DNA from: Cinnamomum chago
Taxonomy: Eukaryota > Streptophyta > Magnoliopsida > Laurales > Lauraceae
Assembly: GCA_038049695.1 (NCBI GenBank)
Contig: CP142451.1
Location: 127,538,501-127,602,500, forward strand
DNA: 64,000 bases
Direction of reading: 5' to 3'
Below are positions 1 to 64,000 of this stretch, piece after piece. A program made the translations under genes and the position numbers. Positions within the stretch are counted from its first letter, which is position 1, and every line of letters starts with the position of its first letter. The notes beneath the pieces were generated by a model that was not told the origin of the DNA, did not search any database, and saw only the letters and a program-made list of their open reading frames with translations.

Positions 1-235
1 ATGCCAAAAATTATGTCTTTGATGAAAAGTTTTTCTATGCAGGTTGATGGCCCACTAAGGAAAAGAGGTAGGCCGAAAAGGATATAGATAGAAGTAGTAA
101 GGATAAAACTGAAGAAGTGCAGCCTATCATAGGATTTGGCTTAGAATAGATTGGAATGGAGAAAAATAATTCATGTAGCTGACTCCGGTGTAGTTGTGGC
201 AAGGCTTTGATGATGATGATATTACTTTGTGCTAG
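1..235 (+). pseudogene. LINE-type reverse transcriptase tail, relic (copy A)
   Basis: Conceptual translation gives a stretch resembling the C-terminal tail of plant non-LTR retrotransposon polyproteins: a GRPKR-like motif followed, after stops, by a degenerate IHVADS-like end and a GATGATGATGAT-type tail. Stop codons interrupt it (for example within the motif at about 88, where the other copy has a tryptophan codon). It is cut by the left edge of the window. The better preserved duplicate is at 28405-28735. Confidence 0.6.
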
Positions 236-3200
236 AATTTGTTAACCTAACATACACTAACTAGTCTTATTTCATTTAATACTTCCAAAAGTTTATTCTG
301 GAATTTTATCAAAATGGTGAGATGAGGGCCCTTAGAGGTTACTGAGATGGATTGAAGGGAGCAAACACATGATCTTAAGAGGTTTTTGGCTCTACCATTA
401 TGTGAAAAATCTCCACACAACTTGGACTCAGAACAAACTGGTAACTGGAGACTCTGAACAATGGAGATCAAATAAATTAAACAGGATTCGAGAAGCCTTG
501 TTTGGAAGAACGAAATCTAGCTTCAGAGACCTACATTGTTTGTGAAAATTCGCCTCTCACTAGAGGTCACCAGACCAATGGCATCAACCCTCCTCTAACT
601 AGGGATTTACCTACACTGTCATCCTGCAGCATGCTGCAGTGTCCCCAGAAGCCACCTCTGTACCTAGGGAGGGGTCATTTGGACAAGATTTACTGGTTGG
701 GAATTGTTCCCCTTGATTTATTCTTTTAGCACTTTATTTAAATCTTTCCTTTATTGAAAGAAAATGGTAACTAGATTTCAAGTATCACTTTCTTGTGGGA
801 TGAAATCTGTATGCATGGTTTGTGATGTGTGATCCTGTTATAGTACAGCTGCTGCGGAAGTCATAGGTAGATGATTGGAGAAACGGTTGCTGTGTTACAA
901 GCAACAATTTGGGTGACAAGTATAGATAGGTCTACATAATAGCTTAGCTTAGGTAGATACCGAAACATGCCCTAAGTTTCTCTTTTCATGAAACCAATAT
1001 ATGCCTATATTATCTGTATGTCTTTTGAATAATTTGGAGATCATTTACTTGTAGGCGCAGTATGGTAAGACACTGCCAAAATCACTAATAATGTTTTTCA
1101 GTGATCATTATGATCTAGATATTTTTTGTTGTTCGAAGTAGCCAATATCATGTCTCTGCGACTCATTTTGACTGAAATCTGAAATGAGGGGTGGGTCCGT
1201 AGCTACTTTGTGTTCAGGTTATTTTTTTTTATGTAATAAAAGTTATGGAGGGCTTAACTATGATTCAACTTTGACTGAAACCTTCTTCAATTGCTTACAT
1301 GAAGCTTTACAACTCATGGATTTTTACTATCTACCATGAATCATGTCTGGTTGAAGAAGCCTTGGAAATGCCATAATATTTTCATTTGATCTCCTCATTT
1401 TCAGCATCATGGCATCTCTAGTATTATGTTTGGCAATTTAAGCAATCATCCGAGGGATTTACATATGACATTGGACCATCAGGTCAAACCTCCCCATTTC
1501 ATCTTGACCTCTAAGGTGTACTGGTATTTTTTAATTCAAAATATGCAGAAGATGCTAAAAAGTTCAACTTTATACTTGAAATTTGTGAGAAATATGTAAT
1601 CATTATATTGATACTGTTATACTGCAATAAGAAATGATGTTTGTCTTTTTCTTCAGTTGTGTCAAAATATTTATATGCATATGGAAAATAACACTTTTCA
1701 GAAGGTAAAGTTTCTTGTTTCATGCAAGTTTATGAAGCATGGCGAGCATTAGTACTGCACAATGGGAATTGAGTCAATTCTCATAATCCTGTAAAAGATT
1801 CAAAATTGAAGCTTTCTGATTTATGTTGTTTGCATATGATGCTATGCTAATTTAGCCAGACAATAAATGAACTAAATAATGTGTTAAAACTTTGAAGAAA
1901 ATGATTTGAAAATCAATAAAATGAAAGCATAATATAAGAAGTGCAAGCTAGTGGATTTGAGAGTAGGGAAGATGACTTGGTCAAAATTGAATATAACCTA
2001 GAGCCATTGTGTGATATTTAAGAGCAGTTATAGAACAAAATGGAGGGTTTGAGTTGGATGTCGCAAGTATAATCGGTAATAATGGACTAATTGGAGTCAC
2101 GTGAGTGTTGTGCCCGCTTGTGTGTGGAGAATTGTGGAGGTTTGCAAACTTTTAAAGAAAGTAGGGTTTGGGGTAGACAATTAAAAACTTTGAATGAAGT
2201 AGTGATTCAGTGGGAGATTTTCCCAATTCAAGGACCATGTATTTGGGGCGAATAGAGTGCATATATGGAGTGCCACTTATATTTAGGAGATACTTGCAAT
2301 TATGGTTAGAACAAGATGTTGTAATAAGTTTGTATTTAAATTTAATTAGGAATCCTTAATTGGATTTATTAGTTGTTATGAGACTCCCATGGGTTAAGTT
2401 TTCTATTTTCATCAAAAAGAATTTATCCTGTTTAATGTGCGAAGGGTTGAATGCTTACATTTGGGGCGTGTTTATGCAATGGGAGAATTGCGCTCTCCGT
2501 GGATTTCCATTTCCATGGGAGAGAGGAATCCTTCATTCCTACCCCTCCTATAGAAAATTGAAATCCTCTCTATTGATGGAAATCAGTTCATTTTTCCCTT
2601 TCCGCAAGGAAAAAGTTTCTCATAAACTATAGAAGAGTGCTGCAAGGAAAATCAAAACAATTTTACACTCTTATCTCCGAATCCTTGTTGCACAAACATA
2701 CCCTCACTTTTGGGGTCACGCTTCTATCGAAAACTAGGAACCATGAAGGTCCTGTGATGTGCCTTCAGCATGTAAGCATGAAGTCTAGGAGTGGCCTTTG
2801 TGGATGTATCTTTTAATGATGTAGTTTTGATCCTCATATTAGGGGCGACTTGAACCTTAATACTTATATTTAAATGATTTTTTTTGGATTGGTAACATGA
2901 CTCAAAGTTGCAAAAGTGAGCACCTTCACTATTCTGCAGGCTCTTGTCAAAACCTTCGATCATCTCTATTAGAGAAATAAAGAACTATTGGATGTGTAGA
3001 GTAGTGGCTCAGTATTAGTCCTCTTATGAATAAGACTGGGTTTATCATATTGTTTTGATACTGTTAGAAGGGTTGAATCCGCTGCATTGTTGTATCATTT
3101 CTTGGATGGAGTATGACATGGTAATGACCCATATAGGAAGGTACTAGCCTGGTCATTGGCCTTTCTTCATTGAATCGTGACCGTTGCTATATTCCGTATT

Positions 3201-3489
3201 AACATTATATTTTGAAAGGGTTAGAATTGGCCCACCATGGAGATCTTCATGGACACTGAACCACGGTCCTCACTTCCTGTTTGATTACATTCATTCAAAG
3301 AAAGCATGTTGGGAGAATTCTGAAATGTCCTGACAGCTGTCGGCAAATTCTTTAGCTCAGCCCCGTGAGCATTCTGAAGCTGAACCTCAGAGAATTTCAA
3401 ATGTCAGATATGTCATTCTACTGTGATGAATTCCATTTGCCTTCTGGAATTTCAAATATTTATAGGTCATCAGCCAACAATCTTCTATT

Positions 3490-3626
3490 TCTTAGAAAGG
3501 AACAAGCTTTCTTCTTCTCTTCAACTTGTTTTTCATCATGTGGTGCGGTCAGCTAATGGCATAGCAGATGTGTTGGGTAAGCATGGGGTGGATAGAGAAA
3601 ATGCTTTGGTTGCTCCTATTTTGTAA
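3490..3626 (+). pseudogene. RNase H-like fragment of a LINE (copy A)
   Basis: The open frame ending at 3626 contains HHVVRSANGIADVLGKHGVD. This resembles the C-terminal end of plant RNase H-like domains of LINE origin (HVxRxANxxADxLAKxG). Nothing upstream in frame gives the rest of the fold, so it is a fragment. Confidence 0.5.
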
Positions 3627-3907
3627 TTTTATTTTTGTTCTGTAGCAAATTAGTATATCAGTCGTTTACCTTTGCTTGGTATCATATGCTTCTGGCATCC
3701 TTTATATTGTGATTGTACTCGCCCTTTAATTTTAATCTAATAAACATAGTATTAATAAGGGGGAAAAAATAAAGCTGTTGCTGAAGGAATGTGAACCATG
3801 AGTCATTTTTACTCTTCCTCGTGATAAATACTTCCATGTTTAAACCAAATTTAAAAAGGGAAAGTCTCAAATCATTGCAGCCTTTCTGAAGAAAGCAGTC
3901 CTGTAAG

Positions 3908-4333
3908 ATGAGCTTGGATACAATAATCCACAGAGGTGGATGCCACTGCAAGCGCATTAGGTGGCAAGTTGAAGCACCACCAAGTGTCGTCGTGTGGAAG
4001 TGCAACTGCTCTAACTGTTCCATGAGAGGCAATCTCCACTTCATAGTCCCATCCTCGAAGTTCAAGCTGATGGAGGAATCTGAACAGTTCCTCACCACCT
4101 ACACATTTGGCACACACACTGCAAAGCACACCTTCTGCAAGGTCTGTGGCATTACGTCGTTCTACAAGCCGCGGTCAAACCCAGATGGCATTGCGGTGAC
4201 ATACAGGTGCGTCGATCCTGGTACACTTGTGCATACTGAGATCAAGGAATTTGATGGGAGGAACTGGGAAAAGTCTTACAATGAATCCTCCGTAGCATCT
4301 TTTTCTAAATTGGAGAGCAAAATGCAAAGTTAA
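3908..4333 (+). CDS. CENP-V/GFA-domain protein (Mss4-like zinc fold), copy A
   Basis: A 141-residue single-exon protein. The whole length is one CENP-V/GFA domain, the family that includes bacterial glutathione-dependent formaldehyde-activating enzyme and the C-terminal domain of animal CENP-V. Zinc-ligand cysteines are visible: GGCHC (C12, C14), CNCSNC (C32, C34, C37) and CKVCG (C77, C80). The block around residues 62-95 (TYTFGTHTAKHTFCKVCGIT, then FYKPRSNPDG) is highly typical of the plant Mss4-like members. The ATG at 3908 gives the usual short N-terminus before GGCHC, so no upstream exon is needed. No signal peptide or membrane segment is seen. The natural substrate of the plant proteins is not established; formaldehyde or glutathione chemistry is inference from the family name. 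Its duplicate is at 32414. Absence of introns could reflect a retrocopy, but I cannot test that here. Confidence 0.9.
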   Translation: MSLDTIIHRGGCHCKRIRWQVEAPPSVVVWKCNCSNCSMRGNLHFIVPSSKFKLMEESEQFLTTYTFGTHTAKHTFCKVCGITSFYKPRSNPDGIAVTYRCVDPGTLVHTEIKEFDGRNWEKSYNESSVASFSKLESKMQS

Positions 4334-5021
4334 CTGCTCAGTTTTTAACCATCAAATTATGACACATTATCTTTTCATATGGGCAGAGAGATGCAGCGAG
4401 ATTTGGCAGACTTTTGCCAACTTTACTATATATAAATATTAAGTTAAAACTGTAATATTGTAACATTGCAAAACTTGTTAGACTAGAAGGTGAAGACCTT
4501 AAAATGTCCTTTTATCTTCCATTTGCTCCGCAATGCAGTAGATGATGATGGCATGTCTGCTACAAATATGGTTTCTGAGAGCTATATTACTTGTGTGTTC
4601 TATCAATGATCAATGGATTCCTCAAAATGGTTGTGATTGCTGGACCATGGACTCCAAATATGTGGAATTGCGCCTATTGATGATGTAGTCATGTGTATTT
4701 TGAGAAGTAAGTTTAATGTGTAAGAGTTTGTTTTATCATTATCCGGTTATCTGGAACTTGGCAACAGATACATGTAATGAGTTGCAGGTAACCAGTGCTG
4801 TTTTGATTCAAAACGAAGGCAAAAAAACAGTGGCCAATGCTTGGTCTTTCAACTTTCAGTCTATTTGGCTCGACCCAATTTGGGCGTGGCTTTGGATGGA
4901 TTATTAGGGCCATTAGGAAGGGGTCCAAAAATAAACATGTTTGGGCTTCGTGTTATGTCACATAATATGCCCATGCCCGCTAAGCTTTTTGATAGTGCAT
5001 GTTTTCATGTAAACCTTCTCT

Positions 5022-5325
5022 TAGGGGTGTTCATGGGCTAGGCTGAGGCATATATAAGCCCAGCCCGCCTTTACACATACGGGCCTATATCCGGTCCGAC
5101 CTGACATGGGCCTTTAAGTGTCTGGCCCGAACCTGCCCATTCAGTCAATTGGGACAAGGCTGGGCTTTCTATTACCTGTTTTTGTATATAGTCATTAAAT
5201 TACATGTGTTAAAATATTCGGTCTGGGCTAGGCTTTCTATTACTTAATCCAAGCCTGACCCGTATATTAAATGGGCCAAGCCCATACCAAAGTCGGGTGG
5301 GTCCGAACTCGTATTGTCAAATTTG
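5022..5325. mobile_element. Probable hAT-like MITE fragment (GGGC-rich type)
   Basis: Begins TAGGGGTGTTCATGGGC, a start typical of plant hAT MITEs, and continues with GGGC/GCCC-rich DNA unlike its AT-rich surroundings until about 5325. I could not find a matching right end or target duplication. The same segment is at about 33540-33835 in copy B, with a damaged left end, so the insertion predates the duplication. Confidence 0.4.
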
Positions 5326-5659
5326 TAAAGGTTTTGGCCATAAAACAAATAACAGTGAGGGTTTGATTTTTAATATTTTTTTTAAAAACTGCTTATTTTT
5401 ATTTTTAAAAAAAGGGCCCAAAAGAAATGAAGTATCAATTGCATGCTGAGATATCGGCCGATACATTAAGCTTGGTGGGTCGAGCTCATTGCAACCTTTA
5501 CAAAACTTTCCATTTCACTTGTGAATTGGGCCATCATTAATTAGAAATTTAGGGCACTTTAACTCAGCAGGAGTAACGTACATAAAAATGGTCCCTTCCA
5601 ACGTATGTGGGGTGAGACAATGGTTGTTTTAGTATTGCATCATTTTGCAGTAGAGTATT

Positions 5660-6300
5660 AGTATTTATTTATTGTTAGTTTTATCGATAATATGACTTAA
5701 ACCCACATCCTCAAAGTTGTGCCATGGCTCCCATAGTTGTATTAGTATTTATCTGGATGTGTGAAGCGAATGCAAGAATTGGGAAGGAGAAATGGTACAT
5801 ATAATGTTAAAAAAAGAGAGTTTTTTCCCCAAATATGACCCAAAGCATCAATCTCATTAAGCATGTTGGGCTTGATGACCGTTGTTGAATCCTTAGTCAA
5901 TATACGTATTTATTTAGTTTTATTAGAAATATGACTTGAATCCACAACTTCAAAATTATGTTACGGCTTCTATGGTTGTGTTAGCATTTATATGGATGCA
6001 TGAAGCAAGCGTGAGAATTAGGAAGGCAAAAGGAAAGTGATTTTCCAGAAAATGAGTTTTTCCGCAACCATGAGCAAAACACATCAATCTCATTCGACGT
6101 GTCGTGATCAATGACTACTGTTATTATCAAATGGTTGATTTTTATTTAATTTAGGTATTCATTTGTCTATTTAGTTTCATTACTTGAACCCATAATCTCA
6201 TGGTTTGGCTCTTGTAGTTTAATTAGTCTTTTTTGTAAGAAAAATGAATCTTTTCCGCTATTATGACCCAAGCACATCAATCACAGTCATTGTGTGGGCT
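5660..6300. repeat. Diverged tandem repeat, about 240-bp period, 2.7 units (copy A)
   Basis: A unit containing TAGTTTTAT, a TATGACTTGAACCCACA-like block, a GGCTCCCAT/GGCTTCTAT block and an ACATCAATCTCATT-like block recurs with starts near 5676, 5915 and 6172. Spacings are 239 and 257 bp. The copies are well diverged. The same array exists in copy B (about 34185 onward), where the solo LTR split its second unit and the hAT MITE inserted near its end. Confidence 0.75.
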
Positions 6301-6653
6301 GCATATGGCCGAACCCTTATTCCATCTAGGACTGGCTACACAGGTTTTTTTTACCCATCAAAGTTAGAACACCCAACTCTGCTCTTTTGTTTTGTTTTTT
6401 TTTTATTTTGGATTGTTAGATAGTAATTGCAGAGTTGTTTCACACTCCATCTTAACAATGATAAGTGCGTAACAAATAAGAAGTCACGGGCATAGATTAT
6501 AATACTCTCAAGAATCCTAGAGTCCTTTTCTTGTCTTTTAGATTAAGTTCCTCTTGTTCTTGTTAACCCACTCATGATTCAGTTGTAAGGTATCTTTTTT
6601 TTTTTTTGGCACTTTGCTTTATTGGTTTTGAATTTGTATAGTGCGTGTGAGAG

Positions 6654-7530
6654 CAGAGCCGGCCCAAGCCAATGTAAGGCTTCAGGCGAAAATTCTAAAT
6701 GAGGCTTTTTTTTCTATTATTATAAATATTTTAATTAAAATCTATATTTCGCTGATCTCCGTTTTACAATTTCATTATCTTCTTATTCATTTAAATCAAT
6801 TACTTGTTCATTTATTGCTATATTTTATTTATTGCTTGTAACAAATTTATCAAGAGCTCCTCTTTTAGATTGAATTAAATCATTCATTCTCCTCCTCCTC
6901 CTCCTCCTCTTCTTCTTCTTCTTTTTTAAGTTTCGAGTATCAGGATTCGTATTTTCTAGCTGACATATTTATTATTTATAAATTATAATTAATAATATTT
7001 TCAAATAAAAAAACACTAACTATAATAAACACACATACAATGTCAGCTTGGAATCTAAAAAATCATAAAAGTATAAAACAATAGAACCTGAGATCAGTGT
7101 TATTCTCAAAATAACCAAAAGAAAATGTTGGAATAAAAAGTTACAGAAACACAGTTGAGATGGCTTCTTGTCCGGAAGAGAGAAAGAGAGAAAACGAGCA
7201 ATGGCGAATTGAATGGGTATTGCCCATGTAGAGTAAAAATACTTAAAAACAAGATGTAAAGCCATCAAATCCCGTGCTCAATAAACTTAATCTCAGAACC
7301 AACGTTCAACAACTCTCTTACTTTTAATGATATATGAATAGGTGGCAACTTGGGATGGGTATGTTGTTTTTTTGGAAAGAATAAATATACTTTTGTTGAT
7401 ATTTTTATGGGAGTCGAGGCCTTGGAAATTAAGTTTTTAAGAGACTGATTTTGAGACTGAAATTTTTGGAGCCTGAGATTTCTGAGGCGTTAGGCAATTG
7501 TCCTATTGGTCTAAGGGTTGAACCGCCCCG
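6654..7530. mobile_element. Non-autonomous hAT element, CAGRGCCGG termini (copy A)
   Basis: The left end reads CAGAGCCGGCCCAA; in the better preserved copy B the right end reads TTGAACCGGCTCTG, its near reverse complement. In copy A the right end has decayed to CCGCCCCG. An 8-bp target duplication flanks it (TGTGAGAG on the left, CGTGAGAG on the right). The 877-bp interior is AT-rich and has no transposase reading frame. An 8-bp duplication with CAGGG-type ends is characteristic of the hAT superfamily. It was present before the segmental duplication. Confidence 0.8.
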
Positions 7531-7896
7531 CGTGAGAGTCCAAGGGGTTGCAACGTCTTAATCACCGTTGTCTCAGATTTGGCATAAAAGGACAGAACAA
7601 GGTATGTGTAATCTTTGTCATCCATGACACATAGATAATGATATGCACAAACCATCTCTCCTCATGAGAGCGATGAACACACATGTTGTTTACTATTTTT
7701 TAAGTAGATGTATATACATTACACACCCTATTAGCTTTATAATACATGGTAATTTCATGATTTCATTTAAAGGCATATTTGTTTTATGTAATTGAATTCC
7801 CATGAATTCTAAAATTTGTATTTCTAAATGCTTAAAAATAAAAAACCAAAGGTGAATCTCCAAACATCACCATCAAAAAGCCTCTTTTAAGATTAA

Positions 7897-7930
7897 CTAG
7901 TGGAGCCCTACACGTGCAATGCACGTGCAC
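7897..7930 (-). mobile_element. Possible Helitron 3' terminus (minus orientation)
   Basis: Read on the minus strand, this is a 17-nt palindrome with 8-bp arms (CACGTGCA/TGCACGTG, 7911-7927), ten bases, then CTAG (7900-7897) followed by T. A subterminal hairpin, CTRR end and T target base are the Helitron 3' signature. The segmental duplication match stops right here, as expected if an element inserted at this spot in copy A. The 5' terminus is not resolved; TCTATAC-like DNA near 8985 is a weak candidate. Confidence 0.4.
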
Positions 7931-9820
7931 CGAACACACAGTTTTACTAAGAAAATTTTAAAAAAATAAAGCTTTTAAAAAATTTAGTAGAAGCTGAAAT
8001 ACATTTAAAAATCAACTTTCAACAGAAAAATAAGTGATTGTAAATTGCAAGGTCCGTGCAATGTCCAAATACAACTGACAATACTTTCTTCCTATACATT
8101 TGAAAACAATAAAACGATGATACAGTGAGAAAAATGAGATCTCAAAAGACCATCGATATGGAATTTATATAACTTTTTGAGGATATAAATCACATATTTC
8201 TAGATATTTTATCATGAATGTGTACAAAGAAATTTAAATTTACTTTATTTAATCTATTAGGTCGACTTATCAGTTTTTTGGTGGACTTGACCTGCTAAAG
8301 TTGAAGTCCAGTCAAAAGCATAGTAAAATTGATAACTTGCAGTTTTTAAAAAAATAAAAATAAAAACTAAGAACCAGATGAGCTTACTGTTTTAATCAAT
8401 TACCATGAACATTATATGTTCACTACAAAATCAGATTTTATTAAGGGAAAAAAAATTATATCCTACCTAAGGACATCAGAATAAAAAAACTGAGATGGTG
8501 GTTTTAGTTTTAATTTACAATGAAGAATAACATCTCACACAGATCGTAAAAAATAATGAAGTACTCCGACTTGTCCCCAAGCGACGGGAATCAATAATGG
8601 TGGAACTATTATATGAACTCTGACGAGTAAAATTTGCATGGCACCTGTTGATAAATATTAGTATTTAACACGTGCATTGTTTTATTTTATAAGACGGACC
8701 ACTATCAGGTAAAAAGAGGCAATACCTCTCCAAAAGTCAGCATCTTCTTTTTACTTGATATAAAGTGTTATATTTTATACCCAGTAAGAAAAGAATAATG
8801 CATAGTAATCATAGAAGTTTAGTTAAATGGAAGCTCACAAATAGAGATATCCATAGGGAAAAAATACCAAAAAATAAAAAACTACAAATATAAGTCTAGC
8901 AAAAGAATTGGACATTCCTCTTAAGAAATGCATAAGAATGTAACCTAGGTATTCTAAATCAATTATTCTACTCTATACTGTATAGAGGATGGGAGTGCCG
9001 ATCAAAGTAAGAAAAACTTGAAATGAACAAAGACAAACTGAATTTGTTGCAGTTCAACATCAAATACTTATTTTAGTTGTTTACACTTAAAACAATCACT
9101 TCATTCATTGACTCTGAAGTTAGTAGTAAAACTAGCATAACAAGCAGTTTCTATGCGTTTCTCGTATTTCTTTAAGGAAATGCATGACGCTTCATTGAAA
9201 TATATGAAAAAAAGAAGAAGAACAACAAGAAGAAAAAGTTTGCAATGATGAAAGAAATACATGTGTTAGAAAATGATCAAAGTTTTTCAATTTAAATCTC
9301 ATGAGTAAGAGCAATAATAAATAAATATATTCATGCCCTTGAAATGCCCTTTTATAATAAAAAAATTCACAAAAGTTATATATTAAGAAACTAAAAAATT
9401 GTACAAAATAACAATAATTTTACGATAGCAATCTATAAGACTTACTACTAAATTGCATTTATGGAATTATCTTTAATAATCATTAATATTAGAAGAGAAC
9501 CAATATTTAGTAGTAGTTATTACAGTATCTAACTTGTGATTATTCTTCCAACAGGGGTATAAATCAAGATCATTACAACTATTATGTTAGATTGAAAACT
9601 CAATTATTCTAACTAAATAAAATACAAACACTTGAAGCAAAAGGAAAAAGAATCTTTAAATTTTTTTTTCATGGTAACTTTCATTAAAAGAGAGAAAAAA
9701 ACATGGCGGACATAAAATGAGTTTAAGTTTGTACATTTCACTTTCTTATTTTTGATATTTTGTTAGTTACTGCTTTTTTCTTAAAAAAGAAAAAGAAAAA
9801 ACTAAACACAAAGCAATAAT
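7931..9820. other. AT-rich non-coding DNA
   Basis: No gene-like frame, splice-linked exons or terminal repeats could be supported. It may be the body of the element ending at 7897. It ends at the truncated left border of the gypsy element. Confidence 0.5.
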
Positions 9821-10512
9821 GCCATAGGCCACGACAAGAAAGGCGACAATAAAGAGATGCGCATCTCGGCTACAGCCGAGATGACGAGCTTGCCCTGAGA
9901 CAGGCACAGGCGGCCACGCCTGACATTTGGACGCGTGACAGGGTTCGGGTACGCGTTGATGGGACGTATACATTATCCAAGCCGTCCACCCTCATCAAAT
10001 CTTTGACAGAGCCACATCCAATGGCTACAACCGTATCAGGGCAGGGCCTAAGAAAGAATCCGATGGGATCCCCAGCCGCTAACAAGTCAAGGCGAGATCA
10101 AGCCCAACGTGACTCTCATTTAATGCAGCATGGGTTGATCGAACCCTTATTTAATGCAATGTGGGCTATGTTGGACCCTCATTAATTGCTCTATGGGCTA
10201 ATGTATCCCTGGCACTCAAATCAGGAGGTCCACTGACGGGTATCCAGAGGCTTTCCTCATATAAGAGGATCCATCACCCAAGAAAAGGTATGCACAATTA
10301 CATGCATGCAACCATCCACAACTCTTTCTTCTCCGACCAGCTTCCTTGCACTATCTTAGACATCGGAGAGCCCTGTGCTGCTCACAGCCAAGGTCCTCTG
10401 ACCTCTTCTTCTTCCTTTTCAGGTACCCGAAGGGCTCAGCTCTCTCCGGTTACTTGGATAAGTCCTTTAAGGCTCCTCTAAATCTTGTGGGTCTGTGTTT
10501 TCAGCACCTACA
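9821..10512 (+). repeat. 5' LTR of the Tat-like element, 5'-truncated
   Basis: It aligns with 20046-20737 of the 3' LTR but lacks the first 130 or so bases that the 3' LTR has (19912-20045). It keeps the TATA-like TATAAGAGG at 10260-10268 and ends CCTACA at 10512, directly before the primer binding site. The truncation removes the TG start and any left target duplication. Confidence 0.85.
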
Positions 10513-10513
10513 A

Positions 10514-10935
10514 TTGGCGCCGTCTGTGGGAATTTAGATTTGCAGACTCGTCCCTAACACCATGACTAGGAGAGCTGCGAAAGGCGGAGAAATATCTAAG
10601 ACACAACATGTAGGACCGTCCTCCGACCTCCTTCCTGCTAAAAAGAGGTCTGGGAAGAAAGCTGTTACAGAAAACTATGATAAGCGTGATTTCGTCCAAA
10701 TCGACGTTCAAGACCATAACCTTGGCGCCGTCTGTGGGAATTTAGATTTGCATAGTCGTCCCTAACACCATGACTAGGAGAGCTGCGAAAGGCGGAGAAA
10801 CATCTAAGACACAACATGTAGGACCGTCCTCCGACCTCCTTCCTGCTAAGAAGAGGTATGGGAAGAAAGCTGTTGCAGAAGACTATGATAAGCGTGATTT
10901 CATCCAAATCGACGTTCAAGACCATAACCTTTGCT
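10514..10935 (+). repeat. 208-bp tandem duplication spanning primer site and gag start
   Basis: The segment from TTGGCGCC at 10514 to about 10721 is repeated from 10722, so the primer binding site occurs again at 10723-10740 and the gag start codon at both 10562 and 10770. The two units differ at a modest number of positions, so the duplication is not recent. The first gag start runs into the second primer site and stops at 10765. Confidence 0.9.
10515..10532 (+). promoter_or_regulatory. Primer binding site, first copy
   Basis: TGGCGCCGTCTGTGGGAA lies two bases after the LTR end, the expected place for the tRNA primer binding site. It begins with TGG, complementary to a tRNA CCA end. I do not assign the tRNA. 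Confidence 0.8.
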
Positions 10936-12580
10936 CGGAGTCGCTTTCGGGGGGAGTAACGGCGTCTCTCCGGCGAGGAGACACTCGACAGCAGTTTATA
11001 GAAGGTCCCCCGCTGGCCCGAGTTTAACGAAGCAAGTCTCCAATGGTGGACGGACCAGTTTTGTCTGAGCGTCCGGAGGACGATGGCGATGATTATTACA
11101 ATCCCGATGAGGACTTTGACTCCACCCTTGAGGAGATTAGAAAGCAAAATGCCACCATTAAAGAAAAAGATGCTCTGATCCGCCAGCTCCAACAGCAGCT
11201 GGAGAGAGCGACAGGCTCGACCAGGCAGCAACAGTCGCAGCGACAAGACGAGGGGAGGGTGTCTCGCAGCAGACGCATTGCTCCGCCGGAGAAAGATTTG
11301 AGGCTTCACTTCAACGAGAAGAGGCGTGACCGAGCTTGCGATGAAGGCTCGAGCACCAGCTGTAACCATTCGAGGAGAGTGTTAGAAACCATTCTTGAGG
11401 ACATGTACGACAATCAGGAGTGGCTCGACGAGTGCATTAGGCAGACAGACCAGCGCGACCTGGAGATGGCTGGTCTCACCCGAAATCGAGGGAATGCCTG
11501 TGAGTTTATCCATCTCGGCACGTCCCCCTTCTCTCCCGACATCAAGAGCCATCCCCTCCCGAGGAAGTTCACTGTCCTGAAGTTTGTCACTTACGACGGG
11601 ACTTCAGATCCGACTGCTCACCTGCGACACTTCTCCCAGAATATGTTTGTTTGGGGGGACGAAAGCCACCTGAACTGTCGGGTCTTCTCCTCCAGTTTGG
11701 GTGACCTTAAGTGGTTCTGTGCGCTTCCAGAGGGGTCTATTTTGAGTTGGCAGCAACTTCAGCAGTCCTCTATGAAGAAATTGTCTATTTTGAGTTTGCA
11801 GCAACTTCAGCAGTCCTCTATGAGGAAATTCCAGGCCTACAGAATCATGCCGAAGACGGATGTAAATATTATGGCCCTGAAAATGAAGCGAGAGGAGAAC
11901 ATCACCCGCTTCACCAAGCGATTTTGGACGGTCTACAGCCAGATCGAGAACTCAAAGGACGAGGTTGCGATCTTCGCATTTCAGAATGCCCTGCTGCCGG
12001 ACAATGATCTTCGTAAGGATCTGGTCAGGAACCCTGTGTCCTCCATAGCAGCGCTGATATCCATAGTCAACCGCTACATTGCCCAAGAGGACGACCAGAT
12101 CCGAGCTCGGGAAAGCTTCAGGATCGTGCAGAAGGACCGAGATAGCAGGCCTTCGAAGAAGGATAAGGGGTCATCCCGAAGAGAGGAAGCGGATAGGCGC
12201 TGGACCCTAGCCGGTTCGGCGAAGGCTCCGACATTCAGTAGAGCGAGCATAAGACCGAGGAGTGCAGGATACTTAGGTCACACTTGGAGAAGCTTGCTCA
12301 AGACGAACACCTGCGAGAATACGTCAAGACGGGCGCTGGTGATGACGACTGGGCCCCGCACCAAGATGAGAAAAGCCAGGACAATGATGGGTCTGAGAAG
12401 CTCATAAACGTCATCCATCTAGCTCCCCCGCCCAAGGGGAGCAACCGAGCTAGTGCCGAGTCTAGGGGAGCCTCCCACAGTGAGCAGGTGATGGCGGTTG
12501 AGCTCGACTCAACCCCCAAGAGGGCTAGGAGAGAGCGGCCCAAGATCTGGTTCTCGGACGCAGACCTGGAGGGGGTCTAG
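10770..12580 (+). pseudogene. gag of the Tat-like element, broken
   Basis: Gag forms the virus-like particle. The frame starting MTRRAAKGG at 10770 is stopped at 11025, resumes in the same frame and is open to 12407. A Glu/Lys-rich coiled-coil stretch (about 11160-11220) precedes the Retrotrans_gag region, where DGTSDPTAHLRHF (about 11596) is a typical motif and NITRFTKRF (about 11900) another. A frameshift near 12270 moves reading to the next frame (TEECRILRSHLEKLA), where the usual zinc knuckle region is degenerate. A 48-bp in-frame duplication lies at 11736-11831. Confidence 0.85.
11736..11831 (+). repeat. 48-bp in-frame tandem duplication inside gag
   Basis: Two consecutive 16-residue units read SILSWQQLQQSSMKKL and SILSLQQLQQSSMRKF. 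The period is exactly 48 bp, so the frame is kept. Confidence 0.85.
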
Positions 12581-15500
12581 TTCCCCCATAATGACACGCT
12601 CATTGTCACCCTGAAACTAAGAGATTACACTGTTCAGAGGATCTTTGTCGACCCCGGCAGTTCATCCGAGGTCCTTTACTTCGATTCCTTCAGGAGGATG
12701 GGCTTAACGGAGAAAGATTTGCAGGATGCTCGGACTCCCCTCATAGGCTTCAGTGCCAAGCTAGTGTACCCCAAATGAAAAGTGACCCTCTAAGTCAAGG
12801 TTGGCGGCGCATCCGTCGTGGCAGACTTCCTGGTGGTCGACGCACCTTCATCTTACAAAGCCATAATGGGGAGGACCTGGCTCCATAACATGGAGGCGGT
12901 CCCCTCCACTCGCCACCAGAAGCTAAAGTTTCCATTGAAAGATAAGAATGGCAAAGTGGAGATAATTACAGTCCGAGGAGACCAGCAGACGGCTAGGCAA
13001 TGCTTGATGGCCGTGGTGTCTGGGGAACAGGAGCCTAAGCAGGTCAACATGGCCAAGATGGAGAAGAAGCTGGACAAGGTTGGTCAGGACCCGGAGAAGA
13101 AAAGTGTGGAGGACCTAACCGAAATCAGGATCGACTCAAACGATCCGAAGCGGTTCTTCTTACTCGAGAGCCAGCTTGCAGAGCCAGAGAAGTCAAAATT
13201 GGTCCAGTTCCTGAAGCGGAACAAAGAAGTCTTCGCCTAGACACCCCAAGAGATGCCTGGCATTGACCCCTAGGTCGTGTGCCACAAGTTGAGGGTGGAC
13301 CCGAACCACAAGCCAGTGATGCAGAAGGCTCGCCAGACTGGGGTGCCATAGACAGAAGCCGTGATCGAGGAGGTAGACAGGCTGCTAGAAGCCAGGGTGA
13401 TCAAAGAAGTCCATTACCCGTCCTGGTTAGCTAACACGGTGGTGGTCAAGAAGAAAACTGATAAGTGGATAGTGTGTGTCAAGTGTCGACTTTACCGACC
13501 TCAACAAAACCTGCCCAAAGGACAGCTTTTATATCCCAATGATCGATCAGATGATCGATACCACTGCTGGACATGACAGAATGAGCTTTCTTGACGCGTA
13601 CCACGGTTATCATCAAATACCGAAGTACGGGTCGAACGAAGAGAAGGCAACCTTCATAACACTTAGAGGCACTTACTGTTACAGGATGATGCCATTCGGG
13701 TTGAAGAATGCGAAAGCCACCTAATAGCGTCTCGTCACCAGAATGTTTCAGGCTCAGCTCGACAAGACCATTGAAGTTTACATTGATGACATGGTCATTA
13801 AGTCCAAGCAGGCGCATAACCATTTGCAAGACCTAGCTCAAGTCTTTGTTATTTTGAAGAGGTTCCAGTTCAAGCTTAATACTTCCAAGTGCGCCTTCGG
13901 TGTCGGTTCCGGCAAGTTCCTTGGAAGCTTGGTCACGCGCAGAGGGATCGAGGTTAATCCAGACCAGATCTTGGCTATCCTCAGAGTACAGAGTCCCACT
14001 TTTGCGAAGGAGGTCCAGAAGCTCACTGGCATGGCAGCCGCACTGAATCGCTTCATCAACAAATCCCCTGATAAGTGTCGGCCTTTCTTTCAGCTTCTTA
14101 GGAAGAATTTAAAATTTCAATGGACTCCGGAATGTGACCAGGCCTTGCAAGAACTCAAGGCCTATCTCTCTTCACCCCCTCTGCTCTCAACCCCGATACA
14201 CGGAGAGGTTTTGTACTTATATTTAGCGGTCTCGGATTACGCGGTGAGCTCGATCCTCCTCAGAGAAGAGGACAAGCTTCAAAAGCCAGTCTACTATACG
14301 AGCAAAACCCTCATCGATGTCGAGACCAAATACCTACCCTTAGAGAAGCTCTCTCATTACTTCCAAACTCACACGATAATGGTTGTTACGGAACATCCAC
14401 TTAGATCTGTTTTTAAAAAGGCTGACTTTTCAGGAAGAATCTCCAAATGAGCTGTCGAACTGGGACAGTACGACATCCAGTATCAACCCAGAATGGCGAT
14501 CAAGGCCCAAGTGCTGGTATACTTTCTCGTGGAATTTTCTCCGAGTTCGGCACCAACCCAGCTCGGCACCGAACTGGGGGGCACGGGGCAGGAGACGCCC
14601 ACGGGCTCTGATGAACAACCACAAGGCCAAGCCCTCACCCCAGTTTGGAGAGTGTTCGTCAACGGATCCTCCACTTCAAGAAGAGCTGGTGCGGGAGTTG
14701 TCCTCTAGTCTCCAGAAGGGTTGATCATCAAGCAAGTTTTGACCTTGGACTTTAAGGCATCAAACAATGAAGCTGAGTACGAAGCTCTGATAGCGGAACT
14801 AAACAGCGCCAAAATCTTTGGAGTTCAATAGCTAGTGGTCTTCAGCGATTCACAGCTGGTGGCGAACCAGCTAACTGGGGACTACCAAGCTCGCAATGAC
14901 AGGATGGCCGTTTATCTAGCCTTTGCGAAGAAGATGCTCTTCCAGTTCCAGATGGCCGAAATCAGACAGATAGGCAGATAGTCAAATTCCCACGCCGACG
15001 CCCTTACTAATTTGGCCTCTGCTGTCGAAGCAGGAAAGAAAAGAAATATTGAAGTAGGATCGTTGGCCGCACCCAGCATAGAGCTCCATCTACCTCGGGA
15101 AGTATTGTGTCTTGACCTCGGCCCGAGCTGGATGGACCTCAAAATAGCTTACCTCAATGACGACAAGCTTCCCGAAGACAGGGGCGAAGCTCACCGGATC
15201 AGACTTAAAGCAGCCCGGTTCTGGCTGTCTCCGAAAGGTAAGCTCTACAAGAAGTCGTTCACAGGCCCGTACCTTCAGTGTGTTCACTCGAGCAGAGTCG
15301 AAGATTTTCTCTTTGAAATACATGAAGGGATCTGTGGGAGCCACATTGGATGGAGGTCCCTAGCATACCGAGCCATCAGCCAAGGCTATTGGTGGCCATA
15401 TATGTAGAAGGACGCGCAGGTATACGTCAGAAAGTGTGAAAAATGTTAGAAATTCTCACACTCTCTCCATCACCCAGCGCAGGATCTCAGTCCACTCTCC

Positions 15501-16370
15501 AGCCCGTGGTCGTTCGCCTAATGGGGGCTCGACATCGTGGGACCACTTCACCAAACTCCAGGGAACATGAGGTGGCGAATTGTGGCCACCGACTACTTCA
15601 CCAAATGGATCGAGGCGGAGCCGCTGTCTTCCATCACAGAGCAGGATTCCAAGAACTTTGTGTGAAAAAACATTATCACGAGGTTCGACATCCCTAGAGC
15701 TTTGATCTCGGACAACGGGACCCAGTTCGACTCCAATCTCTTCAGGAGTTTCTATTAAAAGCTCGGCATCCGCAACCATTACTCCACCCCGGCTACCCAC
15801 AGAGCAGTGGGCAAGCAAAAATTTCTAACAAGGTGGTACTCGACGAACTGAAGAAACGGCTCAACAGAGCTAAGGGATGATGGGTAGAAGAACTTCCGAG
15901 CGTCCTGTGGGCTTATAGAACAACCCCAAGGCGCTCCACTTCGGCGACACCTTTCTCCCTAGCCTACGGAATGGAGGCTATCATTCCCTTCGAAATTGGC
16001 CTCCCTACTCTAAAGTCTGAACTCTTCGACTAGGGCCGAAATGAGTCACACTTAGCATTGGAGCTGGACTTGACCGATGAGCGAAGGGAAGCAGCAGCAA
16101 TCCAGTTGGCTGCCTATCAGCAGCAGCTGGCCAGAGGCTATAATCAGAAGCTTAGAGAAAGGAAATTCTCAATAGGCGAGTTGGTTCTGAAGAAGACACT
16201 CCCAAGCGACCAAAAGCCCAACCAGGGCAAGCTGGCGCCGAATTGGCACAGACCCTTCAAGGTGATCTCTACTGCCGGACAATCGGCCTATAGACTCGAA
16301 GACATGGAGGACCAGCAGTTGCCTTGGCCGTGAAATGCGTTGCATCTCAAGAAGTTCTATTTCTGAAATA
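12581..16370 (+). pseudogene. pol of the Tat-like element (PR-RT-RH-aRH-IN), broken
   Basis: Protease: DPGSS at 12650, an altered form of the usual active-site motif. Reverse transcriptase: about 13360-13960, with a frameshift near 13480, FTDLNKTCPKDSFYIP, YRMMPFGLKNA and the catalytic YIDD at 13779-13790. RNase H: about 14130-14450. A second, archaeal-like RNase H: about 14640-15050, with VFVNGSS, NNEAEYEALIAEL and FSDSQLVANQL. Integrase: about 15290-16050, with TDYFTKWIEAEPL (15588) and SDNGTQF (15708). The C-terminal domain (GYNQKLRERKF, about 16140) runs on to about 16370. Many in-frame stops (for example 13238, 13723, 14706, 15406) show it is non-functional. Confidence 0.9.
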
Positions 16371-16450
16371 TGTACTTTGTACTTAGAAGATCTCAATAAG
16401 AGAGAATTTCTTATTCAAAGAACGAGGCGTCCTTTATCAGCAGTTCGTCT

Positions 16451-16866
16451 ACGGCGATTGATGAGATCACCTCGGGTCGGCTTATGCGCCACCCGGGCGT
16501 GAAGCCATTATGGCCATTGATGAGATCGCCTCGGGTCGGCCTATGCGCCACCCAGGCGTGAAGCTATTACGGCCATTGATGAGAGTGCCTCGGGTCGGCC
16601 TATGCACCACCCGGGCGTGAAGCCATTACGGCCATTGATGAGACTGCATCGGGTCGGCCTATCCGCCACCCGCGCGTGAAGCCATTACTGCCATTGATGA
16701 GATCGCATCGGGTCGGCCGATGCGCCACTCGGGCGTGAAGCTATTACGGCTATTAATGAGATTGCCTCGGGGTCTGCATATGCGCCTCATTGGCGCGAAG
16801 CCGTTACGGCCTTCGACAGAATTGGCCTTCGGGGCGAATCGAGTTCCACCCCAGCGTTAAGCCGTT
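16451..16866. repeat. 59-bp tandem array, about 7 units
   Basis: Units begin at about 16451, 16510, 16569, 16628, 16687, 16746 and 16806, each with GATGAGATCGCCTCGGGTCGG-like and CACCCGGGCGTGAAGCC-like blocks; the last units are more diverged. It lies just after the integrase stop. Tandem arrays in this 3' untranslated position are common in Tat/Ogre elements. Confidence 0.9.
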
Positions 16867-16869
16867 TCG

Positions 16870-17370
16870 GCCTTCTAGGCTCTCCCAAGGTCGCTGATCC
16901 TGCTGACACGAGTCCGTTTCCACTGGCAGGAGGGTTGATGCATAGCCTCCTGCTCGGGGCGGTATCGAAAGGCCAAGGCATCCCAGAGTTAACCCTAAGT
17001 ACGAAGCAAATCTATTATTAGACTTACTACGCCTTCGCTGCACCGTGGAGAGGTAAAGACATATTGTGGGCCGAGTCAACCACGAAAAGACACTGTCTAT
17101 TTTGCATGACTTTCTAGTTCAGCCGTACCTCCAACTTGGAACGCACAGTGCCGAACCCTAACACTTGTACAAAAAACACAAGAAAGATACAAGAGTACCA
17201 TAGAGTTCAGTTCAAGACAAGATTCAATTGCGTTATAGCCACTCCACTGTACAAAAAAAAGAGATGAAAAATCACAGTTTGAAGATAAAGGCTCAATTTT
17301 ATTGATTCATTGATGATGCGATTTATACAATCAAGTCTTTACAAAAGAAAAAAGAGGAAAAAGATACATT
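16870..17370. other. Untranslated spacer of the Tat-like element
   Basis: No frame of interest. It separates the tandem array from the 3' end of the antisense gene. Confidence 0.5.
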
Positions 17371-17376
17371 GAAAAT

Positions 17377-19363
17377 TTAGGTGCCAGCATCAGCGTTGGC
17401 TTCATCAGCGGGAGGATGTTCAGCAGGAGCTTGGGCTAGAGTGGGGGCAGGCTCTGGCCCCGGATCCGAGCTCGGGAACTTGGCCGGATTTGTGTAGGCT
17501 GGGTCATCCTCGGGGATGCCCACCTTGTCCAGTGCGGCAAACCAGCCAAGCTCCCATGCCTTGTTCCGGATGGCTACGACCTACTCTTCGTATTGAGTCG
17601 TTGCCTCTGCCACCTTTTCGTCGAAAGCCTTCTGGGCGTCGGTCTCCAGCCTGGCTTTGATTTCATCTTCTTGTTCGGCCATCTTCTTTTTGTATGCCTC
17701 GACCTCGACCATGGCGGCTTCCGTCTCGGCGATAAGACTTTGATTCGTCTGCTCCTGCTCGGCCGCCTTCTTCCTGCACTCCTCCAACGCGGCTTCCAGG
17801 GCCCGTTTCTACGCCTTAGCCTCCACCACCCACGCGCCATGCTGCCGGGCTCTCTCCAGCTGCACGTGGGAACGCTGCACCATCTGTGAAAGGACAAAAA
17901 TAAGATAGTGAGAAAACTGTAACTGAAATCTGAAAACCTAAAGGATTTAGGTCTCCGACGCTTACCAGGAGCCCTGTCTGCATCTGTGCCATCGCCAGCC
18001 CTACGTCGTCGATGCCCCTATGCCTCGCCATGTCTTTTGGCACCCTGGCATTGGCAAGCGTCGCTATGACGAGGGGGCTTCCAGAGACTTAGTCCTCCAC
18101 TGTGATTGGCTTCCCAGGACCAAGCTGGAAGGACGGGCACCATGGGGCGGGGCGGGGCGCTGCGCTTCGGGGGATTCTGGGACTTCATCGGCTGGAGCCT
18201 CGGTCCTGGGCCTCTCCTCGACTCTGCTGCCTTCCTCCTCCACGATTGCCCTGGTTTGTTGTTCACTCTCCAATGCTGGGGGTGGGGAAGGGGCCCTGTC
18301 GGCAGCAGAAGCCTGAGCCTAAGGAGCTCAGCCAGGCCCACCGAACGAAAGTGCGCTAAGGTCTTTCATGGCGAGACGACGGCGAGGCAGCATCTCCTCC
18401 GCTTCCTGGATCGTAGCTGGACGGCGAGGTCGCTTGATGAGCAAGCTCGACTCGGCCTCGGATGTAAAGGCCTCGGCGCCCGATGCGTGCCTGATCGCCT
18501 CGGGGGTTGCTTGGGGTTGGGCCGCCTCGGTTTCGGGCTCAACTTCCCTCCTCTCCAGGCTACCTCGTTGCGGCTCCGGCGCGACCTCGGCCCTCTCCTG
18601 ACCGGCTTCAAACCTCTTCTCATAGCCCCTGTATCTGGGCTGGTAGCCAAGCAGCGCCCAAGCGGCCCTATTGGAGAATTCTATGCACTTGGCGACTCGC
18701 TGGTGCCAAGAGTCGTTCCTCCTCCAACCTACCAGTCTAGCCTTTCTTTGATGAGCAGCTGCAAGATCAGAGAAGCGTCAGTTCGGGAATGTGAAAAAGA
18801 ACGGAGAAATCAAATCAAGACTGGGAAATTTCATACTTAGGACGACCCCGGGGCGGCGGGGGACGTTGTATGCTCCGATCTCATTGGGATCGAACTCCCA
18901 ATTGCCCGAGACGGACATGAGGTCGTCCCCCGCATACTTGTTGGAATCCTCTAGTGCCGTGACGAAAGCTTTTCATTTCGGCTTGACACGGAGGTAGTAG
19001 GCACCCTCCTTCGTTTTACATATGTCATAAACGTCCTCTATGTCATGGACGCCTAAGTCTATACGGAGGTGCCTATTCAGCGCCACTGTACCCATGATAA
19101 TTTTTTAGGCGTTGGGCATCAGTTGGCAGGGTATGAGGTTCCAGGAGCTGAGGCAGGCCCTAAGTAATGGATGAAGGGGGAACTTGACCCCCCCCCTCTA
19201 TCACTGCGATGAGAGGGAAGGGCATCCAGCTGTCAGCGTAAGATCGGCGGACATAGTCTACGGGATCGGCCTGCCGGACAAAGACATCGTCCAGTATCCC
19301 AAAAGCATACTTAAGGCCTTCTAAGGACTGGGGGGAGTCAATTCAGTGACTGTAGATACCCAT
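17377..19363 (-). pseudogene. Antisense accessory gene of the Tat-like element (Transposase_28-like), three exons, decayed
   Basis: Read on the minus strand from ATG at 19363. Exon 1 (19363-18837) contains KFPLHPLLRACLSSWNLIP, PCQLMPNA and YYLRVKP, resembling the plant 'putative gypsy-type transposon' domain (Pfam Transposase_28). Exon 2 (18758-17966) is Glu/Pro-rich. Exon 3 (17883-17377) encodes a coiled coil (AEQEDEIKARLETDAQKAF) and ends NADAGT-stop. Introns 18759-18836 (78 bp, GTATGA...TTGCAG) and 17884-17965 (82 bp, GTAAGC...TTCACAG) have plant-like borders, and the frame joins across the first. About three stops in exon 1, further stops in exons 2 and 3 and a frameshift near 18045 show decay. 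A TATA box lies upstream at 19583-19590. Function is unknown; plus-strand frames over this region (for example 18106-18840) are shadows. Confidence 0.7.
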
Positions 19364-19582
19364 GATTGATATAAAAAAAAGGTGGAGAAAGGAGGGGACT
19401 AGACGAAAGCAGAAAGAGGTGAAAGACTCGAAGAACTTACTAAGGAAACCTAGAATAGAAAATGGACGCAGGAGTGCTGTGTGCAGACGAAGACTTCACT
19501 CTGGGTTTTAGCTATGGTTCTTTCTTAGAGGTGCTCGTTCGAAAGTAGAAAGTAAGAAAAAGGAAGAAGATGAGGGTGCATC

Positions 19583-19590
19583 TATTTATA
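19583..19590 (-). promoter_or_regulatory. TATA box of the antisense gene
   Basis: TATAAATA on the minus strand, in CCTTATAAATAGATG, 220 bp upstream of the ATG at 19363. This would give a leader of roughly 190 bases. The position inside the element, facing away from the 3' LTR, fits an independent promoter. Confidence 0.55.
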
Positions 19591-19911
19591 AGGTAGGAGC
19601 ACCCCCTTTATGGCGCCATCTCCGAAATTCAAAAAACGTCCCTTCAGAGACTGCACGCGTGCCCTGTGCGAAAACGTGGACAACTAGGTGGCGACGCGTG
19701 TCATCGGCGGTTCGTCTCCCGCAATGATTTAAGCATGGCATTTATTGCAATTAAGCTGCCCCTGGCACGCGAGGGGAAGTTGAATGAGCGCCACGCGTCA
19801 ACCGCTGACGTCAGAACGAAAACCTCTGGCGGTCTTTCGTAATTATAGCTCCCGACCCTAAGGGATTCGAGATCCCTCAAGATCCCAAGGAGTCAGAAGC
19901 TAGGGGCCAAT

Positions 19912-20737
19912 TGTGTGGGCAGCCCTTAACGCGCAAGTTAAGTAAAGACTGGTGATAATCCCTGCTGGAATTCCATATCAACTGCATGCGCCTTGGCACG
20001 GGAACTGGAGCGCTTACCGAGATTAGCACTGATGACCACCGTCTCGGCCATATGCCACGACAAGAAAGGCGACAATAAAGAGATGCGCATCTCGGCTACA
20101 GCCGAGATGACGAGCTTGCCCCGAGACGGGCATAGGCGGCCACGCCTGACATTTGGACGTGTGACAGGATTCGGGCACGCGCTGATGGGACGTATACAGC
20201 ATCCAAGCCATCCACCCTCACCAAATCTCTGACAGAATCACATCCAATGGCTACAGCCATATCAAGGCAGGGCCGAAGAAAGGATCCAATGGGATCCCCA
20301 GCCGCCAACAAGTCAAGGCGAGATCAGGCCCAAGTGACTGGCATTTAATGTAACATGGGCTGATCGGGCCCTCAGTTAATGCAATGTGGGCTATGTTGGA
20401 CCCTCATCAATTGCTCTATGGGCTAATGTATCCCTAATAGTCAAATCAGGAGGCCCACTAACGGGTATCTAGAGGCTTTCCTCATATAAGAGGATCCATC
20501 ACCCAGGAAAAGGTACGCACAATTACATGCATGCAACCATCCACAACTCTTTCTTCTCCGACCAGCTTCCCTGCACTAACTTAGGCATCAGAGAGCTCTG
20601 TGCTGCCCACAGCGAGGGTCCTCTGACCTCTTCTTCTCCCCTTTCAGGTACCCGAAGGGCTCACCTCTCTCCGATTACTTGGATAAGTCCTCTAAGGCTC
20701 CTCCAAATCTTGTGGGTCAGTGTTTTCAGGACCTACA
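19912..20737 (+). repeat. 3' LTR of the Tat-like element
   Basis: It starts TGTGTGGGC (or TGTGGGC two bases later) just after the purine tract and ends CCTACA, like the 5' LTR. A TATA-like TATAAGAGG is at 20485-20493. By eye it differs from the 5' LTR at many positions, mostly transitions, indicating an old insertion. Confidence 0.85.
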
Positions 20738-22815
20738 ATAACCATTACATTTCGGGGCATCTACATATATGGTTATGATCATTAGAGCATATACTAATGT
20801 TTGGCCTGGCTTTAGATTAAATCATTCTCCTAATCCTATGATTTTCTTTTTGGTAAAAATTAGGAAATATCATAAAAAAAGAAAAAATTATACAACCAAA
20901 AAGAAACCAATAAAAAGACTAAAAAACAAAAATTACAACTTCTCACCTAGCGAACATGACACTAGAAGCATTGAAGTACTTATGTTTCTTCTATCCTATG
21001 ATTGACATGCATTGAAGTGGATATAAAGAAAGTTGAAGGATTAGCAACATCTAGTACCACTGATTTTTTAGTTAAATAACCCACATAGAAACCCCAAATT
21101 TGATAGTAAAAACGTCAACTGTCACACCATGATTAAGAAAAATTATCATGATAGAAAATGTTCCAAGCCAGTCAATCATGGATAATTAGCGTAACGAGTT
21201 TTTTTTTTTTTTTGTCATCTGTACCTAGCCCTCTCAACTAAATAGTCAAAAAATAAAAAAAAAAATTAATAGGCTCATCGATCAGATGGCTGGGATGATT
21301 GAATCTGTACAATTTTTGGGCTAATGCCCATTCAAGAGATGGTTTTGGCACTGAGTTTCAGTGGATGAGGCCAGAACCATTGCCTGTCGATATATTGAAA
21401 CACTTAGTTGAAGATTTGAAAGAGACTTAAAAAAAAAAATGAAAAGTTGTAGACTTGAAGTTATCCTAATCCATACAACCTGTCTCCAGGGATTAAGAAT
21501 TCTACACAGTAGAATATTGATAAACTCTATCCTTTTACATCAACATCTTCCATTAATCCTATCTCTATCATCCTAGTGAGTCACTCCTGTGGTGTCCAAA
21601 CATACATCTTATAATAAATAACAGTAATAAATAGTAATACATGTACCAAGGAAGTTCTGCCCATTCCCTTGGCCCACGTTGGCGTGTCTCATGCCCTTGG
21701 ACCCTCATACACATGAGTATATTTATCACTCTCCTATTCAAAGTTTCAAAGCCCACATTGGCGTGTCTCATGTCCTTGGACCCTCATAGACATGAGTATA
21801 TTAATCACTCTCCTATTCAAAGTTTCAAAAGCTCTCTCTCTCTCTCTCTCTCATGTATATATATAAAAGAGACATGCACATAGAGGAGACATGCCCTTGT
21901 GACCCTTGGAAGAATAAAAGACCAGAAGCTTGTCTTCAACCACCAGACGATACCAGATGATAGTATGTGTTGCACCATTTGTTGTCTTGGATCCTATCGG
22001 GACATGTCTGATTACATTCCAGTATTTTCATGTGCAAGTCACATGCTCCCAAATGCCAAGACATGGCTTGCCATTAAGGCTGTCAATTGGCCGGACTTGG
22101 ACTGGACTCAACTTTGTCTAAGCCCAAGTCCCTTTACAATTGAAGAGCCTAACTCTGGGGCCTGAGTCCAGTTGTAGACCCCAGAGCTCGGTTCTGAGTT
22201 TGCCCATTTTGGGAATTAGCAGGTCAGATTTCTCCCTTTTCAAGTCCATTAGTACATTCAGCTGGCCGAATAAGATCCAGTGAGTTGTAATCTTAAGCCC
22301 ATATCTGGCCGTTGAGGGGATCAGACCCTAAAAAATCCGGTCCGGAAATGTTAAATGATAAGAATGGCTAATTTATTGGACAATCCAGTATAAGCCAACT
22401 AATTAACAGGCTACCTCATGGATGTCCCAATGGTAAAAAGTGCATTGCTAGCCATTTAAACATGGCTTGGGTCAGACCCGAGACCAAAATGGGCCTGAAC
22501 TGAAAACTACTGGGCCAGATTGTGTCAAGATCCTCGATGGGTCTGAATGTGATGATGATAGGCACAATCTTATAATAGTAAATTTCTACTTTCAGTTTGG
22601 TAAACCATAAACAGTAATCAACCGAAATGGCCATTTGTAACCTTAATGCTTCTTTTTGTATAACCTCAGTTATTTTGCGGTAACCAATTACAGACCCCAA
22701 ATAAACAGAATAGAGAGCAACTGAGGCCCCAAAGGTTCTAGAATTGAAACCTGTACCCAAACTGATTTAATATTATTGAGCGTTGTCTGGATCAATGTGG
22801 ACCAAGACAGTTTAA
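20738..22815. other. Intergenic DNA with no supported gene
   Basis: AT-rich. It holds a 79-bp tandem duplication (21672-21829, two units with GCCCACRTTGGCGTGTCTCA), a CT microsatellite (about 21834-21852) and GGCC/GGTC-rich DNA at about 22075-22340 that resembles a decayed hAT MITE without clear ends. Confidence 0.6.
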
Positions 22816-23208
22816 GGGCATGTTTGTGTGACACTTTTCTACAACGATTTTATGTGAAAAACCTATTTTTCATCCGTTTGGCGCGGAACAATTCCACGGA
22901 AATACTTTCCTGGCCTGTCAGCATTTTCCCTGTTAATACCGGAAGCGAGTTTCTTATGGTGGGGGCATGGAAAATGGATTTCCGCATAAAACTTCTCCCT
23001 CCTATATAATATGATTTTCTCACTTTTTTTTCATTTCAACCCAAAACTTCTCCCTCCATTAGCACCAATTCTGCGAGGAAAAAAAGTTCGCACCAAATAT
23101 AAATTTCTAAATTCCACGAAAATCATTTTCTAAGGTTTTCAATTCTATGGAATTTGTTGACGTAACAATTTTACCTTCCCGCAGAAAGGGTATGTATATA
23201 AACCTGCA
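22816..23208 (-). mobile_element. PIF/Harbinger-like MITE, inverted relative of 25199-25730
   Basis: Starts after TAA with GGGCATGTTTGTGTGACAC. Read on the opposite strand, it matches most of the element at 25199-25730 (shared blocks around AAATGCTGAC, GGATTTCCG, TCTATGGAATTTG). It is shorter by internal deletion, and its right end is degraded near 23208. Confidence 0.65.
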
Positions 23209-23742
23209 TCCCACATTTGGAAAAGGAGGGACCTATTCCATTCCTGATAAGTAGGAGGGCCTAACACCAGATCTGAGATATTGTTAAAGGCCGCCCTCAT
23301 CTGACCATCAGTATTCCAAATTTTCAATCCTCCATTTATCAGACTCAGAGAGGCCATGCAAGCTAGTCTAACCACTTATGTGGTCCAAAAAAACACATCG
23401 CGGGATGCTGCTTCTATTGAGCCATTGAAACTTGTGAATTAGAAGGTGGATGAGGTCAATCGAGCATGTAATTTAGTGGAAAGTCCGCAATTTCGACATT
23501 TCTGCATGTATAACCCGCGGTAACGCTGGTTCTCCCTTTTTTTTCTGTTGGGCTGGGTCAGGTTGACCTATTTTGCATCCAGGCTGGGTTTGGTTTGGAC
23601 TTTTCTTGACCCAATTGAAAAGCAGGTCAAAGTTGGGGTTGAACCCATATTTCTTCTGTTATAGAATAAATAATAAAACCCAAGTGATCTTATTAGGATT
23701 GCAGAATCAATGTTAAGATTTACACAATCTACAATAATTATT

Positions 23743-24652
23743 AGAGCTTTTTGTATATAACCCCTAAGGTTTGTAGGATTTGTAAATAGGCCCCTGAGAT
23801 TTTAATATTTGTAAATAAGTCCTGCATTTTCTTTTTAATACCTTTCATGCCCCTAAAATCAATATTCCTAACAAGAATGGGCAACCACCGTGATATTTGT
23901 GTGGGAGTTTTATATAAATGGCAACTTTGCCCTAACATCCATTAAACAAAAATGAGTATATTAATATTTACAAAAATATCATTATTTTATCTCAAGTCCA
24001 AATGGTTTCTTTCGATAACTCTCTCATGCACACGACAAGGGGTGGACCCAATACAAGGGCATGGGGCCCCACCCATATTCGAGAAAAGTTTAAACCCCCC
24101 TCGCAAATTCTAAAAATTAATATATTTTATTTTACATTTGCCACCTATATTTCTTTTATATAGAGCCAAACACCACCCCCATCACAAATTCTAAAAATTA
24201 ATATTTTTTTTCATTTGCCCATTTCCCCAATATTTCTTTAACATGTATTTTGAAACTTTCATCAATTCAATAGTAGCTAATTGGATAAATCATAACCAGT
24301 TATAAGTACATGTGTTGATTATCGTCATGATCAGTTTGGACTTAATGAAATAAGCATTGTATTGATTAAAAAAAATTATATATGGTTATTCTCTCTCACT
24401 AAGTGCAATTGTTAATGTTACATACTTTATAAAAAAAAATTCAGTCAAAGCTTTTGAAAATATGCATATGAAAATAAAGAGATGGACAAAAGTGTCATTT
24501 CACTCTAAGAACCTATGGTGGTTGAAAGATTATTGATTTTGGGGACACAAAAGGTATTAAAATGAAAATACAAGGGCCTATCTGTAAATACTAAAACCGC
24601 AAGGGCCTATTTACAAATCATATAAACCTTAGGGGGTATATACAAAAAGCTC
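23743..24652. mobile_element. Long-TIR non-autonomous DNA transposon (MULE-like or hAT-like)
   Basis: The ends AGAGCTTTTTGTATATA and TATATACAAAAAGCTC begin an inverted repeat that extends about 125 bp inward with scattered mismatches. An 8-bp direct repeat TAATTATT flanks it (23735-23742 and 24653-24660). The 910-bp interior is AT-rich with no transposase. Long inverted repeats suggest Mutator-like, but 8 bp rather than 9 bp fits hAT better, so the superfamily is left open. Confidence 0.8.
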
Positions 24653-24925
24653 TAATTATTTATCAATATAACTTAAGCCCTAGCGGTTTCCAAGATAGAA
24701 CATGAGATGGATTGACAATAAATATTAATCGATATAACTTAAACCCTATCGGTTTCCATGAGAAAACATGAGATGGATGGTTGGGATCCATGATCAGATG
24801 CTCGAATGGTCCGGATAAGCCATAGTAATTTATCCTCTATTCACCTCCTGAAAACTAGTGGATGAATACTTTGTTTGCAATGGGGTAGAGTAAGGAGGGA
24901 GGCTTACCTTAAATAATAATAACTG

Positions 24926-26542
24926 GATGAATTTCCTAAAATTTTCAAATAAATTATATAATTCTTATTACGAAAAACTTTAGGGCACATTTGGTAACAT
25001 GTGAGGAATTCATGAGAGATTTACGGATTTGATAATCTCTCACTCTAATTTGGGTATTCCTTATTGAGGACTGCTAAAAAATTTGGATGCATATAGAATC
25101 AATGTATATAGCTGAGAAAATTTGACGTCATGCCTAAATTTGCAATGATGAACATTTTTAAATTATTTCGGGGGAGGTTAGATCTGAAAAATCCTTAAGG
25201 GCACGTTTGTGTACACACCCTTTCCGCGGAAAGAGGAAATTGCTACGTTAGCAAATTCCATAGAAATGAAAACCTTTGAAAAGGATTTCCGTAGAATTTA
25301 GAAATTCATGTTTGGTGCAAAAAGAATTTCCTCATTGAATTGGTGCAGATGTTGTTTGGTGCAGCTGTGAATTCCTTATAGAAAATCAAAATTTCTTATT
25401 TGGTGATATAATTTTTTGAAGAAAAATAATATAACATGTATATTATTTATTTAACATTAAATAATAATTTATATAAAGAAATAAAAAATGAAAGAGTTAT
25501 AGAGTTTTTGGGTTGAAATGGACAAGAGTGAGGAAAAGAGGGAGAAGTTTTCCGCGGAAATCCATTTCCCATATCCCTGATGGGAAATCCATTTCCACAA
25601 TTATCAAGGAAAATGCTGACGAGGCAGGAAAGCATTTCCGTGGAATTTTTCCGCACCAAACACCGGAAAAATAGGTTTTCCGTGAAAAATCGTCAACTTT
25701 TTCGTGAAAAAGTGTTACACAAACGTGCCTTAAGAAAATTGTGATTTCTTACCTCTGACAAATGTGAAAATTTAAAATTCTAAAAAGTAGTCAAGAGAGT
25801 TGATTGCCAAATGAGACATGTTGGATTTAGATTCAATGAATCAAGTATATTTAGTATAAAATAATTTTGAAAGTCAAAGCAAAAGGTTGTTGGAGGGCAG
25901 AAATCTCCAGAGATATCCTATCCCACCAACATACTGAGGATGTCTACAGACTACAGCACACCTCAGTACCAAGTGGCTTTTAAAGCAATCCTCGATGAAT
26001 TTCCTAAAAATTTCAAATAGATTATATTAATTCTTATTATGACAAACATTAGGACATATTTGGTAACATAGGAGGAATTCACGATAGATTTTCGAATTTG
26101 ATAATCTCTCACTCTAATTTATAGATTCCTTATAAAGGATTTGTACTGCTAAAAAATTCACATATATATCGAATCAATGCATATAATGCATATAGCTTAG
26201 TAAAATTGAAGTCATGCCTAAATGCCCAAAGATGAGCATTTCCAAATTATTTGGGGGCAGGTAATATCTGAAAAATCCTTAAGAAAATTGTGAATTCTTA
26301 CCTCTGACAAATGATAAAATTTTAAATTCTAAAAAGTAGTCAAGAGAGTTTGATTGCCAAAAATGAGACATGTTGGATCTAGATTCTATGAATCAAGTAT
26401 ATTTAGTATAAAATATTTTTGAAAGTCAAAGCAAAAGGTCGTTGGAGGGCAGAAAACTCCAAAGATCCTATCCAACCAACATACTGAGGATGTCTACAGA
26501 CTACAGCACACCTCAGTACCAGGTGGCTTTTAAAGCAATCCT
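24926..26542. repeat. Tandem duplication, about 540-bp units, first unit interrupted by a MITE
   Basis: GATGAATTTCCTAAA at 24926 recurs at 25994, and the two units align to their ends (CTTTTAAAGCAATCCT at about 25976 and 26526). Unit 1 is 1068 bp, of which 535 bp is the MITE plus its target duplication. Unit 2 (549 bp) keeps the uninterrupted site CCTTAAGAAAATTG near 26278. Confidence 0.9.
25199..25730. mobile_element. PIF/Harbinger-like (Tourist-type) MITE, 532 bp
   Basis: Terminal inverted repeats GGGCACGTTTGTGTACAC and GTGTTACACAAACGTGCC, flanked by TAA (25196-25198 and 25731-25733). The empty site in the adjacent tandem unit has a single TAA, supporting a 3-bp target duplication, the PIF/Harbinger signature. 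No transposase frame. Confidence 0.85.
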
Positions 26543-26774
26543 GCTTCTTGCCTCAATATCTGTCTTCTTTTTGCATCTTCCCTTCCAAGGTAAGTCCTTT
26601 TCATGAGCTTCAACTTTCGTCTAATTGATTTCCTAGTATCTTTCGTTCTCTCTGCTTTTAATGCCATGCATCTCTCTCTGATATGTGCAAATTCTTGTGA
26701 TTCTGACTCCTTGCTTCTCTCTCTATCAATATTTTCTTTCTTTATACACACTGCAATTGCCTACTGACAAACAG

Positions 26775-26812
<38 letters not shown>

Positions 26813-27360
26813 CTTGAATGGAACTTAAATGATCTGTCTCGTATCTTAAAACCCAGATAGTGATTGTCATCTTGGGAAGAAATAGAACTACCCCATCAAC
26901 CAAAATATAGAATCTGGGCTGCTACTGCTGAAAACAAATCTTTTGTACTTCGATTGAGTGTTAATATCTTTTGGGGTAGTTGAGATAACCAGGTGGAAGT
27001 GCTTGATTTCTGTCTTACTTTGTAGTAATATTTTCACGGTTATGCGAATCACTAGTCTGTGTTGTGAAGAGGGTGATCTAGGGTCTACTTCAGCAGAGGT
27101 GGTACTTGACCGACCCCACAGTGTTGGAAATTGGGAATTGGTTAGGACAGAGATGAAGATTAGAGGGTGTGATTTGGGATCCTTCAAGAAATACCCCGCA
27201 TCACACATGCACTTTGCTTTTTGCCTAAATAGCAAGTGCTGGCCGTTTGCATCTGCATTTAAGTTGACAAAGGTGCCGGCCTTAGTGATTGAGGGCATCC
27301 AAAAGGCTGGGTAGGATTGGAGTTTGAATAAACTTAGCTATGCGCATAATTCTAGAATTT
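26543..27360. other. Intergenic DNA with GA microsatellite
   Basis: A (GA)n tract lies at about 26777-26809. Overlapping open frames on both strands at 26888-27314 match nothing I recognise. Confidence 0.5.
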
Positions 27361-27363
27361 TTA

Positions 27364-27703
27364 GGGCATGTTTGGTATCAGGCGAGGAATCCATAGATCT
27401 TATGATTCTTCACTATTACTGGAACAAAGATTCCTCGCTGGGGATTTGTATAGTTAGATGATTTCACATTGATATTGGTGTGTATTGATGAATATAACTG
27501 AAAAAAATAGGGTTTGGTGTGTAAATCCACTTAAATGAGGATTTTCAAATCTTATGGGGGGTGGTCGGATCTGAAAATCCTATCAAATGAAGATTTTCAT
27601 TCGGCCAAATCCTTAGGAATTTACAATTGCCAAACATGGATTTACTACAACTTTAGGGAAACCAAAAATCTTTTCCCTAAAGATTTGGTTGCCAAACGTG
27701 ACC
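27364..27703. mobile_element. PIF/Harbinger-like MITE, 340 bp
   Basis: Left end GGGCATGTTTGGTATC, right end GGTTGCCAAACGTGACC, forming an imperfect terminal inverted repeat. TTA flanks both sides (27361-27363 and 27704-27706). The TTTGG core of the ends is typical of Tourist-type plant MITEs. Confidence 0.75.
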
Positions 27704-27706
27704 TTA

Positions 27707-28404
27707 GAGTTTTCAATTACACGTGGTATTTTGTAAATATCTGATCTAAAGTCTTCAAGCATGACAAGTCCTCAATGTATTCCAACACCTTTCGGAGACC
27801 TTCATCATTGGATTGTTTCTTGCAAGTGTTTAACTCAGTTTTGGGGAGTAACTTAATCATAATTTTTATGACTTCAGCCGTCGTGGGATTGATTGGAGAT
27901 GAAAAATGAATAATCCAAAGAATATTATAATATCCTCATATAAGACAGATAACTACATTGTTTGACAAGTTTTAATTCAACCTGTATTGTCGGTGCATAC
28001 CCTATCATGTATATTGTGTATGTGATCGGAAGCAGATTATAATAACGTGGAATGATAGAAACTGGACTCGTCAACATCTTGTTGTGGTGTTCTGTTCAAT
28101 TTCGGTCAAGTTCCATGTTTTGGTAGTTATGATATTGCATTCGCATCATTGAGTTATTGCTATGTACTTCTATTGTCTCATTGTCATCTTCTCTTTTCCT
28201 TCTAGAAGCTTTAATAAATGTAGCAGAGAGTTGATGCGTATGGGAAGATCATGAAGTGTTTGTCAGGATACTTCAGTTATTTAACTTGTACTCCTTCATA
28301 GAGGGGGTGGCCTCTGTGAAGCAAAGAACTTGTTTGAGTGCAATATGTGCTTGTGTCTAGGTTGTAACAGGCAGACCTTCAACAAAAGAATAAGTTATAT
28401 CACT
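27707..28404. other. Intergenic DNA, nothing recognised
   Basis: No supported gene, repeat or RNA. It leads into the LINE relic at the left of duplication copy B. Confidence 0.5.
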
Positions 28405-28735
28405 CCATGTTAGAATCAGAAATGAGTACTTTCAAGCTAGGGTTAGCATCAATGGGTGATAAATTAAGAGAGACTCGTTTGAGATGGTTTGAACATTTCC
28501 AACTCATGCCAACAATTATGTCTTTGATGAAAAGTTTTTCTATGCAGGTTGATGGCCCACTAAGGAAAAGAGGAAGGCCGAAAAGGATATGGATAGAAGT
28601 AGTAAGGATAAAACTGAAGAAGTGCAACCTATCATAGGATTTGGCTTAGAATAGATTGGAATGGAGGAAAATAATTCATGTAGCTGACTCCAGTGTAGTT
28701 GTAGCAAGGCTTTGATGATGATGATATTACTTTTT
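28405..28735 (+). pseudogene. LINE-type reverse transcriptase tail, relic (copy B)
   Basis: An open frame of 76 codons (28407-28637) reads GDKLRETRLRWFEHF, then KRGRPKRIW, which is the well-known plant LINE pattern of a DKxRExRLRWFGH block followed by a GRPKxxW block. After the stop the frame continues in degenerate form to an IHVAD-like end and a GATGATGATGAT tail near 28720. No catalytic YADD-type core is present nearby, so only the C-terminal end survives. It duplicates 1-235. Confidence 0.65.
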
Positions 28736-31700
28736 GCTAGAATTTGTTAACCTAACATACACTAACTAGTCTTATTTCATTTAATACTTCCAAAAGTTTA
28801 TTCTGGAATTTTATCAAAATGGTGAGATGAGGGCCCTTAGAGGTTACTGAGATGGATTGAAGGGAGCAAACACATGATCTTAAGAGGTTTTTGGCTCTAC
28901 CATTATGTGAAAAATCTCCACACAACTTGGACTCAGAACAAACTGGTAACTGGAGACTCTGAACGATGGAGATCAAATAAATTAAACAGGATTCGAGAAG
29001 CCTTGTTTGGAAGAACGAAATCTAGCTTCAGAGACCTACATTGTTTGTGAAAATTTGCCTCTCACTAGAGGTCACCAGACCAATGGCATCAACCCTCCTC
29101 TAACTAGGGATTTACCTACACTGTCATCCTGCAGCATGCTGCAGTGTCCCCAGAAGCCACCTCTGTACCTAGGGAGGGGTCATTTGGACAAGATTTACTG
29201 GTTGGGAATTGTTCCCCTTGATTTATTCTTTTAGCACTTTATTTAAATCTTTCCTTTATTGAAAGAAAATGGTAACTAGATTTCAAGTATCATTTTCTTG
29301 TGGGATGAAATCGGTATGCATGGTTTGTGATGTGTGATCCTGTTATAGTACAGCTGCTGCGGAAGTCATAGGTAGATGATTGGAGAAACGGTTGCTGTGT
29401 TACAAGCAACAATTTGGGTGACAAGTATAGATAGGTCTACATAATAGCTTAGCTTAGGTAGATACCGAAACATGCCCTAAGTTTTCTCTTTTGATGAAAC
29501 CAATATATGCTTATATTATCTGTATGTCTTTTGAATAATTTGGAGATCATTTACTTGTAGGCGCAGTATGGTAAGACGCTGCCAAAATCACTAATAATGT
29601 TTTTCAACAATCATTATGATCTAGATATTTTTTGTTGTTCGAAGTAGCCAATATCATGTCTCTGCGACTCATTTCGACTGAAATCTGAAATGAGGGGCGG
29701 GTCCGTAGCTACTTTGTGATCAGGTTTTTTTTTTTTATGTAATAAAAGTTATGGAGGGTTTAACTATGATTCAACTTTGACTGAAACCTGCTTCAATTGC
29801 TTACATGAAGCTTTACAACTCATGGATTTTTACTATCTACCATGAATCATGTCTGGTTGAAGAAGCCTTGGAAATGCCATAATATTTTCATTTGATCTCC
29901 TCATTTTCAGCATCATGGCATCTCTAGTATTATGTTTGGCAATTTAAACAATCATCCGAGGGATTTACATATGACATTGGACCATCAGGTCAAACCTCCC
30001 CATTTCATCTTGACCTCTAAGGTGTACTGGTATTTTTTAATTCAAAATATGCAGAAGATGCTAAAAAGTTCAACTTTATACTTGAAATTTGTGAGAAATA
30101 TGTAATCATTATATTGATACTGTTATACTGCAATAAGAAATGATGTTTTGTCTTTTTCTTCAGTTGTGTCAAAATATTTATATGCATATGGAAAATAACA
30201 CTTTTCAGAAGGTAAAGTTTCTTGTTACATGCAAGTATATGAAGCATGGCGAGCATTAGTACTGCACAATGGGAATTGAGTCAATTCTCATAATCCTGTC
30301 AAAGATTCAAAATTGAAGCTTTCGGATTTATGTTGTTTGCACACGATGCTATGCTAATTTAGCAAGACAATAAATGAACTAAATAATGTGTTAAAACTTT
30401 GAAGAAAATGATTTGAAAATCAATAAAATGAAAGCATCATATAAGAAGTGCAAGCTAGTGGATTTGAGAGTAGGGAAGATGACTTGGTCAAAATTGAATA
30501 TAACCTAGAGCCATTGAGTGATATTTAAGAGCAGTTATAGAACAAAATGGAGGGTTTGAGTTGGATGTCGCAAGTATAATCGGTAATAATGGACTAATTG
30601 GAGTCACGTGAGTGTTGTGCCCGCTTGTGTGTGGAGAATTGTGGAGGTTTGCAAACTTTTAAAGAAAGTAGGGTTTGGGGTAGACAATTAAAAACTTTGA
30701 ATGAAGTAGTGATTCAGTGGGAGATTTTCCCAATTCAAGGACCATGTATTTGGGGCGATTAGAGTGCATATATGGAATGCCACTTATATTTAGGAGATAC
30801 TTGCAATTATGGTTAGAACAAGATGTTGTAATAAGTTTGTATTTAAATTTAATTAGGAATCTTTATTTGGATTTATTAGTTGTTATTAGACTCCCATGGG
30901 TTAAGTTTTCTATTTTCATCAAAAAGAATTTATCCTGTTTAATGTGCGAAGGGTTGAATGCTTACATTTGGGGCGTGTTTATGCAATGGGAGAATTGCGC
31001 TCTCCGTGGATTTCCATTTCCATGGGAGAGAGGAATCCTTCATTCCTACCCCTCCCATAGGAAATTGAAATCCTCTCTATTGATGGAAATCAGTTCATTT
31101 TTCCCTTTCCTTAAGGAAAAAGTTTCTCATAAACTATAGAAGAGTGTTGGATGGAAAATCAAAACAATTTTACACTCTTATCTCCGAATCCTTGTTGCAC
31201 AAACATACCCTCACTTTTGGGGTCAAGCTTCTATCGAAAACTAGGAACCATGAAGGTCCTGTGATGTGCCTTCAGCATGTAAGCATGAAGTCTAGGAGTG
31301 GCCTTTGTGGATGTATCTTTTAATGATGTAGTTTTGATCCTCAGATTAGGGGCGATTTGAACCTTAATACTTATATTTAAATGCTTTTTTTTGGATTGGT
31401 AACATGACACAAAGTTGCAAAAGTGAGCACCTTCACTATTCTGCAGGCTCTTGTCAAAACCTTTGATCATCTCTATTAGAGAAATAAAGAACTATTGGAT
31501 GTGTAGAGTAGTGGCTCAGTATTAGTCCTCTTTTGAATAAGACTGGGTTTATCATATTGTTTTGATACTGTTAGAAGGGTTGAATCCGCTGCATTGTTGT
31601 ATCATTTCTTGGATGGAGTATGCCATGGTAATGACCCATATAGGAAGGTACTAGCCTGGTCATTGGCCTTTCTTCATTGAATCATGACCGTTGCTATATT

Positions 31701-31996
31701 CCGTATTAACATTATATTTTGAAAGGGTTAGAATTGGCCCACCATGGAGATCTTCATGGACACTGAACCACGGTCCTCACTTCCTGTTTGATTACATTCA
31801 TTCAAAGAAAGCATGTTGGGAGAATTCTGAAATGTCCTAACAGCTGTCGGCAAATTCTTTAGCTCAGCCCCGTGAGCATTCTGAAGCTGGAACTCAGAGA
31901 ATTTCAAATGTCAGATATGTCATTCTACTGTGATGAATTCCATTTGCCTTCTGGAATTTCAAATATTTATAGGTCATCAGCCAACAATCTTCTATT

Positions 31997-32133
31997 TCTT
32001 AGAAAGGAACAAGCTTTCTTCTTCTCTTCAACTTGTTTTTCATCATGTGGTGCGGTCAGCTAATGGCATAGCAGATGTGTTGGGTAAGCATGGGGTGGAT
32101 AGAGAAAATGCTTTGGTTGTTCCTATTTTGTAA
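31997..32133 (+). pseudogene. RNase H-like fragment of a LINE (copy B)
   Basis: Duplicate of 3490-3626 with the same RSANGIADVLGKHG block and one visible amino acid change near the end (VAPIL in copy A, VVPIL here). Judged a fragment for the same reason. Confidence 0.5.
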
Positions 32134-32413
32134 TTTTATTTTTGTTCTGTAGCAAATTAGTGTATCAGTCGTTTACCTTTGCTTGGTATTATATGCTTCT
32201 GGCATCCTTTATATTGTGATTGTACTCGCCCTTTAATTTTAATCTAATAAACATAGTATTAATACGGGGGAAAAATAAAGCTGTTGCTGAAGGAATGTGA
32301 ACCATGACTCATTTTTACTCTCCCTCGTGATAAATACTTCCATGTTTAAACCAGATTTAAAAAACGAAAGTCTCAAATCATTGCAGCCTTTCTGAAGAAA
32401 GCAGTCCTGTAAG

Positions 32414-32839
32414 ATGAGCTTGGATACAATAATCCACAGAGGTGGATGCCACTGCAAGCGCATTAGGTGGCAAGTTGAAGCACCACCAAGCGTCGTCATG
32501 TGGAAGTGCAACTGCTCTAACTGTTCCATGAGAGGCATTCTCAACTTCGTAGTCCCATCCTCGAAGTTCAAGCTGATGGAGGAATCTGAACAGTTCCTCA
32601 CCACCTACACATTTGGCACACACACTGCAAAGCACACCTTCTGCAAGGTCTGTGGCATTACGTCGTTCTACAAGCCGCGGTCGAACCCAGATGGCATTGC
32701 GGTGTCATACACGTGCGTCGATCCTGGTACACTTGTGCATACTGAGATCAAGGAATTTGATGGGAGGAACTGGGAAAAGTCTTACAATGAATCCTCCATA
32801 GCATCTTTTTCTAAATTGGAGAGCGAAATGCAAAGTTAA
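32414..32839 (+). CDS. CENP-V/GFA-domain protein (Mss4-like zinc fold), copy B
   Basis: The duplicate of the gene at 3908, also 141 residues and fully open. All seven candidate zinc-ligand cysteines are kept (C12, C14, C32, C34, C37, C77, C80). Relative to copy A there are ten base changes: two synonymous and eight amino acid changes (V29M, N42I, H44N, I46V, T98S, R100T, V129I, K138E). Most lie between the cysteine clusters or at the C-terminus. Flanking non-coding DNA is duplicated too, so both copies probably started with the same promoter. Two intact reading frames suggest neither copy is yet a pseudogene, but the excess of replacement changes points to relaxed or altered constraint in at least one of them. 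Confidence 0.9.
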   Translation: MSLDTIIHRGGCHCKRIRWQVEAPPSVVMWKCNCSNCSMRGILNFVVPSSKFKLMEESEQFLTTYTFGTHTAKHTFCKVCGITSFYKPRSNPDGIAVSYTCVDPGTLVHTEIKEFDGRNWEKSYNESSIASFSKLESEMQS

Positions 32840-34438
32840 CTGCTCAGTTTTTAACCATCAAATTATGACACATTATCTTTTCATATGGGCAGAGAGATGC
32901 AGGGAGATTTGGCAGACTTTTGCCAAGTTTACTATATATAAATAATCAGCTAAAACTGTAATATTGTAACATTGCAAAACCTGTTAGACTAGAAGGTGAA
33001 GACCTTAAAATGGCCTTTTATCTTCCATTTGCTCCGCAATGCAGTAGATGATGATGGCATGTGTGCTACAAAATGGTGTCTGAGAGCTATATTACTTGTG
33101 TGTTGTATCAAATGATCAATGGATTCCTCAAAATGGTTGTGATTGCTGGACCATGGACACCAAATATATGGAATTGTGCCTATTGATGATGTAGTCGTGT
33201 GTATTTTGAGAAGTAAATTTAATGTGTAAGAGTTTGTTTTATCATTATGTGGTTATCTGGAACTTGACAACAGATACATGTAATGAGTTGCAGGTAACCA
33301 GTGCTGCTTTGATTCAAAACGAAGGCAAAAAAACAGTGGCCAATGCTTGGTCTTTCAACTTTCAGTCTATTTGGCTCGACCCAATTTGGGTGTGGCTTTG
33401 GATGGATTATTAGGGCCAGGAGGAATGGGTCCAAAAATAAACATGTTTAATAAATGGAATTGCTTGGGCTTCATGTTATGTCACATAATATGCCCACTAA
33501 GCTTTTTGATAGTGCATGTTTTCATGTAAACCTTCTCTTAGTGAGTTCATGGGCTAGGCGGCATATCTAAGCCCAGCCCGCCTTTACACATACAGGCCTA
33601 TATCCGGTCCTGTCCTGATATGGGCCTTTAAGTGCCTGGCCCGAACCTGCCCATTCAGTCAATGGGGACAAGGCTGGGCTTTCTAATACCTGTTTTTGTA
33701 TATAGTCATTAAATTACATGTGTTAAATTATTCAGTCTGGGCTAGGCTTTCTATTACTTAATCCAAGCCTGACCTATATATTAAATGGGCCAAGCCCATA
33801 CCAAAGTGGGATGGGCCCGAACTCGCAGCGCATAATTTGTAAAGGTTTTGGCCATAAAACAAATAACAGTGAGGGTTTGATTTTTAATATTTTTTGAAAA
33901 ACTGCTTATTTTTATTAAAAAAAAAAAAAAAAGGGGCCCAAAAGAAATGAAGTATCAATAGCATACTGAGATATCAGCCAATACATTAAGCTTGGTGGGT
34001 CGAGCTCATTGCAACCTTTACAAAACTTTCCATTTCACTTGTGAATTGGGCCATCATTAATTAGAATTTTAGGGCACTTTAACTCAGCAGGAGTAACGTA
34101 CATAAAATGGTCCCTTCCAACGTATGTTGGGTGAGACAATGGTTGTTTTAGTATTGCATCATTTTGCAGTAGAGTATTAGTATTTATTTATTATTAGTTT
34201 TATTGATAATATGACTTGAACCCACATCCTCAAAGTTGTGCCATGGCTCCCATGGGTGTATTAGTATTTATCTGGATGTGTGAAGCGAATGCAAGAATCG
34301 GGAAGGAGAAATGGTACATATAATGTTAAAAAAAGAGAGTTTTTTTCTCTAAATATGACCCAAACGCATCAATCTCATTTAGCATGTTGGGCTTGATGAC
34401 CGTTGTCATTATCAAATGGACGAATTCTTAGTTAATAT

Positions 34439-36639
34439 TGTTAGGGATTTTGTAGGTTACAATTTGATGGATGCATTTTCATTCTAGCATCATTTGATTT
34501 ACACACATATGCATTGATTTATAAAAACTTGAAATCTTGTTTTAAACATGCATTGTTTTTAAGAGTTGTAAAAGTTTTGATTTATGCATGATTTATTTTT
34601 AAATCTTGGAAGCATTTGTTTTAGAAAAGAGTTTTATCAAATCAAGCTAGCCATTAGTTTTATTGTTTCGAATCTTTTTGGCTTTTTATGTTCCATATTT
34701 GAAAACCCTTAGAATGATTTAAAGCTTGATTATATGGCCCAAAAAGTTCCACAAAGAAAATCCTTGAAATTTGCAAAGTTGGAATTTTTGGTCCCGGCAG
34801 TGTCGCCGATCGACCGGCCCAGAGGTCCCGGTCGACCGGGAACACTGCAGGCAGAAAATGCCCTGAAGCTCCAACGGTCAGAAATTTGACCGTTGTGCTT
34901 TCCCGGTCGACCGAGACCTGTTTGCAGGTCGACCGAGGACTAGCCGTTGGGCATTTTTTCCTATATATATGAGTTATTTCCTTTGCCAAAAGTTGGAAAT
35001 TTTAAGGCCCTCCTTGAGGGGTTTTGAGGAAAATAGAAGGGAAAAGAACTAAGGGATGAAGGGGAGCTTTAGGAAAGCTAAAGTTTGGATTAATGAAGTT
35101 AAATCTCCAAGTAGGCTCTACTTTCCTTAATCATATATTTTCATGCTTTGTTTTATTTTTGGTAAATCATTTGTAGCATGATAAACTATGTTGTGTTGTA
35201 TCCTTAACATGTTTTATGTTTTGAATTGATTTATTGTTTTGGATACATCACCATTGATTCAATCCAAGTAGTACTTTATCTTTGGTAAATCTAAGTAGAT
35301 CATGTTAATGAAAGAACCTTTGAAATTATATGTAACATGATTCCTATACTTGATTGAATCTATGGTTGTTGTTTTTCAACATAAGAAAATCACTTTCAAA
35401 ACTATCTTATGTTTTGGATTCAACTTCTTTACAAATCATATGTTTTCATGTTTTGCTTTATCTTTGATAAATCTTTAGTAGCATGTTAACCTATGATGTG
35501 TTGTATACTTAGCATGTTTTATATTTTGAATTGATCTATTGTTTTGGATGCATCACCATTTGATTCAATCCAAGTAGTACTTTATTTGGTAAATCTAAGT
35601 AGATCATGTTAATGAAATAATCTTTGAAATTATATGTAACATGATTCATATACTTGGTTGAATCTTTGGGTGTTGTTTTTTATCATAAGAAAATCTCTTT
35701 CAAAATATATCTTATGTTGTGGAGTCAACATCTTTACAAATCATATGGACTTTTGTTTTAAAGTTTCACAACTTGCATTACTTTGATAGGTATATCTTTA
35801 TCAAGTTGTTTTTATAAGTTCATATGATTTGTCCCCTTATTTCAATCAAATCTATTTTTATGTTTTGAGCTACATGTTGATTTGATTGACATCCCTATGA
35901 ATCACATGTTTAGAGCTAATTAATTTCATACAACTTGTAAATCTTTGATCTCATTAACAAGTTGTTACTTTTAACATGTGATTAGCATTTCCTCAATCAT
36001 AAATGTTTTTGAGCTAAAACTTTCAAAAGCCTTAGGCATACATTTATGAGCTTTCATTTTCAAAATGATTGAGGACATCACACACACACACATCATGAGC
36101 ATACATCTTTGCATTCATTTAGTGTGTGTGTGAGTTAGTTTTTCACTTCCATATCCGCCTATTTAAGAGACAATGTAATAAGCTTAATTGAATCTCCATC
36201 AAATGTATGTTAGACACTAATTTAGTGAGATAACCAACCTATGGTTGAAGAGGTTATTGCTTAGCCTATAAAAGCATAGTGTATAGGTTGATGTTGAGCC
36301 TTGAAAAACATCATTGTAAAGGTTATTGCTTAGCCTTGAAAAGCATATCGTAAAGGTTATTGCTTAGCCTATTGAAAAGCATAAATAGTGGAAATCCGGT
36401 TGGGTGTTGGATCACAAGCCGGTAGTGGATGTAGGCATTGAGGCCGAACCACTATAAATCCTTGTGTGATGGTGCTTGCTTTGTGGTGATTGTTGTTACT
36501 AAGCTTCCGCATTTTATTTGTAATCACCACTTGTGACTAGTTTCTTTTAAAGAAGTTAAAATTGATTAAAATTGGTCATAATTGAAGCTCACCCTATTCA
36601 ACCCCCCCCCCTCTAGGGTTCGGATCCCAAGGACTTTCA
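34439..36639. mobile_element. Solo LTR-like insertion, 2201 bp (probably Ty1/copia)
   Basis: Starts TGTTAGGG and ends GGACTTTCA (TG...CA), flanked by a perfect 5-bp duplication AATAT (34434-34438 and 36640-36644). The intact pre-insertion site is at 5899-5903 in copy A. There is no coding region, primer site or second LTR, so a solo LTR left by recombination is the simplest reading. A TATA run (34962-34970), late repeats of GGTTATTGCTTAGCC (36252, 36319 and 36354) and a pyrimidine run near the end fit LTR anatomy. The copia assignment rests on general resemblance only. Intragenic landmarks include a 14-nt palindrome CCCGGTCGACCGGG (34827-34840). Confidence 0.85.
35140..35747. repeat. 305-bp tandem duplication inside the solo LTR
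   Basis: Unit 1 (35140-35443) and unit 2 (35445-35747) share blocks such as CATGTTAATGAAA, TTCAATCCAAGTAGTACTTT and TACAAATCATATG. They differ at roughly one base in ten, so this duplication is older than the insertion or belongs to the family. Confidence 0.9.
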
Positions 36640-37028
36640 AATATATGTATTTATTTAGTTTTATTGGAAATATGACTTGAATCCACAACTTCAAAATTAT
36701 GTTACGGCTTCTATGGTGGTGTTAGCATTTATATGGATGCATGAAGCAAGCGTGAGAATTAGGAAGGCAAAAGGTAGGTGATTTTCAAGAAAATGAGTTT
36801 TTCCGCAACCATGAGCAAAACACATCAGCCTCATTTGACGTGTCGTGATCAATGACTACTGTTATTATCAAATGGTTGATTTTTATTTAATCTAGGTATT
36901 CATTTATCTATTTAGTTTCATTACTTGAACCCATAATCTCAAGGTTTGGCTCTTGTAGTTTAATTAGTCTTTTATGTAAGAAAAATGAATCTTTTCCGCT
37001 ATTATGACCCAAGCACATCAATCACAGT

Positions 37029-37568
37029 TAGTGGTGAGCGTCTGTCTAACCAACCGAAGTTTCGAACCGAACCGAACCGAAATTTTTTATTTTGTTTGGT
37101 TATACGGTTAAATTGGTTAGGTTCGGTTAAGATTTACAGCAAATTTGGATAATATAGTTCGGTTCGGTTTTGGATTTTTTTTCACCAAATTAACTGAATT
37201 AATCGGATTTATTAATATACATATAAAATTTTGTATTTTAGATATATAAAATATATAAACTCTTAAGGCTGATAAACTGTTGAATACTTGGTTTTAATAT
37301 CTTTTTTATTTTGGATATTTAGAATTTGTTAGTTATCTATACTTTGGGTTTTTTTTATTATAGAAATATTTCCAACAAATTTAGGCCCCATAACAAAGCC
37401 CAACATATGGCCTTTCGACCTAATTGACCGAAATTTAACCGAAATATTTTCGGTTCGGTCGAAGTCGATTACAATTCATAATTTGGTCGGTTCGGTTAAG
37501 AATTTATTCGACCGAAATATTTCGGTTCGGTCAAAATTTCGACCAAACCAACCGAATACTCACCCCTA
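37029..37568. mobile_element. hAT MITE, 540 bp, CGGTT-rich
   Basis: Ends TAGTGGTGAGCG and ATACTCACCCCTA form an imperfect terminal inverted repeat (TAGKGGTGAG). A perfect 8-bp duplication ATCACAGT flanks it (37021-37028 and 37569-37576); copy A has one ATCACAGT, at 6271-6278. Many GGTTCGGTT motifs in both orientations are typical of this widespread plant family. No transposase. Confidence 0.92.
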
Positions 37569-37939
37569 ATCACAGTCATTGTGTGGGCTGCATATGGCCG
37601 AACCCTTATTCCATCTAGGACTGGCTAAACAGGGTTTTTTTACCCATCAAAGTTAGAACACCCAACTCTGCTCTTTTTTTTTTTTTTTTGGATTTTGGAT
37701 TGTTAGATAGTAATTGTAGAGTTGTTTCACACTCCATCTTAACAATGATAAGTGCGCGAGAAATAAGAAGTCACGGGCATAGATTTTAATACTCTCAAGA
37801 ATCCTATAGTCCTTTTCTTGTCTCATAGATTAGGTTCATCTTGTTCTTGTTAACCCGCTCATGATTCAGTTGTAAGGTATCTTCTTTTTCGTGGGCACTT
37901 TGCTTTATTGGTTTTGAATTTGTATAGTGTGTGTGATAG

Positions 37940-38815
37940 CAGGGCCGGCCCAAGCCAATGTAAGGACTAAGGCAAAAATCCTAAATGAGGCTTTTTTCTA
38001 TTTTTTAATATTATTATAAATATTTTATTTAAAATCTATATTTCACTGATCTCTTTTTGTTTTACAATTTCATTATCTTCTTACTCATTTAGATCAATTA
38101 CTTGTTCTTTTATTGCTATATTTTATTTATTGCTTGTAACAAATTTATCAAGAGCTCATTTTTTAGATTGAATTAAATCATTCATTCTCCTCTTCTTCTT
38201 CTTCTTCTTCTTCTTTTTTTTTTTAAGTTTTGAGTATCAGGATTTGTATTTTCTAGCTGACTTATTTATTATTTATAAATTATAATTAATAATATTTTCA
38301 AATAAAATAAACACTAACTATAATAAACACACATATTGGAATCTAAAAAATCATAAAAGTATAAAACAATAGAACCTGAGATCAATGTTATTCCCAAAAG
38401 AACCAAAAGAAAATGTTGGAATAAAAAGTTGCAGAAATACAGTTGAGATGGCTTTTTGTCCGGAAGAGAGAAAATGAGCAATGGCGAATTGGATGGGTAA
38501 TGCCCATGCTAGAGTAAAAATACTTAAAAACGAGATGTAAAGCCCTCAAATCCTGTGCTCAATTAACTCAATCTCGTATCCAACGTTCAACAGCTCTCTC
38601 ACTTTTAATGATACATGAATAGGTGGCAACTTGAGATGGGTATGTTGTTTTTTTGGAAAGAATAAATATACTTTTGTTGATATTTTTATAGGAGTCGAGG
38701 CCTTGGAAATTGAGTTTTTAGGAGACTGATTTTGAGACTGAAATTTTTGGGGGGCCTGAGATTTTTGGAGGCCTTAGGTAATTGTCCTGTTGGTCTAAGG
38801 GTTGAACCGGCTCTG
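37940..38815. mobile_element. Non-autonomous hAT element, CAGRGCCGG termini (copy B)
   Basis: The 876-bp duplicate of the element at 6654. Termini are CAGGGCCGGCCCAA and TTGAACCGGCTCTG, giving an imperfect 14-bp terminal inverted repeat. Flanks are TGTGATAG and TGTGAGAG (7 of 8 identical). No transposase is encoded. Confidence 0.85.
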
Positions 38816-39189
38816 TGTGAGAGTCCAAGGGGTTGCAACGTCCTAATCACCGTTGTCCCCTTAGATTTGGAAATAAAAGGACAGAACAAGGTATGTGTTA
38901 TCATTGTCATCCATGATACATAGATAATGATATGCACAAACCCTCTCTCCTCATGAGAGCGATGAACACACATGTTGTTTAGTATTTTTTATGTAGATGA
39001 ATATACATTACACACCCTATTAGCTTTATAATACATGGTAATTTCATGATTTCATTTAAAGGCATATTTGTTTCATGTATTTGAATTCCCGTGAATTCTA
39101 AGATTTGTATTTCTAAATGCTTAAAAATAAAAAACCAAAGGTGAATCTCCAAACATCACCATCAAAAAGCCTCTTTTAAGATCAATTAT

Positions 39190-39675
39190 TTTGAAGTGGT
39201 TAAAAATGAAGAATCAAAGTTGAATCTCTAAAAATGACCATCAAATAGCGTCTCTTTTAATAGAAATTGAATCAAGGAAAATGAAATCATACGTAAGTCA
39301 AGATATCCCATCAGTCTCGAGATGCTTATATCTTTCTCCCTCAATGCTTTATTAATCCTCAATTGGAGCCTATCTAACTTGAATTTTTATGCATTTCATT
39401 TTATGTAAATAAATGAGCCTAACAACAAAGGGATTGAATGAACTCCAACAAAGGATTATTAAAGAAGTGAAGAGAGAATGACACAATGTTGAGATATAGC
39501 GTTCAACCTTTCTAGGATTTGAATTATAAGGGTGACTCATAGTCTCTCCTCTAGGTCACTAAAAAAAAGAATTATTAGGGTGATTGTTGGCTATTCATTT
39601 TCCTCCCCCCTTGATTTACTTTCCATTAATATGAGATTATTTGATATGTAAATTGAGACATGGGTTCCTTTCAAT
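39190..39675. other. Intergenic DNA right of the duplication
   Basis: AT-rich; no gene, repeat or RNA supported. Confidence 0.5.
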
Positions 39676-39685
39676 GGCATGAGCT

Positions 39686-39845
39686 TGAGAGAATGAGTAG
39701 TTGTCTAATTGGTTGGCCACTGCACTTCTCACCTGACTACCTCGAACTCAATCCCTATATTTCTCTTCCTGCGGCAGCAAGTTTCTTTCCTTATAGCTGG
39801 GTCCCATGTGTCCCGGCCCGACCCCTTGGCTGGGTAAAAAAAAAA
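39686..39845 (+). mobile_element. tRNA-derived SINE with A tail
   Basis: The head has a box A-like TTGTCTAATTGGTTGGC (about 39701) and a box B-like CTCGAACTCAATCCC (about 39740), spaced as in a tRNA-type pol III promoter. It ends in a run of A (39837-39845). The flanking repeat GGCATGAGCT/GGCATGAACT (39676-39685 and 39846-39855, 9 of 10 identical) is the expected target duplication. Confidence 0.75.
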
Positions 39846-39855
39846 GGCATGAACT

Positions 39856-41228
39856 CATGACCTGTTTCAATAAAAAAAATGTTATTATGATTATACTTCT
39901 ACTTAATAATAAAATTCTTAAAAATAAGTCAATCAAACAGTTTCTAATATAAAAAATATAAAATAAAATTCCAACGGTGTGATTTATGGTCGAATACAAT
40001 TACTACTCAAAACACTGGTACAGATTATAATACACATTGGTGACATTCTGGTATTTGGTTCCTTGGTATGAACTCATGGACACCTATGGTCCCTGATGCA
40101 AACCTGACTAAATGATGGGTCAAAATCATAGACCCATACCTGATTTTTCTGAGTGGTCCTTGGTTGGTATTAGGAAACCATTTTCATCTCTCTTATAGTC
40201 AAGGAAGACAGGTTTGATGATGTGATCACCAAAGGTAAGGGTGCTAGAGGAGGAGAGAAAGTGAACCAGCTGGGTTGGGTGGGGCCATTTGTTTTCAGAC
40301 CCTTTGATTGTAAGTGTCTGTATTTTGTATTGAAAGTGAAAGGGAAAGGAGAAGGAGAAGGAGGAGGGGCGTGGTTCATTCAGATTGGCAGGGAGAAAAG
40401 AAAAGCTGAGATGGAACATAGGGAGGGATTAAGGGGAGGATGGTGAGGTGTGATTTTATAATCATAGACCAGGTTTTCAAGGGTCTACCTCTTCTGAAGA
40501 TCTGGCTTGGAAACCACGCTTGGATGCATGTGCTATTGCTTATCATGTTTGCTGACCATCACATAGATTCTTCAAGGAAGAGCAATCTACCCTTTTTCCT
40601 ACATGTGCCACACATCCCTTATTGTAGATAAGAAAAATAATCATATATATATATATATATTCTTCCCAGTGATGATGGATCAGGAAATTTGGCTTTTGGT
40701 CATCTACTAAGTCCAAAAAGAATATTTTGGGAGAGGACGAGGACCAATGTTAAAAAAAGAATAAATTACTAACAAGAGTTGGGGGTGAAAGGGTGAAATT
40801 TATGAGTGGAACCCCTCCATTTACACCGTTAACCAAAGTCTTGTCTCATTTATTGGCTGTGCTCAAATATCCCATTCATTCAGTGATAACATCACTATTG
40901 GATTGAAATAGTTCAGATGACATGATTAGGTCGTTGCTGCTGCCACCTAAACCGCTTTCATTTCAATACAATCAATGAGATAGTAATCCAATCAAAGATG
41001 TGTATAACAATTTCTTTTCTTTTTTTTTCTACATTGAGTTTCAGGATTCGAGAACTCACACCTTCTACTCACACACTTACGTATCTAGCCAGCTCTGAGC
41101 TATAGATGAGGGAAAAAGGTGTATAATATTTTCACATCTTTTCAAAGATGTAATTTTCATATAAAAAATGATCTTATTTTACACAACATTTTCATATCTT
41201 ATTTATGCACAAATGATTCCAAACAAAT
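39856..41228. other. Intergenic DNA with AT microsatellite
   Basis: An (AT)n run lies at about 40644-40661. Short frames (for example 40126-40446, both strands) match nothing recognised and have no supporting splice or codon evidence. Confidence 0.5.
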
Positions 41229-41236
41229 GTAATATT

Positions 41237-41759
41237 TAGGGTTGCAAACGGATATCCGATTATCCGATTACCTGGAAGTTCCGACCCGTAAAAAATTGGA
41301 TCTTAAACCTATTTCGGGTTGCGATTCATAAACGGGTTCGGGTCCGAAACCTAATTTATGTTCCAATTGATAAACGGGTCTGGTTCTGGGTCCATATAGG
41401 TTCCGATCCGTGGACTCGGGACCCGACACATGAGTCTTTGATATTGCAATTTGTACTTTAAAATCAACTCTTATTTGACATTCTTATGTATAATACTAGA
41501 TGTTATACACTTGATGTACTGTTTTAAGTTGAATGGTAACTTTATTTTAAGAAAATATGAAAAATAAAGATAAAATATAATTGATTTTGTAACTAGATTC
41601 GAGTCATCTAGGTAGATCCAGATTTTCTTATCGAAATCAGGTCCAGAACCAACAAAATAGGTTCCGATTTAAAACAGGATCCGGAACTGGAACCGTTATT
41701 TAAAAACAGGTTTGGGTCCACTATGGTTCCGATCCGGAATCGTCCCGTATGTAACTCTA
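41237..41759. mobile_element. hAT MITE, 523 bp
   Basis: Left end TAGGGTTGCAAACGG and right end CCCGTATGTAACTCTA form an imperfect terminal inverted repeat. Flanks GTAATATT (41229-41236) and GTAACATT (41760-41767) match at 7 of 8 bases. The interior alternates GGTTCCGATCCG-type motifs on both strands. No coding capacity. Confidence 0.85.
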
Positions 41760-41769
41760 GTAACATTGT

Positions 41770-43500
41770 ACATGCACATCATTTACGTAGGTAAATGGAT
41801 GCAAATAAATGACCCTTTAAATCTTATCTAAATGACCAATTGATGATTGATCTAATTCTTTCCCTTCACATGTACCATTATTGCCATGAATTAGGACTGG
41901 TACCAACTTGATAATGATCTAATTATTTTGATCAATGATCAACTTAAAAACTACATAAAAGCCATAAACTTAAATCTTAGGATTATTTAATCATAGTGAC
42001 ATCAGGTTCATTGTTAGTCCTTGTCAAGATATATTTATCTACTTGTCAGTGTGCAGCCAGCTTTCTTTTTTGTAAGATCTTAATTTTAAATGTATCTGTC
42101 CTGTGTTGAGGACTAGGATGACTCAATTTTTGAATTAGTGGACCTTTTTGAGTGAATGAAAGCCCTTTTGTTTTAAATCATTCTCAAATCTGGTAGTTGG
42201 AGATTTTGAAACTCCATGGCGGTCTCCAAGCATTAGAAACAGATTATTACTTTTCGATGCACTATAACATGTACTCGTCAGCTCTTATCCTGTCCGTTGC
42301 TTTCCACTCTGCTCATCAAATTGATGTTGTGACACAGACATGGGCCACCCCACATGGACGTTTATCACCATTTGATCTTCACGGTGGTGTCCACTTATTA
42401 AAAGTTTGAGAAGCTTAAAATGAACGCCCCCCCTCGGAGATGTCTCAGCCTTTATTTTAATGTGGATTGACTCCAAAGTAAGGTTGATGGTTTGATTATT
42501 CATCTTACAGTGGAGGAATGAGTCTTTTTAGAGTAAAATTTGAAAAATCCCACATAGCAAGAGCATTTATTTTAGTAGGTTTTCAATAGGTGTATCCTAA
42601 TGTGAATTTCTCCAACTTATAATTTCTCTAAATATGCACTTGTCCAGCTGTGTTTTCCTCGGAGTGTCCACTTTTCCTCCGTGTTGTTGTGTTTGGTGTA
42701 ACAAGTATTTTTTATATCCTTAAAAAAATGTTATTTTTCTACACAAGCAAGGTACCCACCCCATATTAATGGGAGAGATGGGAAGCTTTTTTTTTTTTTG
42801 CGGCAACTATACAAACATGTTCTAAGCACAAGGGCCGAGGCTCATGGAATTGGACTCTTTTGCATGCCTAATTCTCGAAAAATCCCAATTTGGGTGGGAA
42901 TGAATAATGTTTTTCTTTTCTTTTCTTGTGTTGATGATACTTAGAGGCCAGAAATTGGGCCACTTGGATCAAGCTGTGTTGTTAAAAAGAAATTCTTCTC
43001 TCATGACACATGCCATTTAGGTGGGTCCGCAGGAGTAGAGAATATATACCTGGTGCTTTCCTCTGATGAGTTGCACGTGTAAAACGAATTTGGAGTTTCA
43101 GCCTTTTCTTTATCCCCCCACCCCCCGGTAACTTTACAATGATGGGTGTGTCCCACTTGGGGGAACGGCCTCAGCAAACTCCAAATACTTTCAAAATATT
43201 TTCTTTTTCCAAAAAGAAGAATGGTGCTACCCCCCCCCCCCCCCCCCCCCCCCCTTTTTTTTTTTTCCTTTGGTGGAAGGGCTTATTTCACTAGATGAAG
43301 ATGTTGCACATATTTTAGTTTTAGATAATGGAATACTTCATAAAAATTACTATTTTTTTTAGCTTGTGTTCAAAAAAACACATGAAGCCTTAAATATTAA
43401 AAAAAAAACTATAAAAGTTTTCCATAGATTCTTCAATCAAGCCTTTTCCATCAAAATAAAATGAGAAATGACAAAAAATACCTTTACGTTGTTTTTTAAA
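41770..43500. other. Intergenic DNA with a poly-C/poly-T tract
   Basis: No gene supported. A run of about 25 C followed by about 12 T lies at 43231-43266. The length of such runs is often unreliable in assemblies. Confidence 0.5.
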
Positions 43501-43504
43501 ATTT

Positions 43505-43737
43505 CTCTCTTTATTTTTTTTTTTGCTAGTGGAGGATTCTCAATCATTCGGCCGGACTAATCCCTCCGGGCCAAGAGAGAAGCTGGGTAAAACCCCTGTG
43601 GCCCCCAGGTGGTAGCACTAGTGGATTCAACATTCAGTACTGAAGAGAGGGAAACCGATGATCAATACCAGAACCTCTAGCTTCAGAAGAGATAGGAACG
43701 GTGGCACTGACCACTCGGCCAACCCCTTGGGGTATTT
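43505..43737 (-). mobile_element. tRNA-derived SINE, minus strand, A tail
   Basis: Read from 43737 leftward, the head GGGGTTGGCCGAGTGGTCAG matches a tRNA-Leu/Ser-like box A (TGGCCGAGTGG), with a degenerate box B GGTTCTGGTATTGATC about 45 bases later. The body ends in an A run (plus-strand T run at about 43515-43525). No clear target duplication was found. Confidence 0.6.
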
Positions 43738-44171
43738 TACATTTTCTATTTAATAAATCATTTAAGAGAAATGATCAAGTCCAACGCAAGCAATCTAACA
43801 GGGCCCACTTCAACAACCTTTATGCATAGATGGTTAAAACAAGAGAAATCTAAATGACTAAAAATCTAAGTTTATTACATCGTTATGAACCAGTTTTTGA
43901 GAGGAAAACTATTAAGAAAATGATAAAAAACTATCATAAGGGAAGGGCAATTCTTTAATTTCTATTTTTTTTCTATGGAGACGACTTAATTGAAAGAGTT
44001 GTGGAAACTTTTATACTTTTTTAAAATATTTAAATCTTTGTGTACTTTTTTGAAAATGATCCAAAAGTTTTAAACTATTTTAAAAGAACCCTTTATATAA
44101 ACAACTTGCTACAATATATTAGCATCATCCTTGGATCTACAGTGAATCCAAACCCACACACTAGCTTGCTT

Positions 44172-44335
44172 AAAAAAAAAAAAAAAAATTCCGTTATCGG
44201 AGGATTCCTAACCCTTAGGGTTTGACTAATCCCTCTGAATAAACTCTCTTGTAGTTCCAGAGTGGTGGTGCAATTTCGAACCTATAACCTTCGGATGCAA
44301 ACTGTGGTTCTAGGCCAACTGAGCTATCGTTTGGG
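44172..44335 (-). mobile_element. tRNA-derived SINE, minus strand
   Basis: Read leftward from about 44335: GATAGCTCAGTTGGCC is a good tRNA box A, and GGTTCGAAATTGC, about 45 bases on, is a box B. The left limit is the homopolymer run at 44172-44188, which on this strand is T, as in T-tailed plant SINEs. Confidence 0.6.
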
Positions 44336-44339
44336 GTTT

Positions 44340-45000
44340 AGCTTGTTTGAATTAGTTGTCCCTAGTCACCCAATTCAAACTTATTTCTCATAATAATAAT
44401 TGGACTAAAACTTGATATTACTAATTTTGCATTTGACTTGTAATGGTTGAAATCTTGTCTTAAGCTTTGATTATGACCTTCTTTATCCATACACAGATGT
44501 ACATTGTACACTCGAGTCCAGAATATATGACAACTAATTTAAGAGATCAATAGGTAATATCAAACATCTAGGTGTGCCAAAGTCAGGCCAGATGGGCTCA
44601 GCTCAAGCTTGGCTTGCTATCTCATGACTTGGCTCAAGCATAGTTTGCCAAGAGGCTCGATCAAACTCTATCTGGATGCCCAGGGGCTGTCAAGTTGATA
44701 AGTGGAATTTCAAGATCGCAGCCTTTTAAAATGTTAAATCTGCCTTTATAACTCTTGAAATTCTAACTTCTTAGATGCTGTATTGTAGTATTTGAGAATC
44801 TGATGGAGGATAACATTAAGATAATGAGCAAGGCTTTCCTAAGGTCATTTGGGGCTGATTTTTTGTAGAGAGGAAGATCCAAGGGAGTCATTGAAATCCC
44901 CCCCACCCCCATTCCCATGTGGGTCCCCAGGTGGGTCCCACCACACACTTGAGCTTACTTTATCCTAAGCTTGAGCTTAGGAGAGCTGACCCATAAGATT

Positions 45001-45053
<53 letters not shown>

Positions 45054-45880
45054 CACACTCCCAATGGAGATTTTTTTTGGAATTCTTTCATACAAACATA
45101 TCCTTAAAAAGAATCTAATTATGTTGATTTTAGACTATTGCATAGCACTTCCCTTCTCTTGTCACTATTAGGTTAGATAAAAAAAAAGTTATATCTAATG
45201 GTGCTCTTCAAGTGGCACAAACTATGGGACCCTTTTTTTCAATATTCCACAAGATTTGAGTCAAGCTTGACACGAGTCCAAACCAATATGGTCTAAGCCC
45301 ATTTGCATCAATCCTCCATACACAAACAATGCACACCTAAGGTTGTAAACGGGTCGGTTTTGGTCTGGGCCCAGAGTGGACCTGGAACCGGAATTGTTAA
45401 GGAAAAGTTTGAAACGGATCCCTATCCGGAATCGTTTCGCAATCGGTTTTCTATTCCGGAACCGAACCGAATGGTTTTGGATCCGGGCCAGGTCTAGGTA
45501 GAAAATCATATTTTAAAAATATGTATATATGGTTTTTAAGTGAGATTTTTAAAAATTGAGGTAATATATCGAGTCTCAGCCCATGGATTCGAACCAAGGT
45601 GGAACCGGACTCTAACCATTTACTTATTAGGGCCTAAATTGGGACCTGATCCGGATTTTAATGTGCCGGAGCCATTTACCTCAGTGAAGCTTACGAAAGT
45701 AAAGGCTAAATACACAGCTAAAAATAGAAAGAAAATCAGCTCTCACCGCCAAAGCTTTTATTTTCATTCCAATCCACAGTCTCTCTCTCTCTCAACGAAT
45801 CTCGTTTTCCATTCTAGAAACGAAGAAATCGTAACGACTCAACTGCGAGAAAGGCTGCAGAAAGAAAAGGGAAAGAAAAC
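44340..45880. other. Intergenic DNA with AT microsatellite, 5' of MAP70
   Basis: A long (AT)n tract lies at about 45003-45049. GGTTCCGG-type DNA at about 45340-45680 resembles an hAT MITE, but I could not find matching ends or a target duplication. Confidence 0.5.
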
Positions 45881-45881
45881 C

Positions 45882-45905
45882 CTAATACCTAATCCCTAAC
45901 CCTAG
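45882..45905 (+). promoter_or_regulatory. Telobox-like AAACCCTAA cluster in the MAP70 leader
   Basis: AAACCCTAAT followed by CCCTAACCCTAG, about 110-130 bp upstream of the MAP70 ATG, next to a CT-rich stretch. Such interstitial telomere motifs are common near transcription starts of plant growth-related genes. A role here is inference. Confidence 0.45.
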
Positions 45906-46013
45906 AAAAGAGGGAGAAATAGATCGATCTACTCACAACCCTAATCTCGCCAACAGTTCACTGCTGAAAGTTAGGGTTTTTTCTCTTTCGGATGTGAGAA
46001 GATCAGATCCGCC

Positions 46014-47986
46014 ATGGCCGATCTCTGCGGCGACCGTGAGGGCTCTGCAAATGTAACTGAGCTGAGCTGTAGCAGCGGCGGTGGCGGCGGCAATGGACGG
46101 TCTGAGACGGCGACGCCGCATCAGCTGATGCTTTCGGGGTCGTTCAAGGGAGATGGGAAGGGGCCGAGGCGACGGATGCCGATTCGGCCGAGTTTGGACG
46201 CGGACGAGTTTATCAATTTGCTGCACGGGTCGGATCCGGTGAAGGTGGAGCTGAATCGGTTGGAGAATGAAGTCAGAGGTGGGAATGTGGTTCGATCTGA
46301 TGGGGTTTTGGTTTTATTGAGTCTGTTTTGTTCTTGTTTCATGTCAAAATGATTGGATTTTGAAGTGGTTTTTGTCATTTTTCAGATGAGGATGGGTAAC
46401 TTGTTCCTGTTTGCTTTGAAAAAGATTGGATTTTGAAGTAATTTTTATGTTTTTTTCAGATAAGGATCGTGAATTGGGGGAAGCGCAGGCGGAGATGAAG
46501 GCATTGAGGTATTCTGAACGACTGAGAGAAAAGGCGGTTGAAGAGGTTAGTGTTTTGTTTATTTAGGGTATGTTTGGTTGTCTCTAAATTGGTAGCACAT
46601 TGGATAGTCTTGTACTTTTTTTGTGTGTGTGTGTGTATTTGATATGGCAAAGAAATGTGAATCACATTGTGTCTGATCCAATTTCCTGACCTACCTGCCT
46701 CAAATGATTAATTGTGAATGCTTCAGGCTCCAGACTGAAGCATTTTGTAGATGAATTTCGATGGCAAAGAAGCCAACTTTCCCAATAAAATTCAAACATA
46801 GCCCTTTGATAATTAGGATAGGTTTGATGACGGTTTCCAACATTATATGTGTGAATCAGCTCGTGCTTGATGTTTACTAATTTTTTATGGACTGAGATTT
46901 CCTACTTTGGTTGTTTGAGCGACCGTGTTCTGTTCCGTTTCTTGTGTGTTGGATCTTTCTTTTCTTCTCTTTCCTGAATCCCAATTTCTACTCATGCAGT
47001 CAAGGAACCAGCTTTGTTTGTCATAGTCCGTTTGTAGTTGGGATTCCTTTTTAATGTTTTTTTAGTTGATTTTGTTCCGTAAACTGTTTTCTGGGTAGTT
47101 TTTACTGACATTGTTATTCTGTATTTGCTGTGAGTTAGATTGGTTCCAATTCTTTGGCAATGTAGTTTGTTGTCTCTGTAGTTTAATTTGATGCTATTCC
47201 TGAATACTACCTCATTACTTGGGTTGGATCATCCAACTTTTTGGATCCTAATCAGTATTAGTTGTACCAATGTGTGTTTTGATATTTTGTAATCTAAATT
47301 TGCTCATGGAAAATTTTCTGGTTATTTGTCTCTGCCTCCTATGAGAAGAAATTTTTTGGATATACATATGTTCAACCAAGTAGTCACGGATTCTCTTCTA
47401 AATTCTGATTTGTTTTAACATTGTCATGTTTCTGTTTTGTGATGTTGGATGCTGGAATGTGCTGGAATTTTAATGAACATTTGTCAAAGTAGTTGTAGAG
47501 CTTGAGTTTCTCATTTTATCAGAGTTGGGTATGATCTGTTTTATCTGTTGGCACCTTTTCATTTTAGTTTTGGGGCTGTTTTTACATGTCCTTCAAGGGT
47601 AAAATACTAAAATGTATGTTGACTTTATTTATTTATTTGTTTGTGTTGTTTCTTTTAGCTCACTGATGAATTGGCGAAGGTTGAAGAGAAGCTCAAATTA
47701 ACTGAATCTCTTCTGGAAAACAAAGTATTGTTCAAACTCCTTATATGCCCAAAATGTTTCCTTCTATTTCTATGTTGTGAGCTTGCTTGATTTGGACAAA
47801 CCCTCGTGCAGAATCTCGAAATAAAGAAAATAAATGATGAGAAGAAAGCTTCCATGGCTGCTCAATTTGCTGCAGAAGCCACCCTTAGAAGGGTTCATGC
47901 AGCTCAAAAAGATGACGACATGCCACCCATTGAAGCCATACTTGCACCACTGGAAGCAGAGCTCAAGCTTGCAAGGCAGGAGGTAT

Positions 47987-48021
<35 letters not shown>

Positions 48022-51000
48022 ACACACACACACAGTAAGCTGTCTTCATGAATTACTGGAACTCCTTGCTGCTTTTCTGCAGATTGCGAAGCTTCAGGAT
48101 GACAACAAGGCTTTAGACCGCCTTACGAAATCAAAAGAAGCTGCTTTACTTGAAGCAGAGAGGACTGTTCAGATTGCATTAGCAAAGGCCTCAATGGTGG
48201 ATGATTTACAGAATAAAAACCAAGAATTAATGAAACAAATTGAGATCTGTCAGGTATTGTGGGCTCATTTGTTCCTTTTCGTCCATCATATCTTGAAGGC
48301 TGGAAATTGGGATTCAATATAAACGTTTTGATGCATATGGATTTAAATACGTTTCCTGCATGCATGTATTAGGAAGAAAACAAGATATTAGACAAAATGC
48401 ATCGTCAAAAAGTTGCGGAGGTTGAAAAACTCAGCCAAACTGTGAGAGAACTAGAAGAAGCTGTTCTTCAAGGTGGTGCGGCTGCAAATGCTGTGAGGGA
48501 TTACCAACGGAAAGTACAGGAGATGAATGTAATTAGCCTGTCTCTTTCTCTGTTATGGATATTTTGACTGAGAAATTCATATGTATTTCTTTGCTTGTGT
48601 TTATTATGTTCTCTAGAATCATTCTTCAACTCAAGTCATCCTTTTTTTTTTTTTTTTTTTGTTCTTTTGTGGCCTTGTTTTTCTAGGATGAAAGAAAAAC
48701 CCTTGATAGGGAGCTTGCCCGTGCAAAGGTTACTGCTAATAGGGTTGCTGTAGTTGTAGCAAATGAATGGAAAGATGCTAATGACAAAGTAATGCCTGTG
48801 AAACAATGGCTTGAAGATCGAAGGTTCATGCAGGTATGCATATGGGTTTTTCTTTTTCTTTTTTCTGAGCTGTGCACATAGATAGGGTTGTAGTCTCTGA
48901 GGCTCCTTTTAGTTCTTCTCGTTTTTGTTGTTGGTAAAATTCCCAGCTTTGTTGCAGGGAGAAATGCTGCAACTTCGTGAAAAGCTTGCTGTAGCAGAGC
49001 GAACTGCAAGATCTGAAGCTCAGTTGAAAGTAAGAATCTTATTTTACTGTGATGGATACCTGTTGATTCTCTTAGTTTTTTTATTATATATATACACTGG
49101 GTTGTGTAGTTATGAGAACAATATTTCTCTGTTTGACCACTCAGGAAAAATATCAATTGCGGCTCAAAGTTCTAGAAGAGGGATTGAGAGCACCCATGAG
49201 CGGTAATAATCGCACTGCCTCTGAGGGCAGAAGCATGAGCAACGGCCGTTCACGTCGTCAGTCCTTGGGTGGTGCTGAAAACATCTCGAAATTGACTAAT
49301 AATGGCTTTTTACCTAAGAGAACAGCATCCTTCCAGTTGAGATCTTCAAATACCAGTAGCACCAGTACAGTATTGAAGCATGCAAAAGGGACATCAAGGT
49401 CATTTGATGGTGGCACTAGGTCATTGGACAGGGGTAAAATCCTCTCAAATGGGACAGGATCACACAATTCACTTAACAAATCTACTGAGGGGTCTGGAGA
49501 TGGGGAAACACAGAATTCTTGGAAGGATAATCCAGATGAAAAGCCCAATGAGTTCTCTAATGTTGATACAGATGATTGTGTCTCTGGTTTGTTCTATGAT
49601 ATGTTACAAAAAGAGGTTATAGCTTTGAGGAAAGCCGGTCATGAAAAGGATCAAAGCCTTAAAGATAAGGATGATGCGATTGAGGTCTTTATACTACCTC
49701 TCTGCCTTGTTCTTTGCTTTTAATAATATTGAGCACTTAAATGTTGAAACTTCTTGTTGTCAGATGCTGGCAAAGAAGGTAGAAACTTTGACTAAAGCAA
49801 TGGAAGTGGAGGCCAAGAAAATGAGGAGGGAAGTAGCTGCGATGGAAAAGGAGGTAGCTGCCATGCGTGTGGAGAAAGAGCATGAAAACAGGGCTAAGCG
49901 GTTTGGCACTTCTAAGGGTCCTGTAAATCCTTCTCAGATGCTTCCTGGGAGGTATGTAGGTTAAATGCTTTATCTTTACTGCCGTGACTCTTGAGTGAAT
50001 TAGACTAAAGGCTGAGATTTACCTTTCTTCTTTAAAATATATGTATTAAAATTGAGACTCGTTTTTGGATCATTGGGTTTGTGAATGACTTCATTTAGTG
50101 TTTTGGCATTCCAAAACTCACCTGATTAAGATTTCTTCTATATAAATTGTATCTTCGTTTGGTGTTACTCTAGATTTTATACTTTTCTTTTTTCTTTCTT
50201 TTGTAGTTATTCATTGCTAATAATAGACCTATGGCATTCCATCAAAGAAAATAGTATTGGTGGCTCACCAAGGTCCGATTTCTTTGGGTTTGCGTATCCA
50301 TAGTTGAGTATGCAGTGAGAAAGATCTGCACCTTTTGTCCTTGTGCCTAATTTTGAGATGATGTGCATTTGTGGAACAATTACTTATAGTAGATGAGCCT
50401 GTAGCACAAAGTCATATTACCTAACCAAACTAAACCAAATCAAGCCTTTTCCTACTAGGTGGGGTCGGCTATATGGATTTGACGACGCCAATCAAATCTG
50501 TTTAGGGCCATGTCCTCCGTTAGATCCATGTAGGCAAGGTCATGTTTAATAGACAAAGTCATATTACCTATTAAAAAAATATTTACTTTCAATATAAACG
50601 TTCGGATGATTTAGATCAAACAAAGAAGCCACATATCTATAGTTTGTTGGGCTGTTCTAATACTTTTCGACATACAAGCATATGTATTAAATTGTTACCC
50701 CAACCTCGACCCCCGGGTTTGCACCCATTGGAATGGTCTCGACCGTTCGATCGACGGAACACCCATTCGAATGGATTGGATTCAAAGTATATGTAAGAAT
50801 AGTTTTTTTTTTTTAACTTTGTCATCATAAGTATGTATTTTAAGCCCTAAGAGATCAATGGTGAAAGTATATGCAAGAATAGGGTTTTGTGCTCCAATGG
50901 TAAAAATCAGTGGTAGACTTGGGGCGAATGCCAAATGTCAAATCTCTAGTGGCGAGAGGTGAGGAAAAGAGAGGAGTGTGTGTGTAGTGTGCATGGGTTG

Positions 51001-53324
51001 AAGCAGTGAGTATGGTGTGCTGGATTCATCATAAGTGGACCCTGTAAAGTGTTCCGCATAGTAGACTGATTATGAAAATTTCCATAATGTAAGGATAATT
51101 TACTAACTCATAGACTACTTGTTACTAAATATTCTGGTTGCTTTTAAAAGGGGTTCTTTAAAGAGTTAATATATGGTGTTTGATCATAATATTATTTGAC
51201 TTGACCTAGTATTGGCGCAGGTGGGGCAAACATTTTGGTGATAAATTTTTTTTCTTCATCTACTAACTTCCATAAAAAAAAATTAATTCATTTGAGAAAA
51301 GGGCTCCAACTGCATGGTCAGCATCATCTGGTTGAAAAGATTTTTGGGTTTTTCCCATTCACCATGGGGCCCAAAATTTGTATTATTTATACCACCTAAA
51401 GCTATCACACCTACAGTTTGTTGAGCTGTGATAATGCTAAATTGGATGTATACTGCCTATTCAAATTGACAGTTTTCTCATCTATTGTCAAAGATTCTTC
51501 GTGAGATTAAACAATAATTGCTAGGATTATTCTAGTGGACATAAGGTTGGAAGTGGAGCATAAAAGAGATTCCCTCTTTCAAATCTTAATCTTTAATCTG
51601 AGTGTAGTTACTATCTTTGCTTATGCAATAACTTACCTTCCATACTTGATGAAATACATTCTCTTAATGTACTCATTTGTCTTCTAAGGTTGGCAGCAAC
51701 TCATTTTTCATTGTTTCAAGGGTAGTGCCATAAGCACCAAGGGGTAATTTGTCTTTTATGCATTGGGTGTGTAAAAGGGATTATCACATGTGAATTTTAC
51801 ATATATAAAATTTACATATGTGAAACACTTCCAATTTTTTGGAAGCACCATTTTCGCATGAGTAAACGTCGGATATGTAAAATCCTTATATATTTCAAAA
51901 TTTATGAACGTTTAAGACATGAAACTAAATGCTTTGGGGTTTACTGGATCAATAGAAAATCTGAATGGTTCGGATTAAAAATTTGGGGCCCACAGGAGTT
52001 GAAAAAAATAGAAGGTGGTGAAGGGTTTGATATTGTGACTGTCCCAAGCATCCTTTGTGCTAACACCTTAAGCAAAGATGCCTTATCATTTCACACCTTT
52101 TCAAGTGTAAAAAATTTCATATGAAAATGGTCTCATTTACACACCATTTTCACACCTCATTTACACATGTGATGTGTGAATGAGCGCAAACAAACCTAAG
52201 TATGCATAAATGGGAAAATGTTCTGCGAACCTAGTGCGTGAGAACCTATACCCATAGCCTCACATTTTGAATTTCAGATGTGGGCCCTGCTTCTATAGCT
52301 GTCAGGATCTGCAGTTCTCATGCGTGCGGTTCGCAGTAGAACATTTTCTTGCATAAATGTTACACGTAACATTCTGCATCTATTTACTTTTAAAAATGAT
52401 GCACATGCGTAATGGTTATACATGATCATGTTTGTTTGCTCATTTATGTAAAATGAGGTGTGAAAATGGTGTGTAAATGAGGTCATTTTCATATGAAAAT
52501 TTATGCACCCGAAGAAAGGTGAAACCATTATGCACCTCTTTTAAGGTGCGTTTGTGCAACGGTGATTTGTTGCTCCGAGATTTCTGGCGCGTTGTTGCGT
52601 TGATGTTTTCCTCTCCATCAAGCATCCAGGCCCTACTGCAGAAATCAAGTGCCGCCGGCACAAATGCCCCCTTAGTTTTTTCCAACTCCTATGAGCTCCA
52701 AAAAGTTTATTCCGAACTATTCAAATTGTTATTGACCCATTAAACCTCAAAACGCTTAGTTTCATGTCTTAAATATTCATAGATTTTAAGATATATGAAG
52801 ATCTTACATGTGTAATCTAAGCCCTTCAACGTTTACATATGTCCCAGGCATCCTTAGTGCTACCACCTTCTTAACCAGAGGGGTGTAATCTTTTCACACA
52901 TTTTCAGATATGAAAATCTTCATATGAAAATGACCTCATTTACACACCATTTTCATGCCTCATTTATGTTGCGTAAATGAGCACAAACAAAACATAAGTA
53001 GTCATAAATGTTGCACATTTTATATTTCGTACTCATTTACAGTTGTAAATTATTCGTTTGCATAATGGTTACACATGATCAAGTTTGTTTGCACTCATTT
53101 ACGCATGTGATGCGTAAATGCGTGAAAGTGTTGTGTAAATGAGGCCATTTTCGTATGAAAATTTATGCAAGTACTGAAACCATTACACACCTCATGGTTA
53201 GAAGAGGCACCAGTATAGGTTCTGCTGCAGATAGGTCATGGTGTTGAACCTCGTCATCGACTTATATAGATTTTTCTTTTCAACTCCTATGGGCCCCAAA
53301 TATATATAATATAGATAGATATAT

Positions 53325-53402
<78 letters not shown>

Positions 53403-55506
53403 CCTATCCTAAATCAGCAATTTAGTTTTCTTTTAATGTCTTGCTATTTTGGTTAGAGTTAAAAGTGTGAATGAGCGATTTCAATAAAGATACTAAGGCA
53501 ACAAGTACTTAAGTTTGCGAAAGCAGAAAGTCTTGTCTATGAATCCTTTTGATTTCTTAATCACCATTTACAGTGCCACTTTATGATTAAAGGGTAGCCA
53601 AATCAAATTTATTTCCTTTATTTATGGGCTAAATTATAACATTATCAATTTCTCTTTAAAAAATCTTCTTTTGCCAATGACTGACTCCCATCATTACAAA
53701 ATCCAAGTTGATCATCCTGTGGTTCCTACCTGTGTCATAACCCGAAATGTACCCTTAGTACATTTACTACCATCTAATTAGACGACTTTTTGAATAAAAC
53801 CTACCAGACTTTCATTAACCATTCTCATGCTTTGGAGCATTACCGTTTATCATGTCAATCATGTTAATTTTGGGCTCTGGCCCATATCAGTATTTGGACC
53901 TGCCAGTTGAATGATTCCAGCCTTGCAATCTCATGTCACATGCTGTAGAATGGTCTCACCTGTATAATAAGTATCTCTACACACACACCACATGCGGTAG
54001 AATGGTCTCACCTATATAATAAGGATCTCCAAGCCATAACATGAGCACCCACCGTTTCACCACTACACTGAACTCCAAAAGGATGAGCGACGTTTCAGCC
54101 AGAGAGATATAGCCACCGAACATTGAACAAGTAGGTGGTTCTGGGACTCTTCTGCTATTTACAACAAAAGCATTGCCTCCAGCCCCTTTTTTCTTGGCAT
54201 TTAGATCGACCGCGGAGCTGTTCCTCATCACTCTCCAGGCAAAAGAGCATATCTTCAATGGAATCAATTTATTCCAGACCCTTCAAGTTCTTGGGCAATT
54301 TCCATCCCTATGATTAATGCTTGATACTCACATATATTAGTTTATCTAGTAGCATGAGTAGTTATACTACCCATACCCAGTTTACGCTGTTCGTGATTGA
54401 AATAGGGGTGATCGAGGCCCATATCTAGACCCTCGTGATCGATAGCCGGACCCATGCTTCCGGGACCGAGATCCAGCCCTTCCCATGGACCCATAAGCAC
54501 TAGTACCACCAATAGCATCTTCGCCCGTCCCAGCTTTCCCTTACCCAGTTTCACTAGCAGCATTCCTAGGAGTGTGCCTAGCAGCATAGCCTACAGTAGC
54601 GCCTTATTGAAAACTAGGGCCTTCAAAGGACTGTCCTCTTTCCTTAACACCTTAACAAGATTCGCCAACTGATCGATTTTGCTATCACTGATGACCTCTT
54701 TGTTCTCAAGAGTCGTTAGCTTATGGAGTCTTTCGGCGTGAGTGCGTTCCGTCCCCGCATTGTTTCTGCCATCTGCCCTTAGATTGTCCACCATTGCAAC
54801 TGTCTCTGATACCAAACTGAGACCTGTCTTTCTCCTAGAACCTATTTGGCACTGATAGAAAGAGATTGGATGGCTCAAGTTCAACAAGTGATGGCAGTAT
54901 GGCTTTCTTACTCTTACTGATATGGCGATATGCCTATCTCTCTGTCTTTCCTGCCATGGGTCACTCTGGCTTTGACACCTAAAGAAAGTGATTTGGAGGC
55001 CTACAACCTGCCTAGGAGGAGCAACTGAAGCTTCTCACGCGCCCAATGCAAAGTAATTATCCTGGAGTTCTCTCAGATGCTGCAGCTGCTGGATCAGTCT
55101 GCTAGATCAGAAGGATCAGACGTGTAAGATGAAGAAGAGGGCGGATTCGGCTGCTGGTGGAATAATTGGCATTAGGCTATCCGTTTCAGCTAGTGTTCAA
55201 TAGGGCCGTTTCAGCTAGTGTTCAATAGGGTAGCCAGTCGATATCTCAAGATATGGGCATATCTGGATATCCTCAATCGAAACACACATACACACACTTA
55301 GCTTGCATTTATAATTCCTTCTTTTCTCTTATTCTTGCACCTAAGAGAAAATATTGTACAATTTTGACAAGCACTTGACTATTTAAATGAAAATTTGTTC
55401 CACACATCTAAAAATGCAATTGTTTTCTTCTTTTTTAACCCTAAAATGCAGGTCCTTTTTTTGCAGAAATTTATCACGAGGTGGGCTGATGCGCAATCTT
55501 CAATGA
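46014..55506 (+). CDS. MAP70: MAP70-family microtubule-associated protein, 11 exons
   Basis: A plant-specific coiled-coil protein of the AtMAP70 type, which binds cortical microtubules and in Arabidopsis acts in cell-wall patterning and cell shape. Exons: 46014-46278, 46460-46545, 47659-47724, 47812-47982, 48083-48253, 48373-48528, 48687-48833, 48958-49029, 49145-49684, 49764-49951 and 55467-55506. All introns are GT-AG, and the joined frame of 1902 nt (633 residues) is open, close to the family's usual length. Diagnostic blocks: PSLDADEFINLLHGSDPVKV, AAQKDDDMPPIEAILAPLEA, LTKSKEAALLEAERTVQIAL and MEVEAKKMRREVAAMEKEVA. Nearly all of residues 75-380 is predicted coil; exon 9 carries a Ser/Gly-rich linker (SMSNGRSRRQSLGG). 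The ATG sits in GCCATGG. The last exon encodes only the C-terminal tail ending MRNLQ, after a 5515-bp intron. Which MAP70 paralogue it is cannot be fixed here. Confidence 0.92.
52213..52350. mobile_element. Small MULE-like MITE, 138 bp
   Basis: Ends GGAAAATGTTCTGCGAACC and GGTTCGCAGTAGAACATTTT are inverted repeats apart from a 3-base indel. A perfect 9-bp duplication GCATAAATG (52204-52212 and 52351-52359) flanks it, the Mutator-like signature. The related unit at 52855-53300 lacks it. Confidence 0.85.
52544..52671. mobile_element. Tourist-like MITE, 128 bp
   Basis: Ends AGGTGCGTTTGTGC and GGCACAAATGCCCCC, an imperfect terminal inverted repeat, with TTA on both sides (52541-52543 and 52672-52674). 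It interrupts the right arm of the larger inverted repeat. Confidence 0.65.
52855..53300. repeat. Second, shorter copy of the foldback unit
   Basis: The left part (CATATGAAAATGACCTCATT) and right part (AATGAGGCCATTTTCGTATG) are again inverted relative to each other and match the first unit in order. The two foldback units are therefore adjacent tandem copies. Confidence 0.7.
54340..55250 (-). mobile_element. LTR-retrotransposon remnant with initiator tRNA-Met primer site
   Basis: On the minus strand, TTTGGTATCAGAGAC (about 54820) matches the plant initiator tRNA-Met primer site (TGGTATCAGAGC, one mismatch). Nine bases on, ATG opens a frame of about 66 codons (MVDNLRADGRNN...) to a stop near 54592. 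The next frame over continues Gly/Ser/Arg-rich. This is the layout of an LTR end, primer site and gag start. DNA upstream on that strand (54840-55250) is probably LTR-derived, including a duplicated GAACACTAGCTGAAACGG. LTR limits, pol and a second LTR were not found. Confidence 0.55.
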
Positions 55507-56100
55507 TGAGATATAAGCAGTGATAATATTCATGTAGTCTTCATTTCTATAAATCTTTTTTCTTCCTTTTCTTAATTGATTTTTAAAATATAACTGGTGG
55601 GCTGACGAGCCTGCGATCATTGAGTTTGGGAGATCGGAGGAAGAAGTTAGTCTGCTTCTGACTTTGACTGGCTGTGTTGAAGTAGTAGCAAAAAGAGCAT
55701 GGACGTTGGCTAACCTTTGGGCAGTTTTTTTGTTTATGGGACGTACTTAGTTGTATAGGCTATTAGTTGCTCTCTCAATTTGTGTGTGGGTGGTTGCTTT
55801 CAGGTTGTGAATATTTTTGTAATCAGATCAATGGTTTTATGGTTGTGTTTCTTTTGACCTGTGGTTTTGGTGTACTTCTGTTGTGATAGTTCCTTTTACC
55901 ATTTGTATGCATCAGTTGTGTGGCCTTTAGCTTTCTGAATATGGATGGTCTTATCTGTGCTAGCTAGAGTCTAACCTCAGTTCAGTGCAGTGCAAGGGCT
56001 ATGTTACTTGGTGCGGTTCCCTCTAGTTTTAAAGTACACTAAATTGTAATAGGAAAAGTTCACAGGTCAGTACAGAATATTGGGTGGTGTTTCTGAAAAT
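55507..56100 (+). other. MAP70 3' untranslated region and downstream DNA
   Basis: T-rich and GT-rich, as usual for plant 3' ends. The cleavage site is not obvious. No other gene seen. Confidence 0.5.
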
Positions 56101-56606
56101 GCCGTTGGTTGGATGTGGCTTTGGCGTTGATAACCTATAAATATCACAACAGTAGTCCTTCAATGTGAAGGACTAAAGCCACCCCAGATCTATTGATGAG
56201 TCATTGAGAATCAATTGAATGAACGCAAAAAATTGAAAAAAAAACAAAAAAAACTGAGATATCCAGTATTCAAATTTCCTTCCAAATTGTCACTAGTTGA
56301 GATTCATGGGCCATTCGTAAGATCATATATCAATATTATTATAATTCAAGAGAATGTAGATATATGAACTATAATAATATTGATATATGATCTTACGAAT
56401 GGCCCATGAATCTCAACTAGTAACAATTTGCAATCAACTCTAGAAGGAAATTTGTATACCGGATATCTCAGAATTTTTTACAATTTTTTTGCATTCATTC
56501 AAATGACTCATCAATAGATCTGGGGTGGCTTTAGTCCTTCACATTGAACCACTACTGTTGTGATTTTCATAGGTTATCAACGCCAAAGCCACATCCAACC
56601 AACGGC
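56101..56606. repeat. Near-perfect long hairpin (foldback MITE), 506 bp
   Basis: The left arm (56101 to about 56345) is the reverse complement of the right arm (about 56365-56606), with few mismatches and small indels and a loop of about 15-20 bases. Examples: GCCGTTGGTTGGATGTGGCT at the left against its complement ending at 56606. No clear target duplication was found, so the transposon class is unassigned. It lies between two convergent genes. Confidence 0.9.
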
Positions 56607-56619
56607 CACAATCAAGATC

Positions 56620-57720
56620 CTAACTGTTATTCATGTTTAGACGGTCCAAAACTGTCACGTGGCCAAATATCAGCGATCGATTCCTTTTATATTTTGAGAA
56701 AGTCCAAACGATTGGATCATAAATTTTAGACTTCTGTGGGGCCATTAATGCAAAATCAGAAGCTCTAAAACAGGTATGGAGTCTATTTTGGTAGCCTGAT
56801 TCATCATGGGTCATGAAAAAACTGTATTTTCGTTGTCTAAAACAAACTGATTTCCTCTTTGTTCATCCGATGCATTCACAATTTTTTTTTATTTGTCTCT
56901 CTAGCTGCTCTGCGTAAAGAGATTCAGGATAAAACTCACCATATAACTGGAAAGTCAAAATAGATCTCCAACATTCCTATTCATCTAAGCATTTATTCTC
57001 CAAATGGTTTATGTCTAATGTGTTTAATTACTTCATACATATTTTATAATGGGATGACTTGTTATACTTGGAAGACTAAAGAACGTTTAGTATAATCGTA
57101 TATGCAAGCGTCAGGTCTCTCTCTCTCTCTCTATTAATCACATCCCAAGCAGATAATAGTCGGACCTAGGGTCTCAGAGTACTCATGGGGTGGATTGATC
57201 ATATGTGGCCTATGTTCATGAACAAGATTGCAAATCTAAACTTGATGTTTAATATAATATACTCTTAATTTGGTTGTTAGAATATGGATGGCTAGAGGGG
57301 GAAAAAAGAAGACAACAAAGAGTAAAGAAGATACAGATTGATCGGTCATCCACGAATGTTGTGTGACTTGTGAGGTCCTTACGTTCATGGCAACTACACT
57401 GGGACTCATTGTGGTAGGGCTTGGGGATTCCATTGGTAGGGACGAAGGTTAATTTGGGATCGCACAAGAAGGTATCAGGCACGTATTGTGGGCAGTAGCT
57501 CCTTCGGTGGTAAGACCGACAAGGGTTGAATCTAATGCTTTGCCATCCTCAGTACTTAGGATCAGTATGTGAAGGGAATAAAATCCACCTGTTGGTTGTT
57601 CACTTGACAACAATTTATTATAGGGCTTTGTATCCATACATCTATTGATACCAAGATTAAAAATATACATGCCAAACAAAATGCAAGAAAAAATATGCAT
57701 AGTACAGCACTCTCAGACCC
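56620..57720. other. Intergenic DNA between the MAP70 and FKF1-like genes
   Basis: Short CT microsatellite at about 57117-57132. Small minus-strand frames (57236-57700) match nothing recognised. Confidence 0.5.
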
Positions 57721-57996
57721 AAGGAAACACAATACAATCACAACATGTGTAAAGGTAACAGATCAAGACCTCCCATACAGCCAAACTGCAAAATACCCAG
57801 AATGAAAATGGTTTGACCTCGTAAATAGATATCATAATCACCAAAGCCTTCTCCCTTCTATCAGGGGGTTAGGTAGCCTCAAGTATATACCAAGATGCAA
57901 AATCCACTCTTCAGGAGGTGATGATGATACTGAGCTAGTTGATGAAGAATGACAAGTGCGATGCTTCCATTTCTGCATGATGAGTTAGTGGGTAAA

Positions 57997-62201
<4,205 letters not shown>

Positions 62202-62286
62202 CTAGCAAATCGATCTCGAAGAAGATGGGGTGGAATTCTTTTATTATTCTCATCACTATTTTCTGGAGCTGCAGTACCACTTGTCT

Positions 62287-62293
62287 TATAAAA
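62287..62293 (-). promoter_or_regulatory. Candidate TATA box of the FKF1-like gene
   Basis: TTATAAA-type sequence on the minus strand (GTTTTATAAGAC), about 170 bp upstream of the ATG at 62117, which allows a leader of roughly 140 bases. No other support. Confidence 0.4.
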
Positions 62294-62319
62294 CTTTGCC
62301 ACTTGTTTTTAGTGAAATT

Positions 62320-64000
62320 ACGAAAATGTATACGGTGGGTTTTTTCTTTTCATCGATTTGATAGGAAGGATTTTTGCCTCATTCGGAAGAAAAACTAAAA
62401 TAGAAGTGAGTTATGATGGTATTTTATCTTTAGTTATTCATTATGAAATCTTTTTTACTTTTTTTTTATGGAAAAATGAAGTATTTTTGTATTTGAGAAG
62501 ATAAAGATAGTTGCTTTTCGACTTTTTGTATGAAAAATATAAAAAGAGTTTTGAATAAAGTGTATTTGATGTGACATCTTGTCTGAAAAATTGAGGGTTT
62601 ACTTGACTTGTATTGTATTAGTAAAGTGCCAAATGGGCCCCGATTTTGGTAGGAATGGTGAATTAAGAAAACTTAATATGGTATAAGAAATAATTGATCA
62701 TAAGATTGAATCTTAGGGGAAAAGACTTGACATGAAAAAATTATATATCACAAAGAATGTACCGATGGAATTCTACCTTAGGGGGAGTGTGTTGAGGAGT
62801 GGGCTCCACCCGATATAGATTATTGCTATTCTCTTTTTCTTCTTTTCCTCTTTTTTCTTTATTTTTCACGAGAAGTTTCTGCATATCTAGCCTTTGAAGG
62901 ATTTTTTAACAAATAATAAATTTTTTTACTTCTTTCGAGTTATTTATTTATTTATTTATATTTATTGTTTATTTGCAAACTTTTAATTGGACAATGGTTG
63001 TTGTGCGCAATGCAATACATAGATACATACATATGGAAAATGCTCTTATAAGAGTAACTATCATATCACTATAAGAGTAAGAAATTCAAGCCATTTGATT
63101 CTCATCTAGATCCAACGGTCTAAAATGATTTTAGGTCATGCAACAAAAGTTATCACTCTAAGCAAATTTGAGAGGAGTAGAGAGGATATCGTAGATTTTA
63201 GGTGGACCATATCTTAAAAGTGTGGGGCGCATTTCCATATTAAGTATCACCGGTCACAATATGCTTCATGTTTTTTATTTATTTTCAATTCAATCAAGCC
63301 ATATATATATATATATATATATATGCTTGTATCTTCTTAGATGTTTGAGAAGCATTATAATTAATGTATATCCCCCTTTTGAATGAATATTGTTAGTAAA
63401 TGGATCAAACCCAAACGACACATGAGTTGTTTAGCACTCCATAATGGATGTGAGATGGGACAATTTGTTTAAGCACGATTGGGTGTATATAAAAATGGTG
63501 ATATGCTCTTAGTTTTGTTAGTCCCGCATCATTCTAAATGAATATTCAAATCCCAAAGCATGGTTATATTCATTTTTAATCGGAATTAGGACAAAAGGAG
63601 TTGTTATAATATCACACTAAATAATATTCTAATGGAAAAATCTATTCTAATCAGCTACTTCCACTCTTGTAACTTTTGTTTACTGTGGAATAAGTCAATT
63701 AGCATATCTAAATGCAGCTTTATTAATATAGGCACAGTGTCTTTAATGACCGACACTGAGTTAGATATGGTCACATGAGTGCGACATGTCCTGTAGGGCC
63801 CCACTTGGATCTTCAAAATAAGAGTACAGGTTAGTCGGTTTACATGTAAATCAAGGTTCATTCGCTAAAATAACCTTATTAACTATAGATGATGTTATGT
63901 TTTTGCTTAATGCCAGGACCAATTTCATACAGAAGAGCTAGTTAATTAAATTACACACAAGACCAATGTAGGACAGCTGAGTTCCAGAGATTAAACAGGG
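62320..64000. other. Intergenic DNA upstream of the FKF1-like gene
   Basis: AT-rich. An (AT)n run lies at about 63301-63324. No gene, RNA or clear element ends were found. Confidence 0.5.

Follow-up and report, generated by a model that had tools for sequence, protein, structure and literature searches.

A conserved and apparently spliced antisense gene in Retand-type LTR retrotransposons of Cinnamomum chago

LTR retrotransposons of plants generally lack introns, and a 2025 review names Ogre and EVADE as the exceptions (PMC12786077; see also PMC6317226). Antisense ORFs, which the first-pass annotation of the present locus had described as known in Tat elements, are indeed well documented. It is already in print that nearly all Retand clusters carry an antisense Transposase_28 (TRP28; PF04195) ORF, the figure being 97% of clusters in a 2025 survey that predicted its ORFs with ORF Finder (PMC11963269), and that gene23 of the maize element Grande, which lies antisense between pol and the 3′ LTR, has its own promoter and encodes a nuclear protein (PMC7264820). 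Another counterpart is HBZ/APH of HTLV, which lies antisense close to the 3′ end of its retroelement, has a spliced transcript and encodes a nuclear regulatory protein (PMC10186651). Neither PMC7264820 nor PMC11963269 uses the word intron in its main text, and among the literature matches listed no title or opening of an abstract concerns introns in an antisense gene of this kind, though an earlier mention may exist.

The locus considered here lies within a window of 64 kb (the whole stretch analysed, C1:127538501-127602500) in a genome of 1.06 Gb in 14 contigs. The gene resembles the Retand TRP28 ORFs in place (pol to 3′ LTR), strand and domain type, and differs from those of the survey in having several exons with conserved splice sites. 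The comparison with gene23 covers position and orientation, together with an upstream promoter of its own and a nuclear protein, both of which are predicted for the window gene; the latter has two introns, and a TATA box kept as TATAA in 25 of 27 relatives. The likeness to HBZ is one of working principle, with no homology claimed, and whereas the HBZ promoter is in the 3′ LTR that of the window gene appears to be internal. The introns of Ogre and EVADE serve sense RNAs, whereas those of the window gene are antisense and thus safe from loss in the retrotransposition cycle. Taken as a whole, the locus is very probably a decayed Retand-type element from a family that bears, in antisense orientation, an accessory gene that is spliced and codes for a protein.

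The host element occupies 9820-20739 of the plus strand and was recognised from LTR homology (9821-10514 aligned with 20047-20739) and from its reverse transcriptase (RT), RNase H and integrase domains. The two LTRs differ at 58 of 693 compared sites, 46 of these being transitions, and a K2P distance of 0.090 marks the element as an old insertion. AATAA, read by eye, flanks it at either end and is a possible target-site duplication. Pfam matches on the plus strand run in the order RVT_1, RT_RNaseH_2, Integrase_H2C2 and SH3_Tf2-1, the RT - RNase H - integrase order of Ty3/gypsy elements, with Integrase_H2C2, SH3_Tf2-1 and the first RVT_1 piece scoring under the Pfam cut-off. The lineage is defined by an additional RNase H domain (aRH) that follows the first one and precedes integrase (PMC6317226), and the segment at 14451-14708, in just this place, is aRH-like by eye and has no Pfam match. 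The LTRs of some 0.69 kb, the roughly 9.5 kb that they enclose and the region from pol to the 3′ LTR that contains the antisense gene (16333-20046, about 3.7 kb; survey span 2,933-6,566 bp) are all within the ranges of the 2025 survey (PMC11963269), so that the layout of the element agrees with Retand, a lineage within the Tat clade. Between integrase and antisense gene there is a tandem array of a 59-bp unit (16450-16811, 6.1 copies), and the survey reports tandem repeats for about half of its Retand elements (PMC11963269). The PBS/leader region behind the 5′ LTR is itself tandemly duplicated (10514-10931, 2 x 208 bp, 96% alike), so that two PBS-like sites, identified by eye, are present in this copy. 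The 64-kb window yielded neither a tRNA nor any Rfam match that reaches the gathering score.

On the minus strand, between integrase and 3′ LTR, the first-pass annotation had proposed an ATG, three exons and two GT-AG introns, and every one of these was recovered where it had been placed. Exon 1 (18837-19363, ATG at 19363) is Transposase_28-like from about 19215; exon 2 (17966-18758) is charged and proline-rich with one KRPR basic motif; and exon 3 (17378-17883), which is rich in Ala, Glu and Lys and coiled-coil-like by eye, runs to a TAA stop (17378). The putative introns between them are of 78 bp (18759-18836, GTATGA...TTGCAG, phase 1) and 82 bp (17884-17965, GTAAGC...CACAG, phase 0), giving exon junctions at 18837/18758 and 17966/17883. 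Both have 41% T and 37-41% GC, against 14-23% T and 53-62% GC in the exons. When compositional outliers were sought with the borders left free and no splice rule applied, 17949-17889 and 18828-18763 came out as the top two in the 1,986-nt gene, each within a proposed intron, and none of 1,589 exon-only windows of 80 nt matched the T content of the introns; the proposed layout thus goes beyond what chance would give. A TATA box, TATAAATA, is present at 19590-19583, 220 bp above the ATG as had been noted, and a candidate poly(A) signal, AATAAA (minus strand, 17298-17303), which the first-pass annotation did not mention, follows 75 nt past the stop. Taken alone these are weak signals, because TATAAATA occurs within 300 nt upstream of 4.2% of minus-strand positions, and AATAAA within 150 nt downstream of 15%. 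A further addition is that the window copy is a pseudogene, with at least two frameshifts (exon 1 has one close to a run of G around 19190, and exon 2 has one or more) and about seven in-frame stops (3 + 2 + 2 in exons 1-3, frames read by eye). Judged by these lesions it is unable to make the protein, though the introns look real and old.

The case for the gene consequently rests on its relatives in the same genome. At least 43 other matches were found among the best candidates (40 of 1,707 scored), and the aligned set comprises 27 loci that cover 28 of the 43 non-self matches, the other 15, which are partial, being left out; over single exons these loci are 65-89% identical to the window copy. 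The donor GT is kept in 27/27 relatives at intron 1 and 27/27 at intron 2, and the acceptor AG in 25/27 at each, a conservation that the first-pass annotation had put forward as a check on its model. By comparison other GT and AG dinucleotides in the exons are kept at means of 57% and 56%, and those inside the introns at 57% and 29% (6 and 7 sites). Single exon sites often reach 92% or more (20/74 for GT, 43/167 for AG), and it is because of this that the argument is carried by the four splice sites jointly. Intron length ranges over 75-94 bp (intron 1) and 74-99 bp (intron 2), and in every copy the T content of the introns is at least 0.36 while that of the exons is at most 0.25. The ATG is kept in 24/27 relatives, and AATAAA in 15/21 relatives with sequence at that site. 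As for the TATA box, the core stood up, with TATAA in 25/27 and TATAAA in 22/27, and the full TATAAATA did not, being kept in just 10/27.

The 480 bp above the gene (19560-20040, minus strand), taken as its upstream or promoter region, recur 78-89% alike at 39 other places. A location of the TATA region within the 3′ LTR was entertained when no polypurine tract was found at 20046, and was rejected: among the 40 matches to 19560-20040 (self included) there is, by eye, no same-orientation pair one element length apart. The distribution of matches thus places the promoter region internal to the element and outside the LTR. No polypurine tract adjoins 20046, where the 3′ LTR homology starts; the purine runs of at least 9 within 17300-20060 that lie nearest to it are at 19771-19779 and 19554-19570.

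Variability by codon position is informative about which strand has been translated. In the tested parts of the three exons, read in the antisense frame, variability at the first, second and third positions is.102/.074/.300 (exon 1),.152/.155/.320 (exon 2) and.202/.172/.335 (exon 3), whereas it is flat in the introns (.224/.224/.216 and.287/.310/.334) and in the 5′ UTR. Indels per pair per 100 bp number 0.30-0.62 in exons versus 1.7-2.0 in introns, and those in multiples of three make up 32%, 53% and 79% in exons 1, 2 and 3 and 13-20% in introns. It could be argued that the antisense frames are a shadow, arising by chance in GC-rich DNA or cast by a sense-strand protein, since no open frame of the region is longer than that found on the plus strand, where ORFs are open at 18106-18840 (244 aa) and 17440-17889 (149 aa), and an equally long run arises in 11 of 500 resampled sequences. 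In the plus-strand ORFs, however, it is codon position 1 that peaks (.320/.155/.152 in 18400-18756;.330/.151/.181 in 17440-17883), so the third-position excess belongs to the antisense frame; on this evidence the plus-strand ORFs were rejected as coding, and the shadow explanation is very improbable. A second alternative is that the antisense transcript matters as RNA, pairing with genomic RNA and leading to small-RNA silencing or damped retrotransposition, with the protein secondary. Convergent transcription would yield double-stranded RNA, as a 2020 review proposes (PMC7264820), but constraint at the amino-acid level extends over the three exons of this family and exons 1-3 of a second family described below. 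It follows that the protein has been selected, and while an RNA role may coexist with it, the reading in which RNA is primary is improbable.

The same set of copies bears on whether the introns could be coding. Intron 1 contains an in-frame stop or has a length not divisible by 3 in 28/28 copies, the window copy included, and breaks the frame in 14/14 of those with the expected phase at the end of exon 1. For intron 2 the first-pass interpretation fared less uniformly, as retention breaks the frame in 22/28 copies and leaves it open and readable in frame in six (L006-L011); a coding reading of intron 2 is nevertheless opposed by its T content, by its rate of indels and by variability that is flat across codon positions. 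Exon 1 is open in 4, exon 2 in 2 and exon 3 in 8 of the 28 copies, and none is open through all three, so that the signal is one of past selection plus decay. The comparison among copies shows an antisense reading frame under purifying selection, together with conserved splice sites and promoter region; as far as aligned sequences can tell, the coding signal reflects selection in ancestral active copies, from which current function of any one copy does not follow.

The family is recognised as Transposase_28 because of its homology to clear members and not by the Pfam cut-off. The first-pass annotation had spoken of a Transposase_28-like/coiled-coil arrangement, and here the relationship was upheld while the HMM search fell short: against a cut-off of 26.2 bits the window copy scores 12.5 bits with the downstream frame alone and 12.8 bits as a 60-residue read-through, a longer read-through of 168 residues in which X marks the joint has no Pfam match, and the four copies with open exon 1 score 12.3-18.5 bits (best E 0.0024). 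Of the conserved Transposase_28 positions G21, P25, L34, P46, N47 and F55 listed in PMC11963269, five are present at exact spacing and F55 is T (by eye), a five-residue pattern with three matches in 127,996 six-frame residues, the window gene among them. The exon-1 proteins of the four copies match 30/30 loci that are above the Pfam cut-off with E 1e-3 or better, the 20 matches listed having a best E of 6e-11 and identities of 24-28%.

Those clear members belong to a second family. PF04195 has at least 150 matches in the genome, all over the cut-off (2,100 candidates, 150 of them scored), whereas 14 control genomes gave no match. The best 30 loci (L031-L060) were examined, of which L052-L056 are near-identical and not independent, and L047 is without the anchor motif. 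In 6/7 loci checked the gene is antisense to adjoining pol/integrase, L066 being without a match and L067 having an extra, distant same-strand RT match that is taken for another element; judged from these neighbours the second-family loci are other Retand-type elements. Directly after the Transposase_28 exon they have an intron with GT in 28/30 and AG in 30/30. Its donor could be mapped in 20/30 loci, and in 17 of the 20 it is in phase 1 after query residue 174 or 177, the other three (L032, L033, L040) giving phase 2; intron 1 of the window family falls after residue 175, also in phase 1. On position and phase, intron 1 is thereby shown to be homologous across two distant families. The last intron, before the coiled-coil exon, keeps both sites in 28/30 and is in phase 0 like window intron 2. 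Compared with the window family there is an extra intron, within the region of window exon 2, and this middle intron has GT in 29/30 and the least conserved acceptor (AG in 20/30). The third codon position is the most variable in exons 1-3. In exon 4 the values from the first base are.218/.281/.234; the reference locus seems to have a frameshift in this exon, and the peak falls on position three of the frame that it keeps open for most of the exon's length.

Many published Retand antisense ORFs are given as ORFs of more than 600 bp (PMC11963269), as might be expected if the T-rich blocks were recent non-coding insertions in an intronless gene. This explanation is more improbable still than a shadow origin of the frames: the blocks are in 28/28 aligned copies of the window family, the distant family has intron 1 at the homologous position in the same phase, and the intronless intron-1 junction has no matches. 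Likewise, intron loss in other families, suggested by long open frames, was rejected for the loci read, in which, unlike the ORFs as surveyed, the second-family open frames continue into intron sequence. The spliced intron-1 junction of the second family gave 0 genome matches with a degenerate pattern (up to 3 mismatches), where the unspliced exon-intron boundary gave 221 (103 + 118) at the same tolerance; this boundary is the positive control, and it covers the exon-1 half of the spliced patterns. The spliced junction of the window family also gave 0 matches, the positive control being that of the second family. Such an absence is expected if the sense RNA alone is reverse transcribed, and it agrees with the suggestion of the first-pass annotation that antisense introns outlast retrotransposition. 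Outside this genome, no relatives were found in viral and genome contig collections with exon-1, exon-2 and RT proteins or a degenerate pattern, two bacterial matches to the pattern being taken for chance.

In the proposed mechanism, RNA polymerase II would start at the internal TATA promoter between gene and 3′ LTR and head towards pol, and two short U-rich spliceosomal introns would be taken out of the antisense transcript. Translation would yield a protein of about 600 residues in which a charged linker, containing a basic motif, joins a Transposase_28-type domain at the N terminus to a coiled coil at the C terminus. Transcription from the upstream region, splicing and translation are all inferred from the gene model. 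The introns would persist because reverse transcription starts from RNA of the opposite strand, where these segments are not introns. Exon 3 has a weak Mis12 match (E 0.023, under the cut-off). The protein might accordingly work in the retrotransposition complex, in nuclear entry, integration targeting or coiled-coil chromosome tethering, rather than in transcription control, but coiled coils are prone to spurious Smc and Mis12 matches. Smc- and Mis12-like matches are also reported for other Retand antisense ORFs (PMC11963269). We tentatively favour, at clearly less than even confidence, a DNA-binding protein of the nucleus that regulates how the element itself is transcribed or integrated, comparable in its working with HBZ, because the Grande protein is nuclear and self-promoted, Transposase_28 is predicted to bind DNA (PMC11963269) and exon 2 has the KRPR motif; nuclear location and DNA binding are here taken from published related proteins. 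The integration-complex role is doubtful, if nearly as likely as that of a nuclear regulator.

If transcripts confirm the model, a widespread lineage of plant retrotransposons would have a conserved spliced antisense gene, and ORF-based annotation would truncate that gene at its first intron and misread the protein. The gene models supplied here would allow what Transposase_28 proteins do to be tested, and the elements would be a natural case of introns surviving retrotransposition by sitting on the opposite strand. A broader reading, which falls just short of an even chance, is that Retand elements of flowering plants carry an ancient multi-exon antisense gene that predates the split of the families, the published separate ORFs (Transposase_28, Smc-like, Mis12-like) being exons of one spliced gene. 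Since the antisense position permits introns through unlimited reverse transcription, its origin may lie in a gene of the host or of a virus, captured as DNA with its introns, and splicing would restrict the protein to the antisense messenger and never the genomic RNA.

Some loci have histories of their own. At G000:C2:97275268-97278048 two truncated promoter-gene pieces of the window family lie tail to tail as a rearranged pair. The copies L014-L030, except L019, form a second group, in which identity to the window copy is as low as 66-70% for exon 2 but 79-83% for exon 1; some may be mosaics of the two groups, hinting at recombination between subfamilies. The window also contains a large direct duplication, 1-5885 being 97% identical to 28506-34406, and this continues piecewise from 5899-7893 at 36640-39182, where the second copy has extra DNA.
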